Positions 1 through 64,000 of a stretch of DNA of 64,000 nt are shown piece after piece. Both the position numbers and the translations under genes were made by a program. This DNA is from Candidatus Eiseniibacteriota bacterium (GTDB taxonomy: Bacteria; Orphanbacterota; Orphanbacteria; Orphanbacterales; Orphanbacteraceae): contig JAJRWB010000046.1 of the NCBI GenBank assembly GCA_024276995.1, forward strand, positions 1-64,000, given 5' to 3'. Numbering within the stretch: position 1 is the first letter of the stretch; each line of letters begins with the position of its first letter. Under the pieces are notes generated by a model, which was not told where the DNA came from, did not search any database, and was given only the letters and a program-made list of their open reading frames with translations.

Positions 1-1
1 C

Positions 2-100
2 GCTCAGAAGCGATGGAGGAAACTCAATGGATATGAACTGCTTGCCAAAGTTATTGAGGGTGTGAAGTTCGTCGATCGTGTCGAGGAGGTCGCCGCCTGA
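2..100 (+). pseudogene. C-terminal end of a transposase (partial, probably IS256/Mutator-like)
   Basis: An open frame enters from the left edge and stops at TGA 98-100. The 32 visible residues include WRKLNGYELLAKVIEGVKF, which resembles the tails of Mutator-type (IS256) transposases as I remember them. Only this tail is visible, so I cannot say whether the element is intact outside the window. Its stop overlaps the ATG of the next fragment by one base. The sequence here is visibly less GC-rich than the rest of the window, which fits mobile DNA. The family assignment rests on a short tail and is tentative. Confidence 0.45.
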
Positions 101-327
101 TGGTTCATACACAACTCTTGACCATAACTCGGGTAACATTGGAGATTTACGATGTCCGAGGTCGGCTTGTGCGGGTATTGGTCAACAAGACCAAGTCGGC
201 AGGGGCGTATGAGTCAATCTTGGCTGGTCATAACCAGGCAGGGCAGGCGGTTCCAAGCGGAGTGTACTTTGCCACAATGCGTTTTGGGGGTGCGGTCCGG
301 ACAAGGAAGATCGTCCTGATCCGATAA
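100..327 (+). pseudogene. C-terminal FlgD-like Ig domain fragment
   Basis: The 75 codons encode little more than one FlgD-like Ig domain (LEIYDVRGRLVRVLV ... SGVYFATMRF ... TRKIVLIR). This domain normally forms the last 80-90 residues of large secreted proteins; whole versions occur in this window at 7767-11780, 15141-16463 and 35362-37413. There is no signal peptide and no upstream domain, and the ATG overlaps the stop of the transposase tail. The simplest reading is a secreted-protein gene that lost its 5' part to transposition or rearrangement, leaving a remnant that is probably not functional. A true tiny domain protein is less likely. Confidence 0.6.
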
Positions 328-542
328 GCGCCCAGTAAAGGGTGCATCTTTCCAGTCGGCCGTAAGGTTCCCCCGATTTGATGGACACCGTGAGAAGGTG
401 GGATGCTCCCATCAGGAGTACCCCATTTCTCTGGCTGACACAATTCACGGTACGTCACCGCCTGCCGCGTTCCCTCCTCGCCGAATCGGTCTCATTCTGA
501 TAATCTCTCGAAAACGACCGGGGGAAGGAAAACGGCTTTCTG
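328..542. other. Non-coding stretch with lower GC
   Basis: I see no convincing gene in these 215 bases. The part around 350-440 (gatttgatggacacc and after) reminds me of IS-element ends, but I cannot pair it with a second terminus. A purine-rich ribosome binding site (gggggaaggaa, about 520-530) at the right end serves the exonuclease gene. Confidence 0.4.
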
Positions 543-1163
543 ATGAATCGATCGCGCGACACGATGAAATACAGCTCCGACATCGTGGTGATCGACCTCG
601 AAGCGACGTGCGACGGGCCGGGGAAGTTCGATCTTTCGAGGGCGAATATCATCGAAATCGGCGCCGCCCGTCTCGACCGGAAGACGCTCCGCGTGGCCGA
701 TACTTTCTCCGAGCTGATCCGGCCGCGCGACTCGTCGATCTCGCCGTTCATCACGGAGATCACCGGCATCACGGCGGACGATGTCGAGCAGTGCGACACG
801 TTCGACATCGTGATGCGGCAGTTCATCGACTGGTACGGTCCGAGGAACCGGTCGATTCTCGCGGCGTACGGCGTCTACTACGATATCCCCCTTCTCCGGA
901 AGGAGTGCGCCGCTTTCGACATTCCCTATGGAAAGAACTTCGTCGGCGGTGCCCTCGATGTCCGGTCGGCGGCGCTTCTCATGCTCGCCGATAGAGGAAA
1001 GGCGACGTCGGGGTTGACCCTCGAGGTGGTGCTCGAACGTCTCGGCATCGACTCGCTCGATCTGAACAGTCACAGGGCGCTCGACGACGCGCTCGCGGCG
1101 GCGGCGCTGCTGCAGTTCTATCACACCGGGGAGGTCTCCCTTCCCGAAGGGAGCGCCCGGTAG
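543..1163 (+). CDS. DEDDh-family 3'-5' exonuclease (KapD/ERI-1-like)
   Basis: The 206-residue protein is a single exonuclease domain. Motif I is IDLEAT near residue 18, followed by the usual IIEIGA strand; the ITEITGIT loop near 75 is typical of the DnaQ/ERI-1 fold. The last motif, HRALDDALAAA near 180, supplies the catalytic His and Asp of the DEDDh subgroup. Such proteins remove 3' nucleotides from DNA or RNA using two metal ions; the substrate cannot be told from sequence. The ATG at 543 is preferred because a purine-rich Shine-Dalgarno lies 13 bases upstream, while the next ATG (564) has none. It stands alone, 48 bases before the thiolase gene. Confidence 0.85.
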   Translation: MNRSRDTMKYSSDIVVIDLEATCDGPGKFDLSRANIIEIGAARLDRKTLRVADTFSELIRPRDSSISPFITEITGITADDVEQCDTFDIVMRQFIDWYGPRNRSILAAYGVYYDIPLLRKECAAFDIPYGKNFVGGALDVRSAALLMLADRGKATSGLTLEVVLERLGIDSLDLNSHRALDDALAAAALLQFYHTGEVSLPEGSAR

Positions 1164-1211
1164 AGCTTCGGCGGCCTTGAGTCCGCACGGAGCGAACGCG
1201 GAGGAATCGAC

Positions 1212-2414
1212 TTGAACAGTGCATTCATCTATGAAGCGGTCCGCACGCCGGTTGGACGCCACGGCGGCGCTCTCGCCACGGTGCGCACCGACGATCTCGC
1301 GGCGATCCCCGTCCGGGAGGTGGTGAAGAGGAGCGGCATCGACCCGGCATCGGTGGAGGACGTGATTCTCGGGTGCGCCAACCAGTGCGGCGAGGACAAC
1401 CGGAACGTGGCGCGCATGGCGCTTCTTCTCGCCGGTCTCCCGGTGGAGGTGCCGGGCATGACGATCAACCGGCTTTGCGGTTCGGGATTGCAGGCGGTGG
1501 TGAGTGCGGCGCACGCCATCGCCGCCGGCGAAGGGGATCTCTTCCTTTGCGGCGGCGTCGAAAGCATGACCCGCGCGCCACACGTGGTGCTGAATCGCGG
1601 AAAGCCGTGGTCGGCGAAGCCGCTCGAGACGGCGCAGACCGCCCTCGGCTGGCGTTTCGTCAATCCGAAGATGCCGAAGGAGTGGACCGTCTCGCTCGGC
1701 GAAACGGCGGAGATCGTGGCGGAACGCTACAGCATCAGCCGTGAGGAGCAGGAGCGCTTCGCCCTCGAGAGCCAGCGCCGCGCGGCGAAGGCGATCGAGA
1801 AAGGCTGCTTCGACGATGAGATCGTCCCGGTGGAGGTGGAAAAGAAGCGGGGCGCCACCGAGCGGGTGGAGAGGGACGAACATCCCCGGCTCGGCATCTC
1901 GATGGACGATCTCAAGCGACTCCGTCCCGTATTCCGGAAGGACGGCACCGTCACCGCCGGCACGTCGAGCGGGATCAACGACGGCGCGGCGGCGATGATC
2001 GTCGCGTCGGAAGGCTCGGCGCCGGGGAGGCCGTTCGCCCGGGTGCTGGCGAGCGCCGTGGCGGGCGTCGATCCGGCGTGCATGGGGCTCGGCCCGATCC
2101 CGGCGACGCGGAAAGTTCTCGAACGTTGCTCCCTGACCGTGGCCGATCTCGATCTGGTCGAACTGAACGAGGCGTTCGCCGCGCAGGCGCTCGCGTGTAT
2201 CCGGGAACTCGACCTCGACGAGGAGAAGGTGAACATCTCGGGCGGCGGAATCGCCCTCGGTCATCCTCTCGGCTGCACGGGGGCGAAACTTCTCGTCACG
2301 TTGGTGCACGCCCTCCGGAGGACGGGCGGGAGGTACGGTCTCGTCACCATGTGCATCGGCGTCGGCCAGGGGATCGCCATGGTCGTGGAGAACGTGGAGC
2401 GCGAGGGACGGTGA
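1212..2414 (+). CDS. Thiolase (acetyl-CoA acetyltransferase / 3-ketoacyl-CoA thiolase)
   Basis: This 400-residue protein has full thiolase length and all signatures: the acyl-accepting Cys89 in NRLCGSGLQ, GGVESMTRAP, NEAFAAQ, the catalytic His in GHPLGCTG and Cys381 in CIGVGQG. It either condenses two acetyl-CoA or cleaves 3-ketoacyl-CoA. The start is TTG at 1212 with GGAGG seven bases upstream. The stop overlaps the GTG of the enoyl-CoA hydratase (GTGA), so translation is probably coupled. With only a hydratase beside it and no dehydrogenase, it could serve fatty acid oxidation, aromatic or branched-chain acid breakdown, or acetoacetyl-CoA formation. Confidence 0.93.
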   Translation: MNSAFIYEAVRTPVGRHGGALATVRTDDLAAIPVREVVKRSGIDPASVEDVILGCANQCGEDNRNVARMALLLAGLPVEVPGMTINRLCGSGLQAVVSAAHAIAAGEGDLFLCGGVESMTRAPHVVLNRGKPWSAKPLETAQTALGWRFVNPKMPKEWTVSLGETAEIVAERYSISREEQERFALESQRRAAKAIEKGCFDDEIVPVEVEKKRGATERVERDEHPRLGISMDDLKRLRPVFRKDGTVTAGTSSGINDGAAAMIVASEGSAPGRPFARVLASAVAGVDPACMGLGPIPATRKVLERCSLTVADLDLVELNEAFAAQALACIRELDLDEEKVNISGGGIALGHPLGCTGAKLLVTLVHALRRTGGRYGLVTMCIGVGQGIAMVVENVEREGR

Positions 2415-3202
2415 GCGCGCCCCGCACGATCCGTGTCGAGCGAAAAGGCGTCGTGGCGCGCGTCACCCTCTGCCGCGCCGAGCGGTTCAACGCCTTCGAC
2501 GATGTGATGGTATCGGAGATGGAGGAGGCTTTTGTTTCGGTGTTCGCCGAACCGGACGTCGGGGCGGTGGTGATCACCGGCGAGGGGAGCGCTTTCTGCG
2601 CCGGCGGCGATGTGCGCTACATGCGCGACTGTGTCGCCGCGAACCGGATCGACGATGCCATGAAGCTCGTTCACGGCGGCTCGCGGATCGTGAAGGCGAT
2701 CCACGACTCGCCGGTGCCGGTCATCGCCGCGGTGAACGGCGCCGCCGTGGGAGGAGGCGCTTCCCTCGCCTTCGCATGCGACATCCGTCTCCTCTCGGAG
2801 AAGGCACGCTTCCATCTCGCCTACGCCCGCCTCGGCCTCGCCCCCGGGTGGGGCGGCGCGTACTTCATCCCCCGTCTCATCGGGCCGTCGAAATGCACCG
2901 AGCTTCTATGGCGGGGGGCGTCGGTCGGCGCCGAAGAGGCGGTGCGGATCGGACTCGCCGGCTCGATCTCGCCACCGAACGAACTCCTCGGCGAGGCGAG
3001 TGCGCTGGCGGCGGAACTCGCCGGACGCTCCCGCCGATCGATTTCGTATATCAAGAAGATGGCGTGGGCCTCCGCGGGGGGGGAGGATCTCGATGCGATG
3101 CTCGCGCGGGAGGAAGAGGCGCAGAGAGAACTCTTCTCCTCCGAGGAAGTCAGGCGGTCGCTCGAACGGATGGTAGGCCGTCTCGATGGGGAAGAAGAGT
3201 GA
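2411..3202 (+). CDS. Enoyl-CoA hydratase/isomerase family protein
   Basis: The 263-residue product is a complete crotonase-fold protein. It has the oxyanion-hole segments AFCAGGDVRYM (about residue 65) and AAVNGAAVGGGASLAFACD (about 105-123). The GTG start at 2411 overlaps the thiolase stop, and the gene ends in a second GTGA overlap with the next gene. Family members hydrate or isomerise enoyl-CoA thioesters. The usual second catalytic Glu position is not obvious to me in the segment following FHLAYARLGLAPGWG, so a hydratase is likely but a related crotonase reaction is possible. Confidence 0.88.
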   Translation: MSAPRTIRVERKGVVARVTLCRAERFNAFDDVMVSEMEEAFVSVFAEPDVGAVVITGEGSAFCAGGDVRYMRDCVAANRIDDAMKLVHGGSRIVKAIHDSPVPVIAAVNGAAVGGGASLAFACDIRLLSEKARFHLAYARLGLAPGWGGAYFIPRLIGPSKCTELLWRGASVGAEEAVRIGLAGSISPPNELLGEASALAAELAGRSRRSISYIKKMAWASAGGEDLDAMLAREEEAQRELFSSEEVRRSLERMVGRLDGEEE

Positions 3203-4056
3203 GCCGCGTCACCGACATCCACATCCATGTGCAGCCGTGGGACAAGATCAGCTCCGCCGTGGCCGGCGCGCTCCGGGAAGGACATGGCGAGCGGTTCGAT
3301 TTCCTCGTGGAAGTGATGAGCGACGCGCGCCTTCTCCTCGACTACCTCGACGAGTGCGGCGTGTGGCGCGCCGGGCTGGTCAGCTACCCGAGTCCCGGTG
3401 TGACCGGCCTCACGGATAAGGCGTGCGAGTTCGCCCTCCGCTACGCCGAGACGGACCGAAAGAGGCTGATCCCCTTCGGCGGCGTCGATCCGCGCGAGAC
3501 GGCCGACGGCGGCGCCGACGTCGACCGCCTCGTCGATCTCGGCACGGCTTGTCTCAAGATCCACCCGCCTCACCAGTTTTTTCCCGCGAACGCCTACACC
3601 GAGGGGCTCGGCGAACTGGCGGCGATCTACCGCCGCGCGTCGGAAAGGGGGGTGCCGGTGATGATCCACACCGGAACAAGCCTTTTCCCCGGTGCGCGCT
3701 GCCGGTACGGACACCCGATGGAGATCGATGACGTGGCGGTCGACTTCCCCGATCTGACCCTTATCATGGCCCACGGTGGTCGCCCCTTATGGATGGACGA
3801 AGCGTTTTTCATCTTGAGGCGGCACCGGAATGTCTGGTTCGATCTCTCCGGGATCCCGCCGGAAAAACTGATCCCCTGGTTCCCGCGGATCGCCGCCCTC
3901 GAAGATCGCGTTCTCTGGGGGACCGACTGGCCGAGCCCCGGCGTGAAGAGTCCGGGCGACAACCTGGAGCGATTTCTCGCCCTCGATCTTCCTAACTCGT
4001 TCAAGGAGAAGGCGACGGTGACGAACCCCCTCATTCTCTTTCCGGAAGAGAGGTGA
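3199..4056 (+). CDS. Amidohydrolase 2 family metal-dependent hydrolase/decarboxylase
   Basis: The 285-residue protein is a TIM-barrel amidohydrolase of the Amidohydro_2 type. It shows the N-terminal metal motif DIHIHVQPWD, a strand-5 histidine in PVMIHTGTS, a further histidine in LIMAHGG, and the C-terminal metal Asp in VLWGTDWP. The family includes aromatic acid decarboxylases and lactone hydrolases; the substrate is unknown. The GTG start overlaps the enoyl-CoA hydratase stop, and the TGA overlaps the GTG at 4053, making four coupled genes in a row. The partnership with CoA enzymes suggests it processes a carboxylic acid intermediate, which is inference. Confidence 0.85.
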   Translation: MSRVTDIHIHVQPWDKISSAVAGALREGHGERFDFLVEVMSDARLLLDYLDECGVWRAGLVSYPSPGVTGLTDKACEFALRYAETDRKRLIPFGGVDPRETADGGADVDRLVDLGTACLKIHPPHQFFPANAYTEGLGELAAIYRRASERGVPVMIHTGTSLFPGARCRYGHPMEIDDVAVDFPDLTLIMAHGGRPLWMDEAFFILRRHRNVWFDLSGIPPEKLIPWFPRIAALEDRVLWGTDWPSPGVKSPGDNLERFLALDLPNSFKEKATVTNPLILFPEER

Positions 4057-6032
4057 CGGTGATGCGGTACGCGGCGCTCTTTTCGTTGATCCTCCTTGTG
4101 ACCGGAGCACGTTCTCCGTGGTGCGCCGGCCTCCCGGTCGACACCACCCGCTTCCAAGCGGGAAGCGTCGAAGCGCGCGGCTACGGCATCGAGAACCTGA
4201 TTCCCCTCGAGGCGATCGAAAAGGCCGCCGGTGCGGGAGAGAAGGGAATCGTTTTCCGCTTCGACCATCTCGACACTCTCCTCGACGGTTCGACCCTCGA
4301 CCCGGCCTCGATCTACGGCACGATCTTCGCCGGCCCGTACCCTTTCGAAGCGGAGGAGACCGAGTATCCCTACGGACGTTTCCGCGTGAGGGGTCGTATC
4401 GAGGGGGGAGCGGGCACCCTCCCGGTAGGGCGGCTTCTCGGGCGGTACGCCAACAGCGAAGGGTGGACCGACGGCGGCACGATCCTCGTGCAGTGCGATC
4501 TCTTCGCCGCCTTGGAAGGGAAGGACCGGCATCTGGGCGTGTACGACACATTCGTCCGCTTCGAAAAGGAGGGAGGACGCTTCGAAGTGTTGCCGCACCT
4601 GGTGGAAGGACCGTTCATCGGCATGGTAACGAGCGACGATCCGACGACGGCGCTCGTTTCATTCCGCACTTCCCTTCCGGGCGAGGCGTCGGTCCTTCTC
4701 GAAGGGGGGCGTTCCTTTTCATCCCGGTCGACCGGCGTGCGCAACGAGGTGCGTCTTAGCGGTCTTACGCCCGACACGACCTACCGCTACGCCGTCCTCT
4801 TCGCCGGTGCGCGCACGCCGTGGCGCTCCTTTCGCACCGCCCCCCGCCCGGGCGAGGGGGAGTTCACATTCGCCTTCAGCGGCGACAGCCGCTCGGGCGT
4901 CGGTTCGGGCCGCACACGCTACATGGGGGTGAACTACGCCACCCTCGAAAGGTTGATGGCGGAAGCGTATCGCGAAGACGCGCGCTTCCTCCTTATGGGA
5001 GGGGATCTTGTAAACGGTTTCACAACGTCGGTCGCCGATTTCGAAAGCCAGCTGAGGGCGTGGAAGGAGGCGACGGCGGGGTTTCGCTCCTCCCGCCCGG
5101 TGTACACCGCCATCGGCAACCATGAGGCGCTCCTTCGCGTGCGCGTCGATGGGAAGGGGCGTCGCCGGTTCCTCGACCGGTGGCCCTACGCCACCGAGAG
5201 CGCCGAGGCGGTCTTCGCGGCGGAGTTCATGAACCCGGCGAACGGCCCCGCGTCGTCCGATCTGCGTCGCCCGCCGTACGACGAGACGGCGTTCTCCTTC
5301 CGTTACGGTCCCGTGCTCTGCATCGTGTTCAACAATAACTACTGGGCGGTGTTCGGGCCGAAAGCGTACGGCGGTTCTCCCGAAGGCTATATCATGGACG
5401 ACCAGCTCGACTGGATCGGGAAGCGCCTCGACGAGGCGCAGGCCGATTCGACGGTGAGCCACGTGATCCTCTGCGGCCAGGAGCCGGTCTTTCCGAGCGG
5501 CGGCCACGTGGATGACGCGATGTGGTACGGAGGCGATAACACGGTGCGCGCCTCCACCTTCGAGGGAGATTCCCTTTCCTTCGAAAAGGAAGGGATCGTC
5601 GAAGTGCGCAACCGGCTCGTCCGGATGATCGGTGCCCATCCGAAGGTGGTCGCCGTCCTCGGTTCCCACGAGCATGCGTATCATCGTGTTCGTATCGGCC
5701 CTGCCGTACCGGTCGGCGTGATCGCCCTCGACGATCGCGACGGCGATAACCGGATCACGCCGCCCGCCGAGCGTCCCTCCCCGATCGGTGACCTTCCCCA
5801 CGATGTCTGGTACATCGTTTGCGGCGGCGCGGGAGCGCCCTACTACTCGGAAGAAAGCGCCCCGTGGAGCGATTACTGGCGCGCGACGCCGCACCCCGAA
5901 GAGGGTTACTTCTATTCCTCCCAGGAGAGTGTGCTCCTCTTCCATGCGACGAAGGAGACGATCTCCCTTCGCGTGGTGAACCGCTGCGGCGAGACGATCG
6001 ACGCCATCGACGACCTTCGGGCGATTCGCTGA
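4053..6032 (+). CDS. Secreted purple-acid-phosphatase-like metallophosphoesterase
   Basis: The protein starts with a signal peptide (RYAALFSLILLVTGARS). After about 190 residues of unassigned sequence comes a fibronectin-like domain (about 190-265, LSGLTPDTTYRYAVLF), which usually precedes the catalytic domain in purple acid phosphatases. The metallophosphoesterase motifs follow in order: FSGDSRSG (about 275), GGDLVNG (about 316), GNHE (about 355) and GSHEHAYH (about 540). It probably hydrolyses phosphate esters in the periplasm or outside the cell. GTG 4053 overlaps the previous stop; ATG 4062 is an equally good start in front of the signal peptide. It converges on the flippase gene with a 3-base gap. 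Confidence 0.87.
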   Translation: MTVMRYAALFSLILLVTGARSPWCAGLPVDTTRFQAGSVEARGYGIENLIPLEAIEKAAGAGEKGIVFRFDHLDTLLDGSTLDPASIYGTIFAGPYPFEAEETEYPYGRFRVRGRIEGGAGTLPVGRLLGRYANSEGWTDGGTILVQCDLFAALEGKDRHLGVYDTFVRFEKEGGRFEVLPHLVEGPFIGMVTSDDPTTALVSFRTSLPGEASVLLEGGRSFSSRSTGVRNEVRLSGLTPDTTYRYAVLFAGARTPWRSFRTAPRPGEGEFTFAFSGDSRSGVGSGRTRYMGVNYATLERLMAEAYREDARFLLMGGDLVNGFTTSVADFESQLRAWKEATAGFRSSRPVYTAIGNHEALLRVRVDGKGRRRFLDRWPYATESAEAVFAAEFMNPANGPASSDLRRPPYDETAFSFRYGPVLCIVFNNNYWAVFGPKAYGGSPEGYIMDDQLDWIGKRLDEAQADSTVSHVILCGQEPVFPSGGHVDDAMWYGGDNTVRASTFEGDSLSFEKEGIVEVRNRLVRMIGAHPKVVAVLGSHEHAYHRVRIGPAVPVGVIALDDRDGDNRITPPAERPSPIGDLPHDVWYIVCGGAGAPYYSEESAPWSDYWRATPHPEEGYFYSSQESVLLFHATKETISLRVVNRCGETIDAIDDLRAIR

Positions 6033-6035
6033 CTC

Positions 6036-7547
6036 TCACTCCCCGTCCGACCGCCCCCGCCCCTTTCCCGAAATCATCTGCCACGCCAGGGTGAACACGC
6101 CGGTTCTCCTCTGGAGCTGCCACCAGAGGGGTGACGTGGAAGCGAGAAGGATCGCCCCGTGGAGGAGACCTCGCTTCAGGTCGTCGGCGAGCGTGGCGTT
6201 CATGTCGATCGGGAGGAAGCGGAAGAGGAACGCCACCACGGCGGCGACGTAGAGCGTGGGGAGGTAGGTCCGGAAGAGCGACATGAAAAGGGAGCCGTCG
6301 TCGTCGGGAACGAGACGGAAGGCGAAGGCGAGGAGCGTGGTGCCGTAGAGGAACTGGCAGAGCGCCGCGCCGAGGGCGATGCCCTGGATGCCGTATCCCG
6401 CACGGGCGAGCGCCGTGTTGATTCCCCACTCGGCGACCACCAGGACGGCGGCGCCGATGAGGAGCACCTTCGTCCGGTTCACGGTGATCAGGAAATACGA
6501 AGGGAGCGACGCGATCGAAAGAAAGAGTGTGCCGCACACGAGCACCCGCATCGCCGCGATGCCGGGCACGAATTTCGGCAGCACGTGTACCACCGGGATA
6601 TGGATCCACAGGTAGGCGAAGCCGAGGAAGACGGGGACGAAAATGGAAAAGGCGTACGTCGGTTCCTTAAGGGTTCGCCCGAGCGCGGCGATTTCGCCCG
6701 TCTTTCCGAAGCGGGCGAGGAATTCGGGGAAGAGCGTGAAGCTCGCCGAGGAGGTGATGTAGATCAGCATGCCGGCGATGGTACTCGCAATGCCGTAGTA
6801 GCCGAGTTCGGCGCGGCTGAGATTCCCGATGATCACCAGCTTGTCCACCTGCCGGAGGAGGACGCCGGCGAAGATGTACGCCAGGATCGGCCCTCCGCGC
6901 ACGAGGAGTTTTGCCATAAGCGCCTTATCGAAGCGGAAGCGAAAGCGCCAGTCGGCGCGGGCGCGGAGGAAGATCAGCGAGAGGAGGTTCGCCGCCACGA
7001 GGGCGAGGAACATGCCGTAGATTCCCACCACCAGGACGAGCCCGATCGAGAGCGCCACGTTGATCAGCGACTGGATCACCCATGCCTGCGAGATCGGGCC
7101 GATACGGCGGTAGGCGCGGAAGATGTTGTGGTAGACGAAACAGAAGATCTGGAGCGCCGTGGCGATGCCGATGAGGGGCAGCGCGACGCGCGTCACCGGG
7201 GAGTGGTTCTTCCACCCGATCAGGTCGACGGCGAGAAGGACGAGTAAGAAGAGGGTGGTGAGGACCGTGATCGCCGTGTAACCGGAATCACGGTAGGCTT
7301 CCGCCTTTTCCTTCTCCTCACGGCCCAGTTCGAAGGGGATCTCCCGGGTCATGCCGTTCAGAATGCCGAGATGGATGTAGGCGCCGAGGTCGTAGATCAC
7401 CAAGACGGCGACCCAACTGCCGTAGTCGGTCGGCCCGAGAAGGCGGGCGACGACGAAGCCGCGAAGGATCGATGCGATCCGCGCGACGTACTGGCTCGTC
7501 GCGAAACCGCTCCAGTCGGCGAGTGCCTTGAGTCGGCTCACCGCCAT
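6036..7547 (-). CDS. Polysaccharide/lipid-linked oligosaccharide flippase (Wzx/MurJ superfamily)
   Basis: The 503-residue protein has about 12-14 hydrophobic segments spread along its length. The N-terminus matches polysaccharide flippases (SQYVARIASILRGFVVARLLGPTDYG), and the first half shows the typical AYRRIGPISQAWVIQSLINVALSIG region. Such inner-membrane proteins move lipid-linked glycans from the cytoplasmic to the periplasmic face for O-antigen, capsule or exopolysaccharide assembly. No glycosyltransferase or polymerase lies beside it, so its glycan is unknown. The start at 7547 has only a weak ribosome binding site; GTG 7541 is an alternative. Confidence 0.85.
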   Translation of the reverse strand: MAVSRLKALADWSGFATSQYVARIASILRGFVVARLLGPTDYGSWVAVLVIYDLGAYIHLGILNGMTREIPFELGREEKEKAEAYRDSGYTAITVLTTLFLLVLLAVDLIGWKNHSPVTRVALPLIGIATALQIFCFVYHNIFRAYRRIGPISQAWVIQSLINVALSIGLVLVVGIYGMFLALVAANLLSLIFLRARADWRFRFRFDKALMAKLLVRGGPILAYIFAGVLLRQVDKLVIIGNLSRAELGYYGIASTIAGMLIYITSSASFTLFPEFLARFGKTGEIAALGRTLKEPTYAFSIFVPVFLGFAYLWIHIPVVHVLPKFVPGIAAMRVLVCGTLFLSIASLPSYFLITVNRTKVLLIGAAVLVVAEWGINTALARAGYGIQGIALGAALCQFLYGTTLLAFAFRLVPDDDGSLFMSLFRTYLPTLYVAAVVAFLFRFLPIDMNATLADDLKRGLLHGAILLASTSPLWWQLQRRTGVFTLAWQMISGKGRGRSDGE

Positions 7548-7699
7548 TCCCCGGCGGCGCCCGACGGCGGGGGCGGTTCATGATGGCGGCGTATCATCGC
7601 TCTATCCTCCGGCGCACGGGAAGTTCCGGCCGCGCGGTGAATGCAGGCGCAGCCCGGCGGCATTGTAGCGCGGAGGAACGCCGCGGTCCAGCTCCGCAC

Positions 7700-7736
7700 G
7701 AAACGGTCCGGGCTTTTCGTGGGCCCGGACCGTTTC
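7700..7736 (-). terminator. Perfect 14-bp inverted repeat after the secreted GH57 gene
   Basis: Arms 7700-7713 (gaaacggtccgggc) and 7723-7736 are exact reverse complements around a 9-base loop. The hairpin lies 31 bases past the stop of the minus-strand gene 7767-11780, where a terminator is expected. No clear T-run follows, so it may act as a transcript-stabilising hairpin or a terminator without U-tract. Confidence 0.65.
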
Positions 7737-7766
7737 CGATCGAACATTCGCCGCGCGGCCGCTACG

Positions 7767-10700
7767 TCATCGGATGAGCGTCATCTTTTTCGTCCGCTCC
7801 TCGCCCGCCGAACGGACGCGGACGAAGTAGAGCCCCGACGAAACGGGAAGGCCGTCGTCGGCGGTGCCGTTCCAGACGACGGCGCGCTCGCCGGCGGGAA
7901 GGGGCCGGTCGACGAGGGTGATCACCCGCCGTCCGGCGAGGTCGTACACATCGACCCTCGTGCGGCTCGTCTCGCCCCCGCTTCCCGGGACGATGAATCG
8001 GATCGTGGTGGTCGGGTTGAACGGGTTCGGCACGTTTCCGAGAAGGGCGAGGCGTGGAGGCGCCGCTTCCGCGCCTTCGTCGATGCCCACCGGCTGGTTG
8101 CTCGCGTCGGGCAGACCGTCGCCGTTGCCGTCCACCGTGATCGTCACGAAGTTGTCGAGCACCGGCGTTGTGCTCGCGATGTTGTCGGGCGCCTGGTCGC
8201 CGCCCAGTTCGCCGTTCGGCTCGGGATCCCAGCAGATCGACGAGACGAGGGAGATCGACGCGCCGGGGGGCACCGCGCCCGCTCCGAGGCCGTAGAGGAC
8301 GTCCCATGGAATCGCGAGTTCGCTGCCGCCGCTTAAATAGTAGAAGTGCTGCGAATCGAAGGCGGAAAGAATCGCACCGGAAAGATCCTGCGTCGTCGTG
8401 TCGCTCGTGATCTTCCAGAAGCTGTCGGAATCGAAACCGCCCTGGTGCTGGTAGCAGCCGTACTGGAAGTCGGCGGGGAAGGGGAGCACGGCGCCCCGCT
8501 CCCACGTGTCGAGCGAGTCGAGCACCGACTGGCCGAGGGCGCCGCCCGGGTCGGTGTCGAGGTAGAGGAGCCACGAGTTGCCGTTCACCATCCCCTGGAT
8601 GCCGAGATAGAGGTAGGTGGTGTCCCACGTCATGTAGAGCGCGTTGATATCGTTCGTGTCGCCCGGCGCGGCGGTGGTCCACTGGCTGTCCCACAGGTCG
8701 GTGACGATCTTCGTGGCCGGCACCCATTCCACCGGATCGAAATAGCCGTCGATGGTGATCAGCGTCACCGGCGCCACGGTGATCGGCACGTTGTCGGTGT
8801 TCGTCACCGTCGGGTTGCCGTTGCCGGCGAGATCTAGAACCGAGCCGGCGCTCATCATCAGCTCGAGAGCGGCGGGGTTGAGCGCCTCGAGGGCGATCGC
8901 CGTGGCGGCGTCGAGTTGTACGTCGATGCGAACGCCGTTCGTCGTGGTGATCACGCTGCTCCCCGCGCCGAAGGTGACGTCCGCCGTGCCGTCGTCGTTC
9001 TCGTCCACCGAGATCCCGGTCACCGCGAGAGAAGTATAGTCGACCGCCTCGTTGAACTCGATCGAGATCCTGTCGGGGCCGGGAAAATAGTTCGCCGACA
9101 GCGGCGCCGGCGGGAGCGTGTCGACGAGTGCCGTCGCGAGGGCCTGCAGCTCGGCGATGTCGCCGTTCACGTCGGGAGGTGATGTTTCGCCGGCGAAGAG
9201 ATAGACCTCGAATTGTCCCGACGCGACGAGTTCGTCCACCTCGAGAATCGTGCTCCTGTACTGCGTGTTGTGCGCCGCGCCGCCGCTTCCCACCACGATC
9301 GCCGCCGTGGCGCCGGTGTTCGGGTTCCGCTGACCGAAGTAGGCTCCGCTCACCGGATTGGCCGCCCAGACGCGGTCCATCTGTGCGTTCCAGATCACGT
9401 CGACCAAGTCGGGGGTGAAACCCGACTTGACGTAGACGTCCTCGCCCGCCGCGTCGTACACCACGTCGAGGAACTTGTCTCCCGTCGTCAGGTTGATCCG
9501 CTTCGTCACATTCGGGTGGACCACGTCGAGGGAAACGGTGCTTCCCGTTCCGCTCACCACGGAGATCGAATACGTGTCGTGCTCCCGGTCGAGTCCGGCG
9601 ACACTCACGTCCGACAGTCCCGCGATGTGATTCGTCTCGTTGTAGTCCCCCTCGGTGTCGGGCCAGTAGGCGTTATCGTTGCCGATCACCGAGTATCCGT
9701 AGGTCGTACCCTTCGCGAAGAGATAGTTCACCTTGCCGCCGATCGGCTCGATCACCGCCATGACCCGGTCGTTGTAGATCACCCCTTCGTCGACGCCGTC
9801 CATATCGATGTCGGAGAGATACGCACCCGTGGGGTTGGCGTAGAGCCCGGCCGCCCACCGCGACGCCTCGGCGTAGACATTGGCGTTCTTGATGTGGTTC
9901 GAGTAGCGGTAGATCCAACCGGAGATCTGGCCGTTGTCGTGCCATCCCGTTTCATGGAGGTTGCTCATCATCACGTACCACGCCGATTCGGAGAGCGAGT
10001 TCGACGGAGAGGCGATGATCTTGTTGTACGTGTTGTTCCAGATCGTTCCGTAATCCCAGGTAGGCGTATGGAAGTCCCAAATGTGTGCCGGGTCGCTGTA
10101 CGCCGCCCAGTCGATGTACCATGAATTATCGCTACCGCCGTATCCCGACTTGCCGCCGAGCAGACCGTACGTTCCATTCTGGATCGTCGGGTTCGAGATC
10201 GACGAGAGGAACGGAGCGTTGTGGATCACGTCGGAGATCTTCCACACCGCGACGGTGCCGCTGTTGAGCGAACATTGCTGCAGAATGTTGATCCAGTTGT
10301 TGAGGGCGCTCGGATTCGACGCCCCCTGGCTCACCTCGGCGGGGATCTCCCAGTCGTTGCCGTACACCAGGATCTCGTCGGACGAGAGGCCGATGATCGT
10401 GTTCCACGCGTTTCCCCAGTTGTTGTCCATGTCGCCGACGAAGTTGCCGTCCATCGGGATGAACTTGAGGCCGTTCGAGTGGACGTAGACGTGACGGTCG
10501 TCGAAGACGGTGTTGTAGTAGTCGAGATGGATGTAGTTGTCGAGGAGCACCGCGTCGACACCGTGGTTCATCCAGTTGTCGAGAAGGGTGTTGTCCACGA
10601 CGCCGCCGCCCGCGGCGATGCCGTTCCCGTCGTTGTCGGGCGATTCGAGCCAGACCCGCTCGGGCACCCACGCGACGACGGCGGTGTCGCCGTAGCGCCA

Positions 10701-11780
10701 GTCGCTCATATCCTTTTCGATCTGCACCGCCCAGTCGTTCATCGCGTTCTGCGCGAAGGGCATCATATGCTGGGCGTACGCGGAGGTGACGATGTCGCCC
10801 CACCCCTCGGTCACGGCGGCGGCCATCGAATCGTTGAACTCGGGGTTATACCACTCGGCGGCGGTCTGAAGCTGCCCGGAAAGATGCATGTTGAGCGGGA
10901 GATTGTAGTAGCGGTGGGCGTCGAGAAGCTCGTCGAAACCGTCATCCGGGTTCGCCGGATCGCCGTCGGCGCCGGGCGTTTCGCCGCGCTCGCCGTAGAA
11001 GACCGATGTCCACGTGAGCCCTTGGTTGCCGTGCACCACGAACGCCACGTTGTGTGCCGTGGCGGAGACGCTGCTCGACGCGGAAAGATCGTCGATGAGC
11101 TTCCCCGCCTGCGCGGTGAAGACGTAGAACCGTACCGGTGTCGCGTCGGCGGCCGCCACGTCGGCGGCGATCGATGCGTATTTCGCGCCGCGCTTCGCCT
11201 TCGCCGCCGCCAGGGCAGCCTCCTTGAAGTCGCCGGGAAGCCAGACGCTCCCCTCGACCATCTGGTTCCGTGCGGAGACGTTCACCTTGCGGATCCGCTC
11301 CGTTTCGCCGGTATCCCCGCCGGCGTCGACGAGGAGCCCTGCCACACCGCCCTTCCCGTTGCCGGAGATCTTCAGGCATCGATCCCAGGCGATCGGCGAT
11401 TCACCCGCAATGCCGTCCGGAAGGGAACGTGTTCCCCCCGGCAGGTAATCGAAGGCGATGTAAAGCGATGTCCCTTCCGAAAGGAAGCGGTCGGAAGAGC
11501 CGTCGAAATTCGCCATCTCAAAGATCTGGGCACGAAAATCGAGGCGGTCGACATTCTGGTCGTAGTAGAACGCCATCAGGTCGGCGCCCTTCGCCCCGGG
11601 GAGCGCCGTGTCGTGTACACGATCGAGAGTTCTTGCATGAACGGATAGGTATTCGGCGGGATCGCCCGTCGCCGTGATCCCGGGCGCCGGTACGGCGGGA
11701 GGCGTCCAGGCGGCGCCGGCCGCGATCGGAATCGACAGGAGCGTGAGGAACAGAAACGCGGTGAGGCGCAGCGATTTCAT
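7767..11780 (-). CDS. Giant secreted GH57-family glycosidase with FlgD-like C-terminal domain
   Basis: The 1337-residue modular protein has a signal peptide (RLTAFLFLTLLSIPIAAGAA) and a GH57-like catalytic half. Visible motifs are LPLNMHLSGQLQTAAEWYNP (about 300), WVPERVWLES (about 377, putative nucleophile Glu) and VYGNDWEIP (about 477, putative acid Asp). Next come a Big_5-like Ig domain (about 893-993), a DOMON/CBM9-like beta-sandwich starting IDGYFDPVEW (about 1008-1200) and a FlgD-like Ig tail (NPFNPTTTIRF ... SGLYFVRVRS). It probably degrades alpha-glucan at the cell surface. The start at 11780 has GGGAG upstream. It has its own strong promoter and operator, shared in design with the gene starting at 37413. 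The exact linkage cut is unknown. Confidence 0.8.
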   Translation of the reverse strand: MKSLRLTAFLFLTLLSIPIAAGAAWTPPAVPAPGITATGDPAEYLSVHARTLDRVHDTALPGAKGADLMAFYYDQNVDRLDFRAQIFEMANFDGSSDRFLSEGTSLYIAFDYLPGGTRSLPDGIAGESPIAWDRCLKISGNGKGGVAGLLVDAGGDTGETERIRKVNVSARNQMVEGSVWLPGDFKEAALAAAKAKRGAKYASIAADVAAADATPVRFYVFTAQAGKLIDDLSASSSVSATAHNVAFVVHGNQGLTWTSVFYGERGETPGADGDPANPDDGFDELLDAHRYYNLPLNMHLSGQLQTAAEWYNPEFNDSMAAAVTEGWGDIVTSAYAQHMMPFAQNAMNDWAVQIEKDMSDWRYGDTAVVAWVPERVWLESPDNDGNGIAAGGGVVDNTLLDNWMNHGVDAVLLDNYIHLDYYNTVFDDRHVYVHSNGLKFIPMDGNFVGDMDNNWGNAWNTIIGLSSDEILVYGNDWEIPAEVSQGASNPSALNNWINILQQCSLNSGTVAVWKISDVIHNAPFLSSISNPTIQNGTYGLLGGKSGYGGSDNSWYIDWAAYSDPAHIWDFHTPTWDYGTIWNNTYNKIIASPSNSLSESAWYVMMSNLHETGWHDNGQISGWIYRYSNHIKNANVYAEASRWAAGLYANPTGAYLSDIDMDGVDEGVIYNDRVMAVIEPIGGKVNYLFAKGTTYGYSVIGNDNAYWPDTEGDYNETNHIAGLSDVSVAGLDREHDTYSISVVSGTGSTVSLDVVHPNVTKRINLTTGDKFLDVVYDAAGEDVYVKSGFTPDLVDVIWNAQMDRVWAANPVSGAYFGQRNPNTGATAAIVVGSGGAAHNTQYRSTILEVDELVASGQFEVYLFAGETSPPDVNGDIAELQALATALVDTLPPAPLSANYFPGPDRISIEFNEAVDYTSLAVTGISVDENDDGTADVTFGAGSSVITTTNGVRIDVQLDAATAIALEALNPAALELMMSAGSVLDLAGNGNPTVTNTDNVPITVAPVTLITIDGYFDPVEWVPATKIVTDLWDSQWTTAAPGDTNDINALYMTWDTTYLYLGIQGMVNGNSWLLYLDTDPGGALGQSVLDSLDTWERGAVLPFPADFQYGCYQHQGGFDSDSFWKITSDTTTQDLSGAILSAFDSQHFYYLSGGSELAIPWDVLYGLGAGAVPPGASISLVSSICWDPEPNGELGGDQAPDNIASTTPVLDNFVTITVDGNGDGLPDASNQPVGIDEGAEAAPPRLALLGNVPNPFNPTTTIRFIVPGSGGETSRTRVDVYDLAGRRVITLVDRPLPAGERAVVWNGTADDGLPVSSGLYFVRVRSAGEERTKKMTLIR

Positions 11781-11837
11781 CGGTATCTCCCGGTGCGGGT
11801 TATCGGTTTCAAGCGGGGGGAACGCCGTAATGATCAA

Positions 11838-11851
11838 TGTAACTCATTACA
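11838..11851. promoter_or_regulatory. Operator-like dyad TGTAACTCATTACA
   Basis: The site reads TGTAAC-TC-ATTACA, a near-perfect dyad abutting the -10 box of the GH57 promoter, so bound protein would cover the transcription start. A sister site, TGTAAC-AC-GTTACA, lies at the same place in the promoter of the starch-binding protein gene (37473-37486). The outer bases match the style of LacI/CcpA-family operators. A wider dyad (gtaatga 11827-11833 with tcattac 11844-11850) overlaps it. No repressor gene is in the window. Confidence 0.7.
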
Positions 11852-11880
11852 ATTATATCAGGTTACGCGTTCGATTGCAA
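11852..11880 (-). promoter_or_regulatory. Strong sigma70-type promoter of the secreted GH57 gene
   Basis: On the minus strand, TTGCAA (11875-11880) and a perfect TATAAT (11852-11857) are separated by 17 bases. A TGA directly before the -10 gives an extended -10 box. This A/T-rich patch stands out sharply from its surroundings. Confidence 0.8.
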
Positions 11881-11971
11881 GGGCGAAGTGCGTGCGGGGA
11901 GACGGTGCCGGCCCGCCCTCCCTCCCGCGCGTCGTCCCCGGGGTCTGTTCCGGGCGGACCGTGCCGGGCGC

Positions 11972-14900
11972 CTACTCGGTGATCTCCAGGATCGCCGCGC
12001 CGTACGGCTCGAGGGCGACCGAAATCGACCCGCCGTCGCCGCTCGAAAAATCGTACGACCCGCCCGAGAGGAGCCCTTTCGCGGCAAGCGCATCGAAGGG
12101 CAGGGCGGAGCGGTCGAGCTGCACTTCCACCGCCCCCGCCCCGGCGTTGAGAATCACCGCGATGTGGTCGTTTCCCAGCGACCGGGTGTAGGCGTAGACC
12201 TTCTCTTCGGCAAGGAGGGTGTGGAAATCGCCGCGGCGAAGGGCGGCGTGCTCCTTCCGAATCGCCAGCACGGCGCGGTAGAGGTCGTGAACCTTCTTCC
12301 GGCCCGGATCGCCGAGTTCGTCCCAAGGGAAGGGCCGGCGACAGTCGGGATCTTTCCCTCCCTCCATGGCGATTTCGTCGCCGTAGTAGATCGTCGGCAC
12401 GCCGATGTAGGTGGCGGCGAATGTGGCGGCGAGTTCGAGACGGCGCGTATCGCGCCCGGCGCGCGTGAGAAACCGTTCGGTGTCGTGGGAGCCGATCAGG
12501 TTCATGCTCCCGAGCACGGCGGTGCGCGGGTAGCTGAACCGCCCCGCGGCGAGCTGGGCGTCGAAGGTCTTCGCGTCGGTCGATCCCTTTCCGATGAACG
12601 AGAGAACCGGCTCGAGGAAGTACTTGTAGTTCATCGTCGCGTCGAACCGGTTCCGGCCGAGATCGCCGGCGGCGTTCCCCCACAGTTCCGCCCAGACGAA
12701 GCCGCCGTCGACGCGCGATTCGCGCACCGCTTCTCGGAATAGCTTCCAGAACCAGGGGGGGACTTCGTTCGGCACGTCGAGACGATAGCCGTCGGCGTCG
12801 AGATCCTTCATCCAGTGGCGCGCCACTTCGAGAATGTGATCTACCAGCTCCCGGTTCGGCTTCGCATCGTCTATGTCGTCGATGGACGACTCCGTCTCGT
12901 CCGGTCTCGAGAGGTCGTAATTGAGGTCGGGAAGCGATCCGAACCCCCACCAGCAGGCGTAGTAGTCGCTCCAGTTCCCGTCGGGCGCCATCTGTTCGGG
13001 GAGCGGCCATTTGCGCCAGTCGTACCACGTCCAGTACGGCGATTTCTCCCCTTTCTCTTTCGTATCAAGAAACGCCCAGTGGTACATCCCGGTGTGGTTG
13101 AACACGCCGTCGATAACGATGCGCATCCCCCTGCGGTGCGCCTCGCCGGCGAGACGGCGAAACGCCTCGTCGCCGCCGAAATGGGGATCGACGCGCATGT
13201 AATTCACCGCGTCGTACTTGTGGTTCGACTGCGCCTGGTGGAGCGGGTTGAAATAGAGGATCGTGACACCCAGGTCTTGGAGGTAGTCGAGTTTCTCGAT
13301 CACGCCGTCGAGGTCGCCGCCGTAGAACGAGTAGTAGTCGGGCTTGCCGTCGGTCCGGTACGGACTCCTCGTCAAACCGGCGATGTCGTCCCAGTCGGTG
13401 ACGAGATGAAAATACTCGCCGTTCGTCTTCCCGCCCGGAGGAAGCTCGGTGAGACCGTTGTAGTAGCTCTCCGAAAAATCGGGATCGTTTTCGCGATCGC
13501 CGTTGCGAAAGCGCTCCGGGAAGATCTGGTAGAGCACGCCGTCCGCCACCCAGTCGGGAAGGGTGAAGAGGGGGATCGATTCGGGATCGATCGGCATTTC
13601 CCCATCGTCCGGGTCGACGAGACCTTCTTCGCCGAGGGCGAGAACGGTGGCGCCGTCATGGTAGAGTACACGGACGGTGCCTTCGCCCGGCGCCTCGAAT
13701 TCCCCTCTCTCATAGGTGAACTGTCCGTCTTCGCCGGCGGAGGCGAGGGTGATCGTCCGCGGCTTTCCTTCTTCGGGGGTGAAGGTCATCGTCACGCTGT
13801 CGACGTCGCCGCGGAACGCTTTCACCGTGGCGACGACCGTCGTTTCGGACGACCGGGTAAGAAGCAGCGTGCCGGAAAAAGAGAGACCGTCGCCGCGAAT
13901 CGCGCCGTCCCCCCGGGCGATCGCCACCGAGGGGAACGAATCGTCGACGTTGAGAACGCTGTTCTGTCCGCCGAAGCCATCGTCCACCGACCTGTTGTTT
14001 TCCGGATCGGCGAACCAGTTGCCGTCGGCGACGAACTTGTAGAGATACTCTCCCGGTGTCAGCGGGAGGCGGACGGCGAAGGCGCCTTCCTCGTCGGGAC
14101 CGTCCATCGGCTGGGCGGTCGTACTCCACTCGTTGAATGTTCCGGCGAGAAAAACCTCCTTCGCGCCCCCTTTCGGTCGGAAGCGGAACGTCACCTCCCG
14201 CAGGTCCGTCCCTGCACCCGCCGTCCCGTCTCCGACCGGAGCGCCGATGACGTATCGCTTCGCGGCGATCTCCCCTTTCGACGCATCGAGAAGCGACCCT
14301 GGATCACCGGTCACCTCGATCACCGAGTTCTCGCTCCCCTGGTCGTTCGCCACCTGCTCCGCCGCGAGGGGATCGGTGAACCAGGCGCCGTCGGCGACGA
14401 ACTTGTATTCATACCTCCCGGGGGAGAGAAGCACCTCTCCCTCGAACACGCCGTCGCCGTCGGCGTCGGAGAGGTAGTCGGCGCCCATGTTCCAGTCGTT
14501 CCATTCACCCGCCACGGTGACGAGCCTTGCGTTCGGCACGGGGGGGGTGAAGCGGAAGAGCACGGTCACTTCGTCGCCGGAAAGAGTCTTATTCGCGGCC
14601 GGTTTCTCCCGTTCGGCCGCATCCCCCTTCCCACTCGACGCCGACGCGCGGCCGGCGTCGATCTTGGCGGCACCATCGGGGACGACGAGAACGGAGTTCT
14701 TCCCGCCGTACGGGTCGGGAACCTGTTCCGCCGCGAAAGGATCCTCGTGCCACGACCCGTCGACGACGAACTTGTATTCATACCGTCCCGGTGCGATTTC
14801 GAGGGTCGTCTCGAAGAGACCGTCGCCGTCGGCGTCCGTCATGAGAGAGGCGTCGGCGTTCCAGTTGTTGAATTCACCCGCCACCGATACCTGCGCCGGG

Positions 14901-15007
14901 CTTTTCACGGCCGGCTCGTAGGAGAAACGAACCTGTGCGCCGCGAGCGGCGGAAGCGAGAAGAACGAGGAGAACGAGGTTGGAGAACGCACTCTTCCGGA
15001 AAGCCAT
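11972..15007 (-). CDS. Secreted GH13 alpha-amylase/neopullulanase with three N-terminal glycogen-binding modules
   Basis: The 1011-residue protein has a signal peptide (AFSNLVLLVLLASAARGA) and three tandem AMPK/CBM48-type modules (about 25-105, 145-230 and 260-345). Each carries GE/TFNxW and YEYKFVVDGxW-like signatures. After a linker domain comes a GH13 barrel: VLYQIFPERFRNGD, GVFNHTG (about 636), nucleophile Asp in GYRLDVPNE (about 742), acid/base Glu in WAELWG (about 771) and GSHDTER (about 840). IYYGDE and the neopullulanase-like start point to the cyclomaltodextrinase/neopullulanase branch. It likely cleaves starch, pullulan or glycogen outside the cytoplasm. The ATG at 15007 follows an AAGGGA site. 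It is divergent from the 15141 operon. Confidence 0.93.
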   Translation of the reverse strand: MAFRKSAFSNLVLLVLLASAARGAQVRFSYEPAVKSPAQVSVAGEFNNWNADASLMTDADGDGLFETTLEIAPGRYEYKFVVDGSWHEDPFAAEQVPDPYGGKNSVLVVPDGAAKIDAGRASASSGKGDAAEREKPAANKTLSGDEVTVLFRFTPPVPNARLVTVAGEWNDWNMGADYLSDADGDGVFEGEVLLSPGRYEYKFVADGAWFTDPLAAEQVANDQGSENSVIEVTGDPGSLLDASKGEIAAKRYVIGAPVGDGTAGAGTDLREVTFRFRPKGGAKEVFLAGTFNEWSTTAQPMDGPDEEGAFAVRLPLTPGEYLYKFVADGNWFADPENNRSVDDGFGGQNSVLNVDDSFPSVAIARGDGAIRGDGLSFSGTLLLTRSSETTVVATVKAFRGDVDSVTMTFTPEEGKPRTITLASAGEDGQFTYERGEFEAPGEGTVRVLYHDGATVLALGEEGLVDPDDGEMPIDPESIPLFTLPDWVADGVLYQIFPERFRNGDRENDPDFSESYYNGLTELPPGGKTNGEYFHLVTDWDDIAGLTRSPYRTDGKPDYYSFYGGDLDGVIEKLDYLQDLGVTILYFNPLHQAQSNHKYDAVNYMRVDPHFGGDEAFRRLAGEAHRRGMRIVIDGVFNHTGMYHWAFLDTKEKGEKSPYWTWYDWRKWPLPEQMAPDGNWSDYYACWWGFGSLPDLNYDLSRPDETESSIDDIDDAKPNRELVDHILEVARHWMKDLDADGYRLDVPNEVPPWFWKLFREAVRESRVDGGFVWAELWGNAAGDLGRNRFDATMNYKYFLEPVLSFIGKGSTDAKTFDAQLAAGRFSYPRTAVLGSMNLIGSHDTERFLTRAGRDTRRLELAATFAATYIGVPTIYYGDEIAMEGGKDPDCRRPFPWDELGDPGRKKVHDLYRAVLAIRKEHAALRRGDFHTLLAEEKVYAYTRSLGNDHIAVILNAGAGAVEVQLDRSALPFDALAAKGLLSGGSYDFSSGDGGSISVALEPYGAAILEITE

Positions 15008-15059
15008 GAAAAATCCCTTTCTTCCGGTGGAACAGACGGGGTATGATCTTCCGGCGACC

Positions 15060-15088
15060 ATGATAGACGTTTTCCGGTAGCCGAACAA
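15060..15088 (-). promoter_or_regulatory. Promoter of the GH13 amylase gene
   Basis: Minus strand TTGTTC (15083-15088), a 17-base spacer and TATCAT (15060-15065) lie 52 bases upstream of the amylase start. The TGTAAY dyad found at the other two starch promoters is not present here. Confidence 0.55.
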
Positions 15089-15140
15089 GGATCCGACATA
15101 CGAACCGCCCCGCGGCGGATAGGGTAATCCCTTCGAGCCC

Positions 15141-16463
15141 ATGCGTTTTGCGATCAAGAAAACTCTGCCCGGGGCGGCCGGTTTCTTCGCGCTGATCCTT
15201 GCCGCACAGCCGGTTTCCGCCGCCACCGGCGGCGATCTCACGAACCGGATCGTAATCGACGGAATCTCCTCAGACTTCGAACCGGACGAGTCGGTGTTCG
15301 GCATGACCCGCCGTGATGTGAACGGCGACGGAATCGTCGAGGATGTGCCCGAGGAGAGGGACAACGACTCGAAGTGGGGTTTCAACAACGACGTCAACCA
15401 GATCAAGATCACCTGGGACGCCGAGAACCTCTATGTCGCGGTGGACGGGATCTCATGGAACAATAATATCATCCTCCTGTTCGACTACGAACCGGGCGGC
15501 CTTCGAAAGATGACCGAGCTGAATGCCTGGCGGAGGAATTTCACCTTCTCCAACGGCTTTCAACCGAACCTGTTCCTGGCCACGTGGGACGGAAACACGA
15601 CGCCCCAGATCTGGCGTGCCGCCGGCGATTCGACGAACACCGTGAACCAGATCGATATCGACCTGTTCGAGACGGTGGCCACCTTCGCCCAGGGGGCGGA
15701 GGGGCGTTCGATGGAAGCGCGCATCCCGTGGCCGATCGTGTACGGCAAGGAGCTCGATCGGGTATACAACGAGGCGGCGGGAGAATCGACATACACGTTG
15801 CCCGTGGGGCACGGCGAGGGGAGACCGATCCGGATCTGCGCCGTGCTCACCGCCGGGGGAGACGGAACCGGCGGTCCCGATTCCGCGCCCGACAACTTCG
15901 GTGGGCACACGATCAATTCTTCCGACGTCGTGGGGATCGACAACTATGCCATCGTTCCGCTGGACGAGACGTACTATTTGACCGAAGAGGGAACGCAGCT
16001 CTACTCCGTCGATGACCTTCCCGCCGGGGAGACGATCGCCGATACTTTCGTTGCGGACGGCATGCCCGATCTGCACGGCGTGCATGTCAAAAGCCGGATC
16101 GGCTTCCTCGCCGATCCGCCGATCGTGGGGATCACCTTCGATTTCGCGGACATCCTTTTCGATCGTCCGATCGTCTCTCCCGAGGAAGGAGATCTTCTCG
16201 AATTCAAGCTGAAGCTCGATCCGGACGTCCACGAAGAGGGTCGAAACGTCTCCCTCTTCGCCGAAGTGTTCGACATGGGCGGAGTGCGGATCAAGAGTCT
16301 CTTCAATGTGACGGTCGGCACCGTCGACGTGGAGAGGCTGGTCGGAACATGGGACGGCCGGGACGAGGCGGGAGAGATCGTCCCCGGAGGAATCTATCTT
16401 CTTCGCGTGGTGGTCAGTCCCGGGCCGGGAAGCTTGACGAAGGCGTTCTCGGTGATCCGGTGA
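15141..16463 (+). CDS. Secreted beta-sandwich protein with FlgD-like C-terminal domain
   Basis: The 440-residue protein begins with a signal peptide (ending near AAQPVSA). A DOMON/CBM9-like sandwich follows (about 28-260: NRIVIDGISSDFEPDE ... NLYVAVDGISWNNNIILLFDYEPGG ... MEARIPWPIVYG). It ends in a FlgD-like Ig domain (about 330-440: VGTWDGRDEAGEIVPGGIYL). Similar sandwiches occur in the GH57 protein (7767) and the 35362 protein. No catalytic motif is visible, so a carbohydrate-binding role is likely but unproven. It heads a six-gene plus-strand run and is divergent from the amylase gene. The gap to the next gene is 7 bases. Confidence 0.7.
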   Translation: MRFAIKKTLPGAAGFFALILAAQPVSAATGGDLTNRIVIDGISSDFEPDESVFGMTRRDVNGDGIVEDVPEERDNDSKWGFNNDVNQIKITWDAENLYVAVDGISWNNNIILLFDYEPGGLRKMTELNAWRRNFTFSNGFQPNLFLATWDGNTTPQIWRAAGDSTNTVNQIDIDLFETVATFAQGAEGRSMEARIPWPIVYGKELDRVYNEAAGESTYTLPVGHGEGRPIRICAVLTAGGDGTGGPDSAPDNFGGHTINSSDVVGIDNYAIVPLDETYYLTEEGTQLYSVDDLPAGETIADTFVADGMPDLHGVHVKSRIGFLADPPIVGITFDFADILFDRPIVSPEEGDLLEFKLKLDPDVHEEGRNVSLFAEVFDMGGVRIKSLFNVTVGTVDVERLVGTWDGRDEAGEIVPGGIYLLRVVVSPGPGSLTKAFSVIR

Positions 16464-16470
16464 GGTTCGG

Positions 16471-17382
16471 ATGAGAAGTGTTTTCACGAGATTCTTTCCG
16501 GTCGCGCTTCTGCTCGCTTGCGCCGCCTTCCCCGCCGCGGCGTATTTCGAACGCCTCGAAGTCGGAGGTAGGGCTCTCGCGCTGGGTCATTCGTACCACG
16601 CCATCGCCGACGATCCCTCGGCGATCTACTGGAATCCGGCGGGGCTCGCGCAGGCGGTCCGGCCCGCCGTTCTCTTCGATTACTATAAGCCGTTCGTCGT
16701 TCAAGACCTCGCCAGCGGATTCGCCGCGGTCAGCTATCCGGGCGCCGGCGGCCAATGGGGGGCGGCATGGCACTACTTCGGGCTCTCCGGCGTGGAGCGG
16801 GAAAACGTCTTCTCCCTCGCCTACGCCGCAAGGACGATCCTTCCACGCTTCGGCACGCTCGCCGTCGGGGTGACGGGAAAGGTGATGAGCGTCTCCTACA
16901 GCTCCATCGAAGATCGTCCCTTCCTCGACACTTCACCCACGAACGTCGCATCCGACTACGGCGGTCAGACGGAGGCGACCGCCGATGTCGGCTTTCTCTA
17001 CAACCCGATCGAAAAGGTGGCCCTGGGAGTGATCGTCAGGAACGTCGTGGAGCCGCGGTTCGATTTCGTCAGCGGTGGCGGGGGGACGACGATCGCCCGC
17101 GAGGTGGAAGGCGCCCTGGCGTACCGGTGGGACGAAGCATCTCTCCTCACCGCCGGGCTGGCGAAAACGAGCGAGGGATACACGGCGATTTCGATCGGCG
17201 GCGAGGTGGTCTTCTATGACGTGTTCGCCTTGAGGAGCGGCGTGTTCGACGCGGAGTTCTGGGGAGGTTTCGGCCTGATCAGCCGCCGGTGGAGTCTCGA
17301 CAGCGCGTTCGTTACCGATAGGAATCTCGGCATCTCCTACATGGCGTCGATGACGATCTTTCTCGGCGGAGGGGATGAATGA
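16471..17382 (+). CDS. PorV/PorQ-like outer membrane beta-barrel protein (UPF0164/FadL-like)
   Basis: This 303-residue protein has a signal peptide (RFFPVALLLACAAFPAAA). It opens with the PorV-type signature GGRALALGHSYHAIADDPSAIYWNPAGLA, followed by amphipathic strands typical of a 14-strand FadL-like barrel. In type IX secretion, PorV carries C-terminally tagged cargo to the cell surface. Here it sits directly after a gene whose product ends in a FlgD-like domain. Its stop overlaps the ATG of the next gene (ATGA). A shuttle for surface proteins or a general barrel are both possible. Confidence 0.78.
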   Translation: MRSVFTRFFPVALLLACAAFPAAAYFERLEVGGRALALGHSYHAIADDPSAIYWNPAGLAQAVRPAVLFDYYKPFVVQDLASGFAAVSYPGAGGQWGAAWHYFGLSGVERENVFSLAYAARTILPRFGTLAVGVTGKVMSVSYSSIEDRPFLDTSPTNVASDYGGQTEATADVGFLYNPIEKVALGVIVRNVVEPRFDFVSGGGGTTIAREVEGALAYRWDEASLLTAGLAKTSEGYTAISIGGEVVFYDVFALRSGVFDAEFWGGFGLISRRWSLDSAFVTDRNLGISYMASMTIFLGGGDE

Positions 17383-18902
17383 AGCGCCGGATTCTTGCAT
17401 CGATGACGCTCTTCTTCTTCGCGGCGAGCCCCGCGTTTCCGATTACGAAAGTGGAAGGGGAGTACCAGCTGCAGCTCGACATCCGCCGGCAGGATCGTTT
17501 CTACCCTTGGGATTTCGAATCGAACAACGACGACACCTGGGCGGCGAGCTAGTTTCGAATCTTCACCACGCCGCGAAACGGCGTGGAGGGGTTCGTTCGC
17601 TTCGAGGCGGACTGGAACACGGGATCGAACAACAACGAGCGTCCGGTCTACCAGTACAGGGAGGGGCATGTCCGGTTCTGGAAGGATTTCGACGGCGCCC
17701 AGGCGGAGGCGTGGCTCTTTTCACGCCAGGACCGGTACTGGGTGGAGAGCAACCTTCTCGAGCTGGTGCGCTCTGGCAATCTCACCGACGGGGGCAATTC
17801 CCAGGGGGCGAGGTTCAACCTGAATCACTGGCGGGGTCTCGACGTGAACTACATTGTGAGCGATTTTTCCGGCCAGTCCCGTGTCGGCGGCGGCGTCACC
17901 CCCCCCGCGTCGGACGATGCCCAGGTTTTCCGGCTTCGCCGATCTTTCATGGAAAACCGGATCCGCACCGGCATGACGTATACGAGGAAGATCGAGGCGC
18001 AGGAGGGGGAGACCGGTTTCAACGAAGTGTACGGCTACGACTTCCGTTTCTCCTTTTTCAACAGCGACCTGTTCGTCGAGTACGCCGACAGCAAGATCGC
18101 CGGCCCGGATGCGAAGCCGCAGAGTTCATGGAGTTTCGATCTTTCCCATATCACCGATTCCGAATTCAACAAGATGCTTCCAGACGATGCGGCCTTCAAG
18201 GCGGAATTCCGTTCGATTCGGTTCGGGAATCCGACGTTCGGGTTCTATAACATCGCCCCCCTCTATTATTACTACGGGAAGGACTACGGCGCGTGGCTGG
18301 GGGACGGCACCAACGACCTGGTCGGGTACAAGATCAACACGTGGTACCTCATTCCCGGCCGGGCGGTCACGCTCACCATCGACTGGGAAGAGAACCGAAA
18401 GAGCACTTTCGAGGATAAGAAGTGGACCCGTTTTCGCACGGAGATCTATACCGAGTACGTCAACGGATTCACGAGCAAGATCTGGTATGATCGACGCAAG
18501 ACGATCGACTACGCCAACCCCCTGTTCGACGAGGTAACGAAAAACTACGATCTTTTCGGCGAGGTGCAGGTGGAAAGCCGTCTCGCCTGGATGCGCGTGG
18601 AAGGGAAGATCAAGGATCTCGATACGCCGAGACGGAAGGTGCTCACTTCTCTCGAGTCGACGGTGAATCTCTCGCCCCGAGTGAAAATCTACAGCCGCTA
18701 CGCATTCGGAAACGATCCGGTCGGCCTGAGGAAGGGGATCTTTTCGGAGCTCCAGTACAGGCCGAGGGACCAGGTGGAAATCTTTCTCTCCTACGGCCCG
18801 TGGTGGATCGGCGACGACAGCGTTCCGGTCAACGACGGTGATCTCGAGGGAAGCGCGAACAACAAGGATATTATTCGACTTATCGTGAAAGGGAATTTCT
18901 AG
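17379..18902 (+). pseudogene. Outer membrane beta-barrel protein interrupted by an in-frame amber codon
   Basis: Translation from ATG 17379, which overlaps the preceding stop, gives a signal peptide (RRILASMTLFFFAASPAFP) and the start of a mature protein. TAG then occurs at 17550-17552 (codon 58, ...WAAS*FRIFTTPRNG). The same frame continues without another stop for 449 codons to 18902 and ends in the barrel-type terminus IVKGNF. The downstream part is rich in amphipathic strands. A single base change at what was probably a Tyr, Gln, Trp, Glu or Ser codon would explain it. TAG is a normal stop in neighbouring genes (1163, 18902, 40008), so genome-wide recoding is unlikely. A nonsense mutation, an assembly error or local readthrough remain. 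A GTG restart at 17583 would lack a signal peptide. Confidence 0.75.
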
Positions 18903-18914
18903 GAGCCGCCCCAT

Positions 18915-21092
18915 ATGAAACGAACAGCCGTACCGCCGCTCGTGCATCTCGTGTTGATGTTGATGGCCGTCGCCGGCCCGGTCGCCGCCGGAGTCGAGGT
19001 TTTGCCCGAGGGGGTCCGTTTCTCCTACACCGATCCCGTCGCCGGGCAGGTCACGGTTGCCGGCGAGTTCAACGCTTGGAGCACTACGGCCACGCCGATG
19101 GTCCTCGAGGACGGGGTCTGGACGGTGACGGTGAAACTCGACCCCGGGAAACACGAGTACAAGTATGTCGTCGATGGGCAGTGGACCGCCGACCCCGAGA
19201 ATCCCTATACCACGGGTGCGTACGGCAACTCGGTGGTGGAGATCTCCGCGAGCGGCACGGAGGTGAAACAGGAGGCGACATCGAACACCGCCCTTTCGCC
19301 GAAGATTCTGCTCGGAGGGCGCTTCATCGGGTTGTACATCTCCCGCGAGAACGCGGGGCGCGGAAGACAGTACGAGCTGATTCGTCCCGTCATGGATATC
19401 GATCTCGACTGGAAGGTCCGGGTGAACGAAGTGACGAACCTTCACATGCTTACCAAGATCAACAACGAGAACGAGAAGACGGTCACCGATTTCTGGCGCA
19501 CCAACCTTCGCTTCGATCGCGGATCGATCCGCCTCCACACCGACAGGATCGAGGGGAAACTCTTCGACAACGAGTCGGTCGGCCGGTGGGACGATCCCTG
19601 GAACCTCGTCGGCTCGGTCGGCATCTTCGACCACGATTTCGGCTACCGCGAGCAGGGAGCGATCGGCACGACGGGGTGGGGGAAGGCGAAGCTCACCCTC
19701 CTGTACTCGGACGACTTCGAGAACGGGGGGACCACGAACCCCGGCCTCGATACGCTCACCGCGGCCGAGGAGGGGACTTTTCTCGACAGCACCTCGATGA
19801 CATACGGTTTCACGTCGGCGCGAACGGTCACCTACGTGGCGCAGAACACCGACAACGACAAGGATGTTTTCGCCCTTCGCGGGAAGGTTCCCTTCGGGGG
19901 CGTGACACTCGGCTCTTCCTTCCGCCTCGACAGAGGCTACAATCCCGGATCGCTCTCGCTGATCGACATCGATCCCGCCGACCCGGAAGGGACCGCCGGC
20001 GTGCAGCGGAACTGGACGAACACGGTGGAGGAGTGGTGGGGGGGGGGAGGCGACCTGCTCGCCGGAGGGGAAGACCGGCCGTACACCTTCCAGGCGGAGT
20101 TTCTCTACGGCCGGGCGGACGTGGTCGCTCGGGACGGATCGGAACGGGACGTGCGTCTCACCGCGAGCGCGACCTACGACGAAGCTCTCGGCGACACGCT
20201 GCTCGATCCGGTGATCGTGGTGGAATCGAGTTCCGACCGGCCGGCGGATCTCGGAAAGTTCCGTCTCGACCGATCGTATCGCTACTACCTGGGCGGGTCG
20301 TACCGTTTCGAGGATTCCGATTTCGAAGTGGGTGCCGGCTGGGCGCGGGAAACTCATGACCAGAGCCGCTTCGCAACCGGTGTTTCGGAGGACCTCGAGA
20401 ACAGCTACAATCGATTCGATTTTACTATCAAGCAGGTGATCCCGGACGCCCGCGATCTCACCGTTGCGTTCGAGGCGAAAGTCTTCGACTTCTACTATGA
20501 CGAACGGACCCCGTGGGAGAATCAGTTCTGGTTCGACAAACGAAACTTCTGGCTCGACCAGGGGGAGCACGAGGTCGAATACGACAGGATGACCCTCGTC
20601 GGAGGACGGGATGCTTCCATCTTGAAGCCCTCGCTCTCGTTCGAGCTGTCGAAGAAGCGCCGCATCGACTTCACCTATCTCGGCACCATCGCCGGCGAAC
20701 CGGGAAAGGAACCGAAATACGTGGAGAGCCTTTTCCAGGTTCTCGGGAGACCGTGGAGACAGATCCGCCTTTATTCCGATACGAGACTGGTCAAGTACAA
20801 CGACCCCGTTCTCGATCTTTTCGGTTCCTACTGGTGCACGTTCGCCGAAGTGGCCTATGAAATGGGAAAGGGGATGGAGATCGCCTTCTCGTACGGCGTC
20901 GATCCGTATGTGATCGACGATGCCGTCAACAAGTATGATTATATCGGCAGGGATCTTTTTCTCTTTGCCGGGGGCGCCGACGGCGAGGCGGCGCGGCGGG
21001 CGTTCACGGGGCTGAGCGAAACCATTCCCGACGCGGAACAGGCGCTCGAAGACGAGCGGCGGTTCCAGATCGAGGGGATCGTACGGTTCTAG
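18915..21092 (+). CDS. Outer membrane beta-barrel with N-terminal glycogen-binding (CBM48-type) module
   Basis: The 725-residue protein has a signal peptide (LVLMLMAVAGPVAAG). One AMPK/CBM48-type module follows at about 27-112 (VTVAGEFNAWSTTATPM ... HEYKYVVDGQWTADPENP). From about 125 to the end there are roughly 600 residues of alternating amphipathic strands, closing with RFQIEGIVRF, whose final Phe is typical of outer membrane barrels. I know of no standard family with this layout. It may bind alpha-glucan at the surface or periplasmic mouth and let oligosaccharides through. It follows the amber-interrupted barrel gene by 12 bases and precedes two lipoproteins with the same type of module. 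Confidence 0.72.
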   Translation: MKRTAVPPLVHLVLMLMAVAGPVAAGVEVLPEGVRFSYTDPVAGQVTVAGEFNAWSTTATPMVLEDGVWTVTVKLDPGKHEYKYVVDGQWTADPENPYTTGAYGNSVVEISASGTEVKQEATSNTALSPKILLGGRFIGLYISRENAGRGRQYELIRPVMDIDLDWKVRVNEVTNLHMLTKINNENEKTVTDFWRTNLRFDRGSIRLHTDRIEGKLFDNESVGRWDDPWNLVGSVGIFDHDFGYREQGAIGTTGWGKAKLTLLYSDDFENGGTTNPGLDTLTAAEEGTFLDSTSMTYGFTSARTVTYVAQNTDNDKDVFALRGKVPFGGVTLGSSFRLDRGYNPGSLSLIDIDPADPEGTAGVQRNWTNTVEEWWGGGGDLLAGGEDRPYTFQAEFLYGRADVVARDGSERDVRLTASATYDEALGDTLLDPVIVVESSSDRPADLGKFRLDRSYRYYLGGSYRFEDSDFEVGAGWARETHDQSRFATGVSEDLENSYNRFDFTIKQVIPDARDLTVAFEAKVFDFYYDERTPWENQFWFDKRNFWLDQGEHEVEYDRMTLVGGRDASILKPSLSFELSKKRRIDFTYLGTIAGEPGKEPKYVESLFQVLGRPWRQIRLYSDTRLVKYNDPVLDLFGSYWCTFAEVAYEMGKGMEIAFSYGVDPYVIDDAVNKYDYIGRDLFLFAGGADGEAARRAFTGLSETIPDAEQALEDERRFQIEGIVRF

Positions 21093-21106
21093 GAGGTGGG
21101 CAGCGA

Positions 21107-21517
21107 ATGACAAGGCGAAGCAGGCCGGTCATCCTCGTGTCGCTGATCCTGGCGGTCGCGCTCCTTTCCGACTGCGCGGGACTCGACCTGATCAAGAGGC
21201 GGCTCAGGCCGCCTTACCGTGTGAGCGACGGGTTCCTCTTCCAGTTCGAGGCGCCCTCGGCCCACCGGGTGCAGCTGGCGGGCAACTGGGAGTGGAACGA
21301 CTGGCTGAGGGGGCAGGCGCAGACGGGGAGCTACCTGATCGGCTTGATGGAGGATGAGGACGGCGACGGCATCTGGTCCCGCGTGGAGGATCTCCCCCCC
21401 GGCCGTTACCAGTACAAGTTCGTAATCGACGAGCGCACATGGAAGGAAGATCCGAACAACCCGCTCAGGGTGGATGACGGGTACGGCGGATACAACTCGT
21501 TGTTAATCGTGGAATAG
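21107..21517 (+). CDS. Small lipoprotein made of a single glycogen-binding (CBM48-type) module
   Basis: The 136-residue product has a hydrophobic export signal ending in LLSDC (Cys about residue 23), a plausible though imperfect lipobox. A single AMPK/CBM48-type module follows (about 43-135: RVQLAGNWEWNDWLRG ... YQYKFVIDERTWKEDP ... YGGYNSLL). There is no catalytic domain. It probably displays an alpha-glucan-binding module on a membrane surface. An AGGAGGTGG ribosome binding site spans 21091-21099. It lies between the barrel fusion and the triple-module lipoprotein. Confidence 0.75.
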   Translation: MTRRSRPVILVSLILAVALLSDCAGLDLIKRRLRPPYRVSDGFLFQFEAPSAHRVQLAGNWEWNDWLRGQAQTGSYLIGLMEDEDGDGIWSRVEDLPPGRYQYKFVIDERTWKEDPNNPLRVDDGYGGYNSLLIVE

Positions 21518-21527
21518 GAGTCTCGAT

Positions 21528-23804
21528 TTGATTCACAAAGCCGGATACGTCATGGCCGCGGCGGCGGCGATCAGCGCGCTGGTCGCCCTGCTCGCGTTGA
21601 GCTGCGGAAACAACGCGCCCGACCCTTTCCTCGAGCCGCCCCGCACGGCGGTGGCGCAGGGAACGATCTCGGGAAACCTCGACTGGGGCATCGACGCCCC
21701 CTGGCCTCCCACGGTGGTCTACGCCATACGGAAGTACGAATCGTCATGCACGGGAGGTCCGTCCACCATACACATCACCGGGACATATAACGGCTGGAAC
21801 GAGACGGCGTGGACCGAGGAGCCGGGGATGACCGAGGTGCTCCCCTGCTACTGGGTCGAAAAGCTCTCCCTCGAGGGGGACGACGCCTTCCGCTGGAAGT
21901 TCGTTACCGATGCTTCCTGGGACGGCAGCTACGCGACGTGCGGCGATTGCGCCACCGACGGGGATGCGATGACCGGCGAGGTTCGGAACAGCAACGAGAA
22001 CGACATCGCCGTGCCGATTCCGGAGGACGGCGATTACTGGTTTCTGCTGAACGCATCCTCCGACCCGGCGCCTTTCCAGATCGTCCGGGAGGAAGGGCTT
22101 CCGTGGGACACCGCCGGCATCGACAGCTCCGCTTTCCGGATCGGCAATTTGGAAGAGGGCGTTTACACCCTGGTCGTCCGGGCGCTCGAGCGGCAGGAGG
22201 AGTTTCCCATTCGCGTGGTGAAGGGAATCCGCGTGTCGGGCGATGAGGGGACCGATCTCGGCACGGTGGAGGTGGTGCCCACCGGCTTCATCGCCGGTAC
22301 GGTCCACTTCGGCGACGCGCCCGATCCCCGGCCCACCTTCACGGTGGAAATCCTCTTCTCCGAGTCGGGCGCCCTTGCGGACAGCGTCTCCTTCGGTCCG
22401 ACGGACACGACGTTTTCCATCACCGGATTGAACGAGGATGTCTATGACGTGGTGATCGGCTCCAAGGGGTATGTCGATACGACGATCGTCGACGTGGCCT
22501 TCGTGCCCGGCGACGAGATCGATCTGGGCGCATTCACCCTCGTGCGCGCCGGCGCGGCGGGCGGTTTCGTCGTGTTCGGAGACGATCCCGATTCCCCCCC
22601 CGCCGTGACCATCGACGGGATGCGCGCCGGCGATCTGGAGGTGATCGCGTCGACGCAGGCCGCTTCCGACGGATCGTTCCTCCTCGAAGGACTCCCACCC
22701 GGCGCGGTCGACATCCGCTTCAGCGCGAGAAAGTACGTCGACACGACGCTCGCGGACGTGGCGATCACCGCCGGCGCGACCACCTCCGTCGATACGATCG
22801 TCTTGACGCCCGGCTGCGTCAGCGTGGCGAACACGATCCACATTCTCGGCGAATTCAACGGCTGGGACGAGAATCTCTGGGTCACCGATCCGGGGATGAG
22901 GCAGACGGAGAGCTGCTTCTGGCGCGACACGGTGGAGATCTTCCCCGTCTTCGCACTCACTTCGCAGTTCAAGTTCGTCGTCGACGGTGCGTGGGGAGGC
23001 GACTATGCCTTGTGTCCGGATATCGAAAACCAGGTGATCGACACCCTCGCCGGCTCGGTTTGTCTCGGCGGCGACGGGAATCTCACCCTCCTGGGGAACG
23101 GCCGCAGCGGTCGATTCGAGCTGACCCTCGACGAGGACTCCCTCTTTTTCCGCGCATCGTTGATCGACGAGTTCACCGCGCAGGTTTCCGGAACGGTGGC
23201 GTTCGATACCGGACTCGAGCCTCCTTTCCCCGCGATCCGGCTCGAAGCGCGACGCACCGGCGAAACGCTCCTTTTCGCGACGGCCGACGTAGATGAGGAC
23301 GACGGCTCGTTCGCCGTGGAAGGACTCGACGGCGGCACGTACGATCTCCTCTTCACGGGGACCACGTTCCGCGATACCATGCTCTCCGTCACCCTCGCCG
23401 ATGGACAGGACGTTTCGCTCGGCACGGTGACCCTCACCGAAGTCCAGTGCCAGTCGGAATTCACCGTGATCCGCGTGGTGGGCGATTTCAACGGCTGGAA
23501 TGCGTCCGCGCCGAGCATGACCGAGATCGAACCGTGCGTCTGGGTCGACACCGTGGCGGTGCCCGCCTCGAATCTCTGTTCGTTCATGAAGTTCCGCACC
23601 GCCGAGGACTGGGGAGACAACGATTACTTCAACTGCGGAGCACAGGACAATACGTGCAGCACGCCCCTTTCGGGAGACGTCTGCCACGGTTCGTTCCCGG
23701 GCGATCCGCCCGCCCTCGGTAAGATCGAGTTCCCCCAGGCGGGTAACTACGAGTTCCGGCTCGACGAGGCGAATCTGACGTACAAGATCACTCTCGTGGA
23801 ATAG
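21528..23804 (+). CDS. Large lipoprotein with three Cys-rich glycogen-binding-type modules
   Basis: The 758-residue protein starts at TTG 21528, with AGGAG seven bases upstream. Its lipobox is LLALSC. Three E-set modules of AMPK/CBM48 type appear at about 78-135 (IHITGTYNGWNE), 435-500 (IHILGEFNGWDE) and 644-710 (IRVVGDFNGWNA). Each is flanked by paired cysteines, suggesting disulfides. Between them are carboxypeptidase-regulatory-like beta repeats (ISGNLDWG..., AGTVHFGD..., AGGFVVFGDDP..., VSGTVAFDTG...). No enzyme motif is visible. It is probably an extended surface-exposed glucan-binding lipoprotein, functionally comparable to SusE/SusF though not recognisably related. It is the last gene of the six-gene run. 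Confidence 0.75.
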   Translation: MIHKAGYVMAAAAAISALVALLALSCGNNAPDPFLEPPRTAVAQGTISGNLDWGIDAPWPPTVVYAIRKYESSCTGGPSTIHITGTYNGWNETAWTEEPGMTEVLPCYWVEKLSLEGDDAFRWKFVTDASWDGSYATCGDCATDGDAMTGEVRNSNENDIAVPIPEDGDYWFLLNASSDPAPFQIVREEGLPWDTAGIDSSAFRIGNLEEGVYTLVVRALERQEEFPIRVVKGIRVSGDEGTDLGTVEVVPTGFIAGTVHFGDAPDPRPTFTVEILFSESGALADSVSFGPTDTTFSITGLNEDVYDVVIGSKGYVDTTIVDVAFVPGDEIDLGAFTLVRAGAAGGFVVFGDDPDSPPAVTIDGMRAGDLEVIASTQAASDGSFLLEGLPPGAVDIRFSARKYVDTTLADVAITAGATTSVDTIVLTPGCVSVANTIHILGEFNGWDENLWVTDPGMRQTESCFWRDTVEIFPVFALTSQFKFVVDGAWGGDYALCPDIENQVIDTLAGSVCLGGDGNLTLLGNGRSGRFELTLDEDSLFFRASLIDEFTAQVSGTVAFDTGLEPPFPAIRLEARRTGETLLFATADVDEDDGSFAVEGLDGGTYDLLFTGTTFRDTMLSVTLADGQDVSLGTVTLTEVQCQSEFTVIRVVGDFNGWNASAPSMTEIEPCVWVDTVAVPASNLCSFMKFRTAEDWGDNDYFNCGAQDNTCSTPLSGDVCHGSFPGDPPALGKIEFPQAGNYEFRLDEANLTYKITLVE

Positions 23805-23807
23805 GCG

Positions 23808-23821
23808 CCCGCCTCGGCGGG
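23808..23821 (+). terminator. Short GC hairpin after the lipoprotein gene
   Basis: cccgc (23808-23812) pairs with gcggg (23817-23821) a few bases after the stop at 23804. The next T-run lies 40 bases further on, so this is a weak terminator candidate. Confidence 0.35.
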
Positions 23822-23870
23822 AGGCCGATCCGTCTGCCGGGGGGTTTTTCCGGGAAGTCTGTTTTTTTCC

Positions 23871-23900
23871 TTGCCATCCACCGGTGGAAGGGACTATACC
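23871..23900 (+). promoter_or_regulatory. Promoter candidate for the respiratory cluster
   Basis: TTGCCA (23871-23876), an 18-base spacer and TATACC (23895-23900) lie about 117 bases before the cupredoxin start, in the only sizeable gap upstream of the cluster. Confidence 0.5.
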
Positions 23901-24016
23901 GGAACGGAAGCGGAAGCAGAGGTCTTCGACATTGAACCCGGCGCATTGGATCCTCCTTGAATGGTGTGGTGTATTCGGGACAGGTGTCGGATACCCATTC
24001 AGGAGGGTTTTTTATC

Positions 24017-24631
24017 ATGAACCGACCGAAGACACTTTCCGTTCTCGCCCTGGGCGGCCTTCTTCTCCTCGTTTCGGGCGTCGCCTACGCCGGTGATATC
24101 TCCGGAAAAATCTCGATCCGGCGGGCGAAGGATCTGAGCAACTGCGTCGTTTACATCGAGCATGTCGACGGCGATTTCAAGCCGCCCGAAAAACCCGAGG
24201 TGATGGATCAGCTGAACCTCACTTTCGTGCCCCACGTCATGCCGGTGCTCAAGGGCACCACCGTCAGCTTCCTGAATTCCGACGATGTTCTTCACAACGT
24301 CTTCTCGCCCGACAAGTGCGCGAACAAGTTCAACCTGGGGACGTGGCCGAAGGGAGAGATGCGCAGCTACGAGTTCGACGAGGAAGGATGCGTTCCCGTC
24401 CTCCTGTGCAACGTCCATCCGGAGATGGAAGCGTACGTCTTCGTCACCCAGAATCCTTACTATGCCTCCACGGGGAAGGAAGGCCTCTACGAAATCAAGA
24501 ACGTCCCGGCGGGCAAGTACAACCTGATCGCCTGGAACGAAGATTACGATATTGTGGAGCAGGAAGTGGTGGTTCCCGAAGAGGGCACCGTGAAGGCCGA
24601 CTTCCAGTTCGGAAAGAGAAAGAAACGCTGA
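24017..24631 (+). CDS. Exported cupredoxin-domain protein with carboxypeptidase-regulatory-like tail
   Basis: The 204-residue protein starts at ATG 24017 after a strong AGGAGGG site. It has a signal peptide (LSVLALGGLLLLVSGVAYA). The cupredoxin part (about 70-155) carries likely type 1 copper ligands: His in DVLHNVF, then Cys, His and Met in LLCNVHPEMEAYV. The tail (LYEIKNVPAGKYNLIAWNED) resembles a carboxypeptidase-regulatory-like beta domain. Similar proteins are often annotated as methylamine utilisation or plastocyanin-like. It is the first gene before the cytochrome/molybdopterin cluster and may be a soluble electron carrier for it, which is inference. Confidence 0.8.
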   Translation: MNRPKTLSVLALGGLLLLVSGVAYAGDISGKISIRRAKDLSNCVVYIEHVDGDFKPPEKPEVMDQLNLTFVPHVMPVLKGTTVSFLNSDDVLHNVFSPDKCANKFNLGTWPKGEMRSYEFDEEGCVPVLLCNVHPEMEAYVFVTQNPYYASTGKEGLYEIKNVPAGKYNLIAWNEDYDIVEQEVVVPEEGTVKADFQFGKRKKR

Positions 24632-24695
24632 TGCCGGCTTCGAGACCGGCCGACATCGAAATTTGAATTCGAAAACGTTATGAACAGGCGGTAGC

Positions 24696-25208
24696 ATGTT
24701 CGCGTTTCGCCCCGGCGTATTCCTGATTGCATTGGTCCCCGCCGTTCTGTGGCCGGGCTGTTCGCGGAAAGCCGACCAGCCGGTGGCGTTCAACCACAAG
24801 CTGCACATCTATAACGGTGTCGCGTGCACCGTGTGCCACGTGGGCGCCGAAACCGGCCTCAGGGCCGGCCTGCCCGGTGTGGAAACGTGCAGGAGATGCC
24901 ACGAAGATCTTCTCTACGAATCGGACGAGGAGGCCAAGATCCGCCTCGCCGTCGAATTGGATCGCGATCTCGACTGGATTCCTCTCACGAGACTCGCTCC
25001 GTTCGTTCTCTTCTCTCACAATCGTCATGTGACGCTCGGCAAGTTCAACTGCGTGACGTGTCACGGCGATGTGGCCTCGTGGTCGGTGCCTCCGCGCGTT
25101 CCGGAGAGGAACTTCCACGGCAGGCCGGGCATGGCCGACTGTATCGGTTGTCATCAGGAGAGCCACAGCCGCTACGCGGGCAGCGACTGTCTTTTTTGTC
25201 ATCATTAA
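24696..25208 (+). CDS. Pentaheme cytochrome c lipoprotein (ActA/QrcA-like)
   Basis: The 170-residue protein has an export signal ending in the lipobox WPGC and five CXXCH heme sites: CTVCH, CRRCH, CVTCH, CIGCH and CLFCH. Extra histidines in FNHKLH and FSHNRH are likely distal ligands, as in class III/c7-type cytochromes. Pentaheme ActA of alternative complex III and multiheme QrcA of the Qrc complex occupy the same position, just upstream of the molybdopterin-type subunit. It probably exchanges electrons between that complex and periplasmic cytochromes. Confidence 0.88.
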   Translation: MFAFRPGVFLIALVPAVLWPGCSRKADQPVAFNHKLHIYNGVACTVCHVGAETGLRAGLPGVETCRRCHEDLLYESDEEAKIRLAVELDRDLDWIPLTRLAPFVLFSHNRHVTLGKFNCVTCHGDVASWSVPPRVPERNFHGRPGMADCIGCHQESHSRYAGSDCLFCHH

Positions 25209-25218
25209 GGGGGATCGG

Positions 25219-27567
25219 ATGACCCTGACGCGCCGGAAGTTTCTAGCCTGCCTCTCCGCGGCGGGGATGGGAACTCTCGCGACCGGCTGGATCGGCGGCC
25301 GGCTCCAGGCGATGGTGGACGAGAAGATCTTCCCTATGCCTTCCGGTGTCGGGTTGGAGAGGTGGCTCGGCACATCGTGCGGTCTTTGCGCGGCGGGCTG
25401 CGGGCAGAGAATCCGCTTCGTCGACGGCCTGCCCGTGGGCATTGCCGGAAACCCCCTCGATCCGGCGAGCGGGGGCGGGCTGTGTCCCGCCGGCTTCTCC
25501 GGCCTGTGGGACGCGCTCTCGGAAGACCGGATCCGCTCTCCCCTGGCGCGCCGCGGCGAGAGGGGGAGCGGCCGGTGGGAGGCGATCGGCTGGGACCGGG
25601 CGCTCGACACGCTCTCGGCGAGACTCGCCGCCTTGCGGGCCTCGCGGACTCCGGAACGGTTCGTCGTTCTCGAGGGGGGGAGCGATCCGATTCGAAGCCG
25701 TTGGATCGAACATCTTCTCGCTTCCTTCGGTTCCCCCAACCACTGCATGACGGAAAACCCGATGGGACTGTGGGACGCTGCGGTCGGTCGAGTTCTCGGA
25801 ACGGGCGGTCTCTCCCTCGCTCCCGATCTCGACCGCGCGGGCGCGATCCTTTCTTTTGGATATGAACTTTTCGAAACGGACGCCAACCCGGTCTGGCAGA
25901 GCGCCGTGTGGGGAAGATTGAGGGATCCCGAAAAGGAGAGCGCCCCGCCGTTCGTCTATGCCGGTCCGCGCCTTTCCCCGACGGGATACAAGGCGGATCT
26001 CTTCCTGGCGTGTCGTCCCGGCACCGAAGGGGCGGTCGCCCTCGGCCTGGCATACGCGCTTTTCCAGGAAAGCCTCGTGGACGACGGGAATCTCGGGTCG
26101 TTTACCTCCGAAGATATTTCGGGCCTTCGTCTCTGGTTGAGAAAGAAGTTTCATCCCGAGGCGGTGGAACGGATCACCGGTGTTGCGCCGAAACTCCTCT
26201 TCCGTGTTGCACGGTCGATGAGCCGGAACCGGGGAATCGCCCTCGTCGGCTCATCTCCCCTCGCCGGGCCGAACGGTTACGGAACCGCTCTCGCCGTGGC
26301 GACACTCAACGTGCTTCTCGGCGCCTTCGGGCGGGAGGGAGGGTGGGTCGCCCCGCCCCGCCTTCCGGTGGAAATGCCGTCCCGTCCGCTACCAGACGAG
26401 ATCGCCCGCGCGGGCCTCGACAGGGGAAGACTCGACCGCGCCGGGAGCGGCGGCATCGACGTGAAGCAAGCACCCGGCCGCTTCTGGGAGCAACTCGCGT
26501 CGGGAGGTCCCTACGCGGTCGATACGATGCTGATCACCGGAACGAATCTTCTCCGGGAGCTTCCCGATCCGGGGCGGATCGCGAAAGTCCTGAGCAGCAT
26601 TCCCTTCGTGGCGGTCACGGCGAGCCGGATGAACGAAACGGCGGAGCAGGCCGACCTCATCCTGCCGGAGGCGACGTACCTCGAATCGTGGGGGTTGGTG
26701 ATCTCCCGCAGCGCCCTTCCCTTCTCCCGGGTCGGCCTTCGCCAGCCCGCCTTCGGGCCGCTATACGACTCGATGCAATTCGAGGATATCTGGTTCGAAC
26801 TCGCCCGGCGATCGGGTGCTTTCGAGCCGGGCGACATCCCGCGGAACATGGAATCGTGGGTGCGTGCCGCCGCCGCCGACCTCGCGGGAGCGGAACGGGG
26901 AATCGTGCCGAACAGCGTCGGCGACGGCGATCTGGCGGCGTACCTCGAGGCGGGCGGTTGGAAGGCGACCGATCCCGCGGAATCGTCCGGATCTTTCTGG
27001 AAACGGCTTCGCCGTTCCGCGGTTTGGACCGCCATGCCGGCGGGGCGTCCTTCTCCTGGAGAGCTGTTCCGCGCCGGGCGCGCCTCCCTGACCGGCGGCG
27101 ACGGGAAGAAGGAGATGGAAAAACTTGCGGGAGAAGAGGTCGCCGAGAAGGGAGAGAACGGCGACGAGGTCGCCCTCCTCTTGACCGACGCGACCACCCT
27201 GTGGGGGGGAAGAACTTCTGGGACTCCGCTCATGCTCGAGATGGCGGCATTCCACCAGAGCAAAGGGTGGGAGACGGTGTGCGAGATCAACCCGGCCACC
27301 GCGGAATCTCTTGGTGTCGCCGACGGGGACGGCGGCGTTCTCTCGAATCGGAAGGGAACGATTCACGTGCGAATCGTAACCACTCAGAAAGTGCCCCCCG
27401 GCGTTGCCGCGGTGCTCAGGGGGCTCTCCGGGACGTGGCCGAAGGGACTCGCCGCGGGCCGCAGGGGAAACCCGCTGGAACTGTTCGGGTCCCGCGAGAA
27501 CATGATGACGGGAAGCTGGATTCTCACGGCGCGCGCCCGCTTGACGCGCGATGACGGAACCGCATAG
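25219..27567 (+). CDS. Tat-exported molybdopterin-oxidoreductase-family subunit (QrcB/ActB-like)
   Basis: The 782-residue protein starts at ATG 25219 with a Tat signal (TRRKFLACLSAAG). An N-terminal Cx2Cx3Cx27C motif (CGLCAAGCG ... GLCPAG) should hold one [4Fe-4S] cluster. The body matches the bis-MGD oxidoreductase fold, including GFEVTA-equivalent strands (FVAVTASRMNETAEQADLILPEATYLE) and a C-terminal dinucleotide-binding domain. I cannot identify a convincing Ser/Cys/Sec molybdenum ligand. In Qrc and Act complexes this subunit is structural and lacks molybdenum, so a cofactor-free role is possible. It lies between the pentaheme and ferredoxin genes, with short gaps. Confidence 0.87.
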   Translation: MTLTRRKFLACLSAAGMGTLATGWIGGRLQAMVDEKIFPMPSGVGLERWLGTSCGLCAAGCGQRIRFVDGLPVGIAGNPLDPASGGGLCPAGFSGLWDALSEDRIRSPLARRGERGSGRWEAIGWDRALDTLSARLAALRASRTPERFVVLEGGSDPIRSRWIEHLLASFGSPNHCMTENPMGLWDAAVGRVLGTGGLSLAPDLDRAGAILSFGYELFETDANPVWQSAVWGRLRDPEKESAPPFVYAGPRLSPTGYKADLFLACRPGTEGAVALGLAYALFQESLVDDGNLGSFTSEDISGLRLWLRKKFHPEAVERITGVAPKLLFRVARSMSRNRGIALVGSSPLAGPNGYGTALAVATLNVLLGAFGREGGWVAPPRLPVEMPSRPLPDEIARAGLDRGRLDRAGSGGIDVKQAPGRFWEQLASGGPYAVDTMLITGTNLLRELPDPGRIAKVLSSIPFVAVTASRMNETAEQADLILPEATYLESWGLVISRSALPFSRVGLRQPAFGPLYDSMQFEDIWFELARRSGAFEPGDIPRNMESWVRAAAADLAGAERGIVPNSVGDGDLAAYLEAGGWKATDPAESSGSFWKRLRRSAVWTAMPAGRPSPGELFRAGRASLTGGDGKKEMEKLAGEEVAEKGENGDEVALLLTDATTLWGGRTSGTPLMLEMAAFHQSKGWETVCEINPATAESLGVADGDGGVLSNRKGTIHVRIVTTQKVPPGVAAVLRGLSGTWPKGLAAGRRGNPLELFGSRENMMTGSWILTARARLTRDDGTA

Positions 27568-27575
27568 GAGCGCCC

Positions 27576-28268
27576 ATGCCGATCTGGGGAATGGTGATCG
27601 ACCTCGACAGGTGCACCGGATGTGGCGGCTGCATGGCCGCCTGCAAGGTGGAGAACAACGTGCAGGTGGTGCCCCCCGGAGAGGCTCTCAAGGGCCGCGG
27701 CATGCACTGGCTCACCATCCTCTCGCGCACCGAGGGGGAGTACCCCGACGTGGAGGCGGTGCTCCAACCCGACCTTTGCATGATGTGCGACGACGCCCCC
27801 TGCACGAAAGTCTGTCCGGTCCACGCCACGTACAGGGGGGCGTACGGCCTCGTGGCGCAGATCTATCCGCGCTGCATCGGATGCCGGTACTGCATGGCCG
27901 CCTGCCCCTACACGGTGAAGTTCTTCAACTGGACGGCGGGAGAGGAAGGCGTGAATCTCTCCTCATCGCTCAACCCGGACGTGTCGGTCCGCCCGAAGGG
28001 CGTGGTTGAGAAGTGTACATTCTGCTACCACAGGCTGCAGAAGGCGAAGGAGAGAGTCCGCGCCGAACAAAGGGAGATCGCCGGCGGGGACTACGTTCCC
28101 GCGTGCGTGGAAATGTGCCCCGCGAAGGCGATGACTTTCGGAGACTTGGACGACGGCGAATCCCCCGTGAGCCGACTTGCTGCGAGCCGGCGCGCCTCGC
28201 AGCTGCTCGAGCACCTGGGCACCGAACCGAAGGTCTACTACCTGAGCAAGCGGGATCGAAATGTTTAA
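27576..28268 (+). CDS. Four-cluster [4Fe-4S] ferredoxin subunit (NrfC/QrcC/ActB2-like)
   Basis: The 230-residue protein has sixteen cysteines in four groups: CTGCGGCMAAC, CMMCDDAPCTKVC, CIGCRYCMAAC, and CTFC with CVEMC. This is the classic DmsB/PsrB/NrfC pattern that wires a catalytic or structural subunit to the membrane quinone site. There is no signal peptide; it probably travels with the Tat-exported partner encoded just upstream. The stop overlaps the NrfD start by 8 bases. Confidence 0.92.
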   Translation: MPIWGMVIDLDRCTGCGGCMAACKVENNVQVVPPGEALKGRGMHWLTILSRTEGEYPDVEAVLQPDLCMMCDDAPCTKVCPVHATYRGAYGLVAQIYPRCIGCRYCMAACPYTVKFFNWTAGEEGVNLSSSLNPDVSVRPKGVVEKCTFCYHRLQKAKERVRAEQREIAGGDYVPACVEMCPAKAMTFGDLDDGESPVSRLAASRRASQLLEHLGTEPKVYYLSKRDRNV

Positions 28269-29601
28269 GCCCGATCCATTCAAAGACGATACGCTCTTCG
28301 AGCCGATCGAAAAGACCGGGAGGGCGTTCTGGCTGATTTTCGGCGTCTCGTTCGCCGTGTTCGTCGTCGGTCTCGGTTACTACGTGCAGCAGCTCAGAAA
28401 CGGCCTGGGCGTGACCGGCATGATGCAACCGGTGACGTGGGGCTTCTATATCATCAACTTCGTCTTCTTCATCGGCATCAGCCATGCCGGCACGCTGATC
28501 TCGGCGATTCTCCGCCTCACCCAGGCGGAGTGGCGGCGGCCGATCACCCGCATGGCCGAGGTGATCACCGCCATCGTCCTCGCCATCGGCGGGCTCCACC
28601 CGATCATCGATCTCGGACGGCCCGATCGCGTGCTGAACGTATTCCGCGCGGGCAGGCTCCAGTCTCCCCTCTTGTGGGACGTCACGTGCATCACAGCCTA
28701 CTTCGCCGCGAGCACGGTCTATCTCTTCCTCCCGCTCATTCCCGACATCGCGCTCCTGAGGGATCGGAAGAAGAAGTTCCATTGGCTCTACTCGTTCCTG
28801 TCGTGGGGCTGGAAGGGAACGCCCGCCCAGTGGAAGGTGCTGAACCGGGCGATCAACATCATGATGATCGCCGTGATTCCGATCGCCGTTTCCGTTCACA
28901 CCGTGATCTCCTACATCTTCGCCATGACGCTGCAGCCGGGGTGGCACAGTACTATATTCGGCCCGTATTTCGTGGTGGGGGCGATCTTCTCCGGTATCGC
29001 GGCGCTCTTCATCGTGATGATCGCCTTTCGAAAGGCGTTCCACCTGGAAGGATACCTGAAGGAGATCCACTTCCAGCAACTCTCGAAGCTCCTCCTCGCC
29101 ATGTCGGTGCTTTGGTTCTACTTCACCTTCTGCGAGTACCTCACCGGGACGTACGGCGGGGAACCGCGGGAGATGACCACCATCATGTACAAATTCAGCG
29201 GCCCGTACGCGCCGTTCTTCTGGACCATGGTGATCTTCAACTTCGTGATCCCCATGGTCTTCCTTTCGAACCGGAAACTGCGGAAGGTTCCGGGAATCCT
29301 GATCGCCTCGATCGCGGTGGTGATCGGCATGTGGCTCGAACGGCTCATCATCGTGGTGCCCACCCTCGAGAACCCCGCCCTTCCGGTGATGCGCTCGATC
29401 TACATCCCCTCGATGACGGAGATCGCCCTTCTCGCCGCGGCGGTGGCGGTGTTCGTCATGGGATTCCTCGGGTTTTCGAAACTCTTTCCGCTCATTTCGG
29501 TATGGGAGTGCCAGGAGGGGCGCGCATTGTCGGTGAGCGAGACGTCGGAGAGGATCGAAACGTATCTTCCCGACGCGGAGGCGCAACATGTCCGCGACTG
29601 A
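28261..29601 (+). CDS. NrfD/PsrC/ActC-type membrane quinone-interacting subunit
   Basis: The 446-residue integral membrane protein has about ten hydrophobic helices. It matches NrfD/ActC proteins in ISHAGTLISAILRLTQAEWRR, which holds conserved quinone-site and proton-path residues, and in NRAINIMMIAVIPIAVSVHT. This family oxidises or reduces quinones and passes electrons to or from the periplasmic Fe-S subunit. Only one NrfD gene is present, whereas alternative complex III usually has two (ActC and ActF). The gene overlaps both neighbours. Confidence 0.92.
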   Translation: MFKPDPFKDDTLFEPIEKTGRAFWLIFGVSFAVFVVGLGYYVQQLRNGLGVTGMMQPVTWGFYIINFVFFIGISHAGTLISAILRLTQAEWRRPITRMAEVITAIVLAIGGLHPIIDLGRPDRVLNVFRAGRLQSPLLWDVTCITAYFAASTVYLFLPLIPDIALLRDRKKKFHWLYSFLSWGWKGTPAQWKVLNRAINIMMIAVIPIAVSVHTVISYIFAMTLQPGWHSTIFGPYFVVGAIFSGIAALFIVMIAFRKAFHLEGYLKEIHFQQLSKLLLAMSVLWFYFTFCEYLTGTYGGEPREMTTIMYKFSGPYAPFFWTMVIFNFVIPMVFLSNRKLRKVPGILIASIAVVIGMWLERLIIVVPTLENPALPVMRSIYIPSMTEIALLAAAVAVFVMGFLGFSKLFPLISVWECQEGRALSVSETSERIETYLPDAEAQHVRD

Positions 29602-29890
29602 CCGGCACTCCGACGCCTATCTCAAGCTGATCTTCCTTGCGCAGATCGCGTCGATCACCATGATGTGGATGTTTCTCGTCAGCGTCGTCCTGTGGATCCT
29701 GCACCTCGTGAACGTGGCGAGAGAGCTTCACGACGCGCTTACGGCATCGATCGGGCTCAGCCTGATCGTCCTGCCGGCCTACTCCCTGGTGGCGGCCATA
29801 CTGACGTTCGTCTTCTTCGGCCTGCGAAGAGGGGCGCGCAGCGAGAACGACGAGCCGGGCGAGAGCGAGGGGGAGCGCCATGATTCGTAA
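29588..29890 (+). CDS. Small membrane protein of the respiratory cluster
   Basis: The 100-residue protein has two hydrophobic helices (about 13-38 and 50-78) and a charged C-terminal tail. It overlaps the NrfD gene by 14 bases and the next cytochrome gene by 11, so it is almost certainly part of the same transcript. I do not recognise the family. Its position suggests a small anchoring or assembly subunit, comparable in place but not clearly in sequence to ActD. Confidence 0.65.
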   Translation: MSATDRHSDAYLKLIFLAQIASITMMWMFLVSVVLWILHLVNVARELHDALTASIGLSLIVLPAYSLVAAILTFVFFGLRRGARSENDEPGESEGERHDS

Positions 29891-31049
29891 TCGGCGCGCA
29901 TCGTCGATCGCCCTGTTCGGACTCGTTCTCTTTGCCTTGTGGGGGGCGCCCGTCGCCGCGCAGCACGTCTCCGGCGAGGATTCGACACTCGATAGGGTCT
30001 GGCGCGGCCGGGAGCTGGTGTCGAAGAAGGGTTGCCTCGAATGCCACGGGTGGCTCGGCGGGGGCGACAAGGTGGCGCCCGACCTGGTCGCCCTCGGCCG
30101 GGGCCGGCGGCTCGAACAGGTGTTCGCCGCCCTCTGGAATCACGTGCCCCAGATGGCGGCCCACCTCCGCGAGGGGAAACGCCTTCCGTCACTCACGCCG
30201 GACGACCTGAGCGATCTGTTCTCCTTTTTTCTGGCCATGGATTATGTCGGCGAGGCGGGGGACGCGTCCCGGGGCGAGGAGCTGCTCGCCGATCGCGGTT
30301 GTCTTCATTGTCACGAAAAGGGCATCGATCCGGGCGGCATCGGTCCCCCTCTCGTCGATATCGCCTCCACCGGTTCTCCGGTCGCCCTCCTCGTGCGGCT
30401 CTTCAAGGCGTATCCGGTGATGTCTTCCGAACTCCGTTCCATGGGAATGACGTGGCCGCAATGGAGCGGCCGCGACATGGCCGACCTGACCGCCGCGCTC
30501 AGCGGTTTTCTCCCGGCGGGCCGAGCCCCCCACCTGCTCGAACCGGGCCGTCCGGACGACGGGAGACGGCAGTTCGATCGTCTCGGATGCGTGTCGTGCC
30601 ACGGCGATGCCGGCGGGAAGAAACCGTGGGCCACCCGGAGCGCGGCGGAAAACGCAGCGGCCCTTCTGAATCATCTTCCTAAAGTCCGCGAAGGCGCCGC
30701 CGCGAAGGGGATCGACCGTGTGGGGGAGACCGATATGGTCGACCTGCTCGCGTTTCTCACGTGGGACGGCGCCACGCTCGAGGGAGGGGACGCGACCCGC
30801 GGATGGGAGATCTTCAGCGGGAGGCGCTGCGTGTCGTGTCACCGGCCTGCGGAAGCGGGGGGGATTTCGAAACCGTACGCCGAGTTGGCGCGGTTCGCGA
30901 ATCCGTACGACGCCGCCGCGGCGATGATCTCCCACGGTGAGAACATGATCCTCGCCACCCGGCTCCGGGATGTCGCCTGGCCGCGCCTTACCGAACAGGA
31001 AGCTCTCGATCTTCTCGCTTTCCTCGCACCGAAGGAGGGGAAACGATGA
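29880..31049 (+). CDS. Exported tetraheme cytochrome c (multi-domain class I type)
   Basis: The 389-residue protein has a signal peptide (ASSIALFGLVLFALWGAPVAA) and four CXXCH sites: CLECH, CLHCH, CVSCH and CVSCH. They are spaced about 90-100 residues apart, suggesting four class I cytochrome domains in series rather than a compact multiheme fold. Methionines in LRSMGMTWP and AAMISHGENM-like segments are possible sixth ligands. It overlaps both neighbouring genes and should be a periplasmic electron carrier or relay of the complex. Confidence 0.87.
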   Translation: MIRNRRASSIALFGLVLFALWGAPVAAQHVSGEDSTLDRVWRGRELVSKKGCLECHGWLGGGDKVAPDLVALGRGRRLEQVFAALWNHVPQMAAHLREGKRLPSLTPDDLSDLFSFFLAMDYVGEAGDASRGEELLADRGCLHCHEKGIDPGGIGPPLVDIASTGSPVALLVRLFKAYPVMSSELRSMGMTWPQWSGRDMADLTAALSGFLPAGRAPHLLEPGRPDDGRRQFDRLGCVSCHGDAGGKKPWATRSAAENAAALLNHLPKVREGAAAKGIDRVGETDMVDLLAFLTWDGATLEGGDATRGWEIFSGRRCVSCHRPAEAGGISKPYAELARFANPYDAAAAMISHGENMILATRLRDVAWPRLTEQEALDLLAFLAPKEGKR

Positions 31050-33001
31050 ATCGCGGCGCCGGGCGAATCACTGTCGGTGTGACCGGAGCGCTGCTTGCGG
31101 GTGGGGCGATGCTCTTTCCCGGCGTCGCCGCCCACGCCGCCGACGGGGCGGCGGAGAAAGCGAACGGTGGCCCTTTCGCCGTTCCGGAAATGGTGGTGAA
31201 CGACACGCTCGGCATAAGGGACCGGTGCACATCGTGCCACACCGGGATCAGGGATCCCGGCATGGCCGGCCGGGGGCAGCCTGCTGCCGCCCATCCCGGC
31301 GGATTCCTGGTCGATCACAGGGTGGAGCGCTTCGGTTGCACCCCCTGTCACGGCGGAGACGGTACCGCCACAAGCGCCGATCGCGCCCACGGTGCGGTGG
31401 GCGGTGGAAAACCGATGGCCGTCGGGCGCCGTGTCGAGATGGCGTGCGCCCGCTGCCACGCGGATGCGCTCCACCTCGATGGAGCGCCCTTTCTCAGCCT
31501 GGGCCGGCGATCGATCGACCGGTACGGCTGTGTCGGATGTCACCGGATCGGCGGATTCGCCTGGCGGGAAGGCAAGGCGCCCGACCTGAACGGCTTCGCC
31601 TCTCGATCGAACGCCGAGTGGGTGTACACATGGCTCGGCGATCCGAAAGTGTACGCCGAAAACGCGAGGATGCCGCGCTACGAAATCGATGACAAGGCAC
31701 GCGACGCCCTCACGGGATACCTCATGACATTCACCGAAGAGTCGCCCTTCGATACCACCGCCTTTCCGGCGGAGGGGGACTTTGATAACGGGAAGCGTCT
31801 CTTCCGCCTTTCGTTCTGCATATCGTGCCATACGGTCGACGGGAAGGGCGCCGACGAGGCGATCGACCTCGGGCGGGTGGGAAACAAGTGGAATCGCGCC
31901 TCCCTTCTGCGGATGATCTCCGACACCCGTTCCCTGGCGCCCGATTCGCCGATGCCCCAGTACACCTTCACGAACGCACAGGTCGCCGACCTGGCGGCCT
32001 ACATGATGGATGAACTGTACGACCCGTATTTCGCCGATCCGGAAGAGGATTCCACGCTGGCGAATCTCGGGAACTCGTGGCCCTCGGAGGAGGAGAGAGT
32101 CGACGCCGGCAGGAGATTGTTTAAGGAATTGCGTTGCGCCAACTGTCACTCCTTCCCGGGAGGCGAGGAGTGGATCCGCGTCGGCCCCGATCTGAGGGAG
32201 ATGACCGGTGATCTGCTCGTGAGCCTCGGCCGGAACGAGGGGATCGATTTTCCCTGGAGTCTCGAGGAGTACGTCTGGAGGAAGGTGAACGATCCCCGGG
32301 GGATGGAACCGGCGGAGTACCGTTACAAGATGCCCTCGTACGATCTGGATGAGAGGACCGCTCTGGGTATCTCCATGGCGGTACTCGCCCAGATGATCGA
32401 CGATGAACCGACCGCGGCGTTTCTCGTCCACGATCGCGAAATGGATCCCCTCGAACTGGAAGGGGAATTCGGAGAACTGGTGTCGCGCTATCGGTGCACG
32501 TCGTGCCACTCCTTTTCGGGGGTGGGGCACAACACGACGTACGATTTGGGCATGGAAGGGAGCCGCGTTCAGCGGAAGTGGCTAAGGGATTACCTCCAGA
32601 TGCCGTACACGATACGGCCGATCCTCACCATTCGAATGCCGTTCTTCAACATCACCGACGAGCAGGCGGAAGTGCTCGCAGACGGGATCATGAGAACCCG
32701 AAGAGACGTGCTCGTCGAGGGGGAAGGCGACTTCCGGCAGAGTCCGGCGCGCATCGCCGCCGGGAAGCGGCTCTTCGACGAGAGCGGCTGTCTCGCGTGC
32801 CACCAGATGGGGTCGAAGGGGGGATACGTGGGGCCGAGTTTCACGGCGGGAAGCCCGGTGGGCAGAAAACTCACCCCCGGGTGGATCGTGCGCTGGCTCG
32901 ATGATCCGGCCGCGATCAAGCCGGAAGTGCCGGAGCCGCGCTACGGGTTCACGCTGGAGCAGAGAAGGAGCATCGCCTCGTACCTGATGTCGATCCGGTA
33001 A
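31046..33001 (+). CDS. Exported octaheme cytochrome c with serial domains
   Basis: The 651-residue protein has a signal peptide (ending near AAHAA) and eight CXXCH motifs: CTSCH, CTPCH, CARCH, CVGCH, CISCH, CANCH, CTSCH and CLACH. The first four are close together in the first 170 residues; the later ones are 100 or more apart and look like single class I domains (MPQYTFTNAQVADLAAYMM, MPFFNITDEQAEVLADGIM). The protein thus seems to join a compact multiheme part to repeated monoheme units. No enzyme signature is visible. ATG 31046 overlaps the previous stop (ATGA). Confidence 0.87.
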   Translation: MNRGAGRITVGVTGALLAGGAMLFPGVAAHAADGAAEKANGGPFAVPEMVVNDTLGIRDRCTSCHTGIRDPGMAGRGQPAAAHPGGFLVDHRVERFGCTPCHGGDGTATSADRAHGAVGGGKPMAVGRRVEMACARCHADALHLDGAPFLSLGRRSIDRYGCVGCHRIGGFAWREGKAPDLNGFASRSNAEWVYTWLGDPKVYAENARMPRYEIDDKARDALTGYLMTFTEESPFDTTAFPAEGDFDNGKRLFRLSFCISCHTVDGKGADEAIDLGRVGNKWNRASLLRMISDTRSLAPDSPMPQYTFTNAQVADLAAYMMDELYDPYFADPEEDSTLANLGNSWPSEEERVDAGRRLFKELRCANCHSFPGGEEWIRVGPDLREMTGDLLVSLGRNEGIDFPWSLEEYVWRKVNDPRGMEPAEYRYKMPSYDLDERTALGISMAVLAQMIDDEPTAAFLVHDREMDPLELEGEFGELVSRYRCTSCHSFSGVGHNTTYDLGMEGSRVQRKWLRDYLQMPYTIRPILTIRMPFFNITDEQAEVLADGIMRTRRDVLVEGEGDFRQSPARIAAGKRLFDESGCLACHQMGSKGGYVGPSFTAGSPVGRKLTPGWIVRWLDDPAAIKPEVPEPRYGFTLEQRRSIASYLMSIR

Positions 33002-33042
33002 CGAGGTTTTATTGCGGAGTGAATCTCCGGGAGAGCCGCACG

Positions 33043-33507
33043 ATGAAGGGAAAGATCACGGGCATGCTGATCGCGGCGGGAGTGATCCTCGCCGCCGGGG
33101 CGGCCGCCGATTCCAACGGGGCCGCCGATTCCTCCGCCGCGGGGGAACTCCCTCCCTTCGCGTCGCTCGCCGGCCGGCCTTCGGGAGGTTCAAGCGACCC
33201 GGCGCTCGATTCGGGGGCGAGGGTGTACGGCATCTACTGCGCCCGCTGCCACGGAAACGAGGGAGGAGGTGACGGCTTCAACGCCTATAATCTCTCGTCG
33301 AACTTCGGCGTCTCTCCCGTCGCGTTCTCCGATTCCCTCACGTGGCGCGACCTCGATGTGGAGGGTGCGCGGGCGGCGATCAAGCGGGGGGGGACGGCGG
33401 TCGGGAAATCGCGTTACATGCCGCCGTGGGAATACACCCTCTCTCCTCTCGAAGTGGAGGATGTCCTTCTCTACATCCGGTCGATGCCTTCCCTCTTCCC
33501 CGAGTAG
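33043..33507 (+). CDS. Exported monoheme class I cytochrome c
   Basis: The product is about 154 residues from ATG 33043, which directly precedes the signal peptide (KITGMLIAAGVILAAGAAA); GTG 33019 would add eight charged residues. One heme site, CARCHGNEGGG, and a C-terminal segment with MPPWEYTLSPLEVEDVLLYIRSM match small class I cytochromes; the Met in YMPPWE is the likely sixth ligand. It is the last gene of the cluster, followed by a strong hairpin. Confidence 0.85.
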   Translation: MKGKITGMLIAAGVILAAGAAADSNGAADSSAAGELPPFASLAGRPSGGSSDPALDSGARVYGIYCARCHGNEGGGDGFNAYNLSSNFGVSPVAFSDSLTWRDLDVEGARAAIKRGGTAVGKSRYMPPWEYTLSPLEVEDVLLYIRSMPSLFPE

Positions 33508-33545
33508 GAGCGACCGCTCTCCGGAAAAAGGGGAGGGTGTCGGAA

Positions 33546-33573
33546 AGCCCCGGCGGGAGTTCCCGCCGGGGCT
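33546..33573. terminator. Bidirectional terminator hairpin between convergent cytochrome and porin genes
   Basis: agccccggcggga (33546-33558) is an exact reverse complement of 33561-33573. The 13-bp stem sits between the stops at 33507 (plus) and 33605 (minus). Confidence 0.75.
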
Positions 33574-33604
33574 GTTCGATTCGATCGACGATCGGCTCGC
33601 GATC

Positions 33605-34939
33605 CTAGAACGCGAAGTCGACCTGTAAAGTTCCCTTCCCCTGATCCTGGCTGGCGTCGTCGAGGGGAATCTTGTATTCCGCAGAGCACTTCACGTTCGC
33701 CCGGACCATGACGATCACGGCGGGGATGAGAGTCGTCTGCGGATCGGCATCGGAGTCGGTATCGATGTCGGTGTACTCGTACCGGGCGTAGCCGATGAGC
33801 CACGGGTAAAGGACACACCGGCCCGTGGCGAACGCGGCGAACGAATCGCGGGTATTCGGCACCCACTCTTCCACCAGGCTGACGCCTGTCTTCGACGCGA
33901 CCTTCGTCGTGACGTTCGAGCCGTATTCCGACGACATCGCCATTCCGCCGGCGGTGACGCTGAACCGGTTGTACCAAAGATCGACGTCGCCGCCGAAGAC
34001 GTTGAACTCGTCATCATGGCCCGATCCATCGGTCGCGACGCCGCGGTAGGCGAAACCGCCGAAACGGATCGAGTTGTCCTCGTAGAACGCGGACGAAGTA
34101 CTCGCCTGGCCCTCCGTGCCGCCCGCTTCCCCCAGGCCGCCGAACTTGTACGTCGCGCGGGCGTAGACGTCCTTGTCCTTGTTCAGGTCGAAATTCTCCT
34201 CGTCGTTCTGGCCGTTGCCGATCCCGACGTTGTAGGTGAGGCCCCCCTTGCCGCCGGAGCCGTTCAGTGCGCCCCAAAGTGCCATGCCGGCTCCCGCGCC
34301 GCTCCGTCCCCGCCACGTGCCCGACTGATTCCTCAGGTTGTCGACGTTGTAGTGTTCCTTCGTCAGTCTGTGATGTTCCGGCGTCCATTCGGGGCCGACG
34401 GAGCCGATCTTCAGATGCGCCGCCGGCGAGAAGTCGTACTGAATCGCGAAATCGTAGCCGACTTCCGCTTCATGCTCGAGTTCGATCTCTCCGACATAGG
34501 AGAGCTTGTCGTCGAATGTCCCTCCGAAGAGAAGCTCCAGTTCGTGGGGAACCTCGAACGTGGTCATTCCATCGATTTCCTGATAGTGGAATCGCCCCAG
34601 AGCGCGGAACGATACCGGGGGAACACCGGCCATGTCGGTCGGCCAGATCGCGTCGGGCCAGACCCGCTTGTAGGCTTCGGAACCGAGGCTGACAGGCGTA
34701 TCCTTCGTCATCTCGGGATCCTGACCTTCCGGATAACGGAAGCCGTTGTTATTGAACGCCTTGCCGAAGCCGTTCAGCCGCGGAAACGCGTAATGGCATG
34801 TGGAGCAGCTGGTCTTGTACTTCCGGGCGAAAGCGGGGATCGCGTTCGCCTGCTCCGCGGACAAGGCGAGCAGAAACGATACCGCAAACATCGCAATCAC
34901 GAGTGTCAGAAGATTTTTCGAGCCGGGCGAATTACTCAC
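33605..34939 (-). CDS. Outer membrane porin with an N-terminal CXXCH heme site
   Basis: From GTG 34939, preceded by GGAAGGGAG, the 444-residue product has a signal peptide (LLTLVIAMFAVSFLLALSAEQANA). The mature N-terminus is IPAFARKYKTSCSTCHYAFP, with one c-type heme motif. The remaining 390 residues alternate amphipathic strands and end in LQVDFAF, typical of an outer membrane barrel. Proteins with this heme head and barrel body are known but poorly characterised. It converges on the cytochrome cluster and may carry electrons to or across the outer membrane, or simply import a substrate. The coding region can be read further upstream, but the GTG fits both ribosome site and signal peptide. 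Confidence 0.8.
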   Translation of the reverse strand: MSNSPGSKNLLTLVIAMFAVSFLLALSAEQANAIPAFARKYKTSCSTCHYAFPRLNGFGKAFNNNGFRYPEGQDPEMTKDTPVSLGSEAYKRVWPDAIWPTDMAGVPPVSFRALGRFHYQEIDGMTTFEVPHELELLFGGTFDDKLSYVGEIELEHEAEVGYDFAIQYDFSPAAHLKIGSVGPEWTPEHHRLTKEHYNVDNLRNQSGTWRGRSGAGAGMALWGALNGSGGKGGLTYNVGIGNGQNDEENFDLNKDKDVYARATYKFGGLGEAGGTEGQASTSSAFYEDNSIRFGGFAYRGVATDGSGHDDEFNVFGGDVDLWYNRFSVTAGGMAMSSEYGSNVTTKVASKTGVSLVEEWVPNTRDSFAAFATGRCVLYPWLIGYARYEYTDIDTDSDADPQTTLIPAVIVMVRANVKCSAEYKIPLDDASQDQGKGTLQVDFAF

Positions 34940-35178
34940 TGCGCACTCCCTTCCGGATCGCCGGGGTGCCGGTACGATCCATGGCATTGCTGTGCAGACT
35001 CGGAGATGACCGGTCTTCCTCCCTGATAGCGGTTCCGATGAACATTTCGTTTGATGGGGGGAAGCCGCGGGGATCCTCGGCGGCCCGGTGGTCCGCGATT
35101 CCATAAAGCCATGCCGGGGCTCCTCTCCACCGATGGAGACGGCAATCGATACACCTTCTCTCACCGGCAACACATTGA
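34940..35178 (-). other. Long untranslated leader of the heme-porin gene
   Basis: About 230 bases separate the best promoter from the GTG start at 34939. I see no credible gene here and no riboswitch that I recognise. Several short GC-rich inverted segments could fold. Confidence 0.35.
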
Positions 35179-35207
35179 GGACTAGCAGGATGAAAACCGG
35201 TTGTCAA
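35179..35207 (-). promoter_or_regulatory. Promoter candidate of the heme-porin gene
   Basis: On the minus strand a perfect TTGACA (35202-35207), a 17-base spacer and a weak -10 TAGTCC (35179-35184), the latter preceded by TGC as in an extended -10. Confidence 0.4.
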
Positions 35208-35301
35208 GGATTGCAACCCATTAAATTCTATTGATCTGCGACGTCTTCGCCGGGATGATCCGGACCGGCTTCGATCCGGGGAACGATCGGGAAGGTAAAA
35301 G

Positions 35302-35328
35302 GCGGCGGGAGCAGATCGCTCCCGCCGC
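35302..35328 (-). terminator. Rho-independent terminator of the starch-binding protein gene
   Basis: gcggcgggagc (35302-35312) pairs perfectly with 35318-35328 around a 5-base loop. On the minus strand the stem is followed by CCTTTTACCTT. It lies 34 bases past the stop of 35362-37413. Confidence 0.8.
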
Positions 35329-35361
35329 GTCGATCGATCGGCTGTATGAAACGACGGCCGG

Positions 35362-37413
35362 TTACCTCACGAGAACCATCTTTCTCGTTACCGATTTCGC
35401 GTCCGACCGGAGCCGGTAGAAATAGACTCCGCTCGAGACCGCGCGCCCGGCGTCGTTCGTGCCGTCCCAGATCACGGCGCGGGACCCGGTGTAGGCCCCG
35501 CCGTCCAAGGTTCCCTTCACGAGGGTTCTGATCCGGCGTCCGGCGGCGTCGAACACGGCGAGGTCGACCGTCGTCCTCGACGGAAGTTCGAACTCGATCG
35601 CGGTGCGCGGGTTGAACGGGTTCGGCGCGTTCTGGAGAAGCCGCATCGCAGCAGGCGTAACCGGCGAGGCGTCGTCGATGCCGACGAACTGGGTGCAGCG
35701 GTCCCAGTACGCCTTGTCGAGAACGATCGGCACGGCCGACGAGAAGAGGGTGTCGTTCAAAAAGACATTGCGGTTCCCCTGGCCGAAGCACTCGAAGTTG
35801 AAGAGCGTGTCGCCCACCCCTTTCCAGAGGTACTTGAAGTCGAAGTTCTTGAGCGATCCCGTGGGGAACGTGAGCCGCGTGGTGAAGACTCCGTCCCCGG
35901 CGACCGAATCGGGAAGGACGCCGTCGTCGGCGAGCAGGTTCACGGGCGGGTTATTCCAGTTGAGCGGCGCGATGCTCCCGTCGATCCCGATCGTGTCGAT
36001 GAGCGGGTCCCACTGGTAGTTCGAGACGTTCTCGGCGAAGAAGATCACGTCGATCGGCAGCGTCGTGAAATTGATCGGCGCCTGGTCGTTCCACCAGATG
36101 GCGAGCGTGTCGTACGGAGCGTGCATGTCGAGCTGATAGATGTGATTCCCCGAACTCTCCCACTCGGTGCACTGGTGGGTAAACTTGTACTCGATGTTCA
36201 CCGTGTCGGAAATGTGGGTCACCACGCCGCAGTTCACGGCGGTGATCAGCGTCGCCTCGTACGTCGAATCGCCGTCGGGATCGGCCATCAGGTCGTCGCA
36301 CGTCGGGTTCCAGGTAAGAGGGGCGAGGCTCCCCTCGATGGCGAAGGTGTCGGCCACGGGGGCGAGGGAATGGGTCTGGAGGTGGATGCTCATCTGCCCG
36401 CGTACGAGAAGCTCGGTCAGGTAGAACGAAGCGACGTTCGTGACGCCGTCGTTGACGATCACATTCCCCGCGAGATCCTTAACGTTGATGGCGGTCAGAT
36501 CGATGCACGACCCGAGAGCGGGGACGGCGTCCAATGTGAGTTCCACCGAGGAAGCGCCCGACATCACGGCGGAAACGACGTTCACACCGGTGACGGTGTA
36601 GTTCGTCGCCGTTTCGGCGCTCAGCGTGTCGACCGGTTCGCTGAAACTGCAGATGAGCCGATCGTATGCGTCATATGGAAAGCTGTAACCCGCGACCGTG
36701 GGAGGCGTCGTGTCACCGCCCGTCTGCTCCGCCACGAGGGTGGAGTTCGAGAGCACGGCGGGAGTGCTCCAGTCGGCGGCGTTCCAGTCGTCGGGGAGAT
36801 CGTTCGACGTATCTTGCGCGTTGTCGGTTCCCCCGCCGCCGGTGGTCCAGACTTCGCAATAGATCGAAGCGGGGTTGCCGAGACGCGACTTCGCGATTTT
36901 CCACTCGATACCGGAAACGGCGCCCGCCGACAGTGCCGCCCCGTCGGCCCCGCCGCTCTGCGACCACGTGCTCGTTCCCTGATCCCACGCCCAGAACTGC
37001 GTGTCTTCCGGTCCGTACGGTTGGCTGTCGGTCCAGCTGTTCAGGCTGAACTCCGGTTTGTGCGGGTCGGATACGGTGACGTTGCGTCCCCACGCGTCGG
37101 ATGTCGCGCCGTTCAAGTCGTTCGACGTATCGATGTAGAGCATATACTTGCCCCACTGCGTCGCCGACAAGTTGTCGTTGACCGTGACGAGGAAGTACCA
37201 ATATGTGTTGTCGTTGCAGACATACAAGTCGATGAGGTCGATATTGTTGTTCGAAGCCCAATGGTCGCCCGCCGGGTCGCTCGCCTCGGCGACGCCGTAG
37301 ACTCCGTCTACGACACCGTCCATGGTGGGCGTGCCGAATCCCTCGGCAAGCGCCGTTCCCGCAAGTAGGGCGAGCCCGAGCAGTGCCGTGATCAGCGTAG
37401 CCGTTCTCTTCAT
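35362..37413 (-). CDS. Secreted multidomain starch-binding-type protein with FlgD-like C-terminal domain
   Basis: The 683-residue protein starts at ATG 37413 after AGGAGGAT and has a signal peptide (TLITALLGLALLAGTALA). In order: a DOMON/CBM9-like sandwich (about 25-225), a Big_5-like Ig domain (about 231-318), two CBM20/E-set-like modules (about 341-414, IEGSLAPLTW, and 458-538, IDGSIAPLNW) and a FlgD-like tail (about 598-683, PNPFNPRTAIEFELP ... SGVYFYRLRS). No catalytic residues are apparent. It most likely binds alpha-glucan at the surface. It has a strong promoter with the same operator layout as the secreted GH57 gene and is divergent from the MalK-type gene. Confidence 0.75.
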   Translation of the reverse strand: MKRTATLITALLGLALLAGTALAEGFGTPTMDGVVDGVYGVAEASDPAGDHWASNNNIDLIDLYVCNDNTYWYFLVTVNDNLSATQWGKYMLYIDTSNDLNGATSDAWGRNVTVSDPHKPEFSLNSWTDSQPYGPEDTQFWAWDQGTSTWSQSGGADGAALSAGAVSGIEWKIAKSRLGNPASIYCEVWTTGGGGTDNAQDTSNDLPDDWNAADWSTPAVLSNSTLVAEQTGGDTTPPTVAGYSFPYDAYDRLICSFSEPVDTLSAETATNYTVTGVNVVSAVMSGASSVELTLDAVPALGSCIDLTAINVKDLAGNVIVNDGVTNVASFYLTELLVRGQMSIHLQTHSLAPVADTFAIEGSLAPLTWNPTCDDLMADPDGDSTYEATLITAVNCGVVTHISDTVNIEYKFTHQCTEWESSGNHIYQLDMHAPYDTLAIWWNDQAPINFTTLPIDVIFFAENVSNYQWDPLIDTIGIDGSIAPLNWNNPPVNLLADDGVLPDSVAGDGVFTTRLTFPTGSLKNFDFKYLWKGVGDTLFNFECFGQGNRNVFLNDTLFSSAVPIVLDKAYWDRCTQFVGIDDASPVTPAAMRLLQNAPNPFNPRTAIEFELPSRTTVDLAVFDAAGRRIRTLVKGTLDGGAYTGSRAVIWDGTNDAGRAVSSGVYFYRLRSDAKSVTRKMVLVR

Positions 37414-37472
37414 CTTGGATCCTCCTGGAAACGGTTCGAGTCTTGTCGGACCTGAGTTGTCACGATGGAGCC

Positions 37473-37486
37473 TGTAACACGTTACA
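37473..37486. promoter_or_regulatory. Operator-like dyad TGTAACACGTTACA
   Basis: The arms TGTAAC and GTTACA are perfect complements around AC. The site overlaps the last base of the -10 box of the 37413 promoter and lies 134 bases upstream of the divergent ABC ATPase gene, so it could control both. The sister site is at 11838-11851. The outer bases match LacI/CcpA-type operators. Confidence 0.7.
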
Positions 37487-37515
37487 TTATACCACAATCG
37501 GGCCCTCCATTTCAA
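37486..37515 (-). promoter_or_regulatory. Strong sigma70-type promoter of the starch-binding protein gene
   Basis: On the minus strand TTGAAA (37510-37515), an 18-base spacer and a perfect TATAAT (37486-37491) preceded by TGG (extended -10). The layout is nearly identical to the promoter at 11852-11880. Confidence 0.8.
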
Positions 37516-37619
37516 TGCCGCCGCCGGGCGCCGTTTTTGCCGGGATTTTGCCGGGTCGAGGGGGTAGAATCCATTTCGAACGTCGTTTCCGACCGTTTTC
37601 AGCAGCAGAGGAGCCCCCC

Positions 37620-38717
<1,098 letters not shown>

Positions 38718-38751
38718 TCCGAGTTTTCATTCTTCCGGGAGGTACTCCGTC

Positions 38752-40008
38752 TTGACGATGAAAAAGCTTCTTTCGGTCATCTCCGGCGTTTTCGCCGCAT
38801 TCCTTTTCCTGTCGATCCTCGCCGGTTGCGGGGGAGGGGGACAGAAGGGTCCGGCCCGGATCGTGCTCTGGGAGATCATGGACCCGGAGGAGCGCGTGAT
38901 TCTCGACGAATTCCTCGATGCCTACAATGCCTCCCACGCCGATGTCGAGGTGTCGCGGACGAACTTCGCCCCCGAGCAGCTCCGCACCCAGTTTCTCACC
39001 GCCGCCATGGGCGGCGGCGGACCCGATCTGGTGTTCGGTCCGGCCGACAACGCGGGACCGTTTTCGATCGCCTCGGTGGTCCACCCGGTGGACGAGATCT
39101 TCCCGGGCGACTATCTCGCCCGTTTCATTCCCCTCGCCTTCGATACGCTGGCGGGCCACATCTGGACGCTCCCGGCGCAGGTGGGGAACCATCTCTGCTT
39201 GATCAGCAACAGCGACATCGTGAAAACGCCTCCCGCCACGTTCGAGGAGATGATCCGAATCGCCTCCGACTTCACCGCCGACACGAACGGCGACGGGTCG
39301 ATCGACCGGTACGGCCTCGTGTTCGAATCGAAAGAGCCGTTCTGGCTCGTGCCGTTTCTCGGTTCCTTCGGCGGTTGGGTGATGGACGCCGAACATAACC
39401 CGACACTCGACACGCCCGCCATGGTGAAAACCCTCCGGTTCGTCTCCGACCTTCGGAACCGGTACGGCATCATGCCGCGGGAATGCGATTATCAGCTCTC
39501 CGACACGATGTTCAAGGAGGGGAAGGCGGCGATGACGATCAACGGCCACTGGTCGTGGAGAGGATACGATGACGCGGGGATCCCGATCATCCTCTCGTCG
39601 ATTCCGAAGAACGAGAAGACCGGCTTGTGGGCGGTGCCGATGATTTCGAGCCGCGGCTACAGCGTAAACGTGAACATCGAAGGAGAGCAGCTCGAGCGGG
39701 TGAAGGAGCTTCTCAAGTATCTCGTTTCGCCCGAGATCCAGGTCGCCTACGCGACGAAGCTCTCGGTGATCCCGAGTATCCGCGAGGCGTTCGACGATCC
39801 GGCGGTGAAGAAGCTCGACCGGATCGCCGCGTCATGGGAGCAGTATCAGAGGGGGAAACGGATGCCGGTAGTACCCGAAATGCGTGCCATCTGGGACGCC
39901 ATGCGTCCGGCCTTCCAGAACGTGCTGAACGGCGAGGCTACGCCGGAAGACGCGGCGCGCGCCATGCAGAAGGACGCGGTGCGGAAGATCCGGGAGATGA
40001 AGGGGTAG
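38752..40008 (+). CDS. Sugar-binding lipoprotein of the ABC transporter (MalE type)
   Basis: The protein has a lipoprotein signal (VFAAFLFLSILAGC) and a mature family 1 extracellular solute-binding fold: IVLWEIMDPEERVILDEFLDAY, TAAMGGGGPDLVFGPAD and FKEGKAAMTINGHWSW. Aromatic residues late in the chain are typical for oligosaccharide binding. Spacing from GGGAGG favours TTG 38752; ATG 38758 is the alternative (417 residues). It delivers maltodextrin-like sugars to the permeases. The assignment to alpha-glucan rests on neighbours. Confidence 0.9.
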   Translation: MTMKKLLSVISGVFAAFLFLSILAGCGGGGQKGPARIVLWEIMDPEERVILDEFLDAYNASHADVEVSRTNFAPEQLRTQFLTAAMGGGGPDLVFGPADNAGPFSIASVVHPVDEIFPGDYLARFIPLAFDTLAGHIWTLPAQVGNHLCLISNSDIVKTPPATFEEMIRIASDFTADTNGDGSIDRYGLVFESKEPFWLVPFLGSFGGWVMDAEHNPTLDTPAMVKTLRFVSDLRNRYGIMPRECDYQLSDTMFKEGKAAMTINGHWSWRGYDDAGIPIILSSIPKNEKTGLWAVPMISSRGYSVNVNIEGEQLERVKELLKYLVSPEIQVAYATKLSVIPSIREAFDDPAVKKLDRIAASWEQYQRGKRMPVVPEMRAIWDAMRPAFQNVLNGEATPEDAARAMQKDAVRKIREMKG

Positions 40009-40009
40009 G

Positions 40010-40894
40010 ATGGGATCGTTTCTGAGACGCTACGCGCAGCCGTATCTCTTCATCGCCCCCGCGGCGGTGGTGATGCTCCTCGTCGTGCTCTACCCGTTCA
40101 TTTACAACTTCATCATCGCCTTCTCCAACATGAGCCTCTATCATCTGCGCAACCCCGAGTTCGTAGGCTTGCAGCATTTCCGGACGATCTTCACCGAGCC
40201 GGAAATCGTGAGCGTCTTCGCCAAGACGGTGATTTGGACGGTGGTGAATGTCGCCGCCCATCTCTTTCTCGGCGTCGGCCTGGCGATCCTGCTGAACCAG
40301 GAGGTGAAGGGGAGGGGGATCTTCCGGGCGCTCCTCATCCTTCCATGGGCGATGCCGCAGTACATCACGGCGCTCACGTGGAGGGGGATGTTCAACTACC
40401 AGTACGGCGCGGTGAACTTGATGCTCCGCGCCCTCCACCTCCCGGCGGTGCCGTGGCAGGCGAACGAATACTGGGCTCTCGCGGCGCCGATCATCGCGAA
40501 CATCTGGCTCGGGTTCCCGTTCATGATGATCATCGCTCTCGGCGGTCTCCAATCGATCCCGAAAGAGCTTTACGAGGCGGCGGAGATCGACGGCGCCGGC
40601 TGGTGGTTCCGTCTCCGGAAGATCACCCTGCCCCTTCTCAAGCCGGTGCTCGTCCCGGCGACGGTGCTCGGTACGATCTGGACGTTCAACAACCTGAACG
40701 TCATTTGGCTCGTGTCGCACTACGGGGAGCCGGCGGACAAGACGCACATCCTGGTGACGTATGTCTACAAGGCGGCTTTCCATTACTACCGCTACGGCTA
40801 TGCCGCGGCGTTCTCGGTGGTGATCTTCATCCTGCTCCTTTCGTTCGTCGTCTATTTCCTGAAGGCGACGGGAGAAAAGGGGGCGGCGGGATGA
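40010..40894 (+). CDS. Sugar ABC transporter permease (MalF type)
   Basis: The 294-residue protein has six hydrophobic helices and the cytoplasmic EAA loop (ELYEAAEIDGAGWWFRLRKITLPLL, about 183-207) that docks on the ATPase. It lacks the long periplasmic insert of enterobacterial MalF, as is usual in other bacteria. It starts two bases after the binding-protein stop, and its TGA overlaps the ATG of the next permease. Confidence 0.93.
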   Translation: MGSFLRRYAQPYLFIAPAAVVMLLVVLYPFIYNFIIAFSNMSLYHLRNPEFVGLQHFRTIFTEPEIVSVFAKTVIWTVVNVAAHLFLGVGLAILLNQEVKGRGIFRALLILPWAMPQYITALTWRGMFNYQYGAVNLMLRALHLPAVPWQANEYWALAAPIIANIWLGFPFMMIIALGGLQSIPKELYEAAEIDGAGWWFRLRKITLPLLKPVLVPATVLGTIWTFNNLNVIWLVSHYGEPADKTHILVTYVYKAAFHYYRYGYAAAFSVVIFILLLSFVVYFLKATGEKGAAG

Positions 40895-41721
40895 CGAAAA
40901 GAGCGCTCAAGAGCGCTCTTCGGCACGGGGCGCTCGCCCTGTTCACGCTCGCCACGATCTACCCGATCGTTCAGGTGGTCAGCATCTCGCTCCGCCCCGG
41001 CGACCGGCTCTACACGACATCGCTCGCGCTCATTCCCGAGGGGGCGTCGCTCGATGCGTACCACGCGATCCTCTTCGACAAGCCGTTCCTGCTGTGGATG
41101 CGCAATTCCCTCATCGTGTCGGTGTCGGTGACGATCATCGGGGTGGCGCTCGCCGCCACGGCGGGATACGCCTTCGCCCGCTTCCGTTTTCCCGGCCGCG
41201 GCGCGGGGATGCTCGCCTTTCTGGTGACCCAGATGTTCCCCGCCACCATGCTCCTTCTTCCCCTCTTTCTGCTGCTGCGGAAGATCGGTCTCGTCGATGC
41301 GATGCCGGGATTGATCATCGCCTACGTCGCCACGGCGCTCCCCTTTTGCGTGTGGACGATGAAAGGGTACTACGAATCGATCCCCGTGGAACTCGAGGAG
41401 GCGGCCATGGTGGACGGCACGACACGGGTCGGCGCCTTCACGAGGGTGACGCTCCCCCTTTCCGCGCCGGCGCTCATGATCACCGCCCTGTTCAGCTTCA
41501 TGACCGCCTGGTCGGAGTTCATGGTGGCGCGGGTGATTATCCAGAAACTCGGTCTTTACACCCTTCCCCTCGGCCTCGAATCGCTCGCCGGGACGTTCCA
41601 GACCGAGTGGGCGAACTACTCGGCCGGCGCGATCCTCGTGTGCATCCCGGTGGTGGCGCTCTTCCTGGCGCTCAACCGGTACCTCGTTTCGGGGCTCACC
41701 CTCGGTGGTGTGAAGGGATAA
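40891..41721 (+). CDS. Sugar ABC transporter permease (MalG type)
   Basis: The 276-residue protein has six hydrophobic helices and the EAA loop (ELEEAAMVDGTTRVGAFTRVTLPL). The N-terminal YPIVQVVSISLRPGD and the final LVSGLTLGGVKG are typical of MalG. ATG 40891 overlaps the stop of the MalF-type gene (ATGA). It completes a full importer. Confidence 0.94.
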   Translation: MTKRALKSALRHGALALFTLATIYPIVQVVSISLRPGDRLYTTSLALIPEGASLDAYHAILFDKPFLLWMRNSLIVSVSVTIIGVALAATAGYAFARFRFPGRGAGMLAFLVTQMFPATMLLLPLFLLLRKIGLVDAMPGLIIAYVATALPFCVWTMKGYYESIPVELEEAAMVDGTTRVGAFTRVTLPLSAPALMITALFSFMTAWSEFMVARVIIQKLGLYTLPLGLESLAGTFQTEWANYSAGAILVCIPVVALFLALNRYLVSGLTLGGVKG

Positions 41722-41767
41722 AGAGGCTCGGGATCGGAAGCACGACGCCGATCGCCGGGAACGGGGC

Positions 41768-41807
41768 ATGAGAAAGACGGGGAACCTTTCGATTCCCCGC
41801 CTCTCAT
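41768..41807. terminator. Hairpin between the transporter operon and the convergent secreted protein gene
   Basis: Core arms cggggaa (41778-41784) and ttccccg (41793-41799) pair around an 8-base loop. Outer arms atgaga (41768-41773) and tctcat (41802-41807) extend the stem. It can serve both strands. Confidence 0.6.
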
Positions 41808-41851
41808 CGAGCACGCCCGTGTGGGCTGATCACAACCTTGTCAAATCGATC

Positions 41852-42580
41852 TTACCGGAAGAGCTGCTTCATCGCACCCCACGTCGACTCCTCGATGGCG
41901 GTCGAAGCGAGTACCGTCGCCCGCACACGGCCGGTGGCCGGGTTCAGCTCGAAGAGCACGTCCTGATTCGGAAGCGTCGTCGTGTACGACAGGTTGCCGC
42001 CCGCCGAAGCGCCGCCGTCGCCGCCCATGATCTGGTCGTTCCAGCCGGCGTTGGCGCGCCACTTGTAGCCGTACGTTCCGGCCGTCGCATGATTGATCGT
42101 CACGCTCCAGATGCCGGCCGAGAGGGTCGCCGGCGTACCGGCCCATCCATTCACGTCGCCGGCCACATCCCACGTCTCGCTGCCGACGTTCGGAACGTAG
42201 TGGTCGGTCCAGACGATGTTCGCGTCCGGAATCCAGCCGTCGCCGTGGACGTTGGTATCGAGGGAGAAGAAAACCACGGCGTTATCGGTGGTGTGGACCC
42301 ACTGGTTCGAGCCGGGCCAGTTCATCGACCAGTCGGCGTTGGCGATCTTGAAGTCGTGACGGCCGCCGAGCTGGTCGGTCGTGACGTAGCCGCTGTAAAT
42401 GCCGTCGCCCGCGACGGCGTCGCCGTTGAGCCCGGAGTCGTTCACTTCATTACCGGCATCGAAGTTCCAGCAGCCGGGAGCGCAGTACATGTCGCCCTTG
42501 GCATAGAAAGGCTGCGCGAAAGCGGTGGTGGCGAGCGCCGCGACCGCCAGGGTCAGGAGAACGGTAACTGCTTTTTTCAT
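41852..42580 (-). CDS. Small secreted protein with an E-set/glycogen-binding-like domain
   Basis: The 242-residue protein starts at ATG 42580 after GGAGAG and has a signal peptide (AVTVLLTLAVAALATTAFA). The first half (GDAVAGDGIYSGYVTTDQL) resembles the spacer region of the 35362 protein. The second half (ETWDVAGDVNGWAGTPATL ... YGYKWRANAGWNDQI, about 140-205) follows the AMPK/CBM48-type pattern. No enzyme motif is visible. The short C-terminus has no FlgD-like domain, unlike its larger relatives. It is probably another alpha-glucan-binding protein, convergent to the importer operon. Confidence 0.65.
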   Translation of the reverse strand: MKKAVTVLLTLAVAALATTAFAQPFYAKGDMYCAPGCWNFDAGNEVNDSGLNGDAVAGDGIYSGYVTTDQLGGRHDFKIANADWSMNWPGSNQWVHTTDNAVVFFSLDTNVHGDGWIPDANIVWTDHYVPNVGSETWDVAGDVNGWAGTPATLSAGIWSVTINHATAGTYGYKWRANAGWNDQIMGGDGGASAGGNLSYTTTLPNQDVLFELNPATGRVRATVLASTAIEESTWGAMKQLFR

Positions 42581-42664
42581 GCGATTTTCTCTCCGTTTCT
42601 GCAGGTTTCCGACATACATGATTCGGAGCGTCCGGGGGGACGCGGATTGCACGATACAGCACTT

Positions 42665-42694
42665 ATTTTAACATATTTCACACGTTCGGCGCAA
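42665..42694 (-). promoter_or_regulatory. Promoter of the small secreted protein gene
   Basis: On the minus strand TTGCGC (42689-42694), an 18-base spacer and TAAAAT (42665-42670), in an A/T-rich patch. The TGTAAY dyad of the other starch promoters is absent. Confidence 0.55.
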
Positions 42695-42791
42695 GTGTCG
42701 ATTCTCCTCGGTCGTTGCGGTCGCGTGGCGTGGCGGCTACAATCGCCGGAAACGACCTGGCGGCGACAAATCCGATCATTCAGGAGGATCG

Positions 42792-45380
42792 ATGATGTTC
42801 ACGAGACGACCGGGGCGGTTCTACCGGACGGTGCTTTCGATCGCTTTCTTGCTGGCGGCCGGCTCGATCCCGGCATCCGGCGGGACGCGCGGCGACGGCC
42901 GGATCATAGACTACAGGACGGAAACGAATTATCTCGGGGCCACGCCGGGCGTCACGGGAGGGGCGGTGGGGGCGTTCACCAACCCGGCGGCGTGGGCCAC
43001 GGGCGATAAGGGGGAGTTCGCCTTCTGGTGGAACGACGAGCGGTCGTCGGGAGGCTCTCCCGATAACTGGGGCTTTTCCTCGGGAAAGAACATCGGTTTC
43101 GCGGCGAGGCGCTCGATGCGCCCCGACGGCGACGGGAGTTTCGCCCTCTACGATTACCAGCTCGGTTTCGCCGCGGGCGACAGGCGGAGCCATTTCGGTC
43201 TGGCGTACCGGTGGGCCGGCGGCGGCACCGATCGCGTTCCGCGCGAGAAATCGCTCGTCGCCGGCATGGTCATGCGCCCGGGAAAGTGGGCGTCCCTCGG
43301 CGCTTCCGAAGTCTTCTCGCTCGAGAGCGGCGCACGCCTCGGCGTGGCGGACGTCGGGCTTCGCCCTTTCGGCAGGCCGTGGGTCACCCTCTTCGCCGAC
43401 TATTCGCTGAGGGAATCGGAAAGCGTGAACGACGGCTGGTGGGGTGCGGGCGTCGAGGTGCGTCCGCTACGCGGAATTCACTTTGGAGTCAAGTTCCGGG
43501 AGGCCGACGGCGGGGACGATTTCGGCTACTCCCTCAATTTCGGCATCACCCTCGATGACGCCGGTTTCCATCTCCTCCCCTCCTACGACCAGGACGGCAG
43601 GCGCGATATCGATGGGGGCGGCCCCAGGCCGGTTACGTATCTCGTTCGCATGTCGCCTCCTCATGGAGGGCTTCCCTTCGATCATGCGATGAAGAAGCTC
43701 TTCCGGAAGAACCGGTACGTGTCGCTCGACCTGCACGACAAGAGGCTCACCTACCGGACGGCTCGCTATTTCGACGAGCGGCGGATCGCGTGGCTCGACC
43801 TCGCCGGGAGGCTCGATCGGATCGCTTCGGACGATGCCGTGCGCGGCGTGGCGATCAACCTCGCAGGTTTCAGCACGTCGCCCGCGCTCGCCTGGGAGAT
43901 GCGCGGAGCCCTCACGGCGCTGAAGGAGGCGGGCAAGGAAGTGATCGTCCACGTGGAGAGCGCTTCCCCGATCTCCTACTACATCGCCTCCGCGGCCGAC
44001 AGGATCACCGTCGATCCCCAGGGGGATCTGACCCTCGCCGGCCTCGCGGTGTACAGAACCTATATGAAAGGGTTACTCGACAAGGTGGGCATCGGGTTCG
44101 ATGAGTTGCGTTTCATGAAGTACAAATCCGCCATGGAAGGGCTGACGCGAACGGGAATGTCCGATGCCGACAAGGAGCAGCTCGGCCGGCTTGTCAATGT
44201 GATCTACGAGGAACTCCGATCGGCGATCTGCTCCTCGCGGGGACTGACGGAAGACCGGTACGACGCCGTCGTGGAGGATAAGGTCATTCTCGACGCGAAG
44301 GAGATCGTCGATGCCGGGTTCGCCGACGACATCGCCCGTTGGCCCGGTCTCGGCGACTGGCTCAAGGAGAACCGCGACGGCGCTCTCCTCGAGCGGTCGG
44401 CCGGCGGGGAGCGGCCCGTCTTTCCCGACGACCGGTGGGGGAAACCTCCCGAGATCGCCGTGGTGTATGCCCTCGGCGTCTGCAGCATGGACGAGGGGAT
44501 CCGCGGGCGCGCCACGTCGCAGGCCCTGAGGAAAGCGGCGAAACGAAAAGACGTCGCCGGTGTGGTGCTGCGCGCCGATTCACCCGGCGGGGCGGTGCTG
44601 CCGAGCGATCTCGTGGCGGACGGCATGCACGATGTGCGCGAGGCGGGACGAAGCATGGTGGTGAGTCAAGGCGGTGTGGCCGCCTCGGGGGGATACTGGA
44701 TCAGCATGCAGGGCGAGAAGATACTCACCACGCCGCTCACGATCACCGGGTCGATCGGTGTGATCGGCGGTTGGGTCTACGATAAGGGCGTGGGGGAGAA
44801 GACCGGTTTCCGCGCCGACGGCGTGAAGAGAGGATCTCACAGCGATCTGTTCACCGGTATCCGTTTCCCCGGACTCGGCGTGCTGCCGGCACGACCGTTC
44901 GATGAGAAGGAGAACACCCTCGTTCGCGAGGCGATTCTCGGCATGTATGAAGATTTCAAGGAGAAAGTGGCGAAGGCGCGCTCTCTCCCGATGGAGAAAG
45001 TCCAGGAGATCGCGCAGGGCCGTGTCTGGATGGGGGGCGACGCGCTGGAGATCGGCCTGTGCGATCGGTACGGCACGCTCCCCGACGCGATCGCCGAGGC
45101 GAAGAGTCTCGCCGGTATCGGCGCCGGTGAGGAGGTGCGGATCACCGAATTTCCGCCGCGAAAGACGTTCCTCCTGCCTCGCCTCGCCCCCTCGCTGCCC
45201 GGAGCGTCGCTGCTGGCGAAGGCGGCCGCGCGATGGTTCGGCGGCGGTTCGGCGGGCGGAGACGATCAGGCGGCCGACTATCCGCTCGACTATCTTCGGA
45301 GTATCGCTCGGAGCAAGGGGAAGGCGATGATTCTCCTGCCTCCCGAGATGCTTCCCGGTGGATGGTATGAGAAGCCGTAG
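42792..45380 (+). CDS. SppA-type signal peptide peptidase (S49) fused to an N-terminal barrel-like domain
   Basis: The 862-residue protein has a signal peptide (VLSIAFLLAAGSIPASG). The next roughly 260 residues (about 35-300) resemble PorV/UPF0164-like beta strands (GGAVGAFTNPAAWATGD ... FGLAYRWAGGG ... WVTLFADYSLR). Two S49 repeats follow. The first holds the catalytic Lys445 in KYKSAMEGL and the second the nucleophile Ser632 in GGVAASGGYW, matching the Lys/Ser dyad of SppA. SppA cleaves remnant signal peptides; the barrel head suggests attachment to the outer membrane or surface. ATG 42792 and 42795 are both possible, the second with better spacing from AGGAGG. Confidence 0.85.
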   Translation: MMFTRRPGRFYRTVLSIAFLLAAGSIPASGGTRGDGRIIDYRTETNYLGATPGVTGGAVGAFTNPAAWATGDKGEFAFWWNDERSSGGSPDNWGFSSGKNIGFAARRSMRPDGDGSFALYDYQLGFAAGDRRSHFGLAYRWAGGGTDRVPREKSLVAGMVMRPGKWASLGASEVFSLESGARLGVADVGLRPFGRPWVTLFADYSLRESESVNDGWWGAGVEVRPLRGIHFGVKFREADGGDDFGYSLNFGITLDDAGFHLLPSYDQDGRRDIDGGGPRPVTYLVRMSPPHGGLPFDHAMKKLFRKNRYVSLDLHDKRLTYRTARYFDERRIAWLDLAGRLDRIASDDAVRGVAINLAGFSTSPALAWEMRGALTALKEAGKEVIVHVESASPISYYIASAADRITVDPQGDLTLAGLAVYRTYMKGLLDKVGIGFDELRFMKYKSAMEGLTRTGMSDADKEQLGRLVNVIYEELRSAICSSRGLTEDRYDAVVEDKVILDAKEIVDAGFADDIARWPGLGDWLKENRDGALLERSAGGERPVFPDDRWGKPPEIAVVYALGVCSMDEGIRGRATSQALRKAAKRKDVAGVVLRADSPGGAVLPSDLVADGMHDVREAGRSMVVSQGGVAASGGYWISMQGEKILTTPLTITGSIGVIGGWVYDKGVGEKTGFRADGVKRGSHSDLFTGIRFPGLGVLPARPFDEKENTLVREAILGMYEDFKEKVAKARSLPMEKVQEIAQGRVWMGGDALEIGLCDRYGTLPDAIAEAKSLAGIGAGEEVRITEFPPRKTFLLPRLAPSLPGASLLAKAAARWFGGGSAGGDDQAADYPLDYLRSIARSKGKAMILLPPEMLPGGWYEKP

Positions 45381-45444
45381 GCCCCCTGGCCCGGCGGCAG
45401 GCCGGAACACGAGTCGCCCCGCGGCGAGAAGAGGAAAAGAGGCG

Positions 45445-46596
45445 GTGTCGAGAAGCTGTCGCACGGGGGCGCTCCGGGCGGGATGGATCGCGATGGCGTT
45501 GCCGGCGGTGTTCGGCCTCTTCCCGGGAGAAGGCGCCGCCCTCCCCCGTTACGCAGCGCGGTACGGTCAGAACTGTTCTCTCTGCCACATCGATCCGACC
45601 GGCGGCGGGGCGCGCGATCTCTATGCGAGCCAGTACCTCGTTCCCACGGAGTTCTCCTTCCGGTCGCTCGACGCCGAACAGCGCGCGAAGATCACCCCCG
45701 CGATCGGTGAGAATATCGTGATCGGGGCCGATCTGCGCACCCTCGCCCGTTACTCGGGCGACGACGCGGCCCGTGCGGAGAACAATTTCTTTCAGATGCA
45801 AAGCGATATCTATCTCGCCTTCCGGGTGGATGATCGGTTCACGGCGTACTTCGACCGGGGGAGGGGGGACACCTACGAGGTTTTCGGAATGGCGTATCTC
45901 CTTCCGTTCAACGGCTACATCAAGACGGGAAGGTTTACACCGGCGTATGGATGGAAATTCGCGGACCACAACGCGTTCGTCAGGGAACGGCTCGGCTATC
46001 TCCCCCCCGCGCACACCGATGTCGGCGTGGAGGCGGGAATCTTCCCCGGTTCGGCGGCGGTTCAGTTCTCGCTGCTCAACGGGAACCAAGGAGGAATCCA
46101 GGATTTCAACGACGAACTCGCCGTCGCCGTCAGGGTGGAATATCGCGGTGTGTTCCGCGGCATCGGCGGGGCGATCGGCGGCTCCTTCCGCGCCGATGAT
46201 GAGCGGGCGGGCGTATCGTTTCCGCGGAGAACGCGTCGCACCGGCGGGCCGCTCGGTTATCTCTCTTGGCGTAACTGGACCTGGGTGGGCGAGGCGGACT
46301 GGACACGCATCTCTCCCGGCGGGGAGGAGGCCGATACGACCGGGTTCGTCATGTCCCATGAGGTGGCGTGCCACGTGATCCGGGGACTCGACCTGGTGGG
46401 GACGTACAGCTTTCACGATCCCGACGTCGGAGTGCAGTCGGGAACGCGGGAGCGTCTGGCGGCGGGGTTCGAGTTCTTCTACAGTCCCTTCGCCGTAATC
46501 AGCGCCCTTGTTCAGCACTACCGCATCGACGAGGGGGAACTCGTAACCGGCGATGACTATACGCAGACGATGGTGCAGTTCCATTTTCTCTACTGA
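45445..46596 (+). CDS. Second heme-headed outer membrane barrel protein
   Basis: From GTG 45445 the 383-residue product has a signal peptide (ALRAGWIAMALPAVFGLFPGEGAA). A mature head (LPRYAARYGQNCSLCHIDPT) carries one CXXCH, followed by amphipathic strands to FHFLY, which suggests an outer membrane barrel. It is related in layout, not closely in sequence, to the porin at 33605. The frame is open further upstream, with starts at 45358 and 45367 inside the SppA gene, but those would place a long basic stretch before the signal. Its function is unknown; electron transfer or heme-stabilised porin are possibilities. Confidence 0.72.
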   Translation: MSRSCRTGALRAGWIAMALPAVFGLFPGEGAALPRYAARYGQNCSLCHIDPTGGGARDLYASQYLVPTEFSFRSLDAEQRAKITPAIGENIVIGADLRTLARYSGDDAARAENNFFQMQSDIYLAFRVDDRFTAYFDRGRGDTYEVFGMAYLLPFNGYIKTGRFTPAYGWKFADHNAFVRERLGYLPPAHTDVGVEAGIFPGSAAVQFSLLNGNQGGIQDFNDELAVAVRVEYRGVFRGIGGAIGGSFRADDERAGVSFPRRTRRTGGPLGYLSWRNWTWVGEADWTRISPGGEEADTTGFVMSHEVACHVIRGLDLVGTYSFHDPDVGVQSGTRERLAAGFEFFYSPFAVISALVQHYRIDEGELVTGDDYTQTMVQFHFLY

Positions 46597-46639
46597 ACCG
46601 GCGGGGGACGCTCGCGTCGCCTCCCCGGAATGAGGGACC

Positions 46640-47287
46640 ATGAATCCGATGGAGCGAAGAGGTCCATGTTCGACGGCGGCGGCTGTTCTGATTCCCTTCG
46701 TGCTGGCCGTGGCCGCGGCGCTGCCCGGCGCCGGTCCGGCGGCCGCCCCGCTTCGCTTCGACATCGCGCCCGGCGGGAAGTCGAACCTTGTGGAGTTCGA
46801 GTCGAAGGCCCCCCTCGAGACATTCCGGGGAAAGACCGACCGCGTGAGCGGCTTCGTTCTCGTCGACCCGGAGGAGCTGTACGATTCGCTCGTTCTCCAT
46901 GTCGAAATCGACATGGCGAGTATCGACACGGGCCTCGACATCCGCAACCGGCATATGCGTGAGAATCATCTTGAAACCGACCGCTTTCCCGTCGCTTCCT
47001 TCGACGGCGCCGCCCTGGTGGAGCCGCATGCGGTCGGTCTTCCGGCCGGAAGGAAGACGCACCTGGAAATCGAGGGGATGTTTCTTCTCCACGGCGTGAA
47101 GAGGAAGGTCGTGCTTCCCGTCGATGTGATCCGTGTCGAGGGGAACGGGACGGCCTACCTCGCCGTGACGAGCCGGTTCGAGCTGAAACTTTCGGATTAC
47201 AATATCGATCGACCGAAATTCCTTGTGATGAAACTCGGCGACGTGCAGCATATCGAGCTGACCCTCCGCGCCGTTTCGGGTGAGTGA
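46640..47287 (+). CDS. YceI-family periplasmic protein
   Basis: The 215-residue protein has a signal peptide (about 1-34). A YceI lipocalin-like domain follows: SNLVEFESKAPLETFRGKTDRVSGF, DMASIDTGLDIRNRHMRENHLETDRFPVASF and a C-terminal LSDYNIDRPKFLVMKLGD. The family binds isoprenoid lipids or quinone-like molecules in the periplasm; the ligand here is unknown. Its stop overlaps the GTG of the aminotransferase gene by 8 bases. Confidence 0.88.
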   Translation: MNPMERRGPCSTAAAVLIPFVLAVAAALPGAGPAAAPLRFDIAPGGKSNLVEFESKAPLETFRGKTDRVSGFVLVDPEELYDSLVLHVEIDMASIDTGLDIRNRHMRENHLETDRFPVASFDGAALVEPHAVGLPAGRKTHLEIEGMFLLHGVKRKVVLPVDVIRVEGNGTAYLAVTSRFELKLSDYNIDRPKFLVMKLGDVQHIELTLRAVSGE

Positions 47288-48176
47288 AATGGGATCCCCG
47301 GGAGAACGGTTCTGGTTGAATGGATCGTTCGTGGATGAAGAGAAAGCGTGTCTCCCCGTCCTCGACAGGGGACTCCTCATGGGGGACGCGCTTTACGAAG
47401 TGATCCGCTTCTACGGTTATCGTCCTTTTCTTCTCGAAGAACACTTGGCCCGCCTCTTCCGTGAGGCGCGGGAACTCGACTTCTCCGTCCGGTTCGACGC
47501 CGGCGTGCTCACGGAGGCGGTCGGCGGCCTCGTGGCGAGGAGCGGATCGGCCGACGGCACGGTGTACGTGCAATGGACCCGCGGGGCGACCGATCGATCG
47601 CTCGCGCCTCCCGACGACATCGAGCCGAACGTCTTCGCCTTCCGCTCGCCTCTGGTGAAAGTTCCCGCGCGGCTGCGGAAAGAGGGTGCGCCGGTGATCA
47701 CCCTTCCCGATGAGAGATGGCGCGGGACGAGTGTCAAGAGCACGAATCTGCTGCCGAGTGTGATCGCGCGACGAGAGGCGACCCGCTCAGGCGCGTTCGA
47801 GGCGATTCTCCACCGGGGGCGGGGAAGGAAAGCCCGTATCACCGAGGGAACTTCGTCGACGGTGTTCATCGTTTCGGGAGGCGTGGTGGCGACACCGGCG
47901 CTCAGGGAGCTTCTTCCCGGCATCACCCGGCAGGCGGTGATCGGTGTCGCGCGGAAGGAAGGGATCGTTGTGGAGGAGCGTACGGTGACGTTGGACGATC
48001 TCGCCGGCGCCGATGAGGCGTTCCTTACCGCCACGACCCTCGAGGTGCTCGGCGTCTGTTCGGTGAACGGCGTTCCGGTGGGTGCCGCCGCGCCGGGACC
48101 GATAACGGCGCGCCTCGCCGGGGCGTTTCGTCGGCATAGGACCAGGCACCTCGCGACGGTTCGTCCGCTTCGTTGA
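47280..48176 (+). CDS. Class IV aminotransferase (D-amino acid or branched-chain type)
   Basis: The 298-residue protein has the fold-type IV PLP pattern: LDRGLLMGDALYEVIRFYGYRPFLLEEHLARL at the N-terminus, the likely Schiff-base lysine in TSVKSTNLLPSV (about 150), and EGTSSTVFIV with TPALRELLPGITR after it. The family includes D-alanine aminotransferase (Dat), branched-chain aminotransferase (IlvE) and aminodeoxychorismate lyase (PabC). RGLLMGDALYE with a KSTNLLP lysine segment leans towards Dat. GTG 47280 overlaps the YceI stop. Confidence 0.85.
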   Translation: MSEMGSPGERFWLNGSFVDEEKACLPVLDRGLLMGDALYEVIRFYGYRPFLLEEHLARLFREARELDFSVRFDAGVLTEAVGGLVARSGSADGTVYVQWTRGATDRSLAPPDDIEPNVFAFRSPLVKVPARLRKEGAPVITLPDERWRGTSVKSTNLLPSVIARREATRSGAFEAILHRGRGRKARITEGTSSTVFIVSGGVVATPALRELLPGITRQAVIGVARKEGIVVEERTVTLDDLAGADEAFLTATTLEVLGVCSVNGVPVGAAAPGPITARLAGAFRRHRTRHLATVRPLR

Positions 48177-48228
48177 CCCGAAGACGGCACAACCGTGCTC
48201 CGGAAACGGGCGAACGGGGCGATCGATC

Positions 48229-48258
48229 TGGACAGTCTCTCTCGATGTGGGGCATACT
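48229..48258 (+). promoter_or_regulatory. Promoter candidate of the glycogen genes
   Basis: TGGACA (48229-48234), an 18-base spacer and CATACT (48253-48258) lie 63 bases upstream of the glycogen synthase start. Confidence 0.35.
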
Positions 48259-48321
48259 TCTGCGGCGCTCGCCGCCCGTCGCGGCGAAGTTGTCACCCGC
48301 GGTGAATGGAGCAGCCGGAAC

Positions 48322-49809
48322 ATGAACATCGCCTTCATTTCTTCCGAGGTCACTCCCTTCGCGAGAACGGGAGGTCTCGGCGATGTCGCCGGCGCTCTTC
48401 CCCGTGCCCTCGCCGCGCGGGGGCACACCGTTTCGGTGATCACGCCGCTCTACCGTTCCACCACGATCGACGACGCCGTCCCGGTCTCGCCCGGTCCGGT
48501 CGTGTCGGTTCCCATGAAAGGTATCGAGACGAAGGCGGGCACGGCGGCGGTGGAGATGGCGGAGAAGTGCACGGCGTATTTCATCGCCCACGCGCACTAC
48601 TTCGAGCGATCAGGCGACCTGTACGGCGCCGCCGGGAAAGACTTCCCCGACAACTGCGAGCGGTTCACCTTCTTTTCGAAAGCGGCCCTGGAGCTTCTCC
48701 GCCGTCTCGACATGCCGGTCGACGTGGTGCACTGCAACGACTGGCAGTCTGCGCTGGCGGTGATCTACCTCGACCTGTGGTACCGGCAAAGCACCCCTCT
48801 CGGCGCCGCCCGCTCGGTGTTCACCATTCACAACCTCGCCTACCAGGGGCTCTTTCCACGAGATGCTTTCGAGGTGACCGGGCTTCCGGCCGGCTTGTTC
48901 GCCGCCGAGAGGGGCGTCGAGTTCTACGGCGGCGTCAACCTTCTCAAGGGGGGCATTCTCTTCGCCGATACGGTCACCACCGTGAGTCCCACCTACGCGA
49001 AGGAGATCACCACGGGCGAGGCGGGCTTCGGCCTCGACGGCGTTCTCCGTTCCCGCGGGAACGAACTCACCGGCATACTGAACGGGATCGACGCGTCGGA
49101 GTGGGACCCGGCCTCCGACGGGGCGATTCCCGCACGGTACAGCGCGCAGAGGATCGGCGGGAAAAGAAAATGCAAGCGAAAGCTGCAGGAGGAATGCGGC
49201 CTGCCCGTGGACGGGACGGTTCCGCTCGCCGGGATGATTGGCCGCTTCGCTTCCCAGAAGGGGTTCGACCTCGTCAAGCCGCTGGTGGAGCGGACGGCGG
49301 AGCTTCCGGTGCAGTTCGTGATCCTAGGCAAGGGGGAGAAGGAGTACGAACGTCTCTTCGCCGATCTCGCGAGCGCCCTGCCGGAGCGCTTCAGCGTTCA
49401 CAGCCGCTTCGACAACGATCTCGCCCACAGGATCGAGGCGGGTGCCGACCTTTTTCTTATGCCCTCAAGGTACGAACCTTGCGGCCTGAACCAGATGTAC
49501 AGCCTCCGGTACGGGACGGTGCCCGTGGTTCGGCGGACGGGGGGACTCGCCGATACGGTGGTCGATTACGATCCCCGTCTCGCGGCGCGGGAAGAGTCGA
49601 ACGGGTTCGTGTTCGATGATTTCTCCGTGGACGCGCTGGAAGAGGCGTTCCGGCGCGCCCTCGACCTGTATCCGAACAGGCGAAAGTGGCTCGCCCTCGC
49701 GCGCAACGGTATGACGAGGGACTGGTCATGGGATCGAAGCGCGGCGGCGTATGAAAAGCTCTACCGCCGCTTGGTGTCGAACGCCGCCGGCGAACCGATG
49801 GGAACGTGA
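48322..49809 (+). CDS. glgA: Glycogen synthase (GT5, ADP-glucose type)
   Basis: The 495-residue protein starts at ATG 48322 (NIAFISSEVTPFARTGGLGDV), with the glucosyl-nucleotide binding KxGGL motif present as RTGGL. The central HCNDWQSALAV and the C-terminal PSRYEPCGLNQMYSLRYGTVPVVRRTGGL are classic GT5 signatures, including the catalytic Glu. It extends alpha-1,4 chains from ADP-glucose (or UDP-glucose) in the cytoplasm. It heads a cluster with two GH57 enzymes; no glgC is in the window. Confidence 0.95.
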   Translation: MNIAFISSEVTPFARTGGLGDVAGALPRALAARGHTVSVITPLYRSTTIDDAVPVSPGPVVSVPMKGIETKAGTAAVEMAEKCTAYFIAHAHYFERSGDLYGAAGKDFPDNCERFTFFSKAALELLRRLDMPVDVVHCNDWQSALAVIYLDLWYRQSTPLGAARSVFTIHNLAYQGLFPRDAFEVTGLPAGLFAAERGVEFYGGVNLLKGGILFADTVTTVSPTYAKEITTGEAGFGLDGVLRSRGNELTGILNGIDASEWDPASDGAIPARYSAQRIGGKRKCKRKLQEECGLPVDGTVPLAGMIGRFASQKGFDLVKPLVERTAELPVQFVILGKGEKEYERLFADLASALPERFSVHSRFDNDLAHRIEAGADLFLMPSRYEPCGLNQMYSLRYGTVPVVRRTGGLADTVVDYDPRLAAREESNGFVFDDFSVDALEEAFRRALDLYPNRRKWLALARNGMTRDWSWDRSAAAYEKLYRRLVSNAAGEPMGT

Positions 49810-49824
49810 ACAAGGAACATATGG

Positions 49825-51999
49825 ATGATCGATGAAGGAAAAATCCGCTTCGCCCTGGTGTTGCACGCCCATCAGCCCACGGGGAATTTCGATTTCGTGT
49901 TCCGCGAAAACTTCGATAAATGCTATTCGCCGCTCCTCGAGAAGATCGAGGCCCACCCGGCGGTTCCCGTCGGTCTTCATTTCAGCGGCATCCTCCTCGA
50001 GTGGCTCGAGGCGAACGAGCCGGCGTTTCTCGACAGGCTCCGGGCCGTCGTGGACAAGGGGCAGGTGGAACTTCTCGGCGGCGGTTTCGGGGAGCCGATC
50101 CTGGTGATGCTGACCGATGAAGATCGACGCCGGCAGATCGAGACGATGTCCCGGTGGCTCGAGGAGCGTTTCGGCGAGGCGCCGCGGGGGGCGTGGCTCA
50201 CCGAGAGGGTGTGGGAGCAGTCGCTCGCCCACGACATGGCGAACGCCCGGATCGAATACACCCTCGTCGACGATTCGCACCTCAAGCTGTGCGGCGTCAG
50301 GGGTAACGATCTCGATGCGGTTCACGTGACGGAGGACAGGGGGGGGCTGCTGCGGATCTATCCGCTCAGCGAGCGGCTGCGCTACTTGATTCCCTTCCAC
50401 GAACCGGGCGAGACGATCGACTTCCTGAAGGAAAGGGCCGATCGAAGCGGAAAGAGGCTTCTCGTGTACGGCGACGACGCGGAGAAATTCGGCGCATGGC
50501 CGGGCACGTTCGATCACGTTTTTCAGAACGGGTGGCTCGAGAGATTCCTCACGGCACTCGAGGAGAACCGGGCGTGGATCGACCTGATACGTCCTTGCGA
50601 GGCGCTTCGGCTCGAAACGGGCGGGAAGATCTACATGCCCGATGCGAGCTACCGCGAGATGACCGAGTGGGCTCTTCCCACGGCAGCCCGGCTCGAGCAC
50701 GAGGAGCTGACGCGGAAGTTGGGCGATCTGGCGGATTCGGCGGCGGTCTTTTTCCGGGGAGGGAACTGGAGGACGTTTCTCGCGAAATACCCCGAGTCGT
50801 CCGAGATGTACGGAAGAACTCTCGATGTGAGCCGCCGCGTGAGGGCGCTTCCCGATTCGATGCAGGCGAAGTGGGAGGCGGAGCTGGAACTCTTCCGGGC
50901 CCAGTGCAACTGCGCGTATTGGCACGGCGTTCTCGGCGGGCTCTACCTGCCTCATCTCCGGTTCGCCGTTTACGAGAAGCTTCTCAGCGCGGGACGGATC
51001 ATCGAAGACGCCCTTCGCGAAACGGCGCAGTGGGTCGATCTACGGCGGGGCGACATGGACATGGACGGAAACGAGGAAATCCGTCTTACGTCGGATCGCC
51101 TCGGCCTCACGGTCCACCCCGAAAGGGGAGGTCACCTGATCGAGATCGACGACCGGAGGCGACGAATCAACTTGACGGCCGGGATGACGCGCCGCCTCGA
51201 GGCGTACCACCGGGAGGTGCGCCGCGCGGCGGAGGAGGCGGCGGGAGATCATCCGAACGGCGACGGTGTGGCGAGCATTCATGATCGTTCCGTCCTGAAG
51301 GAAGGCGGTCTCGAAGAACAGCTCGTTTACGACGATCACAAGCGGGAGAGTCTCGTCGACAGGTTTCTCGTCCCCGGCGCCGGGATCGACGACGTCGCGG
51401 CGGCCGACCGGTCGGTCGAACGGGGCGATTTCGTGGAAGGGCGATACGCCGTGGAGGAGAGGATCGACGACGACGGTGCGACGGTCGTACTCCGTCGCCG
51501 GGGCGTGGTGGCGACCGACGGGGGGAATGGGGAAGTGGTGGTGCGCAAGGAGATCGGTCTTCGCCCGGGCGAGAGAACATTCGCCATGCGGTATGAAATC
51601 GAAAACATCGGAGCGGTGACGGTGGATGCGGGATTTTCCGTGGAATTCAATCTCGCCCTCCTCGCGGGGGACGCCCACGACAGGAGACTCTTCTCCGACA
51701 GCGGCGATCTCGGTCCTCTTTCGGGAAAGCACGATCTGCGCCGTGTGACCCTTCTCGGTGCCCGGGACGAGTATCTCGGCGTGAGCGCGGGGATCGTTCT
51801 TTCCCGTTCCGCGCGGGGATGGATCTTCCCGATCCGCACCGTGTCGCTCTCGGAAGGGGGCTTCGAATCGGTGTACCAGAGCAGCGTGATCATGCCGGTT
51901 TGGGGTCTCCATCTCGAAGGAGGCGGAAAGTGGGACGTCGTGATCACCGGCTTCGTGCTGTCGGCGGGCGAAGAGAGTGCGCACCGGGGTGGATCTTGA
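49825..51999 (+). CDS. GH57 4-alpha-glucanotransferase/alpha-amylase
   Basis: The 724-residue cytoplasmic protein has all GH57 motifs: LHAHQPTGNF (about 14), LLGGGFGEPIL (about 86), WLTERVWE (about 128, nucleophile Glu), VYGDDAEKFGAWP (about 215, acid Asp) and ASYREMTEW (about 273). The C-terminal half (from about 400) is the beta-sandwich of the DUF1925/1926 type seen in Thermococcus 4-alpha-glucanotransferase. It probably rearranges maltodextrins into or out of glycogen. It lies 15 bases after glgA, and the next gene overlaps its stop. Confidence 0.92.
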   Translation: MIDEGKIRFALVLHAHQPTGNFDFVFRENFDKCYSPLLEKIEAHPAVPVGLHFSGILLEWLEANEPAFLDRLRAVVDKGQVELLGGGFGEPILVMLTDEDRRRQIETMSRWLEERFGEAPRGAWLTERVWEQSLAHDMANARIEYTLVDDSHLKLCGVRGNDLDAVHVTEDRGGLLRIYPLSERLRYLIPFHEPGETIDFLKERADRSGKRLLVYGDDAEKFGAWPGTFDHVFQNGWLERFLTALEENRAWIDLIRPCEALRLETGGKIYMPDASYREMTEWALPTAARLEHEELTRKLGDLADSAAVFFRGGNWRTFLAKYPESSEMYGRTLDVSRRVRALPDSMQAKWEAELELFRAQCNCAYWHGVLGGLYLPHLRFAVYEKLLSAGRIIEDALRETAQWVDLRRGDMDMDGNEEIRLTSDRLGLTVHPERGGHLIEIDDRRRRINLTAGMTRRLEAYHREVRRAAEEAAGDHPNGDGVASIHDRSVLKEGGLEEQLVYDDHKRESLVDRFLVPGAGIDDVAAADRSVERGDFVEGRYAVEERIDDDGATVVLRRRGVVATDGGNGEVVVRKEIGLRPGERTFAMRYEIENIGAVTVDAGFSVEFNLALLAGDAHDRRLFSDSGDLGPLSGKHDLRRVTLLGARDEYLGVSAGIVLSRSARGWIFPIRTVSLSEGGFESVYQSSVIMPVWGLHLEGGGKWDVVITGFVLSAGEESAHRGGS

Positions 52000-52484
52000 T
52001 GCGCGGGCCGGAGCTGCCTGTGTCGTATGGGGAGGATCGTCTCGACATAATCGTCCGCGGAGCGGGGTCGATCTTTCTCCTATGGGAACTCGACGGGCGC
52101 CGGTCGAGGCGCGAGCGCGGTGCCATGGGGGACGAGCGGTTCTTCAGCCGCAGGTGGGCGATCCGCTTCGCCGTCGGATGTCGGGGGAGGCGCACCGACG
52201 AAGCCATCGATCCGCGGGCGGGTAAACTTTATGCCTCTTTGAATGGTGTCGGGCGATGCCGCGCCGCCATCGGCGTGCTCGGCGAGGGAAGCATCTTCCA
52301 TGTATACGCCGTTGCGGTGACCGGGGAACTTCCCGGGCCGGCCGGCGGTCTTACCGGCTTCGCCGCGGCGTGGAGCGTTCCGGCGTCGCGTCCTGTCGCG
52401 TCGAGTCGGGAGAACGACCGCGCCGTCGGGCACGGAGAACCCGGTCGGCCTTCACGGATCATGCGGTCCGGTGGGGGGTCGTGA
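51999..52484 (+). CDS. DUF4912-type small protein
   Basis: The 161-residue protein starts at ATG 51999, overlapping the previous stop (TGATG). Its segment SYGEDRLDIIVRGAGSIFLL followed by WELDG matches the DUF4912 pattern (a short beta domain with a conserved WEL). It looks like an E-set-like fold possibly related to carbohydrate binding, with low-complexity basic residues at the end. Its location between two GH57 glycogen enzymes suggests a role with them. The function is unknown. Confidence 0.65.
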   Translation: MRGPELPVSYGEDRLDIIVRGAGSIFLLWELDGRRSRRERGAMGDERFFSRRWAIRFAVGCRGRRTDEAIDPRAGKLYASLNGVGRCRAAIGVLGEGSIFHVYAVAVTGELPGPAGGLTGFAAAWSVPASRPVASSRENDRAVGHGEPGRPSRIMRSGGGS

Positions 52485-52488
52485 ACCG

Positions 52489-54081
52489 GTGAACGCCGGC
52501 GCCGCTTTCGCGATCGTTCTCCACTCCCATCTCCCTTTCGTCCGTCACCCGGAGTACCCTGTTTTTCTGGAAGAGGAGTGGCTCTTCGAGGCGTTGAGCG
52601 AGTCGTATCTCCCCTTGCTAGATGCCGCCTTTCGTCTGAAGGGGGAAAACGTCGCTTTTCGCCTGAACGTCACCGTGTCGCCCACTCTCTGCGAAATGCT
52701 TGCCGACGACCTCCTCATGAGCCGCTACGAATGGTATCTCGAGGGGCGCCTCTCTTTCCTGGAGGAAGAGCGGCAGATCGTGGAGCGCCCCTTCCTTCCC
52801 GTCGTGGAGATGTACATCGAGCGATACGTGAAGTGTCGCGATCTTTTTCTCGGCCCGTGCCGGCGACGACCGCTCCGGCTCTTCCGGCTCCTTCGCGACG
52901 CGGGGGTGTTCGAACTGATCACCTGCCCGGCGACCCACGCCCTCCTGCCCCTTCTGGCGACCGAAGAGGGTGTGCGTGCACAGATCGGCGTGGGAGTGGA
53001 GAATTTCCGCAGGCATTTCGGGGATTCCCCCGGCGGGATCTGGCTGAGCGAGTGCGCCTACTCGCCCGGGATGGAGAAGACGATCGCCGGCGAAGGGCTG
53101 GATTATTTTCTGCTCGACGGCCACGCACTGCTCACGGGCGATCCTCCCCCCGCAAGCGGTGTCGATGCTCCCGTCCGCTGCCCGAACGGGGTGGTCGTCT
53201 TTCCGAGGAACGCGGATCTTTCGGAAAGGGTCTGGAGCCGGGACCACGGCTATCCGGGGGACGTGCGCTACAGGGAATTCCATCGCGATCTCGGTTTCGA
53301 ACGCGACCCGTCGAGATTGCGAAGACATCTCGGAGGCGCCGCGATCAAGCGGAACACGGGAATCAAGTACTACCGGATCACGGGGGATGTCGATTTATCC
53401 GAAAAGGAACCGTACGATCCGACGGCGGCGGAGTCGACGGCGGACCGCCACGCGGCGCACTTCGTCGGTCTCGTATCGGGTGCTGTGCGGGATGCGGCGC
53501 CCCGGCGGCTGATCACCGTGGCGTTCGATACGGAACTGTTCGGCCACTGGTGGCACGAGGGGCTCCGCTTCTTGGAGACGGTGATCCGCCTCGTGGATGA
53601 AAAAGGGAGTTTCCCCCTTACCGGGCTGAGCGAATTCCTTTTCGAGGGATCCGCGATGGAAACGGTTCAACCGGCCGCATCGAGTTGGGGCGAGGGGAAC
53701 AGCTTCGAGTTCTGGCTGCGCGACGGCAACGACTGGATCTACCGTCATCTCCGCCACGGCGAACGAAGACTTGTCGCGCTCGCCCGGCGGCACCGGGCGA
53801 GCACCGGCCTTCCCGAGCGCGTCCTGAATCAGGCCGCGCGGGAACTCCTTCTCGCCCAGTCGAGCGACTGGGCATTCTTGATCGCCTCGGGCGATGCGGC
53901 CTCGTACGCCGAAAAGAGAACGAAAGAACACCTTTCGCGCCTTCTCGATCTCCTCTCTATGATCGAGAGGGGAAAACCGGACCGTCGCCGGCTCGAGATC
54001 CTGGAGAAGAGAGACCCTCTCTTTCCCGAAATCGATTTCCGCCTCTTCGCACCGGTCGTTTCCTCACCGCCGGTCTCCTAG
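52489..54081 (+). CDS. GH57 1,4-alpha-glucan branching enzyme
   Basis: The 530-residue protein, read from GTG 52489 just past a G-rich site, has the branching enzyme GH57 motifs: VLHSHLPFVRHPEYP, IWLSECAYSPGM (nucleophile Glu, about 184; most relatives have WLPECAY), FDTELFGHWWHEG (acid Asp, about 346) and SSWGEGNSFEFWL (about 400). The DUF1957 C-terminal helices follow. It introduces alpha-1,6 branches into glycogen. A start at GTG 52471 is possible but lacks a ribosome site. Its stop overlaps the convergent dehydrogenase stop by 4 bases. Confidence 0.92.
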   Translation: MNAGAAFAIVLHSHLPFVRHPEYPVFLEEEWLFEALSESYLPLLDAAFRLKGENVAFRLNVTVSPTLCEMLADDLLMSRYEWYLEGRLSFLEEERQIVERPFLPVVEMYIERYVKCRDLFLGPCRRRPLRLFRLLRDAGVFELITCPATHALLPLLATEEGVRAQIGVGVENFRRHFGDSPGGIWLSECAYSPGMEKTIAGEGLDYFLLDGHALLTGDPPPASGVDAPVRCPNGVVVFPRNADLSERVWSRDHGYPGDVRYREFHRDLGFERDPSRLRRHLGGAAIKRNTGIKYYRITGDVDLSEKEPYDPTAAESTADRHAAHFVGLVSGAVRDAAPRRLITVAFDTELFGHWWHEGLRFLETVIRLVDEKGSFPLTGLSEFLFEGSAMETVQPAASSWGEGNSFEFWLRDGNDWIYRHLRHGERRLVALARRHRASTGLPERVLNQAARELLLAQSSDWAFLIASGDAASYAEKRTKEHLSRLLDLLSMIERGKPDRRRLEILEKRDPLFPEIDFRLFAPVVSSPPVS

Positions 54082-55532
54082 TACCAGCGAGAAATCACCA
54101 CCTTCTGGTCGGTGTAAAAATCGATCGACTGGCGGCCCGTCGCCTTCAGGTCGCCGAAGAACGATCCCTTGCTTCCGCCGAATGGGAAGCACGCCATGGG
54201 GGCCGCCACTCCGATGTTGACACCGATCATGCTCGCGTCGGCCCGATAGCGGTACTCCCGGGCGGCGCGGCCGCTTGAGGTAAAGATCGAGGTCGCGTTG
54301 GCGTACGGGTTCGCGGTGGCGATGGAAAGGGCGTGCTCGAGATCGTTCACACGGATCAGGCAGACCACGGGACCGAAAATCTCCTCCGACGCCACCGCCA
54401 TGGACGGGTCGACATCGTCGAACACCGAAGCGCCGAGGAAGAAGCCGTTCGGATAATCGTCGACCCTGGGGCTTCGCCCGTCGAGCACGAGGTTTGCGCC
54501 CTCCTCGATGCCCCGTTCGATGAAACCGAGCACCTTGTCGAGGTGCGCCCTGGTGACCACCGGGCCGAGAGTGGTTCCCTCGTCGAGCCCGTTCCCGAGG
54601 CGGAGCGATTCGGCGGCCCGGAGGAAAGGATCGCGGAATTTCTCATATGCGTCGCCCACCAGGAGCAGCACGCTGCCGGCAAGACAACGTTCGCCCGCGC
54701 AGCCGTAACACGACTCGGTGATCGCCGCCACCGACTTTTCCATGTCGGCGTCCGGCATGACGGTGATGAAGTTCTTCGCCCCGCCGAGCGACTGGACCCG
54801 CTTCCCGCTTTTCGCGGCACGGTCGTAGATCGCTTTCGCCACCGAACTCGAACCGACGAACGAAACTCCCTTGACATCGGGATCATCGAGGATCGTTTCC
54901 ACCGTTTCCCTGCCGCCGTTCACGAGATTCACCACTCCTGCGGGAAGATCGATCCGGTCGAGTAGCTCGAAAATCTTCTGCTGGGAGAGGGGATTCCTGT
55001 CGGACGGTTTGGCGACGAAGGTGTTCCCGCAGGCGATCGCCGTCGGAAGGAACCAGAGGGGAACCATGGCGGGGAAATTGAACGGCGCGATCGACGCGAA
55101 AACACCGAGCGGTTGGCGAATCGCCTCGCAGTCGATCCCTCTCGCCACATCCTCCAGGCAGCTGCCCTGCATGAGCGACGGGATGCCGGTGGCCATTTCC
55201 ACCACTTCGATTCCCCTCCTCACGCTCCCCCTCGATTCGTGGAGCACTTTCCCGTTCTCCAGGGTCACCGTCTTGGCGATTTCATCGAAGCTCTCCTCAA
55301 GGAGGTCCTTGAATCGGAAGAGGTAGCGGGCCCGCTCGAGGGGGGGCGTCTCCCGCCACGCCGGGAATGCGTCCCGTGCCGTCTCGACCGCCCGGCGGGT
55401 CTCCCCGGGGGTCGAGAAGGGCACTTCGGCTATCTTCTCGCCGAGCGCCGGGTTGACAACGTCGCCGGTGGATTGGGAACTCGATTCCACCCACTTGCCG
55501 TTCACGTAGTTTCGAAGTCGTTCGATGCTCAT
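54078..55532 (-). CDS. mmsA: Methylmalonate-semialdehyde dehydrogenase (CoA-acylating)
   Basis: The 484-residue aldehyde dehydrogenase has the MmsA-specific pattern: NYVNGKWVES start, CGNTFVAKPSDRNPLS, SLGGAKNFITVMPDAD, and catalytic Cys283 in GCAGERCLAGS (MmsA has GxRCMA-like context rather than the usual GQxCxA). It converts methylmalonate semialdehyde to propionyl-CoA, or malonate semialdehyde to acetyl-CoA, in valine, inositol or pyrimidine breakdown. A GGAGG site precedes ATG 55532. It stands alone. Confidence 0.92.
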   Translation of the reverse strand: MSIERLRNYVNGKWVESSSQSTGDVVNPALGEKIAEVPFSTPGETRRAVETARDAFPAWRETPPLERARYLFRFKDLLEESFDEIAKTVTLENGKVLHESRGSVRRGIEVVEMATGIPSLMQGSCLEDVARGIDCEAIRQPLGVFASIAPFNFPAMVPLWFLPTAIACGNTFVAKPSDRNPLSQQKIFELLDRIDLPAGVVNLVNGGRETVETILDDPDVKGVSFVGSSSVAKAIYDRAAKSGKRVQSLGGAKNFITVMPDADMEKSVAAITESCYGCAGERCLAGSVLLLVGDAYEKFRDPFLRAAESLRLGNGLDEGTTLGPVVTRAHLDKVLGFIERGIEEGANLVLDGRSPRVDDYPNGFFLGASVFDDVDPSMAVASEEIFGPVVCLIRVNDLEHALSIATANPYANATSIFTSSGRAAREYRYRADASMIGVNIGVAAPMACFPFGGSKGSFFGDLKATGRQSIDFYTDQKVVISRWY

Positions 55533-55563
55533 TCAGCTGCCTCCGTTCGTTGTTAACGGCCCA

Positions 55564-55592
55564 ATGGTAGGGGAGGCGCCCCGGGCGGTCAA
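55564..55592 (-). promoter_or_regulatory. Promoter of mmsA
   Basis: On the minus strand TTGACC (55587-55592), a 17-base spacer and TACCAT (55564-55569), 32 bases upstream of the start. Confidence 0.55.
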
Positions 55593-55781
55593 GCATCGCC
55601 GGGGAGGGTCGGGGTCTTCGTGGATCCCCGTCCGCCGGAAGATCCCGATCGCGAAACGAAGCGGTTGCTCCTGTCGCGCGGGACGAGTACGATGTATGCT
55701 TACCTTTTGCAGGCGATTCTCGCGATGCCGATCCGGTGTTGGGTCGTCCCCCCCCGGGCCGTGCGATTCAGAGGTGGTTTC

Positions 55782-57806
55782 GTGATATCCTATTCTCGCA
55801 AGATCATCGACCGGTTCCTGTTGAACCTCCGGCAAACGAAGCACATCTACATGGTTCTCCTTTCGGCCATTATCGGGCTTCTGGGCGGTCTGTGCGCCGT
55901 AGGATTCCGAAAGCTGATCTTCTATGGACAGGTGATCTCCTGGGGGAGTGGCGCTCCCACGATCGATCTGATCCGGGGACTTCCTCTCGGGTGGAAGATC
56001 GCGGCGCCCACCCTGGGAGGCCTGACGGTGGGAATGATCATCCATTTCTTCGCCCGCGAGGCAAAGGGACACGGTGTTCCCGAAGTGATGGAGGCGGTGG
56101 CGCTCCGGGGAGGAAGAATCCGTCCCCGCGTGGTGATCGCCAAGATGGTCGCCTCGGCGGCGTGCATCGCGTCCGGCGGTTCGGTCGGCCGGGAAGGGCC
56201 GATCGTCCAGATCGGTTCATCCCTCGGCTCCACCATAGGTCAGAGTCTCGGGCTCGGTGAGCGAAGACTTCGGACACTGGTCGGGTGCGGCGCCGCCGCC
56301 GGGATTGCCGCCACCTTCAACGCACCGATCGCGGGCGCTCTTTTCGCGGTCGAGATCATCCTCGGTGATTTCGGCGTTTCCCAGTTTTCCCCCATCGTCA
56401 TCTCCTCCGTGCTGGCCACCGTCGTGGGACAGGTGTACCTCGGCAATGCGCCCGCATTCCAGATTCCCGCCTACAGCCTGGTCAATCCGGGGGAGTTGCT
56501 CGCCTATGCCGCGCTCGGGGTGATCGTCGGGTTCGTCGCTCTTTTATTCGTGCGGGCTCTTTACGGGACGGAGGACCTTTTCGATAGTGTGCGTCTTCCC
56601 ATTCCGATCAAGGCGGCCGCCGGCGGGGCGATGATCGGTCTCCTCTCGATCCGGTTTCCCGAGGTGCTCGGCGTCGGGTATGAGGCGATCGGCGAGGCGC
56701 TCCACGGCGGGGTGGCGTGGGAGATCCTCCTGCTTCTCGTGGCGGCGAAGATTCTGGCCGTGTCGATCACCATCGGTTCCGGCGGTTCCGGCGGGGTGTT
56801 CGCCCCTTCTCTCTTCATCGGGGCGATGGTCGGCGGCGCGGTGGGAACGATCGTCCACTCCCTGTGGCCGGAGACGACCGCCGTACCCGGCGCCTATGCG
56901 CTCGTCGGCATGGGGGGCGTGGTGGCGGCGGCGGCGCATGCACCGATCACCGCCATCGTGATCATCTTCGAGCTGACGAGCGACTATAAGATCATTCTTC
57001 CTCTCATGATCACATGTATCACCGCCACGCTCCTCGCGACGCAGCTGCAGCGCTCGTCGATCTACACATTGAAACTCCTCCGGCGGGGTGTGGATCTGTG
57101 GGCCGGAAAGACGGTGAATGTGCTGCGCCACCTGCACGCCCGGGACGTGCTCCGGTCCGATTTCACCACGGTTTCGATGGACGAGAAAACGGTGCTCGTC
57201 GTCTCACGGTTCATCGATAATCCGGGCGGCTCCGTATTCGTCGTGGATTCATCCCAACAGCTCATGGGAGTGATCACGATCAATGAAATCCGTCCCATCC
57301 TGAAAGACCTCGAATCGTTGAAGAACCTGCTCACCGCAGGGGACATTATGTGCACCAGCGGCTACCCCGTGTTCTCCCCCGACGATGCCCTCGACCTCGT
57401 GATGCACCGTTTCGGCATGTACCGCTTCGAGGCGCCGGTGGTCGCCGACGGCCGGATCATCGGCGCGGTCTGGCCCGAAGACGTGATTCGACGCTACAGC
57501 TCCGAAGTGTTCAAGCGGGATATGGCATCGAGCATGTCTTCGGCCATGACCTCGTCCGTCCAGGCGATTCCGGGTGTCCGGGGCATGAACATCAGCGACA
57601 TTCCCGTGCCCGCTTCGTTCATCGGAAGGAGCGTGGCGGAACTCGACATCCGCCGGAAGCTCGGCATCGCGATCCTCTTCGTCAAGCACGCCACCGGCGA
57701 AGGGGAGGAAGTGGAGAACGAAATCCCCGACGGCGCCTACGTTTTTCGCGAAGGTGATACGATTCTCGCCATGGGCCCGGAAGAGAGGCTCCGTCAGCTC
57801 GAATAG
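55782..57806 (+). CDS. ClC-type chloride channel/antiporter with CBS and TrkA-C domains
   Basis: The 674-residue protein is read from GTG 55782, preceded by GAGGTGG. The ClC core shows GHGVPEVMEA in place of the usual GSGIPE, GSVGREGPIVQ with the gating Glu, and GSGGSGGVFAPSLF. Two CBS motifs follow (about 470-590), then a TrkA-C-like domain (VPASFIGRSVAELDIRRKLG ... GDTILAMGPEERLRQLE). The soluble tail suggests nucleotide or ion control. Whether it is a channel or a proton-coupled exchanger is not clear. The frame is open upstream to 55620, but that part is basic and unconserved. Confidence 0.9.
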   Translation: MISYSRKIIDRFLLNLRQTKHIYMVLLSAIIGLLGGLCAVGFRKLIFYGQVISWGSGAPTIDLIRGLPLGWKIAAPTLGGLTVGMIIHFFAREAKGHGVPEVMEAVALRGGRIRPRVVIAKMVASAACIASGGSVGREGPIVQIGSSLGSTIGQSLGLGERRLRTLVGCGAAAGIAATFNAPIAGALFAVEIILGDFGVSQFSPIVISSVLATVVGQVYLGNAPAFQIPAYSLVNPGELLAYAALGVIVGFVALLFVRALYGTEDLFDSVRLPIPIKAAAGGAMIGLLSIRFPEVLGVGYEAIGEALHGGVAWEILLLLVAAKILAVSITIGSGGSGGVFAPSLFIGAMVGGAVGTIVHSLWPETTAVPGAYALVGMGGVVAAAAHAPITAIVIIFELTSDYKIILPLMITCITATLLATQLQRSSIYTLKLLRRGVDLWAGKTVNVLRHLHARDVLRSDFTTVSMDEKTVLVVSRFIDNPGGSVFVVDSSQQLMGVITINEIRPILKDLESLKNLLTAGDIMCTSGYPVFSPDDALDLVMHRFGMYRFEAPVVADGRIIGAVWPEDVIRRYSSEVFKRDMASSMSSAMTSSVQAIPGVRGMNISDIPVPASFIGRSVAELDIRRKLGIAILFVKHATGEGEEVENEIPDGAYVFREGDTILAMGPEERLRQLE

Positions 57807-57819
57807 AGCTTCCTCGAAC

Positions 57820-57842
57820 CGGCCGCGCGACACACCGGCCGG
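57820..57842. terminator. Hairpin between convergent ClC and symporter genes
   Basis: ccggccg (57820-57826) pairs with cggccgg (57836-57842), between stops at 57806 and 57844. Confidence 0.55.
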
Positions 57843-57843
57843 C

Positions 57844-59511
57844 TCAGCGCCGGGGTACCTGCTCCCTGGAAAAATAGTCGGCGGCGAGTCGCCGGACCTT
57901 CGGGAGGAGGAGGATGATGGCGAGGAGGTTGGGAAAAGCCATGAGGCCGAGAGCGACATCGCCGAATCCCCAGACGAACTCGAGGGAAACGATGGCGCCG
58001 AGGAAGTGCATCGCCAGGAAGACGATCTTGTAAGGAAGGACGAACCTCGATCCGAGAAGATACGTCGTCGCGCGGTCGCCGTAGTACGACCAACTGATCG
58101 CGGTGGAGACGCCGAAGAGGAGAACCGCGAAGGTGACGATGAAATGGCCCCAGTCGCCCAGAGGGGCCAGGCCCCTCTGGAACGCCCACGCGGTGAGGGG
58201 GGAACCGTTCTGGGCCATCTCGCCGGCGAGTTCGAGGGGGTGGATCGACCCGGGAACGATCTTGCCGCCGTCGACCTCGACCGAGCCATCGAATGGAGTT
58301 CCATCGCGCAGGAGAAGCCTCGGCGACGCAATGATCGAGTGGTTGCGCACGAATTGCGCGCCCTCGACGAGTCCATGAACGGAAGCGAGACGGCCCGTGT
58401 AGAGCGACTCTTCCGAGATCCGTCCGTTCACGGCGATGTCGGCGGCCGACTCGAGGACGGTGATTCCCGCCTGGGTGCCGATGCGAACGGTCTCCTCCTT
58501 GCGATCGGTCCAGACGCCGGTGGAGAGAATGACGAGACCGGTGATGGAACAGATGACGAGCGTGTCGATGAAAGGACCGAGCATGGCGACGACGCCCTCG
58601 CGCACCGGTTCGCCGGTGCGGGCGGCGGCGTGGGCGATCGGCGCGCTCCCTTGTCCCGACTCGTTGGAGAAGAGCCCCCGTTTCACCCCCCAGGTGAGCA
58701 TGAAGATGAACGTCCCTCCGGCGAATCCGCCGAGTTTCGCGGCCGGTTCGAACGCGGAGCCGACGATGAGGGCGAACGTTCCGGGCAGTGAGGGGATGTG
58801 GGTCAGGAGCACGAAAAGACCGCCGGCGACATAGGTCAGCGCCATGATCGGCGCCAGCTTCGATGTGACGCGGCCGATCCGCTTGATCCCGCCCAGGATG
58901 ACGGACCCGACGATCACGACGGTGATGGCGCCTGTGCCCCAAGTCGGGATCATGAGGTCCGACCGGAGCTGGTCGGCCATGGTGAATGCCTGCACGGCAT
59001 TGCCCGAGCCGAAACTGGAGATGACCGCGCACACGGCGAAGAAGACCGCCAGCGGTTTCCACTTCGGCCCGAGTCCCCGCTCGATGTAGTACATCGGTCC
59101 CCCCGCGGCCTCGCCGTTCGGCAGGATCGTCCGGTACTTCATGGCGAGGGTGCATTCGACGAACTTGAGGGCCATGCCGAATACGGCGGTGACCCACATC
59201 CAGAAGAGGGCGCCGGGACCGCCGTAGTGGATCGCCGTCGCGACACCGGCGATATTGCCGATGCCGACGGTGGCGGAAAGAGCGGTGCTCAGCGCCTGGA
59301 AATGAGTGATATCGCCTTCGTCATCCGGGTTGTCGTACCGGCCGCGGACGACGTCGACGCCGTGGCGAAACCGGCGGACCTGGATCCAGCCGAGATAGAG
59401 CGTCGTGATCAGCCCTGTGAGGAGGAGGACGACAACGAGGATGGGGGCGGCGTCGGGCCACCCCCAAACGAGGGAACTGAGGCGATTCGCTATGGACGCC
59501 AGTGCTTCCAA
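57844..59511 (-). CDS. Sodium:alanine symporter family (AGCS) transporter with an insert
   Basis: The 555-residue protein has AGCS signatures: ALSATVGIGNIAGVATAI, AAGGPMYYIERGLG, GVKRGLFSNESGQGSAPIAHAAA and SWSYYGDRA. It imports alanine or glycine with sodium. Usual members have about 450-500 residues; the extra length here is a soluble, charged segment of about 95 residues (about 335-430, WTDRKEE ... SVEVDGGKIVPG) between two helices. Such inserts exist in some relatives but are not described well. It is convergent to the ClC gene. Confidence 0.9.
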   Translation of the reverse strand: MEALASIANRLSSLVWGWPDAAPILVVVLLLTGLITTLYLGWIQVRRFRHGVDVVRGRYDNPDDEGDITHFQALSTALSATVGIGNIAGVATAIHYGGPGALFWMWVTAVFGMALKFVECTLAMKYRTILPNGEAAGGPMYYIERGLGPKWKPLAVFFAVCAVISSFGSGNAVQAFTMADQLRSDLMIPTWGTGAITVVIVGSVILGGIKRIGRVTSKLAPIMALTYVAGGLFVLLTHIPSLPGTFALIVGSAFEPAAKLGGFAGGTFIFMLTWGVKRGLFSNESGQGSAPIAHAAARTGEPVREGVVAMLGPFIDTLVICSITGLVILSTGVWTDRKEETVRIGTQAGITVLESAADIAVNGRISEESLYTGRLASVHGLVEGAQFVRNHSIIASPRLLLRDGTPFDGSVEVDGGKIVPGSIHPLELAGEMAQNGSPLTAWAFQRGLAPLGDWGHFIVTFAVLLFGVSTAISWSYYGDRATTYLLGSRFVLPYKIVFLAMHFLGAIVSLEFVWGFGDVALGLMAFPNLLAIILLLPKVRRLAADYFSREQVPRR

Positions 59512-59533
59512 ACCGGTTCGGTTGCCGCTCCCG

Positions 59534-60475
59534 TCAGTGGTCGATTCTCTTCAGATAGCGGAAGAACTCGCCGTCCGTGCCGGTGATGAAGGAAGATCGT
59601 TCGTCCAGCGTCGAACGGTACGTGTTCAGCGTTGCGATGAAGGAATAGAACGAGGGATCCTGCCGGTAGGCGGCGGCGTAGATCGCCGCCGCTTCGCCGT
59701 CGGCCTTCCCCTTGATCTCCTCCGCCCGACGGTACGCGTCGGACACGATTCTCTTCAGTTCCTTCTCTTTCTCCCCGCGGATCTCGGCGCTTCGCCCCCG
59801 CCCCTCGGAGCGGGATTTCTCCGCGATGCGGTGCCGCTCGGAAATCATCCGATCGTACACTTTCTGGCGGACATCTTCCACGTAGTTGATCCGTTTGATT
59901 CGGACGTCGACCAGCTCGATGCCGAAATTGGAGGTGATCTTCGACGAGTTGTTCAAGATCTCCGCGGAGATTATTTCGCGGCCGACGAGAATCTCCGCCA
60001 CGATGCGATCCGATCCGACGTCGTCGTTGTGCGCTTCCTCCTCCATCTTGCGCGATGTGGAGCGCACGATCTCGATGAGGGGATAGCTGGCGATCGCGTT
60101 GCGGGTTTCGCCGTCGAGGATGTCGTCGAGCCGTGATTGGGCGCCCCGTTCGTCGCGCACGCTCTGGAAGAAGAGGAGGGGATCGGCGATCCGCCACCGG
60201 GCGTACGTGTCGACCCAGATGTATTTCTTATCCTTCGTGGGAATCTGGTTCGGGTAACCGTCCCACTCGAGCCAGCGCTTTTCGAAATAGTTCGCCTTCT
60301 GAACAAACGGGGTCTTGAGGTGGATTCCCGCCTTCACGATCGGATCGCCGACCGGACGGCCGAACTGGGTGATCACCACCTGCTCCGCCTCGTTAACAAC
60401 GAAAAGGCTGTTCGATACGACGAGAATCACAGCCACCGCCAGAACGGCCGTCACCGCAAGGGACATATTCTTCAT
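59534..60475 (-). CDS. hflC: HflC band-7 (SPFH) membrane protease regulator
   Basis: The 313-residue protein has one N-terminal membrane helix (SLAVTAVLAVAVILVVSNSLF) and an SPFH domain (FVVNEAEQVVITQFGRPVG ... GIHLKTPF). An Ala/Glu-rich coiled coil (AEEIKGKADGEAAAIYAAAY) and a C-terminal FFRYL end match HflC. With HflK it forms a cage around FtsH and tunes its proteolysis. Its ATG overlaps the HflK stop (ATGA). Confidence 0.94.
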   Translation of the reverse strand: MKNMSLAVTAVLAVAVILVVSNSLFVVNEAEQVVITQFGRPVGDPIVKAGIHLKTPFVQKANYFEKRWLEWDGYPNQIPTKDKKYIWVDTYARWRIADPLLFFQSVRDERGAQSRLDDILDGETRNAIASYPLIEIVRSTSRKMEEEAHNDDVGSDRIVAEILVGREIISAEILNNSSKITSNFGIELVDVRIKRINYVEDVRQKVYDRMISERHRIAEKSRSEGRGRSAEIRGEKEKELKRIVSDAYRRAEEIKGKADGEAAAIYAAAYRQDPSFYSFIATLNTYRSTLDERSSFITGTDGEFFRYLKRIDH

Positions 60476-61461
60476 TTCACCGCTCCCTTCGGACCGAGCT
60501 GGAGGAGGGGAAGAACGTTTTCGAGGCCTTCGTCGATGATCACCGTCCGTTCCACATTCTTCAGGACATCTTTCATCGCTTCGAGGTAGAGCCTGCGTCG
60601 AGTCACGTCGGGCGCCTTGCGGTATTCGGCAAGGAGGGAGTTGAATCTCTGCACATCCCCTTTCGCCCGGTTCACACGATCAAGAGCGTATCCTTCCGCC
60701 TCGAGAACTGTCGCCTGGGCCTCTCCCTTCGCTTTCGGAATCGCCTGGTTGTAGTCGGAGAGCGCCTCGTTGATCATCCTCTCCTTCTCCTGGATCGCCG
60801 TATTCACTTCATTGAATGAAGGCTGAACCGGCTCGGGAGGATTGACGTCCTGCAGAACGACGACCTGGACGTTGATGCCGGTCTCGTAGTGGTCGCACAT
60901 CTCCTGGAGGTGGATCTTCATCACGCCGGCGATTTCCTCGCGGCCGACGGTGAGAACCTCGTTGACGCTCCGATCGCCTACGAGGCTTCTCATCACCGCC
61001 TCGGACATGTCGCGGAAGGTTTCCCGCGGCGATCGGACGCGGAAAAGGAACTTCACCGGGTCGGAAATCTTGTACTGGACGATCCACTCCACGAGGGCGG
61101 AATTCAAGTCGCCGGTGAGCATCAGCTCCTCTTCCTCGAACTTCCGGTTCGAGTACTGAGTCCTTTGCCCCGCCTGGATCGTCCTGAAGCCGAATTCTTC
61201 CTTGAGCTGGCTCCGCACGGGCACCTTGAAGACCTTCTCGATACCGAAGGGCGCGCGAAAATGAAGCCCCGGTTCGGTGGTGCGCGTGTACTTGCCGAGG
61301 GTGAGCACCACACCGACCTCTTCGGGACGGACGGTATACACGCTCGAGAAGACGGCGATCAGGAGCACGAGTCCGGCGAGGATCGTGCCGATCGTCCGTC
61401 CACTCAGGTTCGGCATGCGGATCTCCCGTACCTGACCGTAGGGAGGACGTTGCTGGTGCAT
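60472..61461 (-). CDS. hflK: HflK band-7 (SPFH) membrane protease regulator
   Basis: The 329-residue protein starts at ATG 61461 after GGAAAGGA. It has one membrane helix (TIGTILAGLVLLIAVFSSVY), an SPFH domain (TVRPEEVGVVLTLGKYTRTTEPGLHF) and the HflK coiled coil (DYNQAIPKAKGEAQATVLEAEGYA). The Gly/Pro-rich N-terminal extension of enterobacterial HflK is short here. It is the first gene of a two-gene operon with hflC. Confidence 0.94.
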   Translation of the reverse strand: MHQQRPPYGQVREIRMPNLSGRTIGTILAGLVLLIAVFSSVYTVRPEEVGVVLTLGKYTRTTEPGLHFRAPFGIEKVFKVPVRSQLKEEFGFRTIQAGQRTQYSNRKFEEEELMLTGDLNSALVEWIVQYKISDPVKFLFRVRSPRETFRDMSEAVMRSLVGDRSVNEVLTVGREEIAGVMKIHLQEMCDHYETGINVQVVVLQDVNPPEPVQPSFNEVNTAIQEKERMINEALSDYNQAIPKAKGEAQATVLEAEGYALDRVNRAKGDVQRFNSLLAEYRKAPDVTRRRLYLEAMKDVLKNVERTVIIDEGLENVLPLLQLGPKGAVK

Positions 61462-61506
61462 AATGATTCCTTTCCCGGGCCGATGAGGTTCTCGTTGGCG
61501 GTTCGA

Positions 61507-61535
61507 ACGGTAGGAGAGGGGAGGGGTGGTGTCAA
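61507..61535 (-). promoter_or_regulatory. Promoter of hflKC
   Basis: On the minus strand a perfect TTGACA (61530-61535), a 17-base spacer and TACCGT (61507-61512), 46 bases upstream of the hflK start. Confidence 0.55.
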
Positions 61536-61609
61536 GAGTTTCCACCCTCCGCGCGATTTGTACTATATTTCGCGAAAGCCGTACACCCGTGAAGAAGGAG
61601 ACCGTGCAT

Positions 61610-62638
61610 ATGCCCAGATCGAAAGAGGAAACGATCGAGTTCCTCCATACCCTTCCCCTGGCCGATGTGCACAGGCATTTCGACGGCGCCGTCCGCCCGC
61701 GCACGCTCTGGAATCTCTCGCAGACGTACTATTCCGCCATCCCCGGACTCGACTACGACGGTTTCCGGGAGAAGCTCTCGTACGACGCCTCGCGGGATCG
61801 GACGCTCCTCGACTACCTCGACAAGTTCCATATTCCCCTTCAATACACGCAGTTCTTCGACAATATTCAGACCATCGCCGAAGAGATCGCGGAGGATGCA
61901 TACGCCGACGGTGTGAGGCTTCTCGAATTGAGGCTCAACCCGACGATCCACAGGCGTGCCGGGCTGACCTCCCGGCAGGTGCTCACGGCGGTGAGGAAGG
62001 GCCTGCGCGCGTGCGTCCGGCGCCACGCCGATCTCGAAGCGGGCATCATCGTGATCGCCATGCGGAACCACGGCGGGAACATGGCGAAAATCCTGCTGCG
62101 GGAAGTGGTAGGGGAGATGGAACAGTATCACAGCGGTATCGGCGTCGTCGGTTTCGACATCGCCGGTCCAGAGCGCCCTTTCCCGCCGGTCCTGTTCGTC
62201 GATACCTACGCTCTCGCGACGACCATGGGTTTCCACCGGACCGTCCACGCAGGCGAGGACGAAGGGCCGCGAAGCGTGTGGGACGCGGTCGAGTTGCTCG
62301 GCGCCGAGAGGCTCGGCCACGCGACGAGCGCCGGGCGGGATCGCGAGCTGATCTCACGCTTGGCGAAAGACGGGATCGCCGTGGAGGTGTGTCTCACGTC
62401 GAACGTTCAGACCGGAGCCGTCGACCGGTTGAGCGATCATCCGCTCCCCCGTTTCCTGGAGGCGGGGGTGCCCGTCTGTCTTTCCACCGACAACCCGACC
62501 GTCTCCGGTGTGACCCTCGCCGGGGAGTACGCCACCGCCATCGAGATGTTCGACCTGAGCGACGACGACGTTCGGCGGCTCGTCAACATGTCGCGCCGGC
62601 ATACGTTCATCACTTCCCGGGAGAATCGGTCCTGTTGA
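61610..62638 (+). CDS. add: Adenosine deaminase family protein
   Basis: The 342-residue protein starts at ATG 61610, with GAAGAAGGAG upstream. It has the adenosine deaminase metal sites: HRHFDGAVRPRTLW (about 19), FHRTVHAGED (about 208), GHATSAG, and VCLSTDNPTVSG (typical members read LNTDDP). It would deaminate adenosine or deoxyadenosine to inosine; some relatives act on adenine or other purines. Its 3' end overlaps the end of the convergent protease gene by 29 bases. Confidence 0.9.
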   Translation: MPRSKEETIEFLHTLPLADVHRHFDGAVRPRTLWNLSQTYYSAIPGLDYDGFREKLSYDASRDRTLLDYLDKFHIPLQYTQFFDNIQTIAEEIAEDAYADGVRLLELRLNPTIHRRAGLTSRQVLTAVRKGLRACVRRHADLEAGIIVIAMRNHGGNMAKILLREVVGEMEQYHSGIGVVGFDIAGPERPFPPVLFVDTYALATTMGFHRTVHAGEDEGPRSVWDAVELLGAERLGHATSAGRDRELISRLAKDGIAVEVCLTSNVQTGAVDRLSDHPLPRFLEAGVPVCLSTDNPTVSGVTLAGEYATAIEMFDLSDDDVRRLVNMSRRHTFITSRENRSC

Positions 62639-64000
62639 TCGCCCCGGGGGCGACCTTCTCGAGGAGCACTTCCACCGCCCGCTCGAGCTGCGCGTCGTTC
62701 CCCTTCGGCAGCTCCTCCGGAACCGAGGGGACGAAGATGTCGGGCGTGACGCCGTGGTTCTCCAGGTCGCGTCCGTCGAGGCTGAACCAGCCTGCGCCCG
62801 GTATCCGGAAGACCGTTCCGTCGATGAGCGAGACGTTCTGTGTGCCGATCACCGCGCCGTACGTCGGGACGCCGAGCAGCGTTCCGAGGCCGAGGGTTTT
62901 GAAGGCGTGGGGAAAGATCTCGCCGTCCGAGTAGCTCCGTTCGTTGATCAAGCAGACGACCGGCTTGTCCCAGCGCTCCACCGGGTTGAAGCTGTCGCGC
63001 CGCTCCCGGCTCGTCATCCTGGCATAGGCCCGCCGTTGCAAGATGGTGATCACCTGGTCATGGATCGATCCGCCGTTGTTGTAGCGGATGTCGAGAATCA
63101 ATCCCTCCTTGTCGCCCGCCTCGGCCCAGAGATCCTTCTCGAATCGTTCGATGTCGTGCGGGCCCATGGCGCTCATCCGAACGTAGCCGATGGCGCCGCC
63201 CGACAGGCTGTCGGTGAGCGCCCGGCTCCGGTCGACCCAATCTTCGTAGATGTAACGGCGGATCGCCCCGCGCCCCTCGGGGATGATCGTCACCGTGCGC
63301 CGGTTCTTCCCGTCGGCGCTCGAGGCGAGCACGACGTCCACCTTCTCGTCCGCCTTGCCGTCCCACAGGTCGAAGTAATGCTCCCCAGTTCCCACGTCGA
63401 CGCCGTCGACGCGGATCACGAAATCCCCTTCCCGCACGCGGTTCCCTTCGCGCACCGCGGGGCTGTCGTCGAACACCTTCCCCACGCGGACACCAGGCCC
63501 TTCGTAGGCGTCGTCGACGAGAAAACCGGTGGTCGCCGTGGAGGCGCCCTTCCCGCGGGGCGGGTAGACACCGAGGTGGGATGCGGAAAGCTCGCCGATC
63601 ATCTCGCGGAGGACGTCGCTGAACTCCTCCACCGTGTAGGCCGCCGCCGCACGGTCGGCGTACGCCAATCGAAGCGCCTTCCAGTCGACGCCGTGGAAGC
63701 GGGCGTCGTAGAAACCGTCGTAGAGGAGATTCCACGCCTCGTTGAATTTCTGCTTCCCCTCGGCCGCGAGATCGATGTTGACTCTCGCCGAAAACGCCAC
63801 CGCCGAAGGCTTCCCCTCGACCGCGCCGCCGTCGTCGAAGCGGACGTGCCCGATCTTCCCGTGCCGGTGGAGGAAGAACAGTCCCCTTCCGTCCTTCTCG
63901 AAACGGAAGTTCGACGGCGCCCCCCCTCCCGACGTGAGCCGCGTGATCTTGTCGCCCTCGTCGTTCACGAGCCATAGATCGTCGGTGCCGAGCTGGTCGG
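62610..64000 (-). CDS. Tricorn-like S41 protease (5' part outside the window)
   Basis: The frame is open to the right edge, giving 463 codons of the C-terminal part. It begins in a beta-propeller-like repeat (DDLWLVNDEGDKITRLT). A core domain follows (VNIDLAAEGKQKFNEAWNLLYDGFYD), then a PDZ domain (GVRVGKVFDDSPAVREGNRV) and the S41 peptidase region (GLILDIRYNNGGSIHDQ and NERSYSDGEIFPHAFK with the nucleophile Ser). This matches tricorn proteases, which degrade peptides. The missing N-terminal propellers should lie beyond 64000. Confidence 0.9.
   Translation of the reverse strand, partial: DQLGTDDLWLVNDEGDKITRLTSGGGAPSNFRFEKDGRGLFFLHRHGKIGHVRFDDGGAVEGKPSAVAFSARVNIDLAAEGKQKFNEAWNLLYDGFYDARFHGVDWKALRLAYADRAAAAYTVEEFSDVLREMIGELSASHLGVYPPRGKGASTATTGFLVDDAYEGPGVRVGKVFDDSPAVREGNRVREGDFVIRVDGVDVGTGEHYFDLWDGKADEKVDVVLASSADGKNRRTVTIIPEGRGAIRRYIYEDWVDRSRALTDSLSGGAIGYVRMSAMGPHDIERFEKDLWAEAGDKEGLILDIRYNNGGSIHDQVITILQRRAYARMTSRERRDSFNPVERWDKPVVCLINERSYSDGEIFPHAFKTLGLGTLLGVPTYGAVIGTQNVSLIDGTVFRIPGAGWFSLDGRDLENHGVTPDIFVPSVPEELPKGNDAQLERAVEVLLEKVAPGAINRTDSPGK

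Follow-up and report, generated by a model that had tools for sequence, protein, structure and literature searches.

A conserved locus for the probable capture and uptake of alpha-glucan independently of SusC and SusD in little-studied bacterial phyla

To our knowledge, the transport of large sugars across the outer membrane of bacteria beyond the Bacteroidetes and Proteobacteria is mostly unknown. The closest described systems are the Bacteroidetes Sus/SusCD utilisome (PMC7618045), which appears to have in common with the locus discussed here an outer-membrane barrel, glycan-binding lipoproteins, a periplasmic GH13 enzyme and alpha-glucan as its target, and the maltoporin (LamB) route for maltodextrin, which likewise ends in a MalEFGK importer. 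The locus lies in a stretch of 64,000 nucleotides (the window, which is the whole of the DNA analysed), and from its sequence and its counterparts elsewhere we consider it probable that it encodes a module that captures alpha-glucan and takes it up across the outer membrane without SusC or SusD, in conjunction with a Mal-type importer.

Six open reading frames, A to F, all on the + strand, fill positions 15141-23804 with intergenic gaps of 7-14 bases and a B/C overlap of ATGA. They are separated by a divergent intergenic region of 133 bases (15008-15140) from the gene for a GH13 alpha-glucan hydrolase (11972-15007, -), which has a signal peptide and three AMPK1_CBM modules and resembles maltodextrin glucosidase/cyclomaltodextrinase; the ORF listing of the window agrees exactly with the coordinates in the preliminary description, which had six same-strand genes diverging from the GH13 gene. 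A large secreted protein encoded at 7767-11780 (-) shows a weak GH57 match, a type IX/FlgD C-terminal tail and a domain in common with A.

Glycogen-binding modules had been read into D, E, F and the GH13 protein, and for all but F the reading stands, as their Pfam matches exceed the AMPK1_CBM gathering cut-off of 26.8 bits. D (18915-21092, +) has a signal peptide followed by a CBM48/AMPK-type module at residues ~26-107 (AMPK1_CBM 9e-16, 58.3 bits; CBM_48 1.7e-10) that is nearest to AMPK-beta in a PDB profile search (E 5e-14); the single module of the lipoprotein E (21107-21517, +) is just above the cut-off (1.7e-6, 28.5 bits), and the GH13 protein has three AMPK1_CBM stretches (5.6e-41, 139 bits). 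The glycogen contact residues of AMPK-beta are W100, K126, W133 and N150 (PMC4032982), and this W/K/W/N quartet is present in D, in E and in all three GH13 modules; of 15 D homologs, 13 retain it. In contrast, F (21528-23804, +), a lipoprotein with three weak CBM48-like modules and CarboxypepD_reg domains between them, scores below the cut-offs (AMPK1_CBM 0.0014, 19.2 bits; CBM_48 0.0076), which weakens the uptake reading, and its modules do not have the full quartet. Comparison of the F modules with SusE/F and CBM20 gave no significant match. Their number varies among relatives, with three in the window genome, G003, G005 and G006 and fewer in G001, G002 and G004. E has a signal peptide and is recognisable by the family signature C..L..IKxRLPPP. 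Its lipobox cysteine does not vary among the seven genomes of the phylum and recurs in distant E homologs, but in the window copy the residue at -1 is an atypical D. The residues after the lipid cysteine are K/R-rich in E and acidic or amide-rich in F, a contrast that hints at different membrane faces for the two lipoproteins but proves nothing. Separately, an 842-residue ORF in another phylum (L087:5862-8387), located between E/F-like and GH13 genes, has three AMPK1_CBM modules in a row at the C-terminus.

C (17379-18902, +) and the greater part of D are predicted outer-membrane beta-barrels. Neither barrel matched a family in Pfam or the curated profiles, and a PDB sequence search with both proteins matched nothing but the CBM module of D. 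Both have signal-peptide-like starts and a phenylalanine at the C-terminus, as outer-membrane barrels commonly do. The two are homologous over approximately the first 220-265 columns (hhalign 96.5%, E 7.6e-10), and on this alignment they are best described as paralogs, D with a module added, a relationship that the preliminary description overlooked along with the spread of the locus over several phyla. AlphaFold models of C and D, built from 6-7 sequences, are of low confidence (pLDDT 52-54), and the low TM-scores of their Foldseek matches allow a statement about fold class at most; with this limit, structure prediction would place them among outer-membrane barrels, which are the top matches of both models alongside AMPK-beta for the D module. 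About 22 strands are predicted in the low-confidence model of C, and the best PDB matches of the D model include chitoporin, AlgE and maltoporin. An amphipathic-strand statistic is positive for C (z 2.9) and uninformative for D, as it is even for the barrel B. That FepA, BtuB and FhuA appear among the weak Foldseek barrel matches could mean that the two proteins are conventional receptors of the TonB-dependent or SusC-like type that have diverged beyond Pfam detection, but we regard this as very improbable: there is no profile match to a plug or TonB domain in either protein, C has no N-terminal domain, the segment ahead of the D barrel is the CBM48 module, and when profiles of the two are compared with six TonB receptors from this genome, the probability is 0.2% for both. 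On this comparison the barrels are unrelated to those receptors, in line with the earlier statement that no SusC is recognisable.

As a barrel assembled by BAM normally has both its termini in the periplasm, the N-terminal module of D should be there as well; we consider it probably to lie on that side of the barrel. The locus had been termed a surface one, a placement that is putative throughout and doubtful for D, as its module precedes the barrel.

The amber interruption reported for C is real in the assembled sequence, where a single in-frame TAG occupies 17550-17552 (codon 58). The four ortholog frames that cover this position are uninterrupted and read Q, a fifth being a fragment at a contig edge. 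The frame 3' of the TAG is intact, with 57-70% identity to relatives, which suggests that the interruption arose recently, is polymorphic or stems from misassembly. The interrupted copy is the only C in the genome, and to that extent the uptake reading is weakened. General recoding of TAG is unlikely, as C, D, E and F themselves terminate in TAG, but there is one in-frame TAG (GMG*MTTLLDDG) in another barrel gene of this genome too, a member of the PorV family at G000:C73:8887-9399 (L131:888-1400).

The first two genes point to type IX secretion. A (15141-16463, +) is predicted to be a secreted sandwich protein with a FlgD-like C-terminal tail; beyond this weak FlgD/Fn-like tail it found nothing in PDB or Pfam. 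B (16471-17382, +) is PorV/PorP/TraF-like by Pfam and curated profiles. The earlier assignments, A as FlgD-tailed and B as PorV-like, are favoured by the direction of these matches, but the scores are below the cut-offs for both proteins (FlgD_ig 0.015 for A; PorV_fam 1.5e-12, 47.8 bits against a cut-off of 90, for B). B also matches PorP_SprF (7e-4). A distant protein in the A position has FlgD_ig above the cut-off (1.4e-7), and the A-position proteins of other phyla are long, contain Glucodextran_C domains and have tails of the FlgD_ig or CHU_C type. The genome encodes the type IX translocon SprA in one frame (516 bits) and has 15 PorV-family places. Secreted proteins with type B CTDs are anchored at the surface by binding to PorP-like barrels (PMC9143113), and by analogy we infer that A is a substrate of type IX secretion and B its probable PorP/PorV-like barrel partner. 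The FlgD-type tail of A, the likeness of B to PorV/PorP and this known mode of anchorage would also suit an adhesion or attachment complex, in which A and B are a type IX adhesin pair, C to F dock glucan particles and the sugars enter through general porins. We think this unlikely, as it does not account for two conserved barrels besides B, one of them with a module joined to what is probably its periplasmic side, nor for the direct linkage of the operon to an importer. A further type-IX-like substrate, with a FlgD tail over the Pfam cut-off, is encoded at 35362-37515 (-) beside MalK.

The gene order is widely conserved. D is present in all seven genomes of the phylum that were examined, the order A-B-C-D-E-F is intact in four of these (G002, G003, G004 and G006) and is also seen in the examined parts of G001 and G005, and the divergent GH13 gene lies beside A in G003, G004 and G006. 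Outside the phylum, the D barrel profile has matches in ten genomes and the C profile in more, C being found in two of five genomes of the phylum of G072 and in seven of eight of that of G140. Since other positive families belong to none of these three phyla, the locus occurs in at least four, and its hosts are little-studied, mostly uncultured bacteria. The order A-B-C-D-E was found in at least three other phyla, and B-C-D-E is kept in most loci outside the phylum. The expected co-occurrence in relatives is therefore seen both within the phylum and beyond it, and the recurrence of the same gene order across genera and phyla argues against a chance assembly.

The MalEFGK-type importer noted earlier is nearby in the window and directly adjacent in other phyla. 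In six loci (L093, L095, L133, L134, L135 and L136), B-C-D-E is followed on the same strand by MalF, MalG and a solute-binding protein, with a GH57 enzyme after the importer genes in L095, L133, L135 and L136; L092 reads E-GH57-SBP-MalF-MalG-MalK, and in L139 MalF-MalG continue on the strand of E as far as the contig reaches. As several loci are cut off at contig edges, the importer-linked fraction is a lower bound. A glycogen-binding module of the same type is found in the GH57 proteins of both L092 and L095, together with CBM20 or Glucodextran_C. In two loci of the window's own family (L035 and L036), MalK and a solute-binding protein follow F on the same strand. The importer of the window itself, at 37443-41721, comprises a MalK-type ATPase (37443-38717, +), a sugar solute-binding protein whose true start is inside its open frame (38350-40008, +), a MalF-type permease (40010-40894, +) and a MalG-type permease domain (41158-41721, +). 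About 14 kb containing unrelated respiratory genes separates it from the operon, a distance that weakens the uptake reading. Among the intervening genes is a co-directional cluster at 24696-33001 that encodes a molybdopterin oxidoreductase, NrfD and multi-cytochrome proteins. The gene for a CarboxypepD_reg protein lies ahead of it at 24014, and the cluster recalls alternative complex III or Qrc-type modules. Adjoining the importer, a frame at 41855-42652 (-) weakly matches X25/glycogen-binding modules towards its C-terminus.

The repeated linkage to the importer is the strongest evidence for uptake over export. It bears on the idea that the locus exports alpha-glucan or assembles a surface coat, with C and D releasing or anchoring glucan made by the cell and the modules retaining the coat. 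The genes for a GH57 branching enzyme and a GH57 4-alpha-glucanotransferase at 49825-54081, likely for intracellular alpha-glucan metabolism, keep synthesis and export in consideration, and a polysaccharide flippase-like gene at 6036 and the alginate exporter among the Foldseek matches of D would fit it as well. However, the core neighbours in other phyla are amylases and an uptake-type ABC importer with its solute-binding protein, and the core shows no glucan synthase gene, so that we judge export unlikely.

Taking uptake as the preferred reading, a surface amylase (the protein at 7767, or GH57/GH13 enzymes in relatives) would cut alpha-glucan outside the cell, where A, once secreted, would be held on the surface by B and, together with the lipoproteins E and F, would hold the polymer or its fragments. 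Maltodextrins would then pass the outer membrane by way of C and D, the two paralogous barrels, the probably periplasmic CBM48 module of D would catch the incoming chain, the GH13 enzyme would trim it in the periplasm, and MalEFGK would import the trimmed sugar. It is tempting to go further and suppose that C and D represent a new, non-TonB class of outer-membrane alpha-glucan transporter, in which the periplasmic module draws in or plugs the chain and which is ancient or has been widely transferred among at least four phyla; this we offer tentatively, as a possibility on the weaker side of even. With its conserved gene order in several phyla that are poorly cultured, its named parts and its likely substrate, the module opens the transport question to testing, and families C, D and E can be used to annotate alpha-glucan use in metagenomes.

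We found no description of such a locus in the published open-licence papers that the search covered. Compared with the Sus system, SusD is absent from the genome by profile search with two families (PF07980 and PF14322) and neither C nor D matches a SusC-type TonB-dependent barrel with a plug, as anticipated in the preliminary description; the locus further differs in its unrelated barrels, the fusion of a module to one of them, its ABC importer and its putative type-IX-tailed partner. It would work like a Sus system, yet it is not a member of that family. Compared with the LamB route, neither C nor D matches the LamB family, and the locus has extra binding lipoproteins and a CBM48-barrel fusion. 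A and B resemble the SprB-SprF/PorP pairs with type B CTDs (PMC9143113) in setting a tailed secreted protein beside a PorV/PorP-like barrel, but the likeness covers A and B alone, and here the tail of A scores below the Pfam cut-off. The modules of D, E and the GH13 protein match the AMPK-beta glycogen-binding domain/CBM48 with its contacts retained, but here they form part of a predicted outer-membrane barrel protein, a lipoprotein and an amylase. The suggestion of an independent design holds for the new barrel families; as to function, which we infer, it goes no further. C, D and E are new families, and the job that they appear to do is of a known kind.
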